From NCBI GenBank assembly GCA_029531795.1, contig JAPEIS010000011.1:2232001-2296000 (forward strand): 64,000 bases of DNA, read 5' to 3'. The translations under genes were made by a program, and so were the position numbers. The notes beneath the pieces are model-generated. The model had not been told where the DNA came from. It did no database searches and saw nothing but the letters and a program-made list of their open reading frames with translations. The stretch is from Sclerotinia nivalis. Lineage: Eukaryota; Ascomycota; Leotiomycetes; Helotiales; Sclerotiniaceae. Below, one piece after another: positions 1-64,000 of this stretch (position 1 is its first letter; each line of letters opens with the position of its first letter).

Positions 1-1926
1 CACTCTTACCTTTCTATCAAAGATAAGAAGTCTCACAATTCCAACAGACCTAACACTAGTGGAGCGAACTCAAATCAAAATACCCCGACTCCGAACTCGA
101 ATGGTTCGACACAACTAGGTCGGAACAATACGTCTCACAATAATACCACCACTAGCACCGATTCTGCGAATTCCTTTGGTGCTGCCAAGACTCCCTGGGC
201 CCAGAAGGCTACAAACGTTCGGCAAGCAGCTACCGCTCTCAACTTTCCAGATCCAACGACATCAAAACACCTTATTATCAATGATGCTGAAAAATATGAT
301 TACAACAAGAAACCTCTTTGCTTCGCTTGTGGAATATACGGTCATTTTAAGACTGAATGTTCGAATGTTCCTCTTCAACAATGGGAGCAAGCCTTCTTAC
401 GCAAGCTAATCCTATACACAACTACCTCCCTTCAAAGCAACTCTACCTACATTATGCTAGGAAAATGGGATGATGAAGATTACTATAAGAGTTTGGTGGA
501 GAAACATCCTAATCCTGGCTCTATCGTAAACCCAAGATATCAACTCAACAATTTCAACGCCCAAAATGCAAACCTACAATCCAACATGGCGTATTTCGAC
601 CAAGGCTCAGAAGAAACAGAACGTGATTTATTTGCTTCACAAGGTTTTCAAGAGGAGGTCACTGCGGATGAATACGAGTTCAATACCAGTCTCGATGATT
701 TTGATGCCGACACTGAAGGTGCATCTCAGGCATCAGAAATGGAGGAATCGGAAACTGAAAGTGAAGAAGCTGAAGAAGATGTCATATCTGTCCAAGCCAT
801 GATGCTATGTAAGAGACAACGAATGGCTAACTCTGAATCCTCAGGTGACGATCACCAATTCGCTATTCCTAGAAACTCTCCATCTCATAAGGATTCATTA
901 TACAACAAAGAAAAAGTTCAAGAGGAACCCTCCAGCGATACAACTGATACACTCTTGATAGTCGAACCACGAGCCGATCAATCCTCCAAACCTGCGTCTC
1001 CAGAGAAATCAATGGCTTCCAGCTTCCGCCCAGCAGCCTCGAAAGATTTTGTTAAGCCTCATAACGAACCCTTCATTCCTAGAAAGACTAGACCTGCTTT
1101 CGGAAAGCCAACCAAACCTTTGACTACCATCGCTGGCAGGAAAGGCTTACCTCCCATTGATTATACCGAAACCTTTATAAAATTCACACACGGTCAAGGA
1201 GGTATAAATATCATTGACTTCTGCCAACTATCTCCAGACGCTGTCAAGAATCTTCGTCGATTGGTTACTAGGGAAAATAAATCCCGTCGGAAGCCAAAGC
1301 CTAAATATCAGGCTACAGTTGAGGATGAAGCCACTTCTGATGCACTGCATGCAACTTTTGAGAACAAGGATTCGCTCCCTCTCAAATCTGCCCTCACCCA
1401 TTCTCAACACCTGTCTCCTCTCAGCGGAAACACAAGCAATCTCTCAGTTCTCAACTTAGATCTTGAGAAATCTACCTTGCTTTTCCCTCAAGCTCAAATA
1501 GACCCACACTATTCTTTGGTTTCCTATCAAGCTAATATAGAGCAAGAATCAGAGACGAAGAAGCCGCCTAAGAGTTTTACAGCATCAAATTACCCTGCTA
1601 CACCAGTTCTTATCCGTGTTTCTAATTCGGATCGACCCTTCCGTATCAGCGGCCTTTGCCTTGTGAAGAATAAGATAGGCAGAACCATAGAGATTGTACT
1701 GGATGAATCAGTATGCATCGTCGATCAAGGATCTGATAGAAATATCATCTCCCCTTCTTTGGTAAATCAACTCCAATTACCTCGCTTTCAATTCGAAAAA
1801 AACGGTCAGATCAATATGAACGTCGCTAACGGCACCAAATCTGGTATCTCTGAATATACTTCCTTAACGTTTTCTATACAAGGCATAACTCGTATTGTTC
1901 AATGCTTTCATTCGTCCCGATGTTAA
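1..1926 (+). pseudogene. Retrotransposon Gag C-terminus plus protease (open at left edge)
   Basis: One frame is open from base 1 to the stop at 1926. It holds a CCHC zinc knuckle (C-x2-C-x4-H-x4-C) at 319-360, which binds nucleic acid in Gag proteins. A long acidic, low-complexity linker follows. Near 1690-1760 there is a retropepsin-like segment with a DQGS active-site motif in place of the usual DSG/DTG. The frame breaks near 1895. The protease reading continues in another frame from 1895 to 2368, so a frameshift lies inside the protease. The start is upstream of the window; the ATG at 454 is internal. Confidence 0.8.
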
Positions 1927-2693
1927 GACAAACACGATTGCGAGTTTACTCTTAGGCTTACCATGGCTTTTCACCACCAGGGCCCACCTAGATATCGCAA
2001 ATTCCACCATCATTATTGGAGATAAGGAACTCGGTGAACCCCGAATCACAGTTCAAACCCCTCATCTAGAACAATCCTCTTCGCACCAATTAGTTCTTTA
2101 CCCCGTCGACCCAAAATATAGGACTCAGGTTCAGCAAGCTGAAGTTCAAATGAAGTATGAGCTAGCAGGCCGAATGGAGAATTCCTCCCCTGTCTTTAAT
2201 CCAACTACATCTGGTTTATCTCGAGTTAAGATCCCAAAGACCGTCCGTTTCTCCGAAGTACATTCTTCATCATCTTCCATTAGTTCCTCCTCCTTTGAGC
2301 AAACTTCTTCTCCGGAAGAGACGGAATCAGACTCTACCTCTGAATCCGAGAGTTCTTTAAACTCCTAGGTCCTCCGCAAGACTCTAAACTGCCAGCTTCA
2401 TCGCAACTCACTGCTTTTGGACCTCAGGACGTCCTTAAACTCCCATTCTTTGGACAAATCTCCATCTTTTCTTCTGAGATTACACCAAGAAAGAAAAAGG
2501 AGAAGAAATACAAGGTTTTGGTCCTAGATGATGCAACTATGTCTATATGGACTCTATGTGCTTTAGGGCTAGAGCTGCATAGCTTGGGTTTAGAAACCCA
2601 ACAAGAAACTATTCCCTGTTCCATTCTGAACAACATAGACTTCTCACTTCGGCGGATTCCCTACGAATTAAGCTTAAGTGTCTTCCTAAGGAC

Positions 2694-5080
2694 ATGTTTA
2701 TCTCGGTACAAGCATCTAACATAGTACCAGAAGCTGATTTACTATATGAAGCTACAAACTGCCCTTATCCCACCTTACGTCGACCAGTCGTCCGAACACT
2801 CTCTTCAGATCCACAGGCAGCGGTCGACGCTTTGTTTGCAAAGATCAACCCTGACATCGGATCCCTGGCAACTGGAGAACTAAGAGAAAAGGTAAAACGT
2901 TTACTCTACACCTATAAGGATCTGAATGCTACGAGCCTTAGCGATATTCCTCCTACCGATCTCTATACCCATCGAGTTCGACTTAAACCTGGAATAGGCC
3001 CACAAAAAGCCAGGTATAGACCACGTCTCAGCCCTCGGCAAGCTTGGTGGGTGAACAAACTAGTTTCCGAAGGTCAATCCGTGGGTATATACAAATATAC
3101 CTCAGTCGCAAATGGGAAACTCTCAGATTGGGATGCAAACCCGTTAGCAGTTCCTAAGCCTGGAATCGAATATCCCATTGTTCTTCCTTCTCACGATCCC
3201 GATCCAGAACTTCGCGTTGTCTTTGACTATTCAAGTATCAAGGAAATCATACCCGGAAGTTATTGTACCTTATCTCAAGATGTTCACGAATTCCTTTCTC
3301 GACCACATCACGAATGCTTTTTTCAACTTATTTTGAAACATGCTTATTACGCAATGCCTCTACGTCCAGATGACAGACATATCTTCGCTTTTTCCATCGG
3401 TGATTCGGCTCAAAGATAACCCACTAGAGTTCCTCAAGGTACTTCAAGCGCTTGCTTTTCCGTGTTCGAGCTTTTATATATCGCTTTCGAATACATTCCC
3501 TCCTTACCCAAAAAGTTTCACAATTACTCTGAGGAAGGAATTCTCTATGATGGATCGTTCCCTTCTATCCTGAACCCTCAATTCGAGAACGAATTAGCTA
3601 TAGTTAAATTTATATCGATGATATCTTCTCCGCCGGTACATCCGCAGAAGCTTGCTATGAACATTTGGCCAACCACATCCTCCCTCGTATACATTTCGCT
3701 CAGCTCAAGCTTTCCTTCACAAAAATCCACATCTTTGTCAATGAGATTCAAGCTCTAGGAGTTATCCATAAAACTCACGGAGTTATGGTGACTAAACCAG
3801 CTCGAGCGGATAAAATCCGAAACTTCCGAGTCCCTTATGATGCTAAAGGAGTACGCCGCTTCCTAGCCACCATTCAAATGACGCGAAGATACATCAAGAA
3901 CTTTGCTGAGATATCTTGCCCCTTGGCTCGCCTCACCGGAAATATCGATGGGAAATGGGCTTCTTACGAACATTTAGCCTTTGGATTTCTTCGAGAGAAA
4001 TGCTTTGACGATGTCGAGAACCACGGAGTTGACTACAGAACTCCAATAGAGATGTATACCGACGCTAGCAAATTTGGTGCAGGATGTTTCATTACTCAAA
4101 AACGCCCAGCTCCTGAAACAGATAATCCACTTATCTCATACCCTATACTTTATGATTCGTTCTTGTTCAATTCAACACAACTTAATTATAATACCTATAA
4201 ACACGAACTACTTGCAACAGCTGAATTCGTTGGGAAGTACCATTACTATTTCCGCTACTCAGAACATTGTATCGTATGGACAAATCATCTACCACTTGTA
4301 TCTTTTCTCTCCCCTTCTTCAGAGACTAGAGGTATTTATGCTCGCCAGGCTATGGAACTCTCCTCTCTGGGTATTCAAATTAAACAAATAAAGGGTAAAC
4401 GCAACAAAGTTGCCGATGCTCTTTCCAGAACGATTTTCCCAGACGCAGCAGCCAACTCAGATGATGTTATTGATTCCCTTGGAACTATGGGATCCAATTC
4501 TGATGGTCCTTGTTGGATATGTAAGGACAGCATAGGCGGCTACGAAGAACTCCTAGCAATTCGCGATACAGAACGCCTTCAACCGACTGTACTTTTTAGC
4601 AATAACCTTTTGCAAAATGACGAGTCCCTAAACCCTGTGGTTAATTCTGTCACTTTAGAAGATCATCCCTTTCCAGATCTATTCGAAGATAATCTGTTTT
4701 TCAGAGCTAACAACATCGAATACGGCCCAATCGCTTCCAGATACGACGACGATGAATGGTACGGTGATATACATCATTACATCACAACCGGTAAATTACC
4801 TGACGGGATCCAACCGTTCGATAAAGCTATTTTCCTACGAAATGCACGGAAATACTCTTTGTTCGAGGGCGAACTTTTCTTTTGCCTCCGTGACGTGGAG
4901 AAGAAGTGCATCCTGAAATCAGAAGTCTCTGACGTCCTAGCTCATGCGCATGATCTGGAAGGCCATTACGCTGCCGAACTCACCGTTAAGAAACTTCGAT
5001 TTCACTACTGGCTACAGATGATCTCTGATATTAAAGCATATATCCTAGATTGTTTGAGATGTGCAAAACATGGCATCCGC
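2694..5080 (+). pseudogene. Retrotransposon reverse transcriptase, RNase H and truncated integrase
   Basis: 2694-3419 encodes the fingers and palm of a Ty3/gypsy reverse transcriptase, including an RVVFDYS block. The frame is then lost. The catalytic YIDD motif is at 3611-3622, in the frame that continues as an open stretch from 3665. RNase H follows (YTDAS near 4058, then a VADALSR block near 4410). An integrase HHCC zinc finger lies at about 4940-5070. The open frame runs on into the LTR and stops at 5152, but the residues after 5081 are LTR-derived. The integrase DDE core is missing. Confidence 0.82.
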
Positions 5081-5383
5081 TGTTACATCGTGGTAACAAG
5101 AAGCTTTCACGTGCAATCATTATCACGTGATTGGCTCGGTAAGGATCAGTGAGTTCAGTACTGAGCCGCATTGAGCGGCCGAAACACGAAGGTCTATATA
5201 ATGTAGATGGATTTCCTTATTGTAGAGCTTCGTGTTCAAGATCAATCATTTAGTATACTCTACTATTAGGTACGAATTGCAACTATTGATATTACTTTTA
5301 AGCCCCTGCTTGACGCCTAGTTATAAACCTACTTCGAGAGCCTAGAGCACTTCCACGTGATCTAGACGGCAAACCTCGTAACA
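5081..5383 (+). repeat. Ty3/gypsy LTR, 303 bp
   Basis: The repeat starts TGTTAC and ends GTAACA, a perfect 6-bp terminal inverted repeat of the TG...CA type expected for an LTR. A TATA-like TCTATATAAT lies at about 5193-5202, followed by a conserved segment around 5226-5262. Diverged copies of the same segment occur at 10905-11153 and 25890-26225. The bases flanking 5081 and 5383 are not a matching 5-bp duplication. Confidence 0.8.
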
Positions 5384-5464
5384 GTCTACTGGCAAAGGGT
5401 TTCTCCTCCTCTGAAGCCAAACGTCACCTCACATCCATGACCATTGTGGGGGGCCGATAATACC

Positions 5465-5489
5465 TTCGACGCCTACTGAAGGCGTCGAA
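5465..5489. repeat. Perfect 10-bp stem inverted repeat after the LTR
   Basis: Bases 5465-5474 are the reverse complement of 5480-5489, with a 5-nt loop. A G-rich tract (GTGGGGGG) lies just upstream at about 5446-5453. It resembles a polypurine tract, so this may be residual retroelement sequence rather than a host terminator. Confidence 0.5.
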
Positions 5490-5649
5490 AGATCTAGCTG
5501 AACTTCCTGTATAAATGAGATTTTATTCGCGAATACATAGTCTTATATACATTGGGATAAACAGTTTGGATTGTCAAAGCTAACATTCTAACTGTTAGCT
5601 TCCAGCACATTCAACCTTTCATATACACATAATCTGCCCTTTCAACACA

Positions 5650-6333
5650 TTAAGCAAATACGAATACTGCGCGGGCAGCTGCACCAAGAAAACTCCCAAA
5701 GGCTTTGACTGTAACACCGAAGATCCCAACATTTCTCTCCAATTCTTTTTCTTGATCTTGTGTTTCCCATTTCGATGTATCAAAAATTCCCAATTGATCA
5801 TTGGTCTTCTCTTTAACACTTCTCAATAACCCCCAATACCTCAACAGAAACTCAAAGTCGTACTGAAGGTGTCGACAGGATGGTTGAACACACTTATTGC
5901 AGGTGGAAAGAATCGTATTCGTAGGTAAACAGATAAGTGTAGGAGGGGATGAGTGCCTTTTAACTATATTATAAATTTTATAGCCCAATTCCTTCTCAAA
6001 GCCCCATATGAGAACAGCATCCCTGTTGGATGGACCGTTGTGTTGCTCAAAGAAATCAGCAAGAAAAAAATCAAATTCTTCTGCCTTTGTTCCTTGTTTC
6101 TCATGAATTTCAAGAATGAACTTCTCGCTGTGATAGTTGTATGGTCCAGAGAGATATTCGATGATAATGCGGGATGGGTTGTTCTTCAAAGGCTGTACCC
6201 CAAACATAGAGTAATCTGTAAAAGAACTGGAGGCAACTGGTGAAGAAATCGGTCCATTTTGAAGTATGGGGAGTGATGAGGGTGATCTGAACAAAAATAA
6301 TCTGATATTCGTAGTCATTGTATAGATAGACAA
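5650..6333 (-). CDS. Hypothetical protein, 227 aa
   Basis: A single uninterrupted frame of 227 aa. I do not recognise the family. The middle (about residues 60-120) is rich in aromatic and acidic residues. A cysteine group lies at about 148-156 (CNKCVQPSC), and the C-terminus (about 195-227) is hydrophobic and small-residue rich. An alternative start is Met6. There is no signal peptide or clear membrane domain. It lies just beyond the retroelement, and its low-complexity surroundings make real coding status uncertain. Confidence 0.4.
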   Translation of the reverse strand: MSIYTMTTNIRLFLFRSPSSLPILQNGPISSPVASSSFTDYSMFGVQPLKNNPSRIIIEYLSGPYNYHSEKFILEIHEKQGTKAEEFDFFLADFFEQHNGPSNRDAVLIWGFEKELGYKIYNIVKRHSSPPTLICLPTNTILSTCNKCVQPSCRHLQYDFEFLLRYWGLLRSVKEKTNDQLGIFDTSKWETQDQEKELERNVGIFGVTVKAFGSFLGAAARAVFVFA

Positions 6334-9029
6334 GAAACTTTGAAATTCGAGGACTTTTTAAAAGACAAAACTTGAAGTATATCAAGGTAAGATTAAATAA
6401 GTTTGAGGATATTATATAGAATTAAAGGAAGTGTTCTCTTATAGATACTTTTCAAATAACTAATTCCTATCATAATTACTTTTGAGATCGCGGGTAGGCT
6501 TCATCTATTCTCAGTATAATAAATGATATTATACTATATTATCTTTGAGATTCGTTATATTTATAGACTTATATTAATTGAGTAATATTCTTTAATCAAT
6601 AATTAATACTATATAGCATGTAGACTTAGACCTAATTGATACATCTATAAGAGTGGGCATATAAGATAATAATATTGAAATCCAAAGATTTAGAAAGGGA
6701 TAATACTATATAGTCTAAACTTTCATTGAGAAAGTCTAAGATGATAAGAAGACAGGGTGGAAGAAAAAGTATAGGGAAATTCTCCAAGCTATAGTATACT
6801 GAATACATCAGGATATAGTAGCAAGCGGTTCTCAGCAAGCAACATTATAAGCGTTTGAAGGTCAAAATCCCCCAAGAATCTTATATGGAAGATGAATCTA
6901 TTTTTCCTTAAACTATTTCAGTCACCCAATTTTCACATGTCACTCTTCCGTCCTCTTCTCACTATCTTTAAAATTTTCACATATACCCTCCGAACCAATC
7001 CTAACAAAACAAGGCTCGCAACGATACTTCCTAGCCCAGCCCCCGTACCATACCCGCACCCGCCTTCCCCACCCTCCTTCGACTTCAACCCCCTGATCAT
7101 CTCCTTAAGCTGCTCCTCATCACACTCTCGTTATCACCTGCCTCTATTTCATCCAATGGCATCTCATTGGTATTAGTGCCTTGTTCAGCAAGTGACTAAA
7201 TTAAGAAATACCTCTTGAAGATCTTTCCAGAGATATTTGGCTAGGATCCAGCGATTTTGTCTCCACCTTACAACCTTCCTGACCATTTCCTTTCCAAGAC
7301 AGTCTCATGGATTCGGATTAGCAGTATGATGAAAATTCTCACCTCGTAACCTAATTTAACTTGCAAATACAGGCCCGTACAGGCTTAGTTAGCTGCTCAA
7401 TATGATAGTACCCCTCTAAATTACCCACATTGAACAATACCTTCGATCAAGGTAACCGCGATATCCTTTCTTCCTGGTTCATATTGCAACGAGGTATAAT
7501 GCGGGGCTATGGCTGATGGCGGATGGCGGAGTATTAAGTTGGAATGGGGGATCTTGAGTATAAATAGGGATTAAAGTTACTCAGAGTAACTTTAATCCTG
7601 GTTGCAACCAATGCCAACATTTGTGTACAAGGATTGCTAGTGAGAGAGCGGATCAACGTTTTATTTCCGATCCCCATTTCTCCGAAGCTTTGATTATTCG
7701 TCAATACCCCGAATAACAGGGAGCGTCTGAAATGCTTCGTGAAGCTGTGATATTGTGGATGAGTTGTGGTATCGAAATACCAAGACCTCTACTAACCTTC
7801 ATATTCAATTTAAGTCATTTAAGGTAACAGCAATACGAAGGATAAACAATATTACCAAATACCACGAATTGAATGTTATGATTTTAAGTAAATACTATAT
7901 CACTATTAATCACAAGTAATAATAGTAGTAATATTCATTTGCGTTCCGAGATCTGGCTAAGGATATATAAATATGTTAAGCTAAGGATTTTTAAAGATAA
8001 AATCAAAAGTCAAAAACGAGGCTAAATATAGATGCTCTCAATGCACAGATGCTAGCCGTTCGAGTACGCTCTTCCTACTCCGGTTAAGGTGGAGATACCG
8101 AAGCTCTCTCGATAGATACACAACCGGAATGGCAACAACGTCCTCCACGAATACAATATCCAGAGCCCTTTCCAACGACAGATAACCCCTCCAACTAGCT
8201 CCAACCATACCAGAACGTCCTCGAACACGGTGTCCCTCCCCATCCTTCGCCCTCAATTCCATAGCTAATGGCAATGGGCATCGATCTTTGATCGTCATAT
8301 CGTTGAGCTTGCAATAATCTTTCCATCATAATAGGAAGCATTATTAATACCCTAGAACTTCTTATTTGTGATGTATATCCAAGTTTTGTCGGCTACAAAT
8401 TTTCCGAATAGTTAAGATACCATTCCTGCGTGTTGTTGTTCCACTCCCTTATCCACTGAATAAATCCTACCCAATCTACACATAAGATTTGTTCTGCAGA
8501 TGCCAGGTTTTATTCTAGGATGCAAGGCTAAATCGATGAGTGAGATGGGTTACTTAAATACCGGATTTTAATTTATGATCAAGGTCTGTAATATCTTTCC
8601 AATTCCATTACTCTTTAGTTCAAAATGGTTCGAACAATCTAATACATTTTCTCGCTTAATCCTGTTAAGGCTAAGAACCTATAGCGGATGCTATTATGAG
8701 TTTCGGAATGCAAGGCGCTTTTTCTTTTTCAATCTTAGGACTTATGATTGGTGTTTTTGTCATGGCAATCTTCGAAGATATGCTTCGATGAATTCCCTAT
8801 GAAGATTTACGATACTATAATCCTTAGCCTTGTTCATTGTACAAGATTAGGCACCGAAATACCAGTCTGATGGATGACTATTGGAAATGATACCTCGCGG
8901 GTAAACTATATCATGCATGATTACAGTGAACTAGAAATATGTATAAATATCCTCTTGTAATACCTCAAAAAGTCTTCATTTCACAATAATCATCTTCTAC
9001 CGTTCATTGACTTCATACAATCGATTGGA
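6334..9029. other. Gene-poor AT-rich stretch
   Basis: No convincing gene is seen over 2.7 kb. 6400-6850 is very AT-rich and full of stops on both strands. Short frames at 6892-7176 and 8038-8298 have no recognisable protein features and look like chance. The one distinct structure is the palindromic repeat at 7568-7598. Confidence 0.6.
7568..7598. repeat. Perfect palindrome, 15-bp arms, also present at 23135
   Basis: GGATTAAAGTTACTC (7568-7582) is the exact reverse complement of 7584-7598, with a single A between them. The following bases CTGGTTGCA (about 7598-7606) are repeated after the related palindrome at 23135-23159. The shared unit therefore extends past the palindrome. It looks like a transposon terminus or a short dispersed repeat. 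Confidence 0.7.
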
Positions 9030-10691
9030 ATGGCATCAGAACTCCCAACAGCCACCAACTCCCCTTCCTTTGAAGGAAATAAAGCTTCAAATACAATATC
9101 TAGGAGATCATCATACAGACACAAAATTTTCGCCCCTGCACCACACCGACCTATTATCTCTGAGACTATACTACATGAATGGACTTTACAAAAGCAACGC
9201 GAATTTCTCGATGGCATTTATCACAACATTGTTAATCATGAAAAAGAATGTAATGCAATGGTTGATGAACAAATTGCACCTACACTAAACAATTCTCCCA
9301 CACAACTACAGCATGGACAATTGCAAACTCTTTATGGTCTACAACGCGGTTTACTCTTCGAATACAATAGGTTCATCAAGATCTCTCAATCCGCAGATGC
9401 TCTTCCGGCTATTCGTGAGCTAGTATTGGAGCGATCAGTGATTGAAAGAATGTGGAAGAATGGCATTGAGCGATTTTTGGCACTTTTGTCACTCATATCA
9501 CCTGCTTCATCGGTTCATATGCTGAACTTTACAAACGAGGTTTATTGGATATTGTTTAGTTTATATGAAGAGGTTCCGGATTTCAAAAATACATGGGCTG
9601 CACATTTAGGATATATTGCATATTTCCGTGCAATCATGATCCCTTCAAATCCAGTCAATACTGTTAAGGAGACGGAAGATCGCAATTTCTGGAAGCAAAT
9701 TGCGTATAATTGGTATTTGCATGTGTGTAATGAAAGTCCTGGCGCGGGGAAAGTTTATCTTTATCTTGGACAGCTCGATGGATCAGATCGATTACAACAG
9801 ATGTTCTTTTTCACAAAATCGGTCTCCACTGTTCAGCCTATCCATCCTATATGGAGCCCATTCCCGAACGCATTCCACAATTTTATCAAAGCATCAATTG
9901 AGGAAGTTGCTGAGGGTAGCGGTCTTTATAGTCGCCACAAATTGGATACTGCTTTCATTAAAGTTCATGCTCATATTCTCACATATGCAACTGATAACTT
10001 AGAGGAATACAATACTCGCGTATCTGAACATATTTCGCAGTTCCTTCGTCTTCTAGACAACCATCTCGCACAAACCTCGACCAAGTTCATTATAGATGGA
10101 TACCTTGTTGCTATATCCAATATCAACGCTGAGTTTAGCTTCTACTCGGTAGAAAAGCCCCTCAAAAAAGCCATGTATGGAAATCTCTGGGAAATAGATG
10201 GGTGTAGTGCCTGTATGATTCCATTCAGACATGCTGAAAACCTCAGTAACTCCACTCTTAAAACTGTTTTGAGCCGATTTGACGACCCCAACATTCTTTC
10301 TTTTGTTCATGTCACTCTTTTATTTCTACACAATGTTGCTCATGCACCAAGTAAAGAGGCAATGAATCTTCTGGTACCAGCATTTCCTTGGGAGGATTTG
10401 GCATTTATGATTAATAAGTTGTCAGGATCATATCAACATGATATGATTGATAGGAGCAACAATGCGCAGTTTTTATGGTCAACGACGAGCCCTCTCATAG
10501 AAGACTATGCTCTTAAGGGGTTGTTTTGGTTTGGAAATTTTCATCCAAACGACTTTTGGAGTAGGAAGGAAACTGAAGGAAGCAAATATTACGGCGAAGA
10601 GGGGGTAACACTGCAACGCACAGAACGCATATTGTGGCTCGCTCATGATATTGCGAAAGTTGTTCCGTGGTTAAGCTTTGACAAGTCCTAG
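9030..10691 (+). CDS. EST1/SMG7-like TPR and DNA/RNA-binding domain protein, 553 aa
   Basis: The intronless 553-aa frame resembles fungal proteins with the EST1-type DNA/RNA-binding domain. That family includes telomerase subunit Est1 and the nonsense-mediated decay factors SMG5-SMG7. In the family, 14-3-3-like helices and TPRs are followed by a helical domain. Here an N-terminal helical region (about 45-175) precedes a TPR-like pair (about 185-280). The latter contains a block ending WYLHVCNESPGAGKVYLYLG, matching the family pattern in which tasks end in a TPR with a PGxGxxYxxLG signature. No catalytic domain (PIN) is present. Many such paralogues are lineage-specific in leotiomycetes, so this is unlikely to be the core NMD gene. 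The start was chosen as the first in-frame ATG, giving the full frame. Confidence 0.65.
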   Translation: MASELPTATNSPSFEGNKASNTISRRSSYRHKIFAPAPHRPIISETILHEWTLQKQREFLDGIYHNIVNHEKECNAMVDEQIAPTLNNSPTQLQHGQLQTLYGLQRGLLFEYNRFIKISQSADALPAIRELVLERSVIERMWKNGIERFLALLSLISPASSVHMLNFTNEVYWILFSLYEEVPDFKNTWAAHLGYIAYFRAIMIPSNPVNTVKETEDRNFWKQIAYNWYLHVCNESPGAGKVYLYLGQLDGSDRLQQMFFFTKSVSTVQPIHPIWSPFPNAFHNFIKASIEEVAEGSGLYSRHKLDTAFIKVHAHILTYATDNLEEYNTRVSEHISQFLRLLDNHLAQTSTKFIIDGYLVAISNINAEFSFYSVEKPLKKAMYGNLWEIDGCSACMIPFRHAENLSNSTLKTVLSRFDDPNILSFVHVTLLFLHNVAHAPSKEAMNLLVPAFPWEDLAFMINKLSGSYQHDMIDRSNNAQFLWSTTSPLIEDYALKGLFWFGNFHPNDFWSRKETEGSKYYGEEGVTLQRTERILWLAHDIAKVVPWLSFDKS

Positions 10692-10904
10692 TCACGGTGT
10701 TTGGGATCGAGCTAAAAAAGGGAGGATTAAGCAATCTTTTTCTTCTTTTGAATACTATCATTGTGGCATGTTATATCATTTTCCGGATCACCAATGCCTA
10801 GTTATTGTTTTTTCTTTGTCGGCATTTTGTTTAGATATTTTACTTGATGTTTTTGAATTTTAATACTTGCAAATTGATGGAAAGAACGGTGCGCAATAAG
10901 ACGA

Positions 10905-11153
10905 GGTTCTGCTAGAAAAGACACTGAGCCGGTAAGGATCGGTCAGGTAAGCACTGAGCAGGACGAATCCAAGGAAGCACAAAGGTCTATATAATCAGGA
11001 TAGGTTTCTTTACTGTAGAGCTTCGTGCTCAAGATCAATCATTTAGTATATTCTACTATTACTGTTGCTTAAGTCCCTGCTTGACATCTAGTTATAAACC
11101 ACCTCGAGAGCCTAGAATACTTCCAAGTAATCTAGACGGCAACCCTCGTAACA
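10905..11153 (+). repeat. Diverged, 5'-truncated solo LTR related to 5081-5383
   Basis: From the GGTAAGGATC block near 10931 onward this follows the LTR at 5081-5383. It has the same TCTATATAAT TATA-like motif (about 10987), the same CTTCGTGCTCAAGATCAATC segment near 11020, and the same GTAACA end at 11153. The 5' portion is shorter and poorly matched. No internal retroelement sequence flanks it, which fits a solo LTR. Confidence 0.75.
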
Positions 11154-11877
11154 AGAGGCTGGCATCGAACTTATTCATATCATGCAATTTAAAACCTCTT
11201 TTCTGCTGGAACTAAAACCAATTAAAAAAGATAACATAAGGTGTTGTAATCACTTTTTGAGTTTTGCAGAATATTGTACCTGGATCACTGCTTGAGTCTT
11301 ATGTGGGAGGGCATTATGAATCTCCTCCTAGGAGTAGCCCTAATTCTTCATCATGAATATCATCTCATGCTCTTTTGGTTCCTATAGAATATGTGTCCTT
11401 TTTCATTCTATTTGGGATAAAAATATAGTAGATCTAAGGGTATCTTAGATAGCCCGAACTTGCCTAAGTAGAAACCCAATCGCCCTATAGGAGCAACAGC
11501 GTTCTTTAAAAAATACCATATCAAAATCAAAAGACCTTTCCGATCATAGAAAGCCCTTTCAATTAGCTCCAATCCAAAGCGTCCTCGAACGCAGTATTCT
11601 TCCCTGTAGTGCCGCTTAACACCTCCTCTGCACCTTATAATTGTAGATCGGAATGGCCACGGTAGCAGGATCGATAAGGTCTTCGTAGTAGTCAAATGAT
11701 TGATGCGAGAGCTCTATTAGTCTTACAGACTTTGAATGCTGTAGGTCCGTAGGCCGGTACCATGTACAGATAGGAATTCGACTTGGCCAGCCCTTCATTA
11801 TTACCTAAAATATTAAACCCATAATCCTAAAATTCGTATTCTTAGTTTAGCCTGTGTTCGAGCAGATGTACCTATTT
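11154..11877. other. Intergenic stretch, no supported gene
   Basis: Only short frames without recognisable content are present. Part of it (about 11540-11600) weakly resembles 8165-8225 in the same orientation, which may be an old repeat. Confidence 0.4.
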
Positions 11878-14800
11878 TCAATCTTCAACTGAAAATAAAT
11901 CTATTGACCCACGCGGTCCTCCGCTCACTAAGTTACCTGATTGATTGTCAGGCATGTGTGATTGTTCATATAGTCCGTTATTGATTCCATTTATACTCGC
12001 AGGTATTTCTAATCGTTCATGAGTTGTTCTATTTTTGAAAACAGGACCAGCAAATGGAGGAAGCTTCTTTGGACCATTAGGTCTTGAATATTTCCTTTCA
12101 TTAATTCTTGGAGGCTCCCTCTTCCTCATATCCTGAGATTCTGAAAATTTCCTTCTCTTTGTAGGTTCAGATTCTAAAAGCTTATTTTTTCTTAACCCTA
12201 TCCCCGTACCATAAAGGTCTGAGGGATACTTCCTCTTACCCTTCTCTGTAGAATAGGGTATGTCATTCTCCCCTTCAGAATTCATGCCCTCTGGCTTGGT
12301 TTGGGAAAAATTAAATTCAGTGTGCTTGGGAAATGTTTCTTTTTGTTCTACAGGAAGGGTTTTCGATTCAGGTAGATTCACCTCTTCAGGCTTGATTGAA
12401 GCCTTTTCTGATAGCTTTGAATGTCTCAATCCTTCTAAGTTGCTGATAGCTGTTTCTTTTTTGGTTGACTTTCTTTGTTCTGAGTGCTTCTCTTTTCCTA
12501 GTCTGAAGGAATTTTCCGATTCTTTTAGCTGCTCCGTTCCTTCAGAGTTCATCAGAGATATTTCTGATAATTTGGAAGACTTGACTTCTTTTGCTTGTTC
12601 TGCCTCTTCCTTCTCATTCATCCATTTAGAAGTTGTTACTGGCTGTTCTGGTTGTTCTTTTTCTTCGTGATTCTTTTCCCTCGATTGCTTGTATTCTTTT
12701 TCATTTGCTTCATTTATTCCTTTTGATTGCGCTCTTTCTTCCGACTTTTTCTTTATTTTTACCCTTTGGATATCTCTTAGCTGCTCTTTCTTTAACCTTC
12801 TATCCACATCTCTTTTCTTATTTAGTAATGGATTTTTCATATCTTTTCTATCTCTTGATTGTTTCTTCATCTTCTCATAATGTTGACGTCTGAAACAGTA
12901 ATACACATCATTAATTGTTCTCCTTTTTTCAATATGTTGGAGAAATTGCTTAGCTGGAATGGTTTTCAAGCCTCTTGAATTTGGTGTTTCGATCACTAAT
13001 GCCCAATCATGACGCTTATCCAGATAAAACTTAACATCCTCTATCATATTGAATATCCGATGTTGGCTTTTCATTCCATTAAACTCATTGATCATGATCT
13101 CTGGTTGAGCAAAGGTTGGGCTCTTGGTTGAGTTTTCAGTAATGTTTGATTGTGGGGTATTGAATAGGACAAGTGACTGTCTATCGTCTGAGGCGGGTAC
13201 TATTGGGGTGATTGTAGACTTATCAAGAGTAGTTTCTTCGGATTTTTCCTTCTCAGTTAGTATACTGGAACCAAGGATCAGTTATCATTATAACTTACTA
13301 GAATACTAATATTCGAATTTTTGTCTTTTACATTAATAATCACAGTCTGGGATATCTCTGAAGGGAGCGGAATAGGCATGGATCTTCTTAGTTCTTCCGG
13401 GAGTTCCATTGCCATATCCATTGTTGGCGTGTATCGCATACCTTTTTCTTGTGTCTGTATGTCTCTGTCTTGTGTGCGTATGCCCTCATCACTTCCAATT
13501 ATAAGAGACGTTTCATTTGATTGTTGTTGTTCTGTAGGTAGGTTTTCCTCCATAGCATCTATAGCTAGTGGTATAGATCTTCTTGGTTCTTCTGGGAGTT
13601 CTATTGCCATATCCATTGTTGGCGTGTATCGCATGCCTTTTTCTTGTATCCGTATGTTTCTGTCTTGTGTGCGTGTGTTTTCATCACTTCCAATTATAAG
13701 AGACGTTTCATTTGATTGTTGTTGTTCTGTAGGTAGGTTTTCCTCCATAGCATCTATAGTTAATGGTATAGATCTTCTTGCTTCTTCTAGGAGCTCCATT
13801 TCCAAGTTTATTGTTGATATATCCTGCATATCCTTGTCTTCTTCAATAATGTCAGGTACTATGTTTAATTGTGATGATACAATTAGATTGTTTATTGGTT
13901 CATCTTTCATAGTCTGGTAGTTTGTCTGGGTGGCTGCTAGAACGATGTTCTCTGAGCGGATCAGATTGGATGAATTGGTGAGATTTCTATATCTTTCTTG
14001 TATGTAATTAATTGGCTGCAAAGAAGATCGCAAAGACGACAGCTCGGGTGTGTTTCTTAGAGCCTGCCTACGGAGTCTCATGTATTGAGGATCGATAGTG
14101 ACTTTGTTTCCTATTCTAGACATTCTTGCTTGTGTTGTCATCGTCCTGTTGACATCTTCAACTACGTTGCCTTGCCACAAGCTGGTGTCAATACCTATTG
14201 TTGACATTATAGGCGATCTAGGTACATCTTCAGGACTCAATTCACGACCAGTTATAGTTCCATGTGTGATTTCGGTATTGAGCGGAATAACCGATTTTGG
14301 TACATTAACTTGATCCCCTATTATAGGACCAGCTTCCTGTAACCTTGGCTGTAATACTATCAGCTGTTGCTCTGAGCTTTCCGCCGATGATCGGTAATTT
14401 AGAGACAGTTCGGGCGGTAATGTTAATAGTGCTAGTGATCGAGCACTTTCAGACCTTGATGGTGTTATGACACGGGTGTCTTGGCTGTGAGTCCCAGACT
14501 GCAAGTTCACGTGATTGTTACTGAAGCTGGCCTCCTGTTCGAATGTTGATGTAAATGGTGAGACATCCGAAAGTCCTAGAGATCTTGCAGGTGAAGTAGG
14601 TGTCTCTTCTACGTTCCATATGATATTTTCTATGTTCCGATTGGGAATGTCTGTCCTGTAAGTTAATTGATTATTGAAGGGTATTATATCTCTATCTGAT
14701 GAAGATGTTTCTAATGCCATCGACATTAATGGTGATCGATGACTCTGTGATGTCTCTAGACCTCGAGTCAAAGTTTTAGGTCCAAAATTTCTCTTCCCTT

Positions 14801-16871
14801 TCTCTTCGTTATGTTGATTTTGTACTCTCGAAATGTTATTGGGAACTTGAATATCTGGTATTTTTCTTCTAGCATTGTGTCTTCTCTCATAGATATCCGT
14901 TTCCTGGATATTATGCTGGCTGTCACCGTTTTTTGCCTCATCAAGATCGGCCAGTGGTTCTTGACCTATTGGCAATGTAAGATCTTGATCATTTTCTGAT
15001 TCTAAACGTTCATCAATAATCTCGGCTTGGGAAGGGGTCAAATCTGTATATGCTTTTACTGGCCCATTGTTTGCTATAATCGATGAATCAAACACAAAAT
15101 CCATTTCGTCCTTTGGACTTGAATGTTGTGATTGTGAATCCAGGAGATATGTGCTGGATTGGAGAAAATCTCGGTTCATAGGGGCTCTGGATAAAGATGA
15201 GGGCCCACCATTTCCATCAACCGAAGGGTAGGATGAGCTTCCAGCCGTTTCTGGCGGGGTGTCTTTAGGAAGGGATGTTGAATGCGAATTATTGGTATTG
15301 ATTGCAGTATTGAAATTATTCATTTCATGTTCGTTGGGATTCATAATCTCAGCAGCTTCAAAATCAGCTGTTCCGCCAAAGAAAGAGAAGATAAAGTCTT
15401 GAAGAACGAATAAATGAGAAGGCATATCATCCCCCACAGCATATGAGGTCTTCAAAAGGCAGGTTAGATAGAATTCCTTCTTTCCCGTAGTATAACTCTT
15501 TGCAAATGGGACGCCCCATCGACGACTCAAGTCCATCGGTGATGGCGTGTTCTTCATGCTGCCACGTCTCTCACCACTATCAACTGAAGATTTATCACTT
15601 GAATTGATGAAGGGCAATTTTTTTACGAAGCTAGCTGCTACTCTCTCAATTTCATCTTTTTTATGAGAGGGGTATATTTGACAGATTGAAGTCAACATCG
15701 TCTTGTGCCTAGCGTCACTCTGGAGCCTACTTTCAATCTTTCTTGTCTTGATTCCCATTTCCTTCACGAACTTAACAAATTCATATTGTAATATTGGGTC
15801 TACCGTAGGCTGGTATGGTGATAGTTTGTGTTCTTTTCGCGGTGCACGCCCTCCTAACTCAGAGAAATTTCTCAGTGCCCAAATCCAAATTTGTTTATAA
15901 GTAACCCCCCAAGCAGTTTCATTAGAGTGCTTTCCTTTGATGTGGGACCTTTTATCTTTGTTCTCAACCAAAAGCGTACCATTATAGGTCCAAGCCGAAC
16001 GTAGAGCATTGTATATGGTAAACCGTGGGCTCTTCGCAATGAGTAGGTCCTTCAATATCTTCGCACCAACTTCCAAGTATTTGAGGTTCTCATGCATAGT
16101 TTTGAGACTGGGTATCAAACAATCCACCCTCAAAATGGCTTCTAATATGTCTTGCCTTGTTTTGGGGTCAATTATTTTGGGAAAAAGTTTGCCGGATGCC
16201 ATTTCAGAATTAATGAACTTCCAGTCACTACGGCTCAACGATGGGACACGAAGTTGAAGCAGGCGAACTGTCTCGACATCTGTTGCCATTTGGATGGACG
16301 TGTCACTCAACGTCACTTTCTCCCAGACTGACCGAATGTGTGCTAGATATCGCTTGATTTCCTCATCACAACGCAAGGCCAAATTCTTTTGGATATTTCC
16401 CAGCTCTAGCCCTATCCAAAGACCGGGTATTGGAATAAGGCGGTCGAAAAGTTCTGTAAGATCTTCACGTTTAAGTAATTGATCCAAGCTAATCCTCTTG
16501 CAATTGGTAAGCTTTCCCTTCCAAGCCGCAATTTCCATTTCATCATTCGTTTTTTCGCTGTGCCGAACGTTGCAATAAACTTCCCCATCAGAGTATTTAG
16601 CATGAATAGTCAGCCTGTTGAGCTCTTGCGGGTTTTCGCCGAAAGCTGTTGATATCGTGCTTAATTCTGTTTCATTTAAGAGAACCGGGATGTAATTAGA
16701 AGCATCGTAATCTCTATGATTTTGTTCTCGAAATGTTTGTTTCAATCCTTCAACGGTACCTCTATGTACGTCTCTGCTTTCATCTAGCTTGGGGCAGAAC
16801 ACACCAACCTTGGCAATTCCAACCAACCCATCTTCCCTCTGTAGTCGTGACATAGCGGGCATGAATAACAA
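11878..16871 (-). CDS. DUF3723 family protein, two exons, 1648 aa
   Basis: Exon 1 is 16871-13299 and exon 2 is 13251-11878. They are joined by a 47-nt intron (13252-13298) with donor GTAAGT and a TACTAAC branch site just before the acceptor. The splice is phase 0 and merges two long frames in register. Residues 1 to about 520 carry the DUF3723 pattern: an opening MSRLQ...GIAKVGVFCP block, a GLWIGLELGNIQKNLAL block, a PSLKTMHENLKYLEVGAKIL block, and a YKQIWIWALRNF block. The function of DUF3723 is unknown. The family is common in fungal accessory regions and recurs in Starship cargo. Residues about 520-1190 are Ser/Asn/Thr-rich and disordered, and contain a 65-aa tandem duplication. Exon 2 is highly charged (Lys/Glu) and coiled-coil-like. 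It lies on the same strand as the captain at 36.3 kb. Confidence 0.85.
13376..13765 (-). repeat. 195-bp tandem duplication inside the DUF3723 gene
   Basis: Two nearly identical 195-bp units lie head to tail (for example GGCGTGTATCGCAT at 13426 and 13621, and GGTATAGATCTT at 13570 and 13765). They encode a duplicated 65-aa segment that includes MEENLPTEQQQSNETS. The unit length is a multiple of three, so the frame is kept. Confidence 0.85.
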
Positions 16872-16889
16872 AAAAGAATATTTCGTATC

Positions 16890-17610
16890 TCATAATAGAA
16901 ATATGGCAGTAGAAATCTTGCTGATGGTAGCAAACCAGATAAAAATCTCTGAACGGGTTTTGGAAATCGGGATATTGTTAGTAGTAATATTTTAGTAGAA
17001 ATCTTTCAGTAGAAATATTTCAGTAGAAATCTATTAGTAGCTTTTTTGGACAACAAGAATTGGGTCTCGGAGTAGGCTAATGTAAGTTTTATTAATAGAA
17101 ATCTTTTAGTAGAAATCATTCAGTAGAAATCCGTTAATAGTTTTCTGGAATAACGGGAATTGGGATAATGAAAGTTTTATGGATAGAAATCTTTCAGTAG
17201 AAACCATCTAGTAGAAATCTATTAATAGTCTTCTGAATAACAAGAATTGGATTTTGAAATAGGATAATAAAAATGTTACTAATAGAAATCTTTCAGTAGA
17301 AATCTTTCAGTAGAAATCTGTTGATAGTTTTTGGTATAACAGGGATTGGATTTTTGAATAGGATAATGAAAGTTTTATTGATAGTATCACGGTACCCGGG
17401 TTGGGGTATAGGTATATGGTTAGATATATGATATTCTACAAAGAGGGGAAGAAAGGCTTCCTGGAAGTGTGCCATATAAGGGCACTGATGACTAAGCATC
17501 CAAGACTAACTACGCTAGTGAACCCGTGACAGATAGAAATCTTTCAGTAGAAATCTTTCAGTAGAAATCTTTCAGTAGCTTTTTAAATAACAAAAATTGG
17601 ATTTCGGAAT
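16890..17610. repeat. Satellite block of CAGTAGAAATCTTT-type units
   Basis: A 14-bp motif (CAGTAGAAATCTTT and variants) occurs in runs of two to four. The runs sit within a larger period of about 110-130 bp that also holds a non-repeat segment (AATAACAAGAATTGGATTT-like). At least five such higher-order units can be seen. The block sits directly upstream of the DUF3723 start codon (16871) and would overlap its promoter. Confidence 0.8.
17385..17531. mobile_element. 147-bp MITE-like insertion with 5-bp target duplication
   Basis: This segment interrupts one satellite unit. GATAG occurs immediately before it (17380-17384) and immediately after it (17532-17536). Other units read straight through this point as ...TTTTATTGATAGAAATC-like sequence. 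Its ends are imperfect inverted repeats (TATCACGG...GGGTT versus, on the other strand, TGTCACGGGTT). No coding capacity is present, so it would be a non-autonomous element. Confidence 0.6.
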
Positions 17611-17914
17611 AAAAAGTGAAAGTTTGACTGGCAAGTTTCTGTTGATAGAAATGTTTTATTAATTATTTTTGAGATTTGATTTTGGTAAGGTTATAGGAGA
17701 AAGTTTTAGCAATATAAATTTTGTTTCTGGAATGCACTTTGGGATAGGATTCACTAGTATAAAGATCATTAGTTTTGGAAGACATACATTCATCAGGACA
17801 CTTGAATAAATTGGTAGAAATCTTCCAATGTATTTTGAATTCTAGTTACATATGAAGGAATTGAATGAAGCCTATGTGCGGAATGAGGGGTAGGTTAGAT
17901 TTCTCGGTTCAAAG

Positions 17915-18397
17915 ATGCGGGGTAAGGTTAGGCTTATTCAGGATACGAAAATCGGGATCATGATTCCCCCATATATTAATAAGGTCAACCTCACATTCTG
18001 TGTATCTGTAACGCATATCGGAAAAATCATACATTATCAAAAGATGAACCAAGCTAAATTTCAGCTACAACCCTTAACCTTCAAAAAGGCAAGCAAAAGG
18101 CCAGTCAGTAAGCCACTTCCATTGACTCCTGGCTCGGCCTTGCTTTCTTCACTCGAAGTAGAAAATGAAATGCTCCGGAAGGAAAATGAGGCTCTGCGGC
18201 ACGATGTACGAGTTGGCAGAGATCGACTTTGCCGATACCGAAGGATAAATGTTGCAGCAAAAGCATTTTTCCGCCAAACCATGCTAGGCGCACAAAAGTT
18301 CGAAGATATTGTACAGCAAGAAAAGAATGCTCAGTATTCTGAGCCTAACTCTGTTGTCAGTAGCAGTCGAAATCAGAATAGCGATAATTGGATTTGA
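17915..18397 (+). CDS. Small leucine-zipper-like coiled-coil protein, 160 aa (or 117 aa)
   Basis: The frame runs 160 aa from 17915. The in-frame ATG at 18044 gives 117 aa and is the more natural start, because the part before it is poorly ordered sequence. Residues from about 78 contain a heptad-type stretch (SSLEVENEMLRKENEALRHD) typical of a leucine zipper. Basic residues follow (RVGRDRLCRYRR). There is no classical bZIP basic region in front of the zipper, so DNA binding is not supported. The family is unrecognised. It may be a dimerising adaptor or a decayed bZIP-like gene. Confidence 0.45.
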   Translation: MRGKVRLIQDTKIGIMIPPYINKVNLTFCVSVTHIGKIIHYQKMNQAKFQLQPLTFKKASKRPVSKPLPLTPGSALLSSLEVENEMLRKENEALRHDVRVGRDRLCRYRRINVAAKAFFRQTMLGAQKFEDIVQQEKNAQYSEPNSVVSSSRNQNSDNWI

Positions 18398-18957
18398 TTG
18401 TGAGTTTCTATATCAAATAGAAATTTCTATTCCCTAACCATTATTTATAGCTTTGGTGTTCTATAAGGTGACTTTGGTTTGATTGGAATCGGTATTTGAG
18501 ATTTAGTACAAAGAGAACAGTACACATAGTAGTTTTTACCACAAATCGGAAAAAATAGGTTCTCAATAATACCCTTTTAAGTTTTTAAGTAAAGCTGCGC
18601 ATTCTTTTTACATACAAAACGTGCGAAGCACGTTTTGTATGTGGAAGCGGGCGAAAGCACGCTTCACTACACTAGTGTGGTATTGGAATTTAAATGAAGT
18701 CAAGTCCTTTGTGAGACGCGTCGACGGGTTATCTAGTCCGAAGCAACACAGAATGCGCCCTCGTATCATAGTAAAATACAAGGAAAGTTTAAAAGACTTA
18801 AACTGGGGGCAACAGCGATTTATCCTCCAAAACACCCCCTGGGTATAGAACTGATAATAAACCTTGAAGTCGAACCAATGCGCCTATGAAATCCATCCTA
18901 AGAAAACCGTAAATGAAAAGATGTTCCCCTTTTTAGAAACCACTAATCTTCACCATC
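18398..18957. other. Intergenic stretch with a perfect hairpin
   Basis: No supported gene. It contains the 15-bp-stem hairpin described separately. Confidence 0.5.
18610..18642. repeat. Perfect 15-bp inverted repeat with 3-nt loop
   Basis: ACATACAAAACGTGC (18610-18624) is the exact reverse complement of 18628-18642, separated by GAA. A looser inverted pair (GAAGCG ... CGCTTC) follows at about 18644-18666. There is no T-run, and it lies about 300 bp downstream of the gene at 18958 (minus), so it could form a hairpin in that gene's 3' region. Confidence 0.7.
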
Positions 18958-19542
18958 CTACTCCTCCCCCAACTTCTGCATAACATTCCATCCAGTGAAA
19001 TATTGTCGTTTTATTGGAGGTATAGGTCGTGCAGGAACCATTCCCTGAAGAATATTCCCATGTTGATCCGTTACTTCGCAGTAAAGCTCTGATCTCTCGA
19101 AAGCTCGTCGAATTTCCGAAACAGCTTCGCCCACAAAACCCAGACCGAGTAAACTGCTTCGAACGTTTAATGACCTCACAGGGTGGTAGGGTATATAATT
19201 AATCCTAACAACTTCGCTATTTCTCCTGACTTCTTGACCCTCGTAAAATGCATTGCGTAAATGTTGTAAAGCTTCTTGTGCGCGTTGAAGTTGAAAATGA
19301 TTGAGGTTGAGTGAGATCTGGATTTTAAAGTAATTGATGTGCCCAGAAGTCATTCCTCCCAAATACACAGAGGCATTAGGATGAACGAAGGACACAAGAG
19401 AATGGAAGTTTGTTCCGTCTGCTGCGAGAAACACAGGGTTTCTCTGGTCAATCGCCCAGCACAGTTCATTCAACATGCGAGCTAGTTCGACATCGGTGGC
19501 ACGATCAGGCGTTGTTTCGTCGAGATTGAAGCGGTGAACCAT
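18958..19542 (-). CDS. Hypothetical protein, 194 aa
   Basis: A single-exon 194-aa frame with even amino acid composition. Its start (ATG at 19542) is supported by a promoter-like region upstream: the 183-bp repeat at 19651-19833 carries GGGTATAAATACCC, read in this gene's direction. I do not recognise the protein. It has a conserved-looking core (about 40-130) with alternating hydrophobic segments and a heptad-like stretch near 80-100, and no signal peptide or membrane segment. The same promoter-like repeat also lies ahead of the gene at 23610. Confidence 0.55.
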   Translation of the reverse strand: MVHRFNLDETTPDRATDVELARMLNELCWAIDQRNPVFLAADGTNFHSLVSFVHPNASVYLGGMTSGHINYFKIQISLNLNHFQLQRAQEALQHLRNAFYEGQEVRRNSEVVRINYIPYHPVRSLNVRSSLLGLGFVGEAVSEIRRAFERSELYCEVTDQHGNILQGMVPARPIPPIKRQYFTGWNVMQKLGEE

Positions 19543-19650
19543 TGTGAATGAGATATTTGAAGAGGAATCTATTGTTTCAAGGAGATCGTTTTTGCATCGA
19601 TTAGAAGAGAAAATAGAAAACTTATCAGAGAGATGAGGGAAGTTAATTGG

Positions 19651-19833
19651 TTGGATTTTCGTTTGAAACCTATATTAGTTACGTGCGGGGTAATCCATTG
19701 TAGAAAAGAGATGAGTTTTAGACGATAGGGGTGTAGATTGAAGAATAGAACTGACAGGGTATTTATACCCGGTTCAGCACTAGATCTAAACTAAACTAAC
19801 GTACATATGACCTGATAAAATTACTCTCTTTAC
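19651..19833 (-). promoter_or_regulatory. 183-bp inverted-repeat copy A, carries a TATA box
   Basis: Reverse complement of 23173-23355, about 96% identical over the full 183 bp (about seven differences by eye). Read on the minus strand it contains GGGTATAAATACCC, a strong TATA-box candidate about 200 bp before the ATG of the 194-aa gene. Confidence 0.75.
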
Positions 19834-20697
19834 AATGCCAGTACGTGCATATACTTCGGGAAACTAGAATCGTAGAGAAATCAAAAGGGGAGGCAAAGTA
19901 AATAAAAGGAGTCTCGGGCGATTCCTTCTGGCAAGGTGGCCTTGAAGTTACCGGACCGAAATGTTTTGGTAATCTGGAAATTCCTCCTCATAAGGGGAAA
20001 TTAAATGGCCTGTTCTTGGCTCGAAAGGCTTGAGGTGATCTGTGTAAAAAGAACGGGAATGGTTCTCCCGTTTATTTGTGAAAGCTTATATGATTTGCTA
20101 TGGCTTCCAGCGAAACCCTTGACTCTTTTTTAGGTTTGAAAAGCATTGATACTCATTATGATTGTCACAAGGCTACGTGGTAAATCGCGTAAATGTAATA
20201 ATGAACTCATCAAATTTTTGCCTTTATCTATATCTCAATAACTCATCAGATTCTTTTCTCATTTATTATTTACTTCGGGTCCTTATCCTCTTCATCAACT
20301 TCATCTTGATCGGAAGAATCTGCAGAGTAGTATGCATTCCTTCATATATACATATCTGCCAGTATCGCTAATGAAGTTAGCAATCAAATCGAATAATCCT
20401 ATTTCGAGCCTTCAAGCTTCACTATTTACGCTTCAGGAGAGGAGTGTATAAAGTGATATACAAGGTGATACACATACACTGTTACATCTCTGCCATTATC
20501 GCTCACCTATATACAGTTTCGTTACAGAACGCAACCTTCTCATCTACAACCTTCTCCTCTTCATCCACGATATCTTCTTATCCGCGAGATTATACCATCT
20601 ACGATATCATCGATTTACGACAGCATTCCCTCTACAAAATCTTTCTATCTGCAACACCATCTAATCAAACAAGTTTTGACAATTATCTATCTATACT
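19834..20697. other. Intergenic stretch, no supported gene
   Basis: No frame with recognisable protein features. Its right part (20440-20690) is pyrimidine-rich with repeated ATCTAC-like words, as in a fungal promoter/5' leader of the gene at 20698. Confidence 0.45.
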
Positions 20698-20943
20698 ATG
20701 TCTGAGGAAAAAGAGGATTTTCCAAGCTGGGGTATCACAGAAAGTGACCACGACAGAAACATTGAGTTCAAGGGCAAATTGATCTTGATCTATAATAAAA
20801 CAACAGAGCATACACTGGTGGATAGGCTGGATGTCAATGATAGAGAGGATTTCACCATTCCGAAGGGCTATACATGTGAACTTTTTGGTTCTAGCACTGG
20901 GTCTTTTGCTAGGTTATCTGATATAACTCGAAAGAGCAATTAA
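20698..20943 (+). CDS. Small hypothetical protein, 81 aa
   Basis: An 81-aa acidic frame from ATG 20698, preceded by a long CT-rich leader typical of filamentous fungal promoters. The stop at 20941-20943 directly abuts the stop of the convergent gene at 20944, so the two transcripts must overlap at their 3' ends. The sequence is rich in Asp/Glu/Lys with a likely beta-strand core (about 22-60). No family is recognised. Confidence 0.45.
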   Translation: MSEEKEDFPSWGITESDHDRNIEFKGKLILIYNKTTEHTLVDRLDVNDREDFTIPKGYTCELFGSSTGSFARLSDITRKSN

Positions 20944-22993
20944 TTACAAGCTTATTTCCATTGGCTGCAATCCAAACATATCTCTCAATTTCTGACCAGA
21001 ATCCCGATCAACCATGATAGAGAATGTGATATCGTCATCATCTGTGCTAGATGTGAATGCATAAACACAAGCACAACGATGTCCCAACGCCGACTGGTAT
21101 TTCCTAGTGCGAATTACAGCTTGATAAAAAGAGTCTCCTAGAAGATGTAGATTCTCTATTGGTACATCCGAATATTGCCAAACCTGGCTTCGAACAGATT
21201 GAACTTGTGGTGACCATTGCAAATCAAACATTTGAATCATTTCGAATCCAGCCTTGCGATCAACAGTGATAGAAAATGTGACATCTTGCTTCCAATCTCG
21301 AGGGAACATTGCCACAATACATTGTTGATAATCCCCCAGACCTGATTGATATTTAGCCATCACAAGACTACGAAATGGTTCTTGAAGATTGTTGTTTAAT
21401 TTCTCTTTCTGTGGATTAGTAAATACCAATTCGATTTCTTGATTGATTGCTGTCAGCCTCGACTCGAAGATATACATACATTCATACTTACCCCTTTGTT
21501 TGTTTGTAGCTCCAATAGAGCTGTCGATAGTATGTCTCTCTACACCTTCCGCTTGAACTATCGTACTAGTGTTTGCACTCCCCAGAGTTAAATTCACAAT
21601 CGCTCCTCCTTGATTTTGTGTAATTTCCTTTGTCGACTGGGAAAGGGATGAATCGAGATCTGAAAATGAATTGATGCGCCTTTGTTTGCTAGATGGATCG
21701 CATGCTTCGGTTTGCGACTCTAAACCTCTCTTTACTCCTCTATTGCTTCCAAATTCAGCATGTTCACCAACAATAGAATCTTGTTCATAACTATTGAGTA
21801 CCGCTCCATTAGTGATTTGAATTGACGAGTTTCCAGCAGTCGGCAACTGCTGGCTCTGTGTGGACCCCGCAATGTAATCTGCTGCATTCAGTAATGCATC
21901 TATCGAATTGGGACTGCTAATGGATAAGTGCGGATCAGGTAGTGATAGTAGAACGGTCTTATGTTCGGTTCCCGTAGTGGTAATTCCATTCGAATACTGT
22001 GCTTTGATGGCTTGAAAGGCGGCTTCTAAGGTGGGTAGGAGCGAATAAATTTTGAAGGTGCAAAGTAGCTCATTAATCGCTTGAATCTCGAACACTGACC
22101 ACTTCTTATGTTCAAAACTATATATTGAATTCAGTAACTTATGTGCAGATACAAGAAATTCAAGCTTACGATTGAGAACTACCTCCTAAGCCTAGTAAAA
22201 GTCCTGCAGGTCTAATGAAGCTCCATTTTTCACCAAAACGCGCCATTCGCAATAATCTTTTTTTTCTTTGCGAAAAATCCTTTGGTGATACTTTTTGTGA
22301 ATCCCATAAACGATGTGCTAAGGCATCAATTGCTTGAGATCGAAATGGCTGAGCGTAATTTGCTGTAGAGGTAGTTCGTTTCTTCACTTTGGACTCTCTT
22401 CGTAATCTTTGTTCTTCTTTCTCGACAGTCTCGTAGATGGTGGTTAGAATAACCCTTCTTCGAATTGGATTCACTTTTTGCTCGTCCTCAATTTGTTCAT
22501 ATTGTTCGATGCAAAGTTTGAGAAGGTCAATCTGACTTGATTTATGTTGACATATCAGTAGCCCGTAAAAGGAAGAAGGTTCAGTAAGCCACTTGGATAC
22601 CATCATCTTGACTTGGGAGATCTCTTGTAAATTTCGATCCCATTGACGGCTGATATCCAGAATTTTGTGTATTTGATGATTTGATAGCCGTTGATTATTT
22701 GTAGAAATTATGGATTCTAACAATTGCTGAGAAGGATCGTGTAAGGGATCCTCGACGCTATTTTTAAGGTGCTTCTTGACTCTATGAAGAGAAGTATCTT
22801 CAAGGAGAGCGCTACGGAGGGAGCCAGCGCGATCTGGAGAATGAGCAAGTTCTTTCAGTGAAAGACCGACTTCCTGAATCCAACAAGAATCAGCCGACAA
22901 CTCTCGAAGTCAGGGTAATCAACCCACCGTATCGCCTGCATCGCAATAAAGATTTCCCAGCTCCTCGAGCTTAATGGCGATGGCTTCAGACAT
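20944..22993 (-). CDS. Hypothetical protein with duplicated C-terminal module, three exons, 647 aa
   Basis: Exons are 22993-22928, 22873-22170 and 22117-20944. Intron 1 is 54 nt (22874-22927) and intron 2 is 52 nt (22118-22169, donor GTAAGC, acceptor TAG). Both joins preserve frame and connect a helical N-terminal half to a C-terminal half that has no usable ATG of its own. The helical part (about 22-230) is charged and ends in a Lys/Arg-rich stretch. Residues about 290-430 are disordered and Ser/Gln-rich with a KRGLES...KQRRI basic patch that may be a nuclear signal. The C-terminus holds two related modules of the form KYQSxLG...C...D[VI]TFSIxVDRxxG...MFxLQ. No known family is recognised. 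Confidence 0.6.
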
Positions 22994-23134
22994 TCTGTTT
23001 TTCTGAGGTATATTAGATCAATTAAAGAATTGATACGTTTGAATCGAGTACATACCTCACTACTACAATTGGAACCCATCTTAAAAATAAAATTAAAGGT
23101 GAAGGAATCAGCGGCAGCAAATCTCGATCAAAGT

Positions 23135-23159
23135 ATTAAAGTTACTCAGTAACTTTAAT
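23135..23159. repeat. Palindrome, 12-bp arms, second copy of the 7568 repeat
   Basis: ATTAAAGTTACT (23135-23146), a single C, then its reverse complement (23148-23159), followed by CCTGGTTGCA. The same arrangement occurs at 7568-7606, with two extra central bases. Confidence 0.7.
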
Positions 23160-23172
23160 CCTGGTTGCAGCT

Positions 23173-23355
23173 GTAAAGAGAGTAATTTTATCAGGTCACA
23201 TATACACTAGTTTAGTTTAGATCTAATGCTGAACCGGGTATAAATACCCTGTCAGTTCTATTCTTCAATCTACACCCCTATCGTCTAAAACTCATCTCTT
23301 TTCTACAATGGATTACCCCACACATAACTAATATAGGTTTCAAACGAAAATCCAA
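23173..23355 (+). promoter_or_regulatory. 183-bp inverted-repeat copy B, carries a TATA box
   Basis: Inverted copy of 19651-19833. GGGTATAAATACCC lies at about 23238-23251 and points at the gene starting at 23610. Most of the roughly seven differences from copy A are G-to-A in this copy. Confidence 0.75.
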
Positions 23356-23609
23356 CAGCATTGGTCTTCCACTCTTATACTTCGTTCGATCAATCGGTTG
23401 AAGGGATAAATGACTTATTCTCGGATAATATGCAAAATTACGTGTCGCTCCCATGACAAATAATCGCGACACTTTGATAGGCCTCGGCAAATGAGAAGTG
23501 GTGTGATTTTTTTGTCATGAAGTCTTGGCGCTCTAGGCAGCAATCTACTTTAGATAGAAAATTTCCCAACCTTCCGTTTACTTTGTTCAACCTCTATTTT
23601 GTTGTAATC

Positions 23610-25577
23610 ATGCCTCAATCCCCACTTCCACTCAATCACGATACAACCAGAAATACGTTGCGTACGCATCCTTATTTTGACAAGACACCTTGTGACAAAT
23701 GGGATGTTGTGGACTTCTGTAATAAAATATACGAGGAATTGGGCTATGTGAAGTACAATATATCCAGTGTTCACAACTGCTGGCGGACATCCATACAACA
23801 CCTACAGAATAGCGAGGATCCCAAAATTGCTGGGGTGGCTAGTAAACTGCGGGCGGCATGGGTTCTTTCAGTAAGTTGATTCTCCGAGCTACAAAACTAA
23901 TATCTACGCATCATCTGTATCGCAGGATGCCTTCGTGGCGTCCTGGTCAACGGTACACCGAGGCGCATATCGCAGCCTGCCTTCGCGGCCGACTGAGAAA
24001 CGATTGTGTACTCTTTGGGTGTGGCTTCTTCGCGAAGACCCCTCGCTCCTGGGTTGCTGTTGACCTTCGTGGCCATCAGATTCACTAGCCCAGTCGAGCT
24101 TGATGTTTGTTAATAGGTACTCTTTTGACAGAGCCCGAAAAACGACCAGCAAAGGGCCAAGAATTTCATCAAATCAATAACGAGAAAGCGTCGACGACGC
24201 AATGTCGCCAATCATGGGCCTACTACTATCGCTATCAACCAAAGTAGTATTATGTTGAATTCGTCGCAAACAGGAACCACTATTATGTTAGTATTCCTTC
24301 CAAGGATAGTGGAATAACAACCATCGTTAACAATTCTATACATATAGTGGAGCTTCTATCTATCAAGATGACCCAGACACAAATTGTGCCGGTTCAGAAG
24401 CTAATAATGATCCCAATAGTCTGAACGCGACTGTTGACTCCAGCCTCGACAAGCAAGACTCACTGGCAATAGAAGTCTCCGACACAAAGAGGCTTCAAGA
24501 AATCCTTGGTTGCTTGGAGGATTCTCGTACGACTGTTACTAATGACAAGAAGATGTTACTCACCTATAGCAATGTTTACCTTCAAGATATCATGTTAGAC
24601 TATACCCGACGCACTGGCAAAGTTAAGCCAATTCATTTTGGTATCCTGGATGCCGAATCCATCACGACATTGGATCTCATGCGAGAAGATTGTGAGCAGA
24701 TCACAGACTGTGTTGAAGAATCACCGCTCCCTAGGTTTCCCCTAGAGTTGCTTCAGGCCCTCGAGAAGTATGAGAAGGTCAGTCAGTACTTTGCCTTTAG
24801 ATTTTCGGAGGACTAATGATTGATGACTTTGATAGGCGAATTCCTATGAGCACTCATGCCAAATCGAACGCACAATGTCTCATAGGGGTGATATCAAATG
24901 GATCGGTGATGTTTCGTGCCACATGTGAATTATACACCATCTTCGCCTTATATCATAGGCTGATTTTAGAGCAGTGTCCGGCTTTTAGAGAACTCCGGAA
25001 TGATCTTGGATGAAGAGCTGAGTGAAGGGGTTTGGGATTGTTTGGTTTATCCTCGCTTCCTAGACGAAGTTTTCTGCGAGATTCCAGAGCTTGTTCTTCA
25101 ACGGTAAACCCTTATCCCAATTCTCTGCTCTTTTATTTATCTGCTTTGGCTAATAATCAACATCGTTGCAGCAAAGAAATTTCTCTCTTAGCAACTCGCT
25201 ACCAACCGTACTCCTACTTCATCAACGAACCTCGTTACGATGCAATCGCACGCCGTCGTAAGCTATCTGCTGACGGCAGCTCTCAATCTTGTTATGAACT
25301 GTTTGTTTTGGAGACAATTCGCAAATGGGAAGGGGAACTTGCTACGAAATGGCTCAACGATTTTGATAAGCTTGTAGGTGGCTTGAGAGCGATGCTGTGC
25401 CACATTGGCGAGTTGGTAGAAAACGATTCTACAGTCATGAAGAAGATAAAGGTGGTTGGCATACTACAAGCTGGTTAGGATATTGTCTGTTGCTTAGTAC
25501 TTCTTTGCTAATCATGTTAGGTCGTCGACACCAGCTTCTTATTATGTCTTGTATTGGCAAGGATGTATTTTACTTGA
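23610..25577 (+). CDS. Hypothetical multi-exon protein, about 499 aa
   Basis: A hand-built model has eight exons: 23610-23870, 23926-24052, 24117-24243, 24348-24777, 24836-24924, 24975-25103, 25172-25451 and 25521-25577. Every junction uses GT/AG, and the sum is 500 codons including the stop. Good coding texture supports it, for example CDKWDVVDFCNKIYEELGYV in exon 1, WDCLVYPRFLDEVF in exon 6 and SCYELFVLETIRKWEGELAT in exon 7. Exon 3 has an alternative reading and donor that also keep the frame, and the last exon is the least certain. The protein appears soluble and helical; no family is recognised. It sits behind a copy of the 183-bp TATA-bearing repeat, as does the gene at 18958. Confidence 0.45.
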
Positions 25578-25889
25578 AGCGTGGTCATATACATGAGCTT
25601 CCGGGAGAGCTTAAAGATATGAAGAAGTTACAATACATCTTCGCGTCATACTGGAAAGCACGGGTATGTACCTTGGTTCCCTCGTTCTCTTCGAAATCTC
25701 ATGCTCTTTGTAGGAAATTGTTCGATGTGGTGTTCGGCTTCTGGAAGAATTTTTGCAACAAAATTTAGAGCAGGATCAAAAGGCTATGAATATTTTGTCT
25801 CCAAACTTCCTTTAAATTTTCTTTGGTTGATAATCACAATATAAATGAAATATATAATGCAAATTATGTTTAAAACTATGTTATGAACC

Positions 25890-26225
25890 ATAGTACCTGA
25901 GGACTTTAGGCTCAATTGTCAGCAGACATTAGTAGAACCTCGGGGATGGAACGATGGCATGTGATAGATAGATTGATAGAAAGTCGAGCAGTCTACCCGA
26001 GATCGACTGATAGACTGTCGAGCAGTTTATCCAACAGAGAAAGAAGGTCTATATAAGCAGAATGTATTTCTTTATTATATAGAGCTTCGTGCTCAACTTA
26101 AATAGTAATCTCAACCATTAGTTACTTAGTTACTTCTCGATTGGAAACAATTGTTCAATCCTCTGCTTGACTACTTCAATACACAAACCCTACGGCACTC
26201 CACCACATCCACATGACTAGAGAAA
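25890..26225 (+). repeat. Diverged solo LTR-like repeat
   Basis: Shares the core TATA and leader of the LTR at 5081-5383 (GGTCTATATAAGCAG at about 26046, then AGAGCTTCGTGCTCAA) and a CTGCTTGACTAC-like block near the 3' end. The ends are too diverged to place exactly. Confidence 0.55.
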
Positions 26226-27149
26226 TTGACGACATACCACTCATCCTAAATTCTATACTATACAGAGCCTTTAACTCTTGTCTCTTTAAGCTCAATTACT
26301 TTTTTTTGTATGCCAAGGTATCTCTCTGATCGTTATTCGGTCTCCATTCTCGCTCAATTGCTACTTTAAATTTCGCAATTGTTCTCCTATCAAATGTCCC
26401 CCATATATCTATTTTTAGTAATATACAGGCACTTCTTAGTGCCCAAAGAGCCGCTCCCTTATTTTGCTACTCTTCACCGGTCCCAAAAGGACACTCTCGC
26501 ATCTCTATGTTCTTGTGAGCTACTCCCCTAACTATCTGTAAACTTCCATCTCTGGTATACCCGCGCCGGCAACGGCTCACAGCGACCTAGCGTAGCTCAA
26601 TCGTCAACTATCTGAAAGAAATCACTTAGCCACCAACACCTCTTGATGAATACAGTACTTGGTCGAGGAGTACCGTCGCACAGGGTGTGGTGGGTACAGA
26701 TCAACCATCCTCCCTATTTGTAGTGGCAAATTGAAGTAACCTTTATGCGTCAATTGTCCACTTGTACTGTCCAATTTGTGATCTCTTTCAATGATTCAGA
26801 ACATACTAAACATTGCTAATCTGTGCTGCGATAATGTACATTAGGTCATTTTCCCACATTGATGAACAAAGTAGGAAACGTCTAAAATAATATATTATCT
26901 AATATCCCTATGATATGTCTTAGATAAGTTTTATGTATTTGTATTATCTATCCCGGCTCACATTTCTGAATAGATGATAGGTTAAATAGGGATTAAACTA
27001 GAAAACCCAATCTTTAAACCTGTTACTAATGGAACCGGCCAAGAGCACAATTGTTAATCATTATAGATTATTTCCTGGTACACCCCGACCCCCCAATGAT
27101 CCTGTCATACTCCGTAATAAAACAATCTATAGTATAAAACATAAAATAA
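26226..27149. other. Intergenic stretch with a dispersed-repeat trace
   Basis: No supported gene. 26500-26567 resembles 33420-33484 (shared CTGTAAACTTCCA and GTATACCCGC), so part of it is a diverged copy of the repeat that forms the spacer in the 33-kb inverted repeat. Confidence 0.45.
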
Positions 27150-27923
27150 TTAGAGATAAGCCCTAGATCCTGACGACGATCTTTCGCGTGATGACCTAAA
27201 CTCAGGTATGTCTCTCATGTAAGATCTTGAGTTTGAGCCCGATTCGGATTTTATTCGAGGGGTTCGTCTGGAGCTTGAATGGATATTTTCATTCGTATAT
27301 TTCCTGAGTCTTGCACCCCTTTCTAACCCTTCTTCATCACTATATGTAAGGTCGAATGGGCGCCGAAAGCTCCGCCCACGGTCCAGAGCAGGATTTGTGC
27401 GTTTGGAAACTCCGGCATATTGTGAGGTGGTAGATGGTGGAGGTGAGCTTACAGGTGGAGATGAGGTGGTGGCAGGTAAGAATGAGTTGGCAGCAGGTAA
27501 GGACGAGGTGGCGGCAGGTAAGGATGAAGTTGCTGGTTGTGCGGTGGAAGGTGGGGGAGTATATTGTATAGCCCGAGTAAGACCTGTCGCCATAACTTCG
27601 TTGTGTGTTCTGTAATCGCCAGGACCTGTCGCAATAACATTCTGGGTACATCGTTAGCATAAATGCTTTGTTTCATACTATATAAAATAGAGAATAGAGC
27701 GCACATCAATAGCAGATAATATAGGCAGAGAAGAAGACTCTTCAGAACTATAAATACATGTCTGCTCATCATTTTGGACTACCACCCAGACTCTAGTACC
27801 TGGGCACAACACAGCCAACTCATCGCCTTTCTTCATGACAGTTTGAGTTCGATCATGGCATGCCCTCCTTCGTCTACGTTCATCACCAACAATAGGTGCA
27901 AGCCTCCTGGTATATTTGGCCAT
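27150..27923 (-). CDS. MADS-box-like protein, two exons, 236 aa
   Basis: Exon 1 is 27923-27705 and exon 2 is 27641-27150, joined in phase 0 by a 63-nt intron (27642-27704) with a TGCTAACGA branch site. Residues 1 to about 65 are Arg-rich and then carry a block resembling the MADS/SRF DNA-binding fold: VMKKGDELAVLC, a hydrophobic strand (VWVVV), and an IYSSEE turn. In classical MADS domains the matching block is LLKKAYELSVLC followed by a beta strand. The N-terminal basic part is shorter than usual. Exon 2 encodes a disordered tail with Pro/Ser/Ala repeats (SSLPAAT-type) and an Arg/Ser-rich end. If real, it is a sequence-specific transcription factor. It lies 480 bp from the FRE gene, transcribed away from it. 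Confidence 0.6.
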
Positions 27924-28296
27924 CCTGGATGTATGAAATTTTGGTATGATGTTCTGAAAGAAATGAAGCTGCGAAACTGATCTCGAAAGTTGAAAACTGA
28001 GCTTTCAGTTAATCGGTAAACCGTTTGGCTTTTTAAAAGGTATTAAACGTTGGTGATATTAAACAAAAATAGAGTTCTTGAAGCCGCGCGCGTAGATGCG
28101 GGCGTTGATGCGGGCGCTTATGCAGCCTGTCATTCGTTCCTGAAAGCGAAAGCCGAACATCAGATTACGGGAGTTGGTTAAATGGGCCATCATGAATACA
28201 TGGGCTACTACTACTACATCTATGCTTCCAGGTTCTCAGTAGTAAGTACATTTTTTTAAAAAAACAATACGCATTTCATTTCCCTAAAAACTTATC

Positions 28297-28384
28297 CAAA
28301 CCATCATCTAAACCATCATCCAAACCATCATCTAAACCATCATCTAAACTATCATCTAAATCATCATCCAAACTATCATCATAA
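28297..28384. repeat. 12-bp tandem repeat upstream of the FRE gene
   Basis: About seven units of CCATCATCTAAA with C/T variants end 18 bp before the FRE start codon, so they lie in its promoter or 5' leader. Confidence 0.85.
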
Positions 28385-28401
28385 TATCCTTTTGTGGAGT
28401 T

Positions 28402-30422
28402 ATGAACTTGACGCAGTGGTACGCAATCTCTTTAGCAGCAATTGCCGTCCTCCTGATCCTTTATCGAATTGGCTCCATTAGTTCTGCCTTTCTTATAGCA
28501 CGGTTCCAGGTACTAGCATTAAGGCATCTGGTTTATCCGTTATTTGTTCAACGGAGATATTGGACTGGTGTTACAAGATTGCAAGGCTTTCTTGTAGGGG
28601 CATATCTAGGTATCAACGGCTTTTGTATGGGTCTTGGGGTAAAGACCACGTCCGATGTTATTTCTCGAGCGGGAATTATGGCCTCGGTGAACCTTATACC
28701 GCTGTTCTTGGGTGGGCGGACTAATGCGTTGGCCAATTTCATTGGTATTTCTATTCATTCTTATTATATAGCACATCACTGGATCGGTCGGGTTGTGATT
28801 ATTCAAAGCCTTTTGCATGTCACATTTGTTTTAGCTGCTGGCCAGCCATGGACCTTTAACTCATCTCAAATCTCTGGAATTTCTGTAAGTAAAATAAAGT
28901 CATACTTGGTTCACTTCTAATATAGATATAGGCTGTGTCAGCGTTATCGCTCTTACTCATTACATCACTATTTTTTTTGCGGAGATTGATGTTTGAGGTA
29001 TTCCTCAAAATTCATTTTTTGTTAGCGTTTATCGTGGTTGTTGCCCTATTGGAACATGTATCACACCTTGGGTTGACTCGAAGCATGTTCCCGATAATTG
29101 CATTATCCTTGTGGTCCTTCAATGCTATAATGCGGTGGGGAAAGATAATTTACTATAACTTTGGTGGTGTTGGTCATTCCTTGACACCACAAGCCGATAT
29201 TTTCCATTTCTATGATGACTCGAAAACGAGGACCGTCAGTGCAATAAGATTGACAGTCCTACTTAGACGGCCTATGAAAATCAACCCAGGTCAATATATG
29301 TATCTGTTTCTCTCGGATATGGGTGTACGCCGACGGTTCCAAGCGCACCCATTCGTGATTGCATGGTGGGACGATTCCTTGAAAGCTACGAAGGTTTCTT
29401 TCTTGATCGAGCCCAGCAATGGCCTAACCTCAAAACTGATTGGACGGGGCTCGCTCCGTAGTGTTGTGATGGACGGGCCTTATGGAAAAGATTTGCGATT
29501 GGATAATTTCGAGACGGTCATTCTAGTGGCAAAGGGAATTGGAATTGCTGGTATCATTCCTTATGTTAGAAGTCTGACATATCGTAGAGTGAATAAGGAT
29601 AAAAATTACGATTCTTATCGACGAGGTCTTATCACACGAAAAATCGATCTGTATTGGGTCCTTGAGGATAATTGTCAGGAAGATTGGATTTCGGATTGGC
29701 TTGTGGATCTGCAGATGCGAGATTCAGAGAAGGTTGTGATACATTGCAATATGCCTAATTTCCGTACGGAGAAGTGCTGACATACTCTTACAGCTTATTT
29801 TGAACTGCACTTGTTTCTATCCACGAAAAATGACAAAACCCCCTCCAATTGTGGAAGATCCCCATTGGAGGTTTGTATATCAACAGCAGGCAATACCGAT
29901 AATCGAAGGGTTCATAACTAAGCAGGTACAAAGATCTGCAGGAAAATCTAAAGTCGCCGGTAGGACCTAACAATCAATTCCCTTTCATTCAAGAATCAAA
30001 CTGAATTTAGTATAGTTTGTGGAACATCTGGATTTACTCATATACTCCGCAATATTGTCATCCAAACGTTGAAGGAGTATAAAGATGTCGAATTCGCGGA
30101 GGTTGAATATCAACCACACGGAGTGCATCATATCCATTCTAGGGTCACTTCCAAAAACTGGGATCAGATAGAGATTGAGGCTACAAATTTGCCTTCTCAA
30201 TTAACTTCTAGAGAACGATACTTGCAGCGATCACAACTTGGGGACACAGCAAGTTCCACATACTTCAAACAAAAACTTGCAAGAAAGCTTGAGAGCAATA
30301 AAGACAGGCTGGTGGAATGGAGACCCGGGGCATCAAACCATCTCTCAACTTTGGAACAGAGAGGTGAGAAAGCAGATAATGTTCAAGGCCGGGATAAAAT
30401 AAATGTGCGAGAGATTGTTTAA
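28402..30422 (+). pseudogene. Ferric-reductase-like (FRE) transmembrane oxidoreductase, frameshifted
   Basis: FRE proteins pass electrons from NADPH through FAD and two hemes across a membrane to reduce metal chelates. Exons are 28402-28884, 28932-29959 and 30016-30422, with in-frame splices. Exon 1 encodes several membrane helices and the heme-ligand region (HHWIGRVV and a downstream SLLH). Exon 2 has the remaining helices (one with KIHFLLAFIVVV), a GQYMYLFL and AHPFVIAWW FAD-binding region, and NADPH-domain segments. Exon 3 has the terminal VCGTSGFTH nucleotide motif and an EVEYQP block where the family normally ends; this frame runs about 90 residues further. The frame breaks near 29775 (stop at 29778), and the rest of the domain continues in another frame. 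A single-base change explains it. Either the gene is dead or the base is an assembly error. Confidence 0.8.
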
Positions 30423-31373
30423 ATCTCAAGTCAAAATTCTTTGATTTCAATACTAAAACCAGAATTTCATATGCTTGGAAGTACTATTAGTATAAAATGT
30501 ATCAATAGATATAGTAATAGCTATAGAGTTTGCACCAGAACCCCACATCCCCGCAAAATGCGGTTCAGTTGGCCAATGATCAGTTGTTTAGAAATACCAA
30601 TGGTTTTTTTGTTTATAATTTCATTGGTCCAATTTGAAGCATGTGCTACGGGACTTTTGCGCAACACGGGGATTCCGAAATCAACTTAGCTCATCCCTAA
30701 ATGTACTAGGTTGCCAAAAATAGGCTCCCCCACCTACATTTTCAACCTCATCGTTGCCACCCCCACCCTCATTTTCAACATCATCGTCGCTCCGTCATCC
30801 TTATCATCATCCTCTCCTCTATTTCTATTTCTATTTCAATCCTGAATTCTTATAGGCTCTGAATCCTTATAGACTTTGGATTTTTTATAGGTTTTGAATC
30901 TGTATATATACAGGTTTTAAGGCCCTGTGATCTTGATTTATTTGTCGAATTAGTATACTGGGGTACGAAAAATATTATTGAGTAAGCTAAGTTCGTTTGC
31001 GAATAGCCTCATTTTTGCCTGAACGATATGCCTTTCTTACTTCCTTCCCCATATAACATATTAGTCATGATTTACTAGGTACCTATCTACGTTTGAGATA
31101 CAAAAGATGTTTTAGTTTTGCATTGATTGGACAAATGGTAACTTTTGTACCTAACGACTACCGTAATCCATTTACCGTAATCCATATACCGTAATCCATT
31201 CACTGTTAATGGTATTCGTATACCATCTTTAGATATTTTGATATATAACAAGATATACAACCCCAAGATCAGTAGCTCAACAAAAACCTAAATACTACAA
31301 GATAAAGATAAACACTCGCAAGAAGCCCCAATCTCACAAGAAATCCCAATTTCGCAAGAAACCCCAATTATAC
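30423..31373. other. Intergenic stretch with short tandem repeats
   Basis: No supported gene. It contains three 14-bp units of TACCGTAATCCAT type at about 31158-31200. Confidence 0.5.
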
Positions 31374-31452
31374 GTGAGTACAAGTCTTTCATCATTTGGA
31401 TATTCATTTAACAAATCATTAGAAACATATGTCTATTTCCATTCTTCTCTTT

Positions 31453-31930
31453 CAGAAAGACAAATAATGTCATATATAATGATGACTTACCAGCATACCG
31501 CCCTATCGATGAAGAACCAATACAACCTACCTCTCGATCCTACAAATACACCTTTGATATCCCATCAGCTGGAACCATGACAATCAATGCAAGAAATGAT
31601 GGAACCTTGATTTTTCACCACGTTCCTACCATTACAACTGATGCCTCACATAGGGTCTCACATGGAGGTATTGCAGGAGATTTGAATGATGGGGACACTA
31701 TTGTTGGTATGAGTGCTGAAGCAAGGCAAGAGAAGTTGGACCAAACAAAGTTGAGACTTCAGGAAGCAAGGGCTAGGTTTCAAGAGTCAATGGACCGTCT
31801 GAATCAGGAATTAACCCTTGTGAAGGATAATGACTCAGTGACTTTGTTAGAGGATGAAGAGGAGGGAGGTTTGACCGGGGATCGGTTGTTTTTCAAGGAC
31901 AATGATTGCAAGGACTTGGTAAAAATTTAA
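31453..31930 (+). CDS. Small coiled-coil hypothetical protein (3' exon)
   Basis: The frame reads without a stop from about 31453 to 31930, although its first ATG is at 31577 (117 aa from there). Upstream, 31373-31451 looks like an intron (GTGAGT donor, TTTCAG acceptor), so an earlier exon in the 31290-31372 region is likely. That region encodes repeated SQE-P-I-like units but in an unresolved phase. The central part contains a heptad-rich helix (about residues 52-85 from the ATG), followed by an acidic tail. No family is recognised. Confidence 0.4.
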
Positions 31931-32206
31931 GATGCTTGGCCTTCACGGTATCAGAGTACTTGAAATGAGTGTAGCTTAATAGAATGGGATCGGTCATTGC
32001 TTTTCTTTTCAATCTTTGTTGTTATATCGCTTGTGTTTAATCTTTTCCAATATCACCTACACCCGTGATCTCACTCAGCTGCTCCTGCTGTGACGAAGGT
32101 CCATGTAGTACGATTATAGAGATCAACACTTAGAATTAAAAGCTACGGAATGAAGGAGCAGTTACAGGAACTCTATAAATACAAGAGAGCGAGCGGTAGC
32201 GGAGCG

Positions 32207-32683
32207 CTAGTCGTTCGGCATCCAATCGGCCACCGACGCAAGGCGTTTCCGAAGGGTTTTCAACTCGATGGACCACCAAGGCTTCGCTTTCTTGGTTGTT
32301 TTGAGTTTCGGAATGCTGGCTTTCGCTGATTTGGTGATGATTTGAGTGAATTCTCTAGCAGCTTCGTCCAGTATTTGTATTAACTGGCTTTGATCAGAAA
32401 GGGCATTAAAGGAATCAGATTCTAAAGTAGAAAGATCGAGATAATCCTTTAAATTCAGGATTATAGATGTCGAGATTTCTGTTTTGAGTATTAATGTAAA
32501 TTTATCCCAATCTGCTCGCTTTGTATTGAATCTTGCTAACGGAGCAATATTTGTTGAACAGATTCCTGTGCCTTTCACTTCAAATAAGATCCCTAGATGA
32601 TCTGATCCAAGATCAGGAAGGACTTGCCAATCAATAATATTGGAGGATATCGCTTCAGTAGCTAAAGTAAGGTCTAGCAGTGA
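32207..32683 (-). mobile_element. Tad-like LINE fragment: endonuclease C-terminus and linker
   Basis: The minus-strand translation shows the end of an APE-type endonuclease (DLTLA... followed by DLGSDHLGILFEV, where GSDH is the conserved catalytic-domain motif). A linker follows with the AKPWWS...EL..LRKRL pattern that precedes the reverse transcriptase in fungal Tad-type LINEs. The reverse transcriptase is absent, so it is a truncated relic. Confidence 0.75.
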
Positions 32684-33338
32684 TAATATTATATTTGCAA
32701 ATCTATGAGTTTTTTACAGTGTATTCAGTGAGACTACAAATATAAGTAAGAGTAACCAATTCTTACCATGCTTTCCCAGATACAAGATGTCAGTCTCAAT
32801 ATCCTTTGAGAAGGTTGCCCCCAGGCAAAAACAACCTTTCTACACCTATTATCCTGTTTGCTCCCTAAGCCTACCCGATATCTCCATTGCCAGCTGCCTT
32901 ATACCCTATTGTAGACCGATATGCGCATCCGTCCTCTCGAGCCGTATAGACAATGTCACTGTCGCTGCCATTATACGCTACGCCCTGCGGCTTGTGCACC
33001 GTTTCGCGTTACCTTGCCGGATCTCTCCTGCACAACAAGGCCGACCATATCTTGCAAGCTTTGCTATGTCTTAACCCCTAGCCAGGCAGCGTAAAACACA
33101 GCGTTTCCAGCTCACTAACCAAAGCGCAACCTGCAAAATCCATTCCCCCAGTGTATAGTTTGTAATCGATGATACCGAAGGTTGGGAACGCGTCGTATAT
33201 GGGTATCGTAAGGTGGCCTCTGCCAAAGCTCATCCGCTGCTGTGATATCTGCCGAATGCTTCGCACAAGAATGAAACTTTGTTAAAAACGTCCCCCTCGT
33301 TCGAGAGTTCCTCCGCCGCCGTGATACCGCTCTTGTAC
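32684..33338 (+). repeat. 655-bp inverted repeat, left arm
   Basis: Reverse complement of 33901-34555 with numerous transitions. This arm keeps C and G where the other has T and A, so it is the less mutated copy. It abuts the minus-strand LINE fragment. Confidence 0.8.
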
Positions 33339-33900
33339 ATTCGTAGAGCAAAGTGCCAAAAACGTCCCTCCATCCCTAATCCACCCATACCTCCGCCGGC
33401 CTCAATAAGACTCTATCACAACCTTTGTACATTCTCGATCACTCCCCTTAACCACCTGTAAACTTCCAATCCAGTATACCCGCAGATTGTACACATTGTT
33501 GGATCGTGAAAACTCTGCATGCTAACGCCCCAGAGGTGCCCTGTCAATCGCCGACACAACGCTTTCCTTCTCAGGCTCTGCTCCCACACAGATTCGTAAA
33601 GGCAGTCCGCTTTGAAATGCTCCTTAAAGCATTTCTCAGGCTCTGCATCCCACTGCAGATTCGTAAAGGTGGTTCCGCTTCGAATTCCGTCGTTGTTTCG
33701 TTGATTGTCGGGTAGTTTTTATCTCCATTCGACTGATAAATCCTCTGTTCCGGGCCCAATTCACGATACCTTCACACCCAGTACCGCTCCTTTTTAAAGC
33801 ACGACCTTTGCCCAGCTCCAGTCTGATTCAATCTTGGCTCTGTAAATAAATTACAGGTTCGTAGGATGCACCACGTACAGGTGTTGAATCATCGCATCCC
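33339..33900. repeat. Spacer of the inverted repeat, with a 65-bp tandem duplication
   Basis: The spacer contains two head-to-tail copies of a 65-bp unit starting TCAGGCTCTG at 33571 and 33636. It also carries a segment (33440-33484) similar to 26500-26567. No coding frame is evident. Confidence 0.6.
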
Positions 33901-34555
33901 GTACAAGAGCGGTATTACGGTGGCAAAGGAACTTTCGAATAAAGGGGATATTTTTAGCAAGTTTCATTCTTATAAGAAGCATTCGGCAAATATTATAACA
34001 ACGGATAAATTCTGGTAAAGGCCATTTTACAATATGTATATACAATATATTCCCAACCCTTTGCATTATCGATTACAAATTATACATTGAGGAAATGGAT
34101 TTTGCAAATTGCACTTTGGTTAGTGAACTGGAAATACTATATTTTAAGCTGCTTGGATAGAGATTAAGATATAGCAAAGCTTGCAAGATATAGTCGGCCT
34201 TGTTGTGTAGGAAAGATCCGGTAAGGTAACACAAAACGGTATACAAGCTACGGGGTGTAATATATAATATTAGCGATAGTAATACTGTTTATACAGTTTG
34301 AAAGGACAGATGTATGTATCGGTCTATAATAGAGTATAAGGTAGTTAGTAATAAAGATACCGGATAGGCTTAGGGAGCAAATAGGATAATGGGTATAAAA
34401 AGATTGTTTTTGTCTGGGGGCAATTTTTTCAAAGGATATTGAAACTGATATTTAGTATCTAAAAAAGTATAGTAAGAATTGGTTATTCTTACTTATATTT
34501 GTAATCTCATTGGATATATTGTAAAAAACTTATAGATTTGTAAATATAATATTAT
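33901..34555 (-). repeat. 655-bp inverted repeat, right arm (AT-shifted)
   Basis: Pairs with 32684-33338. Where they differ this arm is consistently richer in A/T (for example CAAAGCGCAACCTGC in the left arm reads CAAAGTGCAATTTGC here), the pattern expected from RIP. Confidence 0.8.
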
Positions 34556-36268
34556 TTCTGTTAAAACCTTGCTTTTCGGAAGATCCTTGGTATCTTCAAA
34601 ACATCACCAATTAAGCCAATGGAGGTAGAAGCTGCAATATGCCCTTCGGAAGTAAGGTTGAGTACTGGAATCAGACAATATGCTTATAGATTATTGAAGA
34701 TCTCGCCTTCCCATCCGGTAAATTCAATTATACGCAAATTAGCTATCGAAAATGCAGAACAGAATATAATAGCAACCCCCTAAAGAAAATTGCCGAAATC
34801 TACTCAGCTCGAAAAGATCATAAACTCAATCGAGGAAGATTTCGATTTATTCACTTTAGAGAAGATCGATCATTTCCATTTCCCCCCTTGGAAAAGAGAT
34901 ATTCTTTACAAAGTCAATATCAACAAATTGCCTAAGAAAGATACAGCAATTATCCACAATCTAGTCTTCAAATATAGAAGCAAAAATATCATAACAATAT
35001 ATATAGATGCTTCTTCAACCTTGGAAGGGATAGGGGTAGGCATCGGAATTGTTGTTATTTCAGCCAATGACCAAATTACCCATAAAGAAACGTTCAACAT
35101 TGGTGTAAACCAATTAGTATACAATGGAAAGCTTCTCCGAGTTATCAGAGCAATCGAATACGCTAACTCCATTGCTCAACTAGGCGACAAATTCAAAGTC
35201 TATTCAGACAATCAAGCCGAGCTCTATCGATTGAAAATACCATCCGATGCCCCTGGTCAATCTTACCAGATCAGAGCAATCAAAGCTGCAGAATCTCTTA
35301 TACAAAAGGGAGCCGATATCTCCCTCAATTGGGTTCCAGAGCATACTTTAGTGAAAGGAAACGAATTAACTGATGCCCTTGCAAAAGAAACTACAAAATT
35401 AAGGTCATCATCAAATGAAACCAATTTCGCTTCCTTAGGAATGGATATCAAAAGAGCGAAAACAAAGGATTGGAAAACCCTTCTCAATTCATCAAACTCA
35501 ACTTATTCAAATTCATACCCTTGGAAGATCAGCTCAAAGATCGGAATCCCAGAGAATACCAAAAGGAACCATATTAGTGCTCTGTTTCAGCTCAAAATCG
35601 GTCATGGATATTTCAAATCCTACCTAAAACGATTCGGAATTTCATCAAATGATATTTGTAGGTGTAGAAAGAAAGAATCACCTGATCATCTCCTGCTCAG
35701 CTACCCCTTATACAAATCAACAAGAAAACTACTCCAAAAAGACAATCCTACCTCTCGATTAACTATGAAATACCTGCTTCACACCAAAGCAGGAATCATT
35801 AAAACCCTCGAATTCATAAACGCAACGAAAATAGCCACTAGATCATGGCATCTCACTAGAATACAAGAAGAGGAAGAAGAAGAAGAGGAAGGAAGAGAAA
35901 AAGAAGAAGAAGAAGGAGAAGAAGAGTTAGAAGGGGAAGGAATGGAAGCCGGAATGGAAGTCGGAATAGAAGAATAAACCCTTCGGAATCCGATTCACAT
36001 AATATTTCATTTTTCATATTTCATTATTTTCCTTATTTTATACGGTAGCGTTATAAGGCGGGTTTTATTCCCTAAGATTAGTTTTCACTTCCCCTATTCA
36101 AAAATCAAAAGATTGAGCTTGCCTCGATCTCTTCAATTTTGTATTAGCTACGGCCTAACCAGCTAACATCCCATCATTTACTACTTGTTAAAAGCTTACA
36201 AAGCTCCTAGCCGTCTTAGATAATCTTAGATAGTCTTAGACTCAGTGTAGACGTTAATTCAATCAATC
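34556..36268 (+). mobile_element. Tad-like LINE fragment: RT thumb, RNase H and 3' tail
   Basis: 34566-34785 encodes the end of the reverse transcriptase (SPIKPMEVEAAICPSEVRLS and a HPV segment), ending in a stop at 34783. The frame 34790-35977 (395 aa) carries an RNase H domain: YIDASS, YSDNQAEL, and GNELTDALAKE with the final Asp. A C-terminal CRCRKKESPDHLLLS zinc-like motif and a Glu-rich tail follow. The element ends in short CAATCAATCAAT repeats near 36265, as fungal LINE 3' ends do. The 5' two thirds are missing, and its orientation is opposite to the 32.2-kb fragment. Confidence 0.8.
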
Positions 36269-36345
36269 AATCTACCTGAATGGCCGCTTAAGTTCTATAC
36301 AGGAGGGCGTCATGGATCTCCTCACAATTATATCCTTTCAAGTCG

Positions 36346-38307
36346 TTAAAACGCACAGTAATTCTCTGCTCCTTTTCCACAAATAATCCATTCCCTCTTT
36401 TGTAAATTATCATGCGGAGTACTTGTAGTAGTACAATATGCAATCAATCCTTCAATTGCCAGCAAGATAGTTTTGTCATCAAATACTTTAGGGTATAAAA
36501 TGTTGGAAAGTTCGGGTCGAACGACGGGCGGAATCGGAACTTCAGACTCAGACTTTTCGCTGGATTGGGACGGTTTCGATAGGTTCTCGAAATGATTCTC
36601 TCTGACTTTTCTCAAACCATGTTTCCTTATATGAGTCTTTCGCCTTTCAATGCTACGTCGAATAATGGCAAGCTTAGCTCGGGTACTCTCTTTTTGACTG
36701 GGTAGATCTCGAAGTTCTCGTTTCAACTTCTTTCTAGATGCAAGCAGATCTTGTATGTCTTTATCTTGGTCGTAATACTCTTTCTTTTGATCTGCTGAAA
36801 GCTTCACCGGGGCTGTAGGGTCTCGTTTAGAACGCATATTTAATGTCTCGGTCCTTTCTGAGCGCGGTTGTTGCATTCGATAAATATTCCCAGTATCAAT
36901 ATTCACCTTTCGAGATTGATAATATTTCTGAAAAATTTTATCTGATGGGCCATTATGGCCCATAAGTTGCTTTATACGAGAGTTATCAACCTTGTCTAGA
37001 AGATGATTAATACATTTCGCTATATAGATATATTGAAAAACTTACTATCATGAAGAGCGTTGCTCATTCCACGCCGAATACAGTAAAACGTAAAACGTTG
37101 TCTAAATCCCGCTGCTGCAACGACACGTTGAGCATCTGTGGTCACAGAATTACTGGAAATCGCGAAAGTAGAGGAAAGTTTTCGACTACCTGGTCCTTCC
37201 ATCCTTCGAAACAAAGGTATGTACATTTTGCTTTGTTTGAAGATAATTGGGATCTCCATTGTGTTTGATACCTCCCTCTCAAGTAGTTGAGAAGGTGTAG
37301 AATAATGTTCCAATGCATCATCCATGAATACAAGTGCCAAAATCCAAGAAACAACACAAGTACCTGGAACATCCCTCAACAAATATGATTGCTCGATGCT
37401 GTTATCTTGTTAGAACAAAACTTTTAGAAAACATTCCCTATAATCTCACTATTTATTCTTCTTTCCCCTTTCGTTCTTTCTGTTGTCAAATTTGATTTCC
37501 AATCTGAATCGAGGGCTTGAGCTCGAGCCTTGTGCTGGAAGGAGAAAAAGATTGAGATCCTGTAGATATTGATTATTATTCTGTACTATTATAGATACTT
37601 TTGTAGTATAATTACCTTATAGCACAACGCGACATTACCTTCACGATAAGAGTCTGATCTAGTGATTGCACCAATTCGTTCTCCATCGTCTGCAATCAAC
37701 ATGAAGATACATCCCAGCTGTATTCGATAGCGATTACAGCGATATTCATGTTCGTCCTGCACCGTCAAGTAAAGAATCATGATCTCGATATCGATCCAGT
37801 CGGTACACTCTTTATCATACTCAGCATCTTCGAGACCCAGCTCCTTTGCCAAATCTGTCGACACGTACTATTGAAGTTAGTTGTATAAATTGTAAATCAG
37901 ATTAACAATACTTACATATCGAGCAAGATCAAGAACAGTATCAGGAATTTTATAGTGATAAACTGCATCATACATACATCCAAACCTTCCTACTTTATAT
38001 AAAAGAGTTTTGATAGAAAGCTTTTCATTGAGTTTCCCTTTGGCATTGCTAGCATGCCACATAAGGAATGTTTCGATAGTTTCAAGATCGGGAAAAGCAT
38101 CAGGTATAATATCCTGTTGGAAACTAAGCAAAAGTTAGTATGTTTGTGATATTATCTGAAGTATCTTACTTGCCTTTCCCAAAGTTTTCGTAAACCAGTA
38201 TACAAAACTTTCGTAGGGGTTGCAAGAGACCTTCCTTGAAAAGGTATCTCAACTTTTTGTGAATTTGCTAATTTTCGAGCCTCGCGATATGCTAATAGAT
38301 CATTCAT
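36346..38307 (-). CDS. DUF3435 tyrosine recombinase, Starship captain, six exons, 566 aa
   Basis: Captains are the tyrosine recombinases that move Starship giant transposons; they sit at the element's 5' end and point inward. Exons are 38307-38170, 38113-37916, 37867-37616, 37559-37450, 37398-37046 and 36995-36346. Five introns of 48-56 nt all have GT/AG ends, and all joins keep frame. The family's box I is present (DDGERIGAITRSDSY, with Arg176). It is followed by the CYKDLNLFLL block, box II (FTFYCIRRGMSNALHD, Arg341), MGHNG (His364) and the FQKYYQSR segment with the catalytic Tyr (375 or 376). An R-R-H-Y set is therefore intact. After residue 390 comes a charged, coiled-coil-like C-terminal region. 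No stop or frameshift is seen. It lies on the same strand as the DUF3723 gene. Confidence 0.9.
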
Positions 38308-38322
38308 TGTTCAAACTTGACA

Positions 38323-38396
38323 AGAGATTGATGACGGAAAGAGATTGATGGCGGAAAGAGATTGATGGAGGAAAGAGATTGATGGAGGAAAGAGAG
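38323..38396. repeat. 17-bp tandem repeat just upstream of the captain
   Basis: Four units of AGAGATTGATGGAGGAA type (38323-38390) plus a partial unit start 16 bp before the captain's ATG. They would fall in its leader or promoter, or in the element's subterminal region. Confidence 0.85.
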
Positions 38397-38908
38397 AAAA
38401 TGACAAGATGATATATATACTTAGAATGCTTAATATTGTACCGTTCTCATGGAAGTATTCCAAGTGGGTACAGGTGCTGGGAATAGAAGAATTCCAGGTA
38501 GCTGCTAAGAATTTCACCGCTTTCGTTTTCGTGAGAATCATTTTCGTGAGAATCAACGTTGGGAATAGCTTCAGAATGATTACATCTCGATTTCGAAGTA
38601 AAACAAGTAACAAAAAGGGAATACATTTGTAACATTCAAGAAATACAATTAATGGAATCATCCTTTGGAAAACAGAAAATGTGAAATCGTAAATCCAATG
38701 TACTGGTACTGTTTTACAGCAATCTGTATTGTAGAAGATGGATACTGAAATCCAAAATCCAAAATCCAAAATTCGAAATTCGGTTTTACGAAAGTTGAAT
38801 GTTTAAAGACGGAAAATTTCAGGCACGAATTTTGGAAATGAATGGTACGTAAAAGCGGCACAATGATGGGTATATAGATTTGGAAAACGACTAACCGTAA
38901 ACCGAAAA
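38397..38908. other. Putative Starship 5' terminal region
   Basis: No gene is seen between the captain's leader and the tRNA. Short repeats are present: TTTTCGTGAGAATCA twice near 38525-38555, and AAATCCA units at about 38750-38770. CGTAAA/TTTACG words, which include the TTAC often found at Starship insertion sites, occur at about 38784, 38848 and 38897. The exact end cannot be placed by eye. Confidence 0.35.
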
Positions 38909-38993
38909 TCTTTGATGGTCTAACGGTCATGATTTCCGCTTGTCATCATCTGACAAAGCGCGGGAGACCGGGGTTCGACTCCCCGTCAGAGAG
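38909..38993 (+). tRNA. tRNA-Asp (GTC) with a 13-nt intron
   Basis: A 7-bp acceptor stem (TCTTTGA with TCAGAGA, one T-G wobble) is followed by a D-arm. The anticodon stem is TCCGC/GCGGG with GTC at 38942-38944, and the T-arm is CGGGG-TTCGACT-CCCCG. The discriminator base is G (38993). The anticodon loop is 20 nt long. It becomes the standard 7 nt if 38946-38958 is removed, the normal intron position one base 3' of the anticodon. TGAC in the intron can pair with the anticodon, as in other nuclear tRNA introns. Confidence 0.9.
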
Positions 38994-39559
38994 TCACTTG
39001 TGATCCTGAGTTCGTACAATTTTCCTTTTTGGCATTTTTTATCTTTCAAAATTCATTTGCTTTGGAATATTTTCGCTTCTGAATAAATGAAGGGGTAAAA
39101 TGGCCAAAGCACCTGCAGAATTTTAACTTTAGCGACAAATGGTAGGCGGTGAAACCGGTACTGCCATTTATTGGGAAAACAACTTTTGCTGCATTGGACG
39201 AGTGGGTTAGCTCAATCAGCTTCCTTTTCATCACTTATTCCGTTTCCAATATATATGCTCTCCTAGGTAACCGAGTTCTTTTCTCAGTTCTATTACATTG
39301 TTCTTGCGAACGAAATATAAAACATGCATTCTCTTTATACAAATGTCCAAAGTGGGATCATCTACGCCAATGGAGAGGGGCCCACCGCAAGTGTGGAACT
39401 ACATACCGCGATCCCTCCACCTAAATATCCCTAGTTCTTATGAGCTCGAAAATTTCCGACTCAGAAAATTTGGAATTATTGGTCACCAAAAATCTCCTGT
39501 GAGCGCGATGAGCTTGGAGAAATAGAGGCGTGGCTCGAACCAACCGATTATCCTTCATG

Positions 39560-40712
39560 ACTCTAGCGAATTCAATCGGCACATGGCTTCACGGGCTCCT
39601 AGCAGCTGCCTCTGGGTTCGCGATACTCCTCAGTAGGTATCAACAATGGAACGGTTCGAGTGATCATAGTAGTCTTTGGATCAGAGGTGTACCTGAAGCT
39701 AGAAAGTCTATAATTTCTGCTTCCATTCTGCAGCATTTAAAGACCACGGAACTTGTCCCTGTTCTATCAAGTCTTTTTTTTTGTCTGTAACTTGAAATCG
39801 AATCAAAAACCACGAAATTTTATTTTTGATTTCTTGGCACAGCTCTTACCTCATAGTGTTTATCTCCAGGTAACCCTGAACTCCGTGGTAAACTCGAAGT
39901 TGGAGCTTTTTTTTCATTTTTCGGACGGATAATTATGGGAGTATTTACTCCTTGGTCATTCTTGGGCTTAAAAAGTCTACTATGTTGTTGGTGCGATGGA
40001 TTAGATGAAAATGGAAATCAAAGATGAATTCTTGGATAGACTTAGTAGTCTGGCAACATACCGGCCACAGCACGTCAAAATCCTTATGGCCAATCGACCA
40101 AATCAACATTTGCAGCTTACATTAAAAAATGCTTCTATCGTTTATATTAGTTTCGGGAACGAAATTGTTGGTAGAGGTATAACCCTTTTTGTTTTTTATT
40201 GTTTGAGAACTGTATTTCAAGAATACAATCCAGATCTACAAACGTCGGTACAATCGGACATCTGCGATAGATCGGCCGGACTATCCTTGTACGCTCGTCT
40301 TCTGCTACGCCAGCTCATGCGAGCGGTGATCTCAAAAAACAAAATTTGGATATCGAAGAGATTGCCAGTACTCTTCCGGTCCATATAGGGTATGTACAGT
40401 AATCTGAATCCGGAATTGACACAGAAGTTCAAGTATCCCTTCTCAAGGCGGCGGGGTTTTCTTCTCGTCCTCTTCGTCTCAATGAACTTGCAGATCTATT
40501 GGCATTTGTTCACCCTACACACAATTGTGAAGTCAGCTTATACTCTCTTACTTGAGATTATCAAAGATGACATGATCCATATTATTCATCACTCATTCGC
40601 TGAGTTTATTGTAGATATTAATCGAGCTCAGCATGAGCCTTCTGGAACGTTTCCTCAGTTTCCTGTCCTTGATCAAACTCTTCCTGCTGCTGCTGCTGCG
40701 CGGATTGTTTGA
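39560..40712 (+). pseudogene. NLR (NACHT NTPase) relic
   Basis: NACHT-type NLRs are fungal nonself-recognition and cell-death regulators. The piece at 39620-39790 resembles the start of a NACHT domain (SLWIRGVPEARKSIISASIL). Its P-loop is damaged, since GVPEARKS lacks the Gly before Lys. 40005-40200 holds the RPQHVKILMANRPNQHLQ sensor-like block. 40430-40540 reads SSRPLRLNELADLLAFVHP, typical of the winged helix after NACHT. It is followed by MIHIIHHSFAEFI near 40580. These blocks fall in at least three frames with stops between them, so the gene is dead. No repeat domain (ankyrin or WD40) follows. Confidence 0.65.
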
Positions 40713-41177
40713 TTTGTGTTATTGTATCATCATCGTACGATTACTGTATTATTAGTTTCTCTCAATCAAGCTTGGAATTATTTACTTCATTGATGCATTA
40801 TATATGGACTTGATCTGATTTGACTTGACCTAAATATGTATGTAATGTCAACAAGTACCAAGTTTGAATTGCGCCCGGTCCTTCGATTGTTCTCCTATTC
40901 ACCATTGTCAATTCAAGGTAAGGGCTGATGCGTATGTCTCGAGTGAATCTGTAACAGTTTACCAACTAATATCAATAGTGCCACAATTTATTCTTGATAT
41001 TTATGGTTGGCATTCAGCACTTAGACTTTTTCGCATTAGACTCGGTAAGCATTGATGGCATCTATGATAAGTAGTGGCTGTTGTTATTATAGACTTTTTA
41101 TGCTAGCCCGAGAAATTTGTACTTTGATATTTTCCAACCAAAGAGTACCTTCAAAATCACCAGCATTTACAGAAACA
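40713..41177. other. Intergenic stretch, no supported gene
   Basis: Nothing recognisable; only short chance frames. Confidence 0.4.
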
Positions 41178-41260
41178 ATGTCGCTCTATTATGAAGCAGC
41201 TGAGGTTCTAGCTGCTCCTACTAATCAAGGTGGTAGCATTATATATATGCCACCAATGTA
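41178..41260 (+). pseudogene. Possible N-terminal fragment of an NSUN5/RCM1-type rRNA methyltransferase
   Basis: From ATG 41178 the frame reads MSLYYEAAEVLAAPTNQGGS. This resembles the conserved start of fungal 25S rRNA cytosine-C5 methyltransferases (RCM1, human NSUN5), where a xLYxxAAxVLA...QGS(I/L)K block opens the protein. After this the sequence no longer matches and no methyltransferase domain follows. It would be a first-exon fragment captured or left by rearrangement. The match is short. Confidence 0.35.
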
Positions 41261-41968
41261 CAATCTATCTCTTTCAAAGTTAGAAGGATTGTTCGGACAG
41301 GTATCGTTTCGGAGATTTGATTGATTTGTGAGGGGAATCATGGTGGTAAAAGAGCGGTGGAGAGTGTGGTTTGCATTGATGCGTCGGCGCATTATTCGAA
41401 AATCTTTTACAGCTTTCTAATTTTGCAGCCCAAACTTCACGACTCCAGTTGCATGTATTGAATGGAATGAAATGGAAAGAGCCGGGGACTTATATATATA
41501 GGACCTCGATGCCTGAGTGCATGAAGCTGTACCTGGGGAGGGCTAACCATAGTCGAATGCTTAGTTAAAAATTGTGCATGGAGTTCAGTCTGAAATGCCG
41601 TTCCTAGCTGAGAGGAAAGGTCAAGTGAGTTGACGTTATGTTCATTGCAGCAATGAGAAAAGCAGGAGCCATTTTTGAAATTGCCGTGTATGCTCAGACG
41701 AAAGTATGTGGTTCGAAATAAGAAGGAGGTGATGGCCGCCTACAATCCATATTGACGAGCCCATCTCAGGCAACTACGTTTCGCTCTCTTGTAGAATTGA
41801 AAAGTCCACTTATTTCACGAAGATTTCCCTAACATTTACAGCAAATTTTATCAACTTTAAACTTCTATCTTCACCGCAAAAGCATGGCCACATAACATTG
41901 TCCTCTTATCCTTTCAGTCATATTTTTGACATTGTATTTTTGCGACAGAACTGCACTTTGCTGCGACA
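41261..41968. other. Intergenic stretch, no supported gene
   Basis: No protein or RNA feature recognised. Confidence 0.4.
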
Positions 41969-43195
41969 ATGTCTTTGTGGGACTACATTCCTCTTCCTCC
42001 CTATGAAGATGGAATCCCATCTTTTAAACTTGGCCTCGAGGAAATAGTATACTTACAACAGAAGCAAGTTATTTTGGGTGATTGTGTTAAAGGAACATGG
42101 AAGATCAACGCGGCTTGTTTGAGTAAGTTATGCATCATGTCTGGAGAAATTTCGTGGGCACAATCTAAAAAGTCATGGTAAATAGACATGAGCTTTCGCA
42201 AGAAAGTAGAAGAAGCAAGCTCAGGACGGGCAAGTGCAGAATCAACCAATTTTTTTGAAACCATAGTCCCGATTGATGCTTCTACCCTGCCACCGATTAC
42301 AGTTCCCGAAAGCACTTTGAGTATTCCAGCGTTGTTGTATATCGGATGGACGGAAGTGGCAGCCGAGGAAATCTTTGACTGTTGGAAAGATAAATCCAAA
42401 CCTAGGAAAAATTGCGATGATCGTGACCCCAGCCTAATCGAGTGAGTTTTTCTTGAGAGCATGCCGCGTCGCCGTTTCACTCGACGGAGGCTTTTAGATC
42501 ATACAGATCCCTATTATTAAGCCAGCAGAGACTAATTCGGAGCCTGTAGCTACGCAATCTCGCGCGTCCATGCTAGAAGAGACTCATTTACTCCTGGTAT
42601 GCTTGAAAAACTCAATGCAAGAAAAGAAATGATCATTCTCGGGCTATCCACACCATTCCAGAATGAAATTTTAGATCGAGACAACAATCATCCCGGGGGT
42701 TATGTCAACACGATGGATCTCCATGATTGGATAATAGACAAGATGGGCAAGCGATATCGAGTCTTGGTAATCCATCTAAGATATCTGAAGAACTATGCAG
42801 CCACAGGCGTCCAGGCTGAAAGGAGAATCACGGATGAAACTCTACAGGAAGACTCTATCAGATTTCTCTTCAGGAAAAAGGAACTACCGGAGAATAAGTT
42901 TTTTGAAGAAGCATGTGAATACAGGGAAACTATTGAAGCGGCTGATCAAATTCCTCATACCACTTCCGTTCATATCAATAGCAATGAAATCAGACCCTAT
43001 AATATCATCACTTCTGATCTCGGAACCTCCATCGAAGAAGCGTTATCGAAAGGAGATCCAAATCATGTACAAAGGAATGATTTTGCAGAGGAAGAAAGGA
43101 GTCCCAACCGAGGCGAACATCATCCAGGACTCCGCCTCTATACGTATAGACAGAAGGTAAGAACTCACCATAGCAAGCAGAAATGCCTGTATTAA
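41969..43195 (+). CDS. Hypothetical protein, three exons, 351 aa
   Basis: Model exons are 41969-42122, 42186-42441 and 42550-43195. Intron 1 has donor GTAAGT, and intron 2 has donor GTGAGT with acceptor GTAG. Both keep frame and give 351 aa. The N-terminus (MSLWDYIPLPPYEDGIPSFK) and the middle (ILGLSTPFQNEILDRDNNHP, then YRVLVIHLRYLKNY) have normal protein texture. No family is recognised. The last exon may continue through a GTAAGA donor at 43157, so the C-terminus is uncertain. Confidence 0.4.
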
Positions 43196-44243
43196 CCTTT
43201 CGGAAATTAATAGAACCAAGGTTAAAACGTTGTGGAAAATATTTCAAAGTTCCGGGCAAGACAATGGTGTTGGTAGGAAAATTGTGAAAACTCGTCGACC
43301 AGGTTAGCTGTTGCGAGAAACTTATTGGAAGTCATGAGAAAGGAAGTTTGAAGGGGTTTATTCCAAAGACAGGGAACCAAATTTGGATGAATCATTCTTG
43401 GGTTCCAACAAAACTTCGCGGGCATAAGTAGCATACAGGCTGGTAATCTATTGGTTGTGAAGCCCTGGCTTACTTGTGGTTACTGAGGACCGAAGCAGAG
43501 GAAGAACAGGCAATCAGAGACTTTTGGGCAATCCCACTGCTTCGAACTTGTACTAGAAGTAGTTTTTGATGGAAGCCAAGTGTTTGAATAGGAAAGTGGC
43601 TGAAAGATCGTTGCTCTAGAATTTTTTCAGGTTTAGGTAACCTTAATGGATTAAAGCAAAGATAATGCACTTGCATATCAGAAATGAAAATCTATCAGAG
43701 CCATCCAACATCTAACGAAAAGGCATTTTCCAATGACTAATGCGAATGCGGATAATCTAGACAACTACCTCCCATGGTATCAAGACGATCACTTGCTGTT
43801 GGAATGCAGTTCGTACTTGAAGTGAAAGGGGTCTGATAGGAACTTGAACACCGAGAGTATGAAAATAGCAAGTATTCTATGGTATCACGATTCAATTCCC
43901 ACACTTGCGCAGCACTCCATGTATAATAGAGACTTCAACCAAAGAGGTCAGCTTGAGAGAGAGTAAAAAGAAAGTGAAGAAACGTGTGAAGGATGTGGGT
44001 TGTGTCAGCCACACCAACACAGCCACATTTGAAGGATCACGTTTAACAGCCTCGAATTTCCAAAAGCATCATCATTTTCCAATAGTAATTAAGCAACACC
44101 TTAGTAAGTAAATTTCATGTATAGTTTTCTATGATGTTCTAACATCTAATCAGATACCCATATCTGAATCATGATACCAAAACCTTCACCGTATTCATAA
44201 GAGTAATCAAAGCCACATCTCACAAACACCAAAAGGTGTCCTC
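43196..44243. other. Intergenic stretch at the accessory/core border
   Basis: Contains short frames without recognisable features. It separates the repeat- and relic-rich region from the conserved genes that begin with ALG10. Confidence 0.45.
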
Positions 44244-46467
44244 ATGGCCGGCGCCATTCCCACTCTCCTGGTGGGAGTTCTCACTGCCATTGGAACAAAT
44301 CTTGGCTCATCTGAAGGCCTCAGTAGAAGGACTATCATAGCTATTCCTTTATCCGTGGCCTGCCTTGCAAGTTTCTGGGAATATCAGGTGACTAAGATTG
44401 TCCCTGAGCCTTATTTGGTATATTCCTCTTCAGTATCACCTCGGTTTGATACAATTGCTCACGAAATCTAGGATGAGGTATTTCATATACCACAAGCGCA
44501 AGCATATTGCAGATGGGATTATGGGATTTGGGATCCAAAACTCACTACACCGCCCGGATTGTATGACCTTTAGACTATATCATATGATGAACATCACTAA
44601 TTGAATATAGATATTGGTGGAGTCACCTTTTGAGCATAGTCTCTGGTTACACAATATGCGACGCACATTTCCTCCGAGTAACAAATGTTATTGCCCTTAC
44701 ATTCATTATGATGCTTGCCTGGGAATGTCGAAGCCTTATTATTCGAGCCGGAGTTGCAAATCGCATAGATCAAGTCCCTAAGTTGAGATCTGTGGATTCA
44801 TTACATACCGCCGTGAACATTGCCCTATTCCCCCCTCTCTTTTTCTTCTCTGGATTGTATTATACAGATGTACTATCTACTTGTGTGGTTTTATACCTGT
44901 ATAAACAATTTCTTGAGCAAGCAGAAATCAAGAAACTTAAGAAGCCGCGGAAAAATGGGGGATGGTTTTATCTTTGTGGTATATTGGCTTTATGTATGAG
45001 ACAGACAAATATATTTTGGGTTGCCATATTCTTAGGAGGAATGGAAGCTATAAGGACGATGAAGGAGATATATCGTCTTACTGCTCCTTCTTTTAAGGAT
45101 CCTGAAGCACCATCACAGGAGGAGTTGAAAGAATTCTGTGACCTTGCGAAATCGGAGCATCCACATGATCCGCCTGTCCATGCTGCTGGCCTTGAAGGTA
45201 ATTGCTTATTATATTCAGCTTCGCCTGCTGCTCCAACTTACTTTACCCTATCCAACAGAGCTAACAGCCTCCAGATCTTCTCCTCACACCTCTTTCAATC
45301 CTCTGGACTGCCATAGATCGTCTCCCAACTATCCTCCTCCGCTTAATTCCCCACATCTTACTTCTCATGACCTTCGGTATCTTCGTCTTCATCAACGGTG
45401 GCGTCGTCCTAGGCGATAAATCAAACCACGTTGCCACCATACACCTCCCACAACTTCTTTACCTCTGGCCCTTCATCACCTTCTTTTCCTTCCCGCTGCT
45501 ACTTCCAGCTCTTTTCTCATTCCTCTCATCTCCCATCGACAATCTTCTCCATCCATCCAAATTCCTCACTTCCCCTCTCAACGCCCAGATCCGCGCTCTA
45601 ATAACCCTCGGCCTCATGCTAGCCTCCTTACTCGGATCCCTCATAATCATAAAATACAACACGATAATCCATCCATTCACCCTAGCCGACAACCGACACT
45701 ACATATTCTACGTATTCCGGTACACGATCCTACGACACCCACTTATACGCTATCTCCTCGCTCCCATCTACATCTTCTGTTTTTATCTAATTGTCAGAAC
45801 TCTCTCCGGACGCTCATCGTCATCCACTTCCTCATCATCCACTCCCGACCCACCAAACCAAATCCCCATTTCCCCGGAAATGCAACATCTCCACTTCCTC
45901 GCCTCGTTCGAAAATCCAATGCGAAAAGACGCTTCATTCCATCTTCTATGCGCTCGCGATGAAAAATATAGGCTTAAACCCCACCACGACGCATCCCCAC
46001 CACCCCCACCTCCTTCATCAACATACCCCAACCCCAAACCCACCACACCATCAAAACCCCGCCCAGACCTCCCCCAACTCCCCACCACACCCCTCTCAAC
46101 CTACCTCCTCCTCCTCCTCACCACATCCCTCTCCCTCATAACCGCCCCCCTCGTCGAACCCCGCTATTTCATCCTCCCCTTCATATTCCTCCGTTTACAC
46201 ATCCCAACTCTAACTTCTGCCCCCTCCCACTCATACACTTTACCCCTCTCCAGCAAAACCCCCTTCTCCGAATCCCCATTCTGTAAATCCGACGCGGAAA
46301 CTACACCCTGGTATCGCGTCCAAATTTGCGGTGAAGAGAGGGATGTGCGTTTATATGCGGAGACGATTTGGTATCTATTCATTAATGCGGTTACCGGGTA
46401 TGTGTTTTTGTATCGGGGGTTTGAGTGGGTGCAGGAAGGGGGGAGGGTGCAGAGGTTTATGTGGTGA
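44244..46467 (+). CDS. ALG10: Dol-P-Glc:Glc2Man9GlcNAc2-PP-Dol alpha-1,2-glucosyltransferase (ALG10/DIE2), 680 aa
   Basis: ALG10 adds the third and last glucose to the dolichol-linked N-glycan precursor in the ER membrane, which allows efficient oligosaccharide transfer to proteins. Exons are 44244-44417, 44472-44560, 44611-45197 and 45275-46467, all in frame, totalling 681 codons with the stop. Family signatures are [13 protein letters not shown] (residue 59 on), [28 protein letters not shown], and [21 protein letters not shown] (exon 4). Many hydrophobic segments fit the multi-pass topology. A Ser/Pro-rich insert (about 490-560) is low complexity and probably a loop. The C-terminal REYF-like block reads [11 protein letters not shown], as in the family. 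Confidence 0.93.
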
Positions 46468-47329
46468 GTTGATGTTTTGATATTGTGGGGAGGAGAGGAG
46501 GTATTTGAATTAGTTCAGTTCAGTTGGGTTGGGGTTTTGTTTTGTTTTATGAAGGAGATGGATAGATCTCTTAAAAGAGTGTGCGTAGGAATAAGGTAAA
46601 TGGAGCAGGGAGATGATGAGATATGGGGATGTTGGAGGGTGCGATGAATTGAGATGACACAGATACCATGTATATCATCTGCATTTGTTATATTAGAATG
46701 TATATATGTTTGTAGATATCTCACTCAAAAGTTCCATGCCATCCCATCTCATTCCCTTCCCATACTCCCCTCTCCCTGTCGACAGTGTATCCCCTTCCAG
46801 CGCTCACTCACTCACTCACACAATTCACTGCATCATTTCATCAAAATAATATATATTAATATTTATTTTCAACTACATTCTTCATTTTATACCTATAGAT
46901 ATAGATATTTGTCTCTTCAAAGTCTCCAAGTTCAATCTCGGATAAGACAAACAGTACTCTCACCCATCCAATATTCATCCCATTCCATTCCATATATTTG
47001 TCATGATATAAAGTGACGTGCTATGCGATGTAATATGCCGATCCCGTCCAGTTCCAGTTCCGCTCCATACCCCTTCCATTTCCATTTCCATTCCCGTGTC
47101 GCCAACGCCAATGCCAGCTAGGCAGTAAACAGTAGAGTAACTCCAATCTCAACCTTATAAGGGTCGCCGCGAGATTATAGCTTTTCCTCGTATAGTTTAG
47201 TCAATATTCGTATCCATCTTCTCAAATCCACGTATTATCGCTCATCCATCTCATTACGCCTTCGAAATTTCTCGCACGCAAATATATTAATATCAACCGC
47301 CTTTCGTCTTTTCACGCCTCATCCCTCCC
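46468..47329. other. Intergenic stretch between ALG10 and the gene at 47330
   Basis: No gene seen. It should hold the 3' regions of the two convergent flanking genes and several CCATTTCCATTCC-type low-complexity tracts near 47045-47100. Confidence 0.5.
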
Positions 47330-47953
47330 TCACAAACTCAAGCGATCCAAACTCATTTCGCCCCCGCTCCTTCTCCTCCTCACCACCCCAAGCTGGAAAT
47401 ATCTCTCCTCTCCCCCTTGTGTACGACCCCCAATATACCATTTTTCCTTCCCCATCACATCTCTGAATCCTTCCGAACTACTATCGCTCCCCCTTCTATC
47501 TGCCGATGTTTTGAAACGGCCATATTTATTCGTGTGAGTATATGAAGTATTTCCATTCCCACCCTGATTCATATTCGAATTCGAACTTGTCGGTGGAGAA
47601 ATGGGATTCGTTGTATTGGGATTCGAACTCGCATTTTGGTTTTGGTTTAGATAACTCGATGCACCGGGACTAGGACTCGAATCATAACTTCCTATTGGAC
47701 TACTTCCACTATTCGTCAGAGTGCGATCGATTCCTCGTAAGGCATTGGATGTAGCGTTTGATTTTGTGCTCGTACTTATTTGACGTGGTTGTGAGGGTGT
47801 GGATTGTGAATGTGAATGTGAATGTGTGTGAGGTTTTTGATGCGAGGATGAAGAGGTGTTGCTTATGATCGGGGTAGAGGAGAGTTGGGAGGAACGGAAG
47901 GCGGCGAGGAAGTTTGAGAAGAACGGGCGGGATTGTTGGGTTGGGGGTGGCAT
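47330..47953 (-). CDS. Conserved fungal hypothetical protein, 207 aa
   Basis: A 207-aa single-exon frame with ATG at 47953. The first 150 residues are disordered, with His/Ser and Asn-rich tracts. The C-terminus (about 160-207) is ordered and conserved-looking: MGKEKWYIGGRTQGGEERYF, then a run of Arg (RRRRS) and a SLDRLSL end. I associate this C-terminal motif with a widespread uncharacterised ascomycete protein. Its function is unknown; phosphorylation of the RRRRS site is possible but not shown. Confidence 0.6.
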   Translation of the reverse strand: MPPPTQQSRPFFSNFLAAFRSSQLSSTPIISNTSSSSHQKPHTHSHSHSQSTPSQPRQISTSTKSNATSNALRGIDRTLTNSGSSPIGSYDSSPSPGASSYLNQNQNASSNPNTTNPISPPTSSNSNMNQGGNGNTSYTHTNKYGRFKTSADRRGSDSSSEGFRDVMGKEKWYIGGRTQGGEERYFQLGVVRRRRSGGEMSLDRLSL

Positions 47954-49961
47954 TTTTGGGATGGAGCGTAGTTAGGTTGTGTGATGGTGAGGTTGAGATG
48001 AAGGTCTCTGTGTTCTGTTGATGGTTTGAGCGACTTATAAGGAGTTGCCGTCCGATGTGAATGGATGTACGGTTCTGATTTATCCAATACAAATGCGGCT
48101 ATTGGTAGGAAAGGAGGTTGTGGATCATGTATTTCATGCGTGGAGGGGAATGATGGGACGATGCAATGTATGGAGGCAAAACCGCTTAAGCACTGTTAAT
48201 CCGTCCAAGCGGATTTATGGATCTCAAGGTAGTTTTAATGTGGATTCCTTTCCTATTTGAATTCGCGCATATGATGGATGAAGTGGCAGATGTGTTGTTA
48301 AAACGGTTAACAAGTAAATCTTTGAGATGGAGGGCTTTTGTCGGATTTAAAGATATCTGATGAAGGTCGTCAAATTTCGGGTGCACTCGGCTCTTGCACT
48401 TCTTGGTATTCCTGGTACTCCTTGTCTGATTATACTTATGGCTTGATTCCAAAAATTGGTTAGTACTCCGTAATTTGATATTCATACATTTATTTCTATG
48501 TTAATAAGTGGAAAATGGATATCGGCATGAAACGAATCGCAACTACTGCACGGAATAGTTTGGACGGTTGAAAAGTCCACGGACTTTCTTGAATGTTAAT
48601 AGAGAAAATGATCGAGATCGGAAATAAGCGGGATGTTGTTTTGGTTTGATCGGATGCATGCAGATTATGCGGGAGATTAACACACAAGGAGAGCTTACCT
48701 ATGACATAAAAGTAACGAAGCGGGGACGAATTAAAAAACATTAATGAAAAGGATGAAAGTAACACAAAATATTGGGGTAAATAAATCTTATGGCTATTTC
48801 TGTTGAAGATATCAAATCAACGTGTAGTTCAGCTCATTTCTTGAGAATGATAACGATATCACTCACGGATTCAACAAAAGACCATTCAAAGTACAACATG
48901 ATCGTATGTAATGAAAGGAAGAACAATGTGATTGTTGAAGAAAAGAACCCCCTTCATTGGAATATCGGACCCAAGAATTCGGTCTATTGGAACAAACTTT
49001 CTGGTATCAGCTTCTCGGGACAAGATGTGGATGGGGATGGAGAAGGGGTAAAGACTCAAAGAGCCATTTATCGGACGAAAGGGTTGATTTAGGATTTTGC
49101 GGCTCTTAAAAGTCTTGTGAGAGATCAACGATCACGCTCAAATAATTTCGTTGAAGCATCATCACATGAAGATATAAATGATAATCATCCAGCTCGAATG
49201 TCTCGATCAAAAATTATGTGATCTCTTTTGTTCAGTCCAACCCGGTTCGAGATCCTGAGTAGATATAAGAACTAATTGCAAAACTCATTCATTTCATGGC
49301 GTCTTTGGACAGCTTCATTCAATATCTGGTGCTAAAGGGCTTTTAATGGAATTTCATCGCCTGTGGTTATATCAAAAGGGATAGAACAACTTTGAGAAGG
49401 ACAATTAATGAAAAGGAAGTGATATCAATGATGTTACCAGCATATGGGAGTGCCTCTTCAAAAAGATTTCAGCTCTGGCAAGGACATTTTTCGAGTAAAA
49501 AGGTCCAAAATAATATAATTTTGATTGGAGACAAATCCAAGGTAAAGGAATCGCTTGTTTGGATAGGGGAGAGAGCGCGCAGCAGACGGACAAGAATCTG
49601 TTTCTGTAATCCACTTTGGAATAAATTTATGTGAAGAATATAATATAACTGTATTTTCACTACTCTATAGTCGTTGACTTCATTAAAATTCAAAATAAAT
49701 AAAGTAACACCTTTTTCCAGCGTATCTTTATTTTCATGGTTTTGGTTTTGAAATTCGTAAGGTAGTTCTCAAGGACTCGAAAATCAACGGAGACCTTGTT
49801 GTATCACGACCTACGACGACCAAAATTGATGTTGATTATGTAATACAGCCTGAGGCCAGAATAATTCTTCCGACCAACCCCGATAAACATTCTCAGTCAA
49901 GAATATATCCTCAACTTCAAGACTACCATTTATCCACTATCTACGCATTCTCCTCTTCAAA
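47954..49961. other. Long intergenic stretch, no supported gene
   Basis: Two kilobases with only short frames (for example 48790-49092 and 49392-49634) that lack family features. The left part is likely the promoter of the gene at 47953, the right part that of QCR10. Confidence 0.5.
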
Positions 49962-50853
49962 ATGGGCGATGTAAGTATCTCTTACAGTTAGCAATTGTTT
50001 GGCACATTTCACTAACGAGATTTGCGATTCCAGTACCATCCTTCCACAGGTGTCACAAACGTGGGAAAGGGACCTATCTCTTACTCAACATACAAATCTC
50101 CCTATGGACCCAAGTACGATGCGCAATATCTCATGGAAGGGATGAGATACTGATTGGCCTATAGATATAAGATTCAACCAAACTTTGCTGGATGGACTCC
50201 AAAGACAGCTACTAGGGTGTAGGTAGATTTTCTTTGGATGGGCGCGTGGATGGGCGCGTGGATGGGCGCGAAGTCCCTACATGAGCCGTCTATACATCAG
50301 GACCACGATACTATACATCTGCATTGGGGGAATCTATCATTTTTCAGAATGGAATTGAGTTATGAACTTAGCTAATAATGGCATATAGTGGCCTTACTTT
50401 AGCAGGATTCGGTGCTTCAGCCGGATTCTTCGCTCTTTTCTTCTTCTCCGACATCCCTAAAGTACGAAACGATATCATGGTTGTAAGTTGGCACATTAGC
50501 TATCTTACGGTATTATTGCTCATGGTTAAACAGAAAATCCCAATTATCGGTGACCGGTGGAGAAGGGAAGTTCCTGCATCAGACAACGTACGTTTATTTT
50601 TCTTTATGCTACATCATTGGAATCGGTATCGGACTTCTAGGCTGGAATGAAAGTCCATGGGGTGACACATCTGTTGGACTTTGGAATTGCTCTCCATAAT
50701 CCGAAGGACCCAATGCCACTAGTGTACATTGGTTGCTTCCTTCCAAGATCTCCTTTAATGGAACCGAGTTCTCGACTACAATATAAAACTCCACACCAGT
50801 TACATATCATTTACTCATTCATCAAACTAATATTGTTTTTCTAGCCTTTCTAG
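49962..50853 (+). CDS. QCR10: Ubiquinol-cytochrome c reductase subunit 10 (complex III), six exons, 99 aa
   Basis: QCR10 is a small single-helix accessory subunit of mitochondrial complex III that helps hold the Rieske protein. The gene is split into tiny exons: 49962-49970, 50034-50113, 50165-50218, 50389-50482, 50534-50587 and 50845-50853. Together they make 99 aa and end in the family's DNPF. Diagnostic pieces are YGPKYKIQPNFAGWTPKTAT (exons 2-3), a glycine-rich helix (LAGFGASAGFFALFFF), SDIPKVRNDIM, and KIPIIGDRWRREVPASDN. The first exon holds three codons and the last only Pro-Phe-stop, reached after a 257-nt intron, so automatic gene finders may miss both ends. Confidence 0.88.
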
Positions 50854-51508
50854 TGTTTTTGCTACTGTTGGTTGCTTGGGTAGGGAGGATGGAGTGAAGA
50901 CAAAAAGCGCATGGGAGACAAAACACCAGACTGTACAAAAGAGATTATATGAAATAAATTTCACATTCACAATCCTCATATCTCCATTTTACTACCCCAT
51001 GTAACATGTATCGTTTAGAATCATGTAAGACATAATTTTATAATTTGGCAACTCTAAAAGTTTATAACATTGTTATTCTTGAAGTTCTCGAATCTTCCAA
51101 ATTCAGAATTACCAATCCATATCCAACCCTATCGCGAGGCTGACATTTATCATCTCCAATAATATTCAATATATATCAACAACTCACTATACACAACCTA
51201 CTTCTCTTCTAAACTATTCCTACCCAATATGTTCTAATAACACAATCCTTTAATATCCTAATATGCGTCGGGATAAATTTCCACGATATTCTCAACATAG
51301 TACAGCCCTCTTGTGAGACAAGGCTGAGATTACACATATCAAACGCAACGTGTAGACGAACAAAGAATCTATAATTACAAACATCTCACTTGTAAACAAA
51401 CGCCGCAGCTAGGTGCTAATAGTTCCATAGTCTGCACGATTTTGTTCACAGACTCTCAAACTCTCAAACTCTTCATCGGTCCAATTACCAACATAGTGAG
51501 GTGGCATC
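50854..51508. other. Intergenic stretch between QCR10 and CHIP
   Basis: AT-rich, no gene. Presumably the QCR10 3' end and CHIP promoter. Confidence 0.5.
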
Positions 51509-52649
51509 ATGGCAGGATCCGATCTTCCTCAAGATCCGCAAAAAGCTCTGGAATTTAAGAAAAGGGGAAATGATCACTTCCAATCGGGAAATTATGAGGC
51601 TGCGGAACAGTTGTATAGTAAAGCGTTAGTTTATCTTCCCGATTTATTCTCCTTATCTTGCACACTTCGATTCCCTTAACCACTCACTCTCTTGACCACT
51701 CCTCTTCCCAACCATGCCCATACCAGCTCTAGTGTAATTATCCTAACTAATACACCAACTCAGTATATCCCTCGACCCTCTAAACCCCATCCTGCACACA
51801 AACCACTCCAAAGCCCTCCTGAAACTCGCCCGCTACCCCGAAGCAATCGCCTCTTCCGAATCAGCCATAGCCATCGTCTCCTCATCCCCTGTAAACAGCG
51901 TATGCATGAAAGCCTACTTCACCATCGCACAAGCATACCACGCAATGCACGAATATGTAAAAGCGCTTCAAGCAGTGGAAAAGGCGAGGGAATATTGTAT
52001 AAAGGATATGCCGATTGGAGGAAAGGGTTTGGTGGGGAGTGGGAAGAGTTTACCGAATATATTGGAGTTGGGTTTGAGGTGTAGGAAGGAGGGGTGGGAG
52101 GTGAGGGAGGAGAAGAGGAGGAGGGAACGAGGAGGTTTGTGTGAGGAGGTTGTGGGGTTGATGAGGAGGGAGGCAGGGATACGGGGAGTGGGTGATGATA
52201 TGGATGTGGATGCGAACGGGCGTTCGAATGATAGTGAGGGCGTCAAAGAAGAATGGAAGAGAAAGATTGAAGAAGTAGAGAGGGTATTCAAATTGGTTGA
52301 AACACAGGGCAAAGATGGGAGGAGGAGAGAAATGCCTGATTGGGCTATTGATGGGATAAGTTTTAATGTCATGAGTGATCCCGTTATGGTATGTTTTTAC
52401 CATTTTTTTTCATTTCCACTATCTCATCTCATCCATGTCCGTCTCACATCTCTCACCTCAACTAACAAACCCCAGACCAAAACAGGCCAATCATATGAGC
52501 GCACAAGTATCCTCCAACATCTCGAAAGAAGCAATACAGATCCTCTAACAAGAGAACCACTCATCCCAAGTGATTTACGACCAAATTTAGGACTGAGACA
52601 TGCCATTGAGGAGTTTTTGGATGAGAATGGATGGGCTGTTGAGTGGTGA
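51509..52649 (+). CDS. CHIP-type E3 ubiquitin ligase (TPR plus U-box), three exons, 304 aa
   Basis: CHIP (STUB1) binds the C-terminal EEVD tails of Hsp70/Hsp90 through TPRs and ubiquitinates bound clients through a U-box. Exons are 51509-51624, 51764-52388 and 52476-52649. The joins keep frame and give 304 aa, the normal size for CHIP (about 300). TPRs occupy about residues 10-110 (KKRGNDHFQSGNYEAAEQLY, then HTNHSKALLKLARYPEAI). A charged helical hairpin follows (about 140-225). The U-box is at about 230-300: WAIDGISFNVMSDPVM, SYERTSILQHL, DPLTREPLIPSDLRPN and the AIEEFLDENGW end. A broken-up acidic insert (DDMDVD) is unusual. Confidence 0.9.
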
Positions 52650-54289
52650 TTGGAAGCAAGGAGTGGGAGACTGGATTTGAAATTAATGAGCGAGCGGCGA
52701 GTGTAGCATTAGCATAGCTTGCCTTGCCTTACCTGTTTATAGCAATTCTTCTCTTGAATCTTTTCTTTTCTCTTCTTAAATTACTTTTTAGCTCATTGGT
52801 TAATAAATAGGGAAAGGAAAGGAAAGGAAAGGAAAGATAAGGCATGACATGACATCACACGGAGTTCAGGTTAGGGTTAAATGATTTGATGTGAATTTGA
52901 ATTTAATCGATTTAAGCGAGCGAGAAAGAGCTAAAAAGCGATATTATAATAGTTTTGAAGATAGGGAGGGAATAACATTCTACCTCAAAAAATTTGGGGG
53001 CTTTTGTTTTTCTTTTTTTTTTCTTTTTTTTTTTTTGGAGACTTACAGGCTTTGATATGTTTATTCGTTGGGTTGGTGGGGATCAAATATAAATATGAGA
53101 AATGAGAAATTCCCCGTGAGTTGTGAGTTGTGAGTTGTGAGGAAAGAACACAGAGGCAAATAAAGCAATTGTAAGTTAAGAAATCGAGGAGAGATCTAGG
53201 CGGGAGTTATGTATCTATGTATCTATTAGATAGGTATGATTTACTTTAAATCTGGCTTGAATTGGTAAGACTCCTGAGACTCCGGATTAGTGGGTTGGTA
53301 TTTGTGTAATTGTGTTTATTATACTCGAGTACGACCTGGCGGATTCCTGGGTGTAAAGTTTGTATTTGGTTTTTTGTATGAATAGATGGATAATAAATGG
53401 AATGGGATGGGATGGGATGGGATGGGACGGGATGGGATGGGATGGGATGGGATGGGATGGGATGGGATGGGATGGGATAGGATATGAAATAGGATGTGAA
53501 ATAAGATATGGATGTATAAGTTTCTTTCTTAATTTATTTGATGTAAGGTTAGTAGCGTTTTCGTTCACAAATGGATCGATCAGTCTACTCTCTTGATGGG
53601 AGGAAGGATTAAAAGTTTAGGATTTAGGATTTAGGATGCAGGGTTGGTGTTGTGAGGTGAAGAGTGATGTGAGGTAGGTATAGGAGGTATAGTGGAGTAT
53701 GTAGTCTTGGTATTGCTGGTGTCGAAAGGTAGGGCGAGGGTGGGTGAGGTTATGGGGGAGAAGTATTGGGAGAGAAGTATTGGGAGAGAAGCATTAAATA
53801 TGGATTTTAGTTGTGGAGTGGATGTGGATATAAGGGACGGGGAAGAGAGAGAGAAAGGAAGACAATAACTTGTCAATCTATTCTGGGGATAGTACTCATT
53901 CCTATATCCATGATGTGAGTCTTCATGAGATGAGTATTAAAAGCTCGAAGCATTTTGGAATTGGTGTCATTGGTGATGAACTTTCTATCCCATGAGTCCA
54001 ATATCCGATTAGTCTTGTGAATTTGTCAGTGTAGCATGTTGGAGACACTGGGATTTTGTGTGAAAGTATTGAAAATAGTTTTGTTTTTCAAAAGAAGGTA
54101 TTGGAATAAGACCTGTACAATAATAACCTCCTTATAGATGTACCGTAAAAGAGAGGAAGGAAAAGAAGTCTTCTTCCTCTTCTAGAACTTAAAATGACAA
54201 ACCTTCATAAGAGCCTAGTTTATCCTTTTATTTTTGTCATAAAAGCGTACACAGTAAAGGTTTGAAAACAGAAATCCCATAAATAAACA
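52650..54289. other. Gene-poor stretch with simple repeats
   Basis: Contains GGAAA repeats (about 52810-52836), a long T/C-rich tract (about 52996-53037) and the GATGG array. Frames here come from the repeats or are short. Confidence 0.55.
53404..53478. repeat. GATGG pentanucleotide array, about 15 units
   Basis: Near-perfect head-to-tail GATGG/GGGAT units with one GACGG variant. Both strands look open because of the period, so frames here are not genes. Confidence 0.95.
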
Positions 54290-54766
54290 TCAGACATGTC
54301 CATCAGCTTCAAGCTTGCGAACCCCAAAAGATTCTGAGAGGTTGGAACTGAACGTGGATGGAAATGTTTGTACTTTACAATTGGAGGAAATATATTCAAG
54401 CGTGACGACCGCACTTTTGCCCTCCAATTTGAGAACACGGTCGGTGAATAGCGTATTCAAGGGCTTGTACCCATACACAAGAATAGAAGAAGCTTTTTGA
54501 ATTCTAAAGTGTCCATCAACGATAAATATTTGGGTGGCAACATTAAGACAACAGATGCGAAAGCCGCTTGTTGCAATCGCCCGAGGCCCATGACCAACAG
54601 AAGGGACGTCAATTTTTGGAGATTTTAGAATCATCAAACATGGTTTAGATGATAAGATATCCGAATGAATTGAAAAATTCATGAAAACCCAAGCGGTCAA
54701 TGTCATTGAGCCCGTAATTAGCTCCCCGTCAAGCCAAATCACCTGAATCGAGTGAATCCTATTCAT
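54290..54766 (-). CDS. Uncertain hypothetical protein, 158 aa
   Basis: A 158-aa frame from ATG 54766 with balanced composition and beta-strand-like alternation (for example FRICCLNVATQIFIVDGHFR). No family recognised, no introns needed, no signal peptide. It may be part of a larger decayed gene, since no coding neighbours were found. Confidence 0.3.
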   Translation of the reverse strand: MNRIHSIQVIWLDGELITGSMTLTAWVFMNFSIHSDILSSKPCLMILKSPKIDVPSVGHGPRAIATSGFRICCLNVATQIFIVDGHFRIQKASSILVYGYKPLNTLFTDRVLKLEGKSAVVTLEYISSNCKVQTFPSTFSSNLSESFGVRKLEADGHV

Positions 54767-57700
54767 TATAAAACAGGCCGCGGACTAAGTCATTTTGTCA
54801 ACAGATATATGAACCTAAAATATTCCCAGAGGAAATGGAGAATGACTCTGTAAAGACTTGAAGAGCTGGAATACGATCCATGGAATTCGTGGGCTTCAGC
54901 AGAGAGAACTCTGTCCTGGTATAAAGGCGCCAGTTAGCCTAACAATCAAATCTTAGCGAATTTTTAGGGGATTTATCTGCCCCGAGTTTTGACATTATTC
55001 CCAAATCTTATTCTAGGTGTCGCAATTCACAAACTATTACGCAATCACATTCCCGCATAAGCTCTTCTGTATGGAAATGCAAAAGTTGTGGAGAAAGCAG
55101 TATTCAATAAAACGCCCATGTTCGCGTCCACAGTGGTGCATGGTCGATGTGGTTCACGGCGGCAAGAGGATAACCCAAACGCACACCTAGCTATGACTGC
55201 GAATTGACAGTCGATGTGAAGGCGCTGCTATCATAAAGTGATGCCATTAAACGCTAAGCTCGGGACTGATCCAATGCTCAAAGAATAGAGCATATTCGGG
55301 ATCCGCCCCAGCAGTTGCAGCGATTGTGAGGTACGAACTGAAATAGAATTGAAATCCACCTTTGTTATATCTACCGGCTCAGTTCCTCAATCCTGCAAAT
55401 CACCTTATTAAATTCAAAGAGCACCAATCCATAAATAGCGTATATTCAGAGCCCCAATGAGACCGATAACAATAGCGTCTTGATATATTCTCGGAAGATT
55501 ATCCCAAGGATTGTTTGAATATGAGCTTTCAGACTCTCTATGGTTTCCGAACTTTCGTTTCACCCCAGTAATAGCTTAAGCGGTCATATATACTGACCAC
55601 TTGGCCCATTCGTCAACACCAGCTTGACTCCTGAACTCGTGGAACTTCCTGGGTCTCCAACATCACGTACTTTTCTTGGCTTTGAAGACTTTTTTTACAA
55701 CTCTGAAGTCATGGTGTTTATGGTGTTGGAGTGAATTGCATCCATGTTTATCCGTGAAGTCGATAGCATACTTCAGAGTGGGCTTGTCAGGGCGTCTAAC
55801 AGCATGACTTAGAAAGCTTAAATTAGCATGGACCATATTTTTGAATGGGATTAGTGGTGATTAATCGAAGAAAACTAATACCAGACATTTGACCGGAAGA
55901 ATCTAGTCAAAAAAATTCTATCGACATGGTTAAACGCTCTTTTCGCAAATTGACGTCACTGAATTTCCAGTCGTATTTTAGTATTCAGGCTCTATAATTT
56001 CTAAATATCAATTATTTCCAACGGTATCTATACATATGATATTGATCGCCAAAAGTTACAACAAATGCCTTGCGTATATTTCCATCACATAGATCACTTG
56101 AATCAATCTACATTCTATGTTGACGCTCAAATTTTTCTCCTTTGACTCCTTAATTCGAAATACATACACATCAGCGAGAGGACAACTAGCTAGTGATAAT
56201 GTTACGCTCTTGCCTATTTAGCGTTTTCGGGTCTTGTGAGGGTGTGAGGACGTGAGTATGCGGCCTCGTGAAAATGTCGTCGAGCCATTACCAGTTATGA
56301 TTACTCATGTTTGAGTAACGCAAAAGTGATACACCCCGCATCATGGCAGTCGGAATAAAGATCTGCATGTACATATCCAATGTCCGGATGATGATTCAAA
56401 TTCAAGTGGTTGGAATGGCGGTATGGGCATCAAAGCTAGCTATTTTTTTCGGCATCTCCATTGGCAACCACAAAATTCCTCGGTAAGTGGTCAAGATCGC
56501 GATTAACTAAGTGTATCGATATGAGATTTAACGCCCATATTTTCAATATTACGTACAGAATTGCATATTTCAATCCACCGTATTGTTACCAAATCTTTCT
56601 GATCCGTTTCTTTGGGACTTGATTCTCTCGACCAATATTTAGAGAGAGAATTATGGAGAGTAATTCTCCCGTGTAATACAAGATTGCTCTGTAGAACACG
56701 AGATTATCCCCGCCCCAACACAAAATCATCCAGTAAGACACTAATCAGGCCATCTAATACACGAGAACGCGTGATAATGCCGCAAAAACGTGGGGTTGCC
56801 CAGCCCCATGTCGCACAAAAGTCCCTTTTTACACTGCATTTCCTTGGAAGTCTTGGCATGTAGTACATCCTGCAGGTAGTTCAAAGTATGCAATGTGCGA
56901 GCCAACGAGAGTTGCTTTGTGACTTTTTTATATCACAGGGGCGAAGGGATTTCTGGCTACCTCGTTAGTACAGAAATGTTAGGGAGTAGTGAAGCAAGCA
57001 GTGATAGAGATCTGGAAATGGGGAGGGGGAAAAGTCTCCATTGGAAATGGACATCAATTATTCAACATCTTCCTTTCTAAGGTCACATATATCCGGATGT
57101 GGAATAGACAAACTAATTTCTTCATTCCTTATATGGCCTCACTACACAATTTACTTAGTACATCCAGCAAGTTCCTTTGATTCTAACTTGCACAATGATC
57201 CCTATCACGGATTTTGATTTCGGATAAAGAAGTTGTACACCTACAACCATTCTATGCGTTTTTCAGTACTTTCAATATCAGACTTTCAATATCAGACTAA
57301 AAACCGAAGAGATGAATGATGTATAAGGAATCTAAGAATATATCTGGAATAGCTAATATAAAATTCCTCAGTGTTCATATCAATTTACTTGCACAGACTA
57401 AGCCTGTGAATTGAATCATAACCATAATATAATGAGGAAAAAAAGTTCATATACTTCTAGTATAGATCAGAAGAAAGGGATATATTAAGTAATAGTTTTG
57501 AACTGCATCTAACAGTACTTTTCTTTGAGGCAGAATTCATGGTATATGTTCACAGATGATGGATGACAGATGACGCTACTACCCATTGTATATGCATAGG
57601 GCAAAGTTTGAGAATCCTTAACAGAGCACAAGAATCTATATGTACAAGAAGATTTTCTTAAAGTTTTGTCTTACTAAGTACTTCCGCACTGAACAAAGAA

Positions 57701-58355
57701 AAAAAGAATACGAATTTTTTTTGGATGGGCAACTTTTCCCCTTTGATTAAATGTCCACCTGCTTTTTAACATCAAACGATATTCCGAGTACATACCCACA
57801 GACTGTAAGAGAAGAATAAATCCCCCCCACCCCCCCCCAAAAAAAACAAAGTTAGTCATGTCATGATAAAGAGAAAAATGAAACTGGTACAAATGAAGAA
57901 TCATGAATATCAGTAGACACTGCGCACACGATGGTATCTTGAACCAGGCTAGTCTTCCACTTTGATATCAATTTGTGTGTCAGATAGCAGAGGATGAGCC
58001 GCTCCCTTTCAGAGAAATCACTCTACAGATATTGCTTCTCCATTCCAGAGCCACAAAAAACTAGGTCGGGAAAACTGCGCATGGAGAAAATCAAAATAAT
58101 TCAGAGAACATAAAAAAAAGCTATTTCTTCCATGGGAACCTTACGTTCCAGCAATGACGTCAACCACTGCCTGGGAAATCACTAAAATCCCAATAAGTTA
58201 TACCAATAATTTTTTTTAAAAAAGAAAACACAATTGAACAACAACAATAAAGTAATATTGGGATGAGAAAACCTGCGAAGTTGGTAATATTGCAAATTTA
58301 CAATGAATGAATTTCAGAATTTGTGACCGAGACCGAAAGCAAGACGGGGTCCCAA
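54767..58355. other. Long gene-poor stretch
   Basis: 3.6 kb without a supported gene. Short frames (56612-56863, 56895-57080, 57674-57904) have no family features. A C-rich tract (about 57823-57838) is low complexity. Confidence 0.6.
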
Positions 58356-60613
58356 TCAGGTTGCAGGACTTGTACTTGATGCTGGCTTTAGATCGGTCTC
58401 ATTAAAAATACCAGAGAGCCAAATGTGTTTCGATAACTCTGAAGCAGTGCTGCGTTCTTCAGGCAGGTACCTCAGAGACTTTCGTAGTAAATCTTCTAGG
58501 GATTTGGCTTCGGCAATGGATATTCTAAAACCCGGAGGCTCGAGGAAACTATGAATATGGGCAGGGCCGCAATGTAAATCGATATCGGTAGAAATTGTCA
58601 TCTCCTGAGTCGCATTATCTTCAGAATCGGATGCATGTGCAGAAGCTTTGATTTCAGACTCCTCGGGTAATTCAGATAACGCTGTAGAAGTCTTCGTTTT
58701 GGACATGCCGGTCGAGATACCCTCAGAAGATGGAGTTTTCTCCGAGCTTTTAGCATCGGAACTCTTGGCATCGGAACTCTTGGCCTCAGAATTCTTAGCT
58801 TCGGAACTCTTAGCTTCGAAACTCTTTGGGTTCGAGGATGATCCCGAAGCAGAACCTTTTATATCCTCAATGAAACAAGAACCAGATTCTCGTCGGCCAG
58901 AGCTATTTGCCAGCCTCAGCACCTCCCTTGCTTCGCTAGTTCTCAAATTCTCAGCCATCGCTACAAGTTGATCTGTTCTATCGAGCATGCTGTTGAGAGA
59001 ATCCCTCTTGAGGTTTTCAATATAACCCAAAGCTTCCATATTACGTTTGGTTCGTTGAGGGACATCCCCATCGTGTGCACCGGTCTCCAAAATCTGTTCA
59101 AGTATATTTCCTACTGATCCTGTAGTGATTTCGGTTTGTTTTTTATACCATTCTAGACCTTCTTGCCATGCAGCCCACCATTTATCAGGAAGAGCTCCTA
59201 AAAGTTTCACTGTAGCTATCAACATCTCATCCTTGGTAGGAACGCTATTATATTTGAACAACTGAGATCCCGTACGTATTTCAAATATTGTGCATCCCAA
59301 AGCCCAGATGTCTGAAGCGATACTTCGATGGACCCCAAATAAGAACTCAGGTGCGCAGTAGCTTTTAGGAGTACCAAGGTCTAAGGATGACCTTTTTAGA
59401 AAAAAAGCGATACCGAAATCAATTATAATGATTTCATTGGATAACCAGATAGGATTTACTTCCTTCATGTTGATTGCCACAACTGCATAATCGGGGAAGG
59501 AAGATGCTGATACTGGGAGATTAGAGCTGGAACGATCAATCTCTTGTTTTTGAGGGACACCTAATCTTTCGTGGATTTGGTCTACAGTCCATTTATCGAT
59601 ATTGGCAAGTTGCAACAGGATGTTGGCGGAAGTGAGATCTATATTCCATGATCAATTAATCGCAATGTGATAAAGGACTTATGTAGTGGATTGTATACCT
59701 CCATGGGCAATGCCAGTAGTATGGATGTAATCCAAGCCATTTATAACCTGTAAACAAACGTTTCGGGCTACAGATGCTTCCAAACGTCGACTTCCTTTAT
59801 ATTCACCAGGACAATCATTGAACTGTTTGATGCTGGGGCCCCCAACCTCTGAGACCAGGCATAAATGAGTTCCATTTGGGCCCTGATGGGTAAAATGATC
59901 TAGCAAGGACATGACGTGAGGCTTTCCAATATGCTCTGGACTAATCAAACAACGGGGTTAGTAAATTGAAGTGAGGATTTTGAGGAGCAAAAAAACCAAG
60001 GTCAAAATTTCATTGGGAAGTGGAGATGAGAGTACAGATTTCGTTTCCGGCTTAATAGCAGCTTTGCAATGAATGATCAACGGCATAGGACACAGGCAGA
60101 AGCATAATGATCAAGAAGATGAAATGTGTAGTATAAAATTGGAGGTTAGGGTCTAGCAATGCTGAAATAAAAAAAACCATTGTACTTTACTCACCTATCT
60201 TTCATTGCGCGTAATATGGGAACTTCTAGTGAACCGCTTGACAATCGTGATGCGAGAACTTTCACAGCAACATATCTTTCTCTCTTATTATCTCGTGCAA
60301 GCCATACAGTCGCAAATCCTCCATGTCCCAATTTGTGTATGATCTTGTAGCGATCATGCTTGAAGGTATCGTTGAGGTGTACGGGATGAAAACCCCCTTG
60401 ATCATAATTCGTTTCGACACGCTCCTTTACACGGATATTGACATCATCCTTAGATTCAAGATGGTTTGGATTTGAATGAATACTGGCACCATCAGTAGAT
60501 TCAACATGCTTTGAACTGGTGTTTGCATCATCCATAGGTTCGGTATGGTTTGAACTGGTGTTTGCATCATCCATAGGTTCAGTATGGTTTGAACTGGTGT
60601 TGGCATCATCCAT
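58356..60613 (-). CDS. SRPK-like serine/threonine protein kinase, three exons, 647 aa
   Basis: Exons are 60613-60195, 59940-59699 and 59638-58356, all in frame. The kinase domain begins near residue 88. It has a Gly-rich loop (LGHGGFATVWLA), the ATP-binding Lys118 in VAVKVL, HGDLTSAN (219-226) in place of HRDLKxxN, IIDFG (294-296) and CAPE (316-318), then SDIWALGCTIFE. HGD instead of HRD and a long segment between catalytic loop and DFG are common in fungal SRPK-like kinases. The metal-binding Asn and Asp are kept, so activity is plausible. The N-terminus carries three MDDANTSSNHTEP repeats. The C-terminal part has SEAKS/SDAKS repeats and Ser/Thr-rich linkers. Its substrate is unknown. Confidence 0.85.
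60490..60613 (-). repeat. 39-bp tandem repeat encoding the kinase N-terminus
   Basis: Three 39-bp units encode 13-residue repeats (MDDANTSSNHTEP), the third with changes. Each unit begins with an in-frame ATG, so translation could start at unit 1, 2 or 3. Confidence 0.85.
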
Positions 60614-62055
60614 CGTAAATGCTCCCCTTTCGTTGAGATATCGATCTAATTAGGATGGAATGAAGTCAGTGAGATAATCATTTCACTACGATTGTTCATT
60701 GTTGTTGATATATCAATATTAACATTGAGCAACTGGATTAATGGAATTTGGAAAGGCATCACGGTCGCATTTTGTTCAAGTTTTAAGTTTTGAATTCGAA
60801 TATTCTATCACGCTGACAAATCATCCATCGGTCGATTGATTTTCCGCAGCTATTCTTAGGTAATCTCAGGCACTCAAGGCTAGGAACCTTAACATCTGGT
60901 TGCAAATATACACTATATATAGTAGTTTTGAACATCTAGGATGCCGAAATCCGTATAATATGTATTGAATATTACCTTAGGGTCACACAAGAACAAGGCT
61001 GAAGCAAATAGATAAACGTTTACTGGCTTCCGAAAAGTCATCCTCATTCTCGAAGCACAAGCACATCTTCTCTCGCTCCTCCAATCCTTGGTCGAGCAAA
61101 TTTCGGGTTCTTCACATGATTATCTTGTGGAAAAACAGCCCAGAATGTTCGGCGGAATCTTGGAACATGTTTCAACGATATCAGAAGGCTATGGCTATCT
61201 GGTCACCGACTTGAAAACAGCTTCATCTTATTTGAATCAAACTTGCTCAGTGCCACCTTCTCTCAACATTGGCATCTGTTGAATATCGCAAAGGCAAGAT
61301 AAGCTCTACCAAGCAATCATCTCTGGCTTCCTCAAATCAATCCCTTACACACTCGGCGACGCGTCAACCCAGCAATGACCAGGAATTTGGTAGACCAATT
61401 TAACGGACGTACACGGCACCTCCAATATCTCTTGCCTATACTATCTATGTATTGTCGAGATATACACAAAATCACCACTCTCGCCGCTCAGCACGGCACA
61501 CCTATTTACTTGGTCTTGACAAGATGCGGATTCTTCCCTTGAGTATTCTAAAGTCAGATTAGAGTTTTGCTTACCAGTACTATCATACAATAATACCTTC
61601 GCTAAAGGTCATCCCGAGCAAAAACCGCGTTTTCAGCATGCAATGCCCTTTGCTATGCTTGATGAGCATTTGGCCAAGTGCCATGAAACCAAGTACTTGA
61701 AAGAGAATGTCAGATTGGATGGAACTGTATACATAATTGACGCATTCTAAAAGTTATATCACATTTAATATATTATGTTCACGAGATCGATAGTCGGAAG
61801 GTGTTCGGTTTTTTCGCGGATTTGTTTTCATTCCAGGCCAACCCATCAAGGAGATCTGAGAAGAGACCAGCTCAATCATCAGTCGGTTTTTTTTTGGGGG
61901 GGGTTTGGTTCTCACTTGAGAAATTGTTCTACGGGAATTCACATGTAGAAGCGCCAGGCTGTCCACATCGAATTCCTTGTCGCAAAGTCGGTTTCCAGCG
62001 TTCTTTCGGTCTCTTTTCTCTTGTTCTAATAGTCGTTTCCTGTGGGTCCTTCCGA
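60614..62055. other. Intergenic stretch with possible decayed coding fragments
   Basis: The part at 61088-61740 has several short frames in different phases (for example LYQAIISGFLKSIPYTLGD near 61300) that look protein-like but cannot be joined into one model. It may be a relic of an unidentified gene. A G-run (61891-61904) is low complexity. Confidence 0.4.
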
Positions 62056-63081
62056 CTACCATCCTCTCGGTTGCGGCCCTGTGGTAACGAGCTCATTGAA
62101 CATCTCATGGGCATAAGCAAGTCTTTTTTCCTGATCCACTTGGGGAATTCGAGAGAAACGTTTTTCCAAGGTCTGCTTCAAGTTTTCGGGAACGCGATGT
62201 TGGGTGCTCGACCATTGGAAGTTAGAGCGGCTTTCACAACGAACCTCGATTCCTGGACCATCTTCCTTTTGCACTCTGAGTGTTTGGCAGATTGTGTCAG
62301 CAACGCGGTCTACCTCTTGGTAGCTTTCTTCTGTGAGGGGAAGTACTGGAGAGATGACTTGCATGCAAGAGACCTGGTACCGCTGAAGGTTCATTGGTTT
62401 CCATTCTGTCTGTGCGCCGTGTGCATCGATCTGCCAAAGGGGAATCCATGGTTCCGTTTTCACGTCGTAGCCCCCACCCAATCGCATTGGATCTTGTAAC
62501 GAACCGTCGTAGGGGTGGATTGGTGGAAATCCTCGACAGAGCACATGCTGTGGATGGCCCTCCCAAGACATTGTTTCTTCAGATCCATAATCTATCGTGC
62601 AGTTTGTGATTCCGTTCTTCCTGAAGGCTTCGAAGAGTGCCTCCTCCAAAGTTGGTCCATGAGAACCGTGAAATCCATAGACTTGTCCAGGAAGGTAGGG
62701 TTCGGGATCTTTGATGTGACCCTCGAGTAATGAAGCCCAGAATTGGAATTGAACAACAAAAGTTGGTTGGTTGGGAAAAGGCACGCGCGGATTGGGCATA
62801 CTTGAGTCCCACCCGACTTTGTGAAAGTAGTGAGTCATCTCTCGTACAAAACACCAGTCATCTAAGGTAGCAAAAGGGAAACAGGACACCTCAGACATGG
62901 CGGATGAAGTGTGCGTTTGTTCTGTGTGCTGATTGAAAATGTTGGCTGAGTAGCGAAGACTTTTTCGAAATGCTTGCATTGTAAAAGTGGATGTTGATAG
63001 TTGGATGTTTGAGTGTGTTGATGTGTTGATGTGATGATGGTGAGTGAGTAAGTGAGGAGCAAACATAATGGAAAAAGACAT
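62056..63081 (-). CDS. Possible amidoligase-like protein, 341 aa
   Basis: A 341-aa frame; Met35 (62979) is a better start than Met1, because residues 1-34 are His/Ser/Thr-rich leader-like sequence. Residues about 120-180 and 215-275 have ordered texture. The block MQVISPVLPLTEESYQEVDR at about 235 resembles the E-(L/V)-x-SPVL segment of putative fungal amidoligases. Those are ATP-grasp-related enzymes that form amide bonds between carboxylates and amines. The matching SCGxHVH motif expected after it is not seen (here EVRCESRSNFQWSS), so the protein may be inactive or only distantly related. Confidence 0.4.
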   Translation of the reverse strand: MSFSIMFAPHLLTHHHHINTSTHSNIQLSTSTFTMQAFRKSLRYSANIFNQHTEQTHTSSAMSEVSCFPFATLDDWCFVREMTHYFHKVGWDSSMPNPRVPFPNQPTFVVQFQFWASLLEGHIKDPEPYLPGQVYGFHGSHGPTLEEALFEAFRKNGITNCTIDYGSEETMSWEGHPQHVLCRGFPPIHPYDGSLQDPMRLGGGYDVKTEPWIPLWQIDAHGAQTEWKPMNLQRYQVSCMQVISPVLPLTEESYQEVDRVADTICQTLRVQKEDGPGIEVRCESRSNFQWSSTQHRVPENLKQTLEKRFSRIPQVDQEKRLAYAHEMFNELVTTGPQPRGW

Positions 63082-64000
63082 GAGTTAATTTATAGTCATA
63101 TTGTAGGCGCTGTTCATTTAAATACCAATTCTGTTCTTGCCAGATCATATATATACACATTGTTTCTCTCTGGTGAGGATATGGTGATTTTTAGCTTTTG
63201 TTCCCAGAATTCTTTGAAGTCAAGAACATACGCTTCAAAGCCTTCCCAGAGTTTTGCTGTGCCCTTTTTGATAGTTAGATATTCATGAAAGAACTATAGT
63301 CAATGCTCTGTTATCTTCCATATCATGAACAAGTTGTGAAGTACTTTCATTTCAAACGGGAACCTGGGTCGGATGCTAAGCGTTGTGGAAGTGATAGACT
63401 AGTTACAGTAGATGGTAGATATGCATACAGTAAAAATTAATAACCGAGGATAATGTAAAGCAGAGAATTTCAAAGGAATGATTAGGAAATAGTCCCGGTG
63501 GAGTAACATGCCATAATGCTCGATCTTTCCCAACTTGCCGAGCTAAAACTTTAAAGTAAATTTGATTCAGCTACTTTATGTCAAGCTGCAGACTTAGAGG
63601 ACTGAAAAACCCACAAGGTTTAGTCAAGCAGCAAGACTAGCTTGCAATAACATTAGGAGGAGCGAAGCTGGCTTTGTTCTGAAGCTTGAGACTGTGGTTC
63701 CCAAATCTAAAATGAAATTTAATTATATCGTGATGAGTGATAACCACCACTACCACAAGGTAATGTGTCACAAAGAAGTCTTTGTTGAAAGGGATGTGTA
63801 GTGTGTAACCATCATAGAACAAATCATTTCACATGAATAGGATATTCAATTCCTTAATACCAAATTACACTCCAATGATACAATCAAGAAAATGGTGTAT
63901 GTGACTGTGGAGTGAAGGGGAAGAAAGATTGACTTCGGAGTTGAGCGGATCTAGGGTCGGACCGATACACGTGACCTCGGGCACAACAACACGACACAGG
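63082..64000. other. Right-edge stretch, no supported gene
   Basis: Contains the likely promoter of the gene at 63081 and no recognisable feature beyond it. Confidence 0.45.

Follow-up and report, generated by a model that had tools for sequence, protein, structure and literature searches.

The locus

The analysed window comprises 64,000 nucleotides of Sclerotinia nivalis (positions 2,232,001 to 2,296,000 of contig JAPEIS010000011.1, here C11). Its left part belongs to a large transposable element, the captain gene of which lies close to the border with the host sequence, and this border falls inside a tRNA gene:

1..38930, minus: part of the element inside the window, continuing left to C11:2144437 (window coordinate -87563)
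36346..38307, minus: captain gene, DUF3435 tyrosine recombinase, six exons, 566 aa, located at the 5′ end of the element and directed inward
38307-38170, 38113-37916, 37867-37616, 37559-37450, 37398-37046 and 36995-36346, minus: exons of the captain gene
38908..38930, plus: 23-bp border repeat, corresponding to tRNA-Asp positions -1 to 22; second copy at C11:2144414-2144436
38909..38993, plus: tRNA-Asp(GTC) gene, complete, spanning the 5′ border of the element, 72-nt mature tRNA plus intron
38931..38993, plus: host-side remainder of the tRNA-Asp gene, from position 23 to the end
38946..38958, plus: tRNA intron, 13 nt, between positions 37 and 38
38996..39600, plus: host flank right of the tRNA, with one match in a genome search, itself

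The captain gene

The first-pass annotation had described this gene as six exons with GT/AG splice sites encoding an uninterrupted 566-aa protein, and the model was borne out to the base: the frame is open throughout on the minus strand (38307-36346), free of internal stops and frameshifts, and all five introns, placed by homology and splice signals, are 48-56 nt long and run from GT to AG. The splice pattern matches that of the homologues P0001 (S. nivalis), P0002 (S. sclerotiorum) and P0004 (Botryotinia calthae), the first of which is the closest database protein (93%, compared with a 559-aa model of the captain). A gene model with two exons merged and without exon 4 was enumerated and then dropped. 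The frame is not a chance occurrence, because comparison with the intact captain of a related element on another contig (C4a, see below) gives Ks 0.068 and Ka 0.022, a ratio of 0.33.

The assignment to the DUF3435 recombinases was likewise upheld by a profile search: the Pfam DUF3435 match reaches E=1.9e-38 (133 bits, cut-off 25.8), and a match to Phage_integrase at residues 306-372 stays below threshold (22 bits, cut-off 27.1), both scores referring to the 559-aa model, which differs from the 566-aa model at intron 3. The catalytic residues are at the positions claimed, namely R176 (GERIGA), R341 (CIRRGM), H364 (MGHNGP) and Y375/Y376 (QKYYQS); across four aligned homologues, R341 and Y376 are fully conserved and H364 varies. 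In P0002 (sscle_05g041070), a Tyr occupies the H364 position and RCG replaces RRG beside R341, and this homologue is therefore probably inactive. A profile search of solved structures gave a single chance match (E 0.31), and a predicted structure of P0001 from a 4-row alignment was discarded (mean pLDDT 35.8).

Borders and extent of the element

The start codon of the captain lies 623 bp from the border of the element, and transcription is directed into the element. An insertion edge to the right of the gene had been expected just beyond 38.3 kb; such an edge does exist, but at 38930, where similarity to a second related element on C4 (C4b) ends. Here, a 23-bp sequence is located that recurs as an identical direct repeat at a distant position on the same contig. 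A genome search for this 23-mer returned 11 matches, all exact though three mismatches were allowed, and the reversed control pattern returned zero. The 11 sites comprise seven tRNA-Asp genes and four element borders outside tRNA genes:

C4:1198378: border between C4a and C4b
C4:1284979: border at the end of C4b
C5:312401-312423: lone border
C11:2144414: far border of the window element

At these four borders the 23 bp stand alone, and the remainder of the tRNA is absent. The element-side sequences adjoining them (C11, C4a, C4b and C5) are homologous in all four cases and end in GTGTAA directly at the repeat; the element therefore extends from C11:2144437 to 2270930, which is 126,494 bp from repeat to repeat, an extent based on border repeats, 3′-end homology and lengths. 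An 81-nt 3′-end query found only the C11 and C4a ends and missed the more diverged ends of C4b and C5. The 138-bp 5′ end, in turn, is present four times in the genome and directly adjoins the 23-mer in every case. When 601 bp of 5′-terminal sequence were compared with 370 bp from the 3′ terminus, no terminal inverted repeat was detected; the top match was a direct one (10 bp, E 0.16), and the top inverted match covered 12 bp (92%, E 2.6).

DUF3435 genes are present at 17 places in this genome (33 matches, grouped by eye), four of which are of the window kind, and solo DUF3435 genes are common according to excerpts of PMC12134995. The window gene could thus be a solo captain or part of a small Crypton-like element, with the repeat 126 kb away due to coincidence or rearrangement. 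However, the sequence adjoining the far repeat shows homology to the 3′ ends of three further copies, blocks of cargo are shared with C4a and C4b, and accessory genes are present, which makes this explanation extremely improbable. Moreover, a Crypton is short and carries little besides its recombinase, unlike the 126,494-bp window element with its cargo. The sequence evidence supports the first-pass annotation in its view that the gene is a Starship captain; both ends of the Starship that it heads are mapped, and long cargo including DUF3723 and ferric-reductase genes fits the same identification.

Cargo

The following features lie inside the element and within the window:

13281..16889, minus: DUF3723 gene, Starship accessory, 1203-aa open frame
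28360..29780, plus: pieces of a ferric reductase (FRE) gene (28360-28917 and 28932-29777), Starship accessory, shared with C4a and C4b
29964-30419: conserved open frame without Pfam match, following the FRE pieces
34565..36272, plus: dispersed repeat matching RNase H, adjacent to the captain's 3′ end

DUF3723 genes were found at two places in the genome, the window element and C4a (from three candidates), and the block carrying this gene is inverted in C11 relative to C4a. The dispersed repeat beside the captain may be LINE-like. Further open frames, located in the element to the left of the window, match Ulp1-protease, kinase and EST1-like domains. Neither NLR nor PLP genes were among the 30 frames and proteins chosen for Pfam comparison, which covered part of the element and only a minor part of C11:2144837-2192000. 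When 78,930 bp of the element were compared with the C4 copies, 27,129 bp aligned to C4a (mean 80.8%) and 11,532 bp to C4b, counting matches of at least 400 bp and including dispersed repeats.

Several observations concern other mobile or repeated components of this region. A second, distant DUF3435 gene (C11:2170475-2171830, minus), consisting of three pieces of which the last has a stop, is located inside the element, 26 kb from its far end, and one Starship may accordingly be nested in the other. Remains of a retrotransposon with RT_RNaseH and Integrase_H2C2 matches lie at 3608-5152 (plus) of the window, also inside the element. The open frames at window 8961-10691 (plus) and at L037:5095-7140 (plus) both resemble a frame at C4:1179063-1180934; the L037 frame, inside the element as well, has an Est1 DNA/RNA-binding match.

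The tRNA-Asp gene at the border

No tRNA was detected in the window by ARAGORN run without introns or by Rfam at the gathering score. With introns, ARAGORN labels the window gene as Phe(aaa) by means of another intron placement, and the six other loci as Asp; the mature exons of the window tRNA are identical to those of five of these six loci. A pattern search of the genome found seven tRNA-Asp genes (C1, C3, C4a, C6, C8, C9 and C11), all of which are complete in their 5′ and 3′ parts (7/7 each), so that none is broken. The mature sequence is the same in six loci and has one substitution in C4a. All seven genes contain an intron of 13-14 nt, which varies among loci more than the mature sequence and could therefore serve as a partial locus tag in expression tests.

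The sequences upstream of these genes fall into two groups. At C4a, C9 and C11, the tRNA is directly preceded by the 5′ end of the element. At C1, C3, C6 and C8, the element is absent and the upstream regions differ from one another, save for short A/C-rich motifs; these four unoccupied genes serve as paralogous empty sites. Features of such an upstream region appear at the far end of the window element, where the flank carries tRNA-Asp-type upstream sequence (CCACTTCAACAA...) with the spacing found at C1: the flank upstream of the repeat reads CCACTTCAACAAATCAGCATAAAAC, and the unoccupied gene on C1 has CCACTTCAACAACAACTATAACAAC, in which motif and spacing are similar. Judged by its sequence, the far flank would be the displaced start of the original tRNA-Asp gene. 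Joining this left flank to the tRNA remainder yields one uninterrupted tRNA gene. The first ~89 of the 200 bases to the left of the far repeat are a dispersed repeat, and the rest had no other match among the best 40 of 396 candidates. The far end on C5 is like the tRNA-Asp upstream region of C8, as compared by eye.

The whole tRNA-Asp gene might alternatively be cargo carried at the end of the element, with the true edge beyond 38993. The window copy and C4a do align past the tRNA, to 39029, and short stretches are common to some tRNA 3′ flanks; yet such stretches occur among the unoccupied genes too, and C1, C3, C6 and C8 hold the same tRNA without an element. The four other borders with the 23 bp only, the single-copy flank at 38996-39600 and the resemblance of the far C11 flank to a tRNA upstream region also speak against carriage of the gene, which is considered very unlikely. 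In the host flank to the right, an ALG10 gene (DIE2_ALG10) is located at window 45265-46467 (plus).

Related copies and a tandem array

Three further captains of the window kind are encoded in the genome: C4a (C4:1130902-1132833), C4b (C4:1198986-1200943) and C9 (C9:810335-812300). Three of the four captains are found at tRNA-Asp genes. By eye, the 13 other, more distant DUF3435 places all lay at least 40 kb away from the tRNA and 5S genes among the matches listed (62 tRNA matches, from the best 63 of 2986 candidates and without the tRNA-Asp genes, and 39 5S matches).

The C4 copies, with element lengths of 68,187 bp (C4a) and 86,601 bp (C4b), are arranged head to tail and joined via the 23-mer (C4:1130191, 1198378 and 1284979). 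Past the repeat at C4:1284979, a third 5′ end follows (71% over 202 aligned positions, 87% over 123), and the array therefore consists of at least three units. The 3.2 kb beyond this repeat contain no captain match, and the 23-mer search of the genome did not find a host flank beyond the array.

The junctions between elements bear on the origin of the repeat. If the 23 bp were a target-site duplication newly generated by every insertion, the element would carry no attachment site and would not spare the tRNA by design, and the junctions would look the same as those expected from a carried site. However, where two elements adjoin, the 23-mer is exact, even though the 5′ ends next to it differ by 6-7%. 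Tyrosine recombinases, moreover, exchange strands between matching sites and do not fill in staggered cuts, which also counts against fresh duplication. On balance, this origin of the repeat appears unlikely.

A proposed mode of integration

The best explanation of these observations, held with high confidence, is that the 126.5-kb Starship of this captain integrated by site-specific recombination into the tRNA-Asp(GTC) gene and preserved the tRNA in doing so. A single copy of the 23-mer would travel with the excised element and serve as its attachment site; the captain would recombine this copy with the matching 23-mer in a tRNA-Asp gene of the host. At the captain-end junction, the element-side repeat would supply positions 1-22, including the A-box region (about tRNA positions 8-19), and the rest of the tRNA, including the B box, would come from the host. 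The gene would stay whole because the end repeat of the element equals the first part of the tRNA. Genes transcribed by Pol III have internal A and B boxes; with both boxes retained, transcription of the tRNA by Pol III could therefore persist. The original start of the tRNA, together with the flank upstream of it, would be displaced to the far end of the element. A usable 23-mer would remain at the tRNA after each insertion, and further elements could therefore enter and form tandem arrays.

More broadly, the family probably represents a Starship lineage of the Sclerotiniaceae that is characterized by conservative, gene-restoring integration at the 5′ part of tRNA-Asp genes, a carried 23-bp site, superintegration and excision through one and the same reaction, and tandem islands at tRNA genes like those of prokaryotic integrative elements, a generalization made with some reserve. 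If it is correct, tRNA-Asp genes in this group of fungi would stand ready as docking sites for the cargo of giant transposons.

Comparison with known systems

Starships are regarded as carriers of traits from one fungus to another. Like other Starships of the Pezizomycotina, including Osiris of the Enterprise family, the window element has a DUF3435 captain at one end, DUF3723 and ferric-reductase genes, and direct repeats. The accessory set described in excerpts of PMC12506042 comprises NLR, PLP, FRE and DUF3723, and the Starship Sanctuary has a 6-bp repeat according to the same source. Of 20 high-confidence Starships in A. fumigatus, 19 carry direct repeats, which are 2-12 bp long, and 18 carry terminal inverted repeats; direct repeats of more than 6 bp generally accompany 5S rDNA (PMC12153272, in excerpt). 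Measured against these excerpted figures, the window Starship differs in its 23-bp repeat and in that no terminal inverted repeat was found, a feature that is frequent and is not treated here as defining. The target of Osiris, 5S rDNA, is an RNA gene as well; its insertions are described in passages of PMC12153272 as fragmenting the 5S copy, whereas the window Starship leaves its tRNA whole.

The mode of integration has its closest parallels in prokaryotes. Archaeal pTN3-like integrases, according to excerpts of PMC8371274, target the 5′ half of a tRNA gene and leave the gene restored, and tandem integration occurs. As far as these excerpts go, the window Starship resembles pTN3-like and bacterial tRNA-gene integrases in having an attachment site in a tRNA gene, in the restoration of the tRNA and in tandem integration, and it resembles pTN3-like elements in the 5′ position of the site. 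The likeness is one of mode and is drawn by analogy, with no membership of the prokaryotic groups implied. A restored tRNA in prokaryotes, moreover, relies on an upstream promoter, unlike a Pol III gene with its internal boxes. If the proposed reading is true, a tRNA-sparing Starship would be the eukaryotic counterpart of tRNA-borne bacterial islands, and it would help to account for the tolerance of 100-kb insertions into a gene family that is essential and multi-copy.

In eukaryotes, tRNA genes serve as safe sites for the dictyostelid retrotransposons DGLT-A, TRE5 and TRE3 and for yeast Ty3, which integrate upstream of tRNA genes at a distance of ~15 or 50 bp, or downstream of them at 100 bp (PMC5006619, in excerpt). 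The window Starship shares this preference, but would recombine inside the tRNA gene instead of integrating beside it as these excerpts describe.

The word “tRNA” is absent from the main texts of PMC12153272, PMC12134995, PMC11623301, PMC12289983, PMC12506042, PMC12257634, PMC12720139 and PMC12047768, and in PMC13373834 it appears only within a gene name. No report of tRNA targeting by Starships was found in the main texts, titles and abstracts of the Starship literature searched, and as far as this search extends, the element is new both in its target and in sparing it. Two practical uses follow from the 23-mer: its occurrence outside tRNA genes provides a rule for finding such elements and arrays in any assembly, and the 23-bp site together with an intact captain offers a tractable recombination assay.

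Mobility, decay and lone ends

The intact captain and the identical end repeats are, from their sequence, compatible with present mobility of the window element, for which the chances are put at about even. Of the four captains, the window copy and C4a are intact when the frames are read at equivalent exon places, and the other two are decayed: C4b has lost its start codon and contains stops, and C9 contains a frameshift and stops. Changes of the type C>T or G>A make up 106 of the 169 private changes of C4b and 68 of the 102 of C9; the corresponding figures for the intact captains are 31 of 70 (window copy) and 20 of 49 (C4a). This pattern is only suggestive of decay of the C4b and C9 captains by repeat-induced mutation, as the dinucleotide contexts are mixed.

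Two places in the genome hold single ends of the family. On C9 (23-mer at C9:809725-809747), a 5′ end is located at the tRNA and no 3′ end was found; at C5:312401-312423, a 3′ end of the family lies beside a tRNA-like upstream flank, where neither a 5′ end nor a tRNA was found. One possible reason for these lone ends is a translocation between two insertions.
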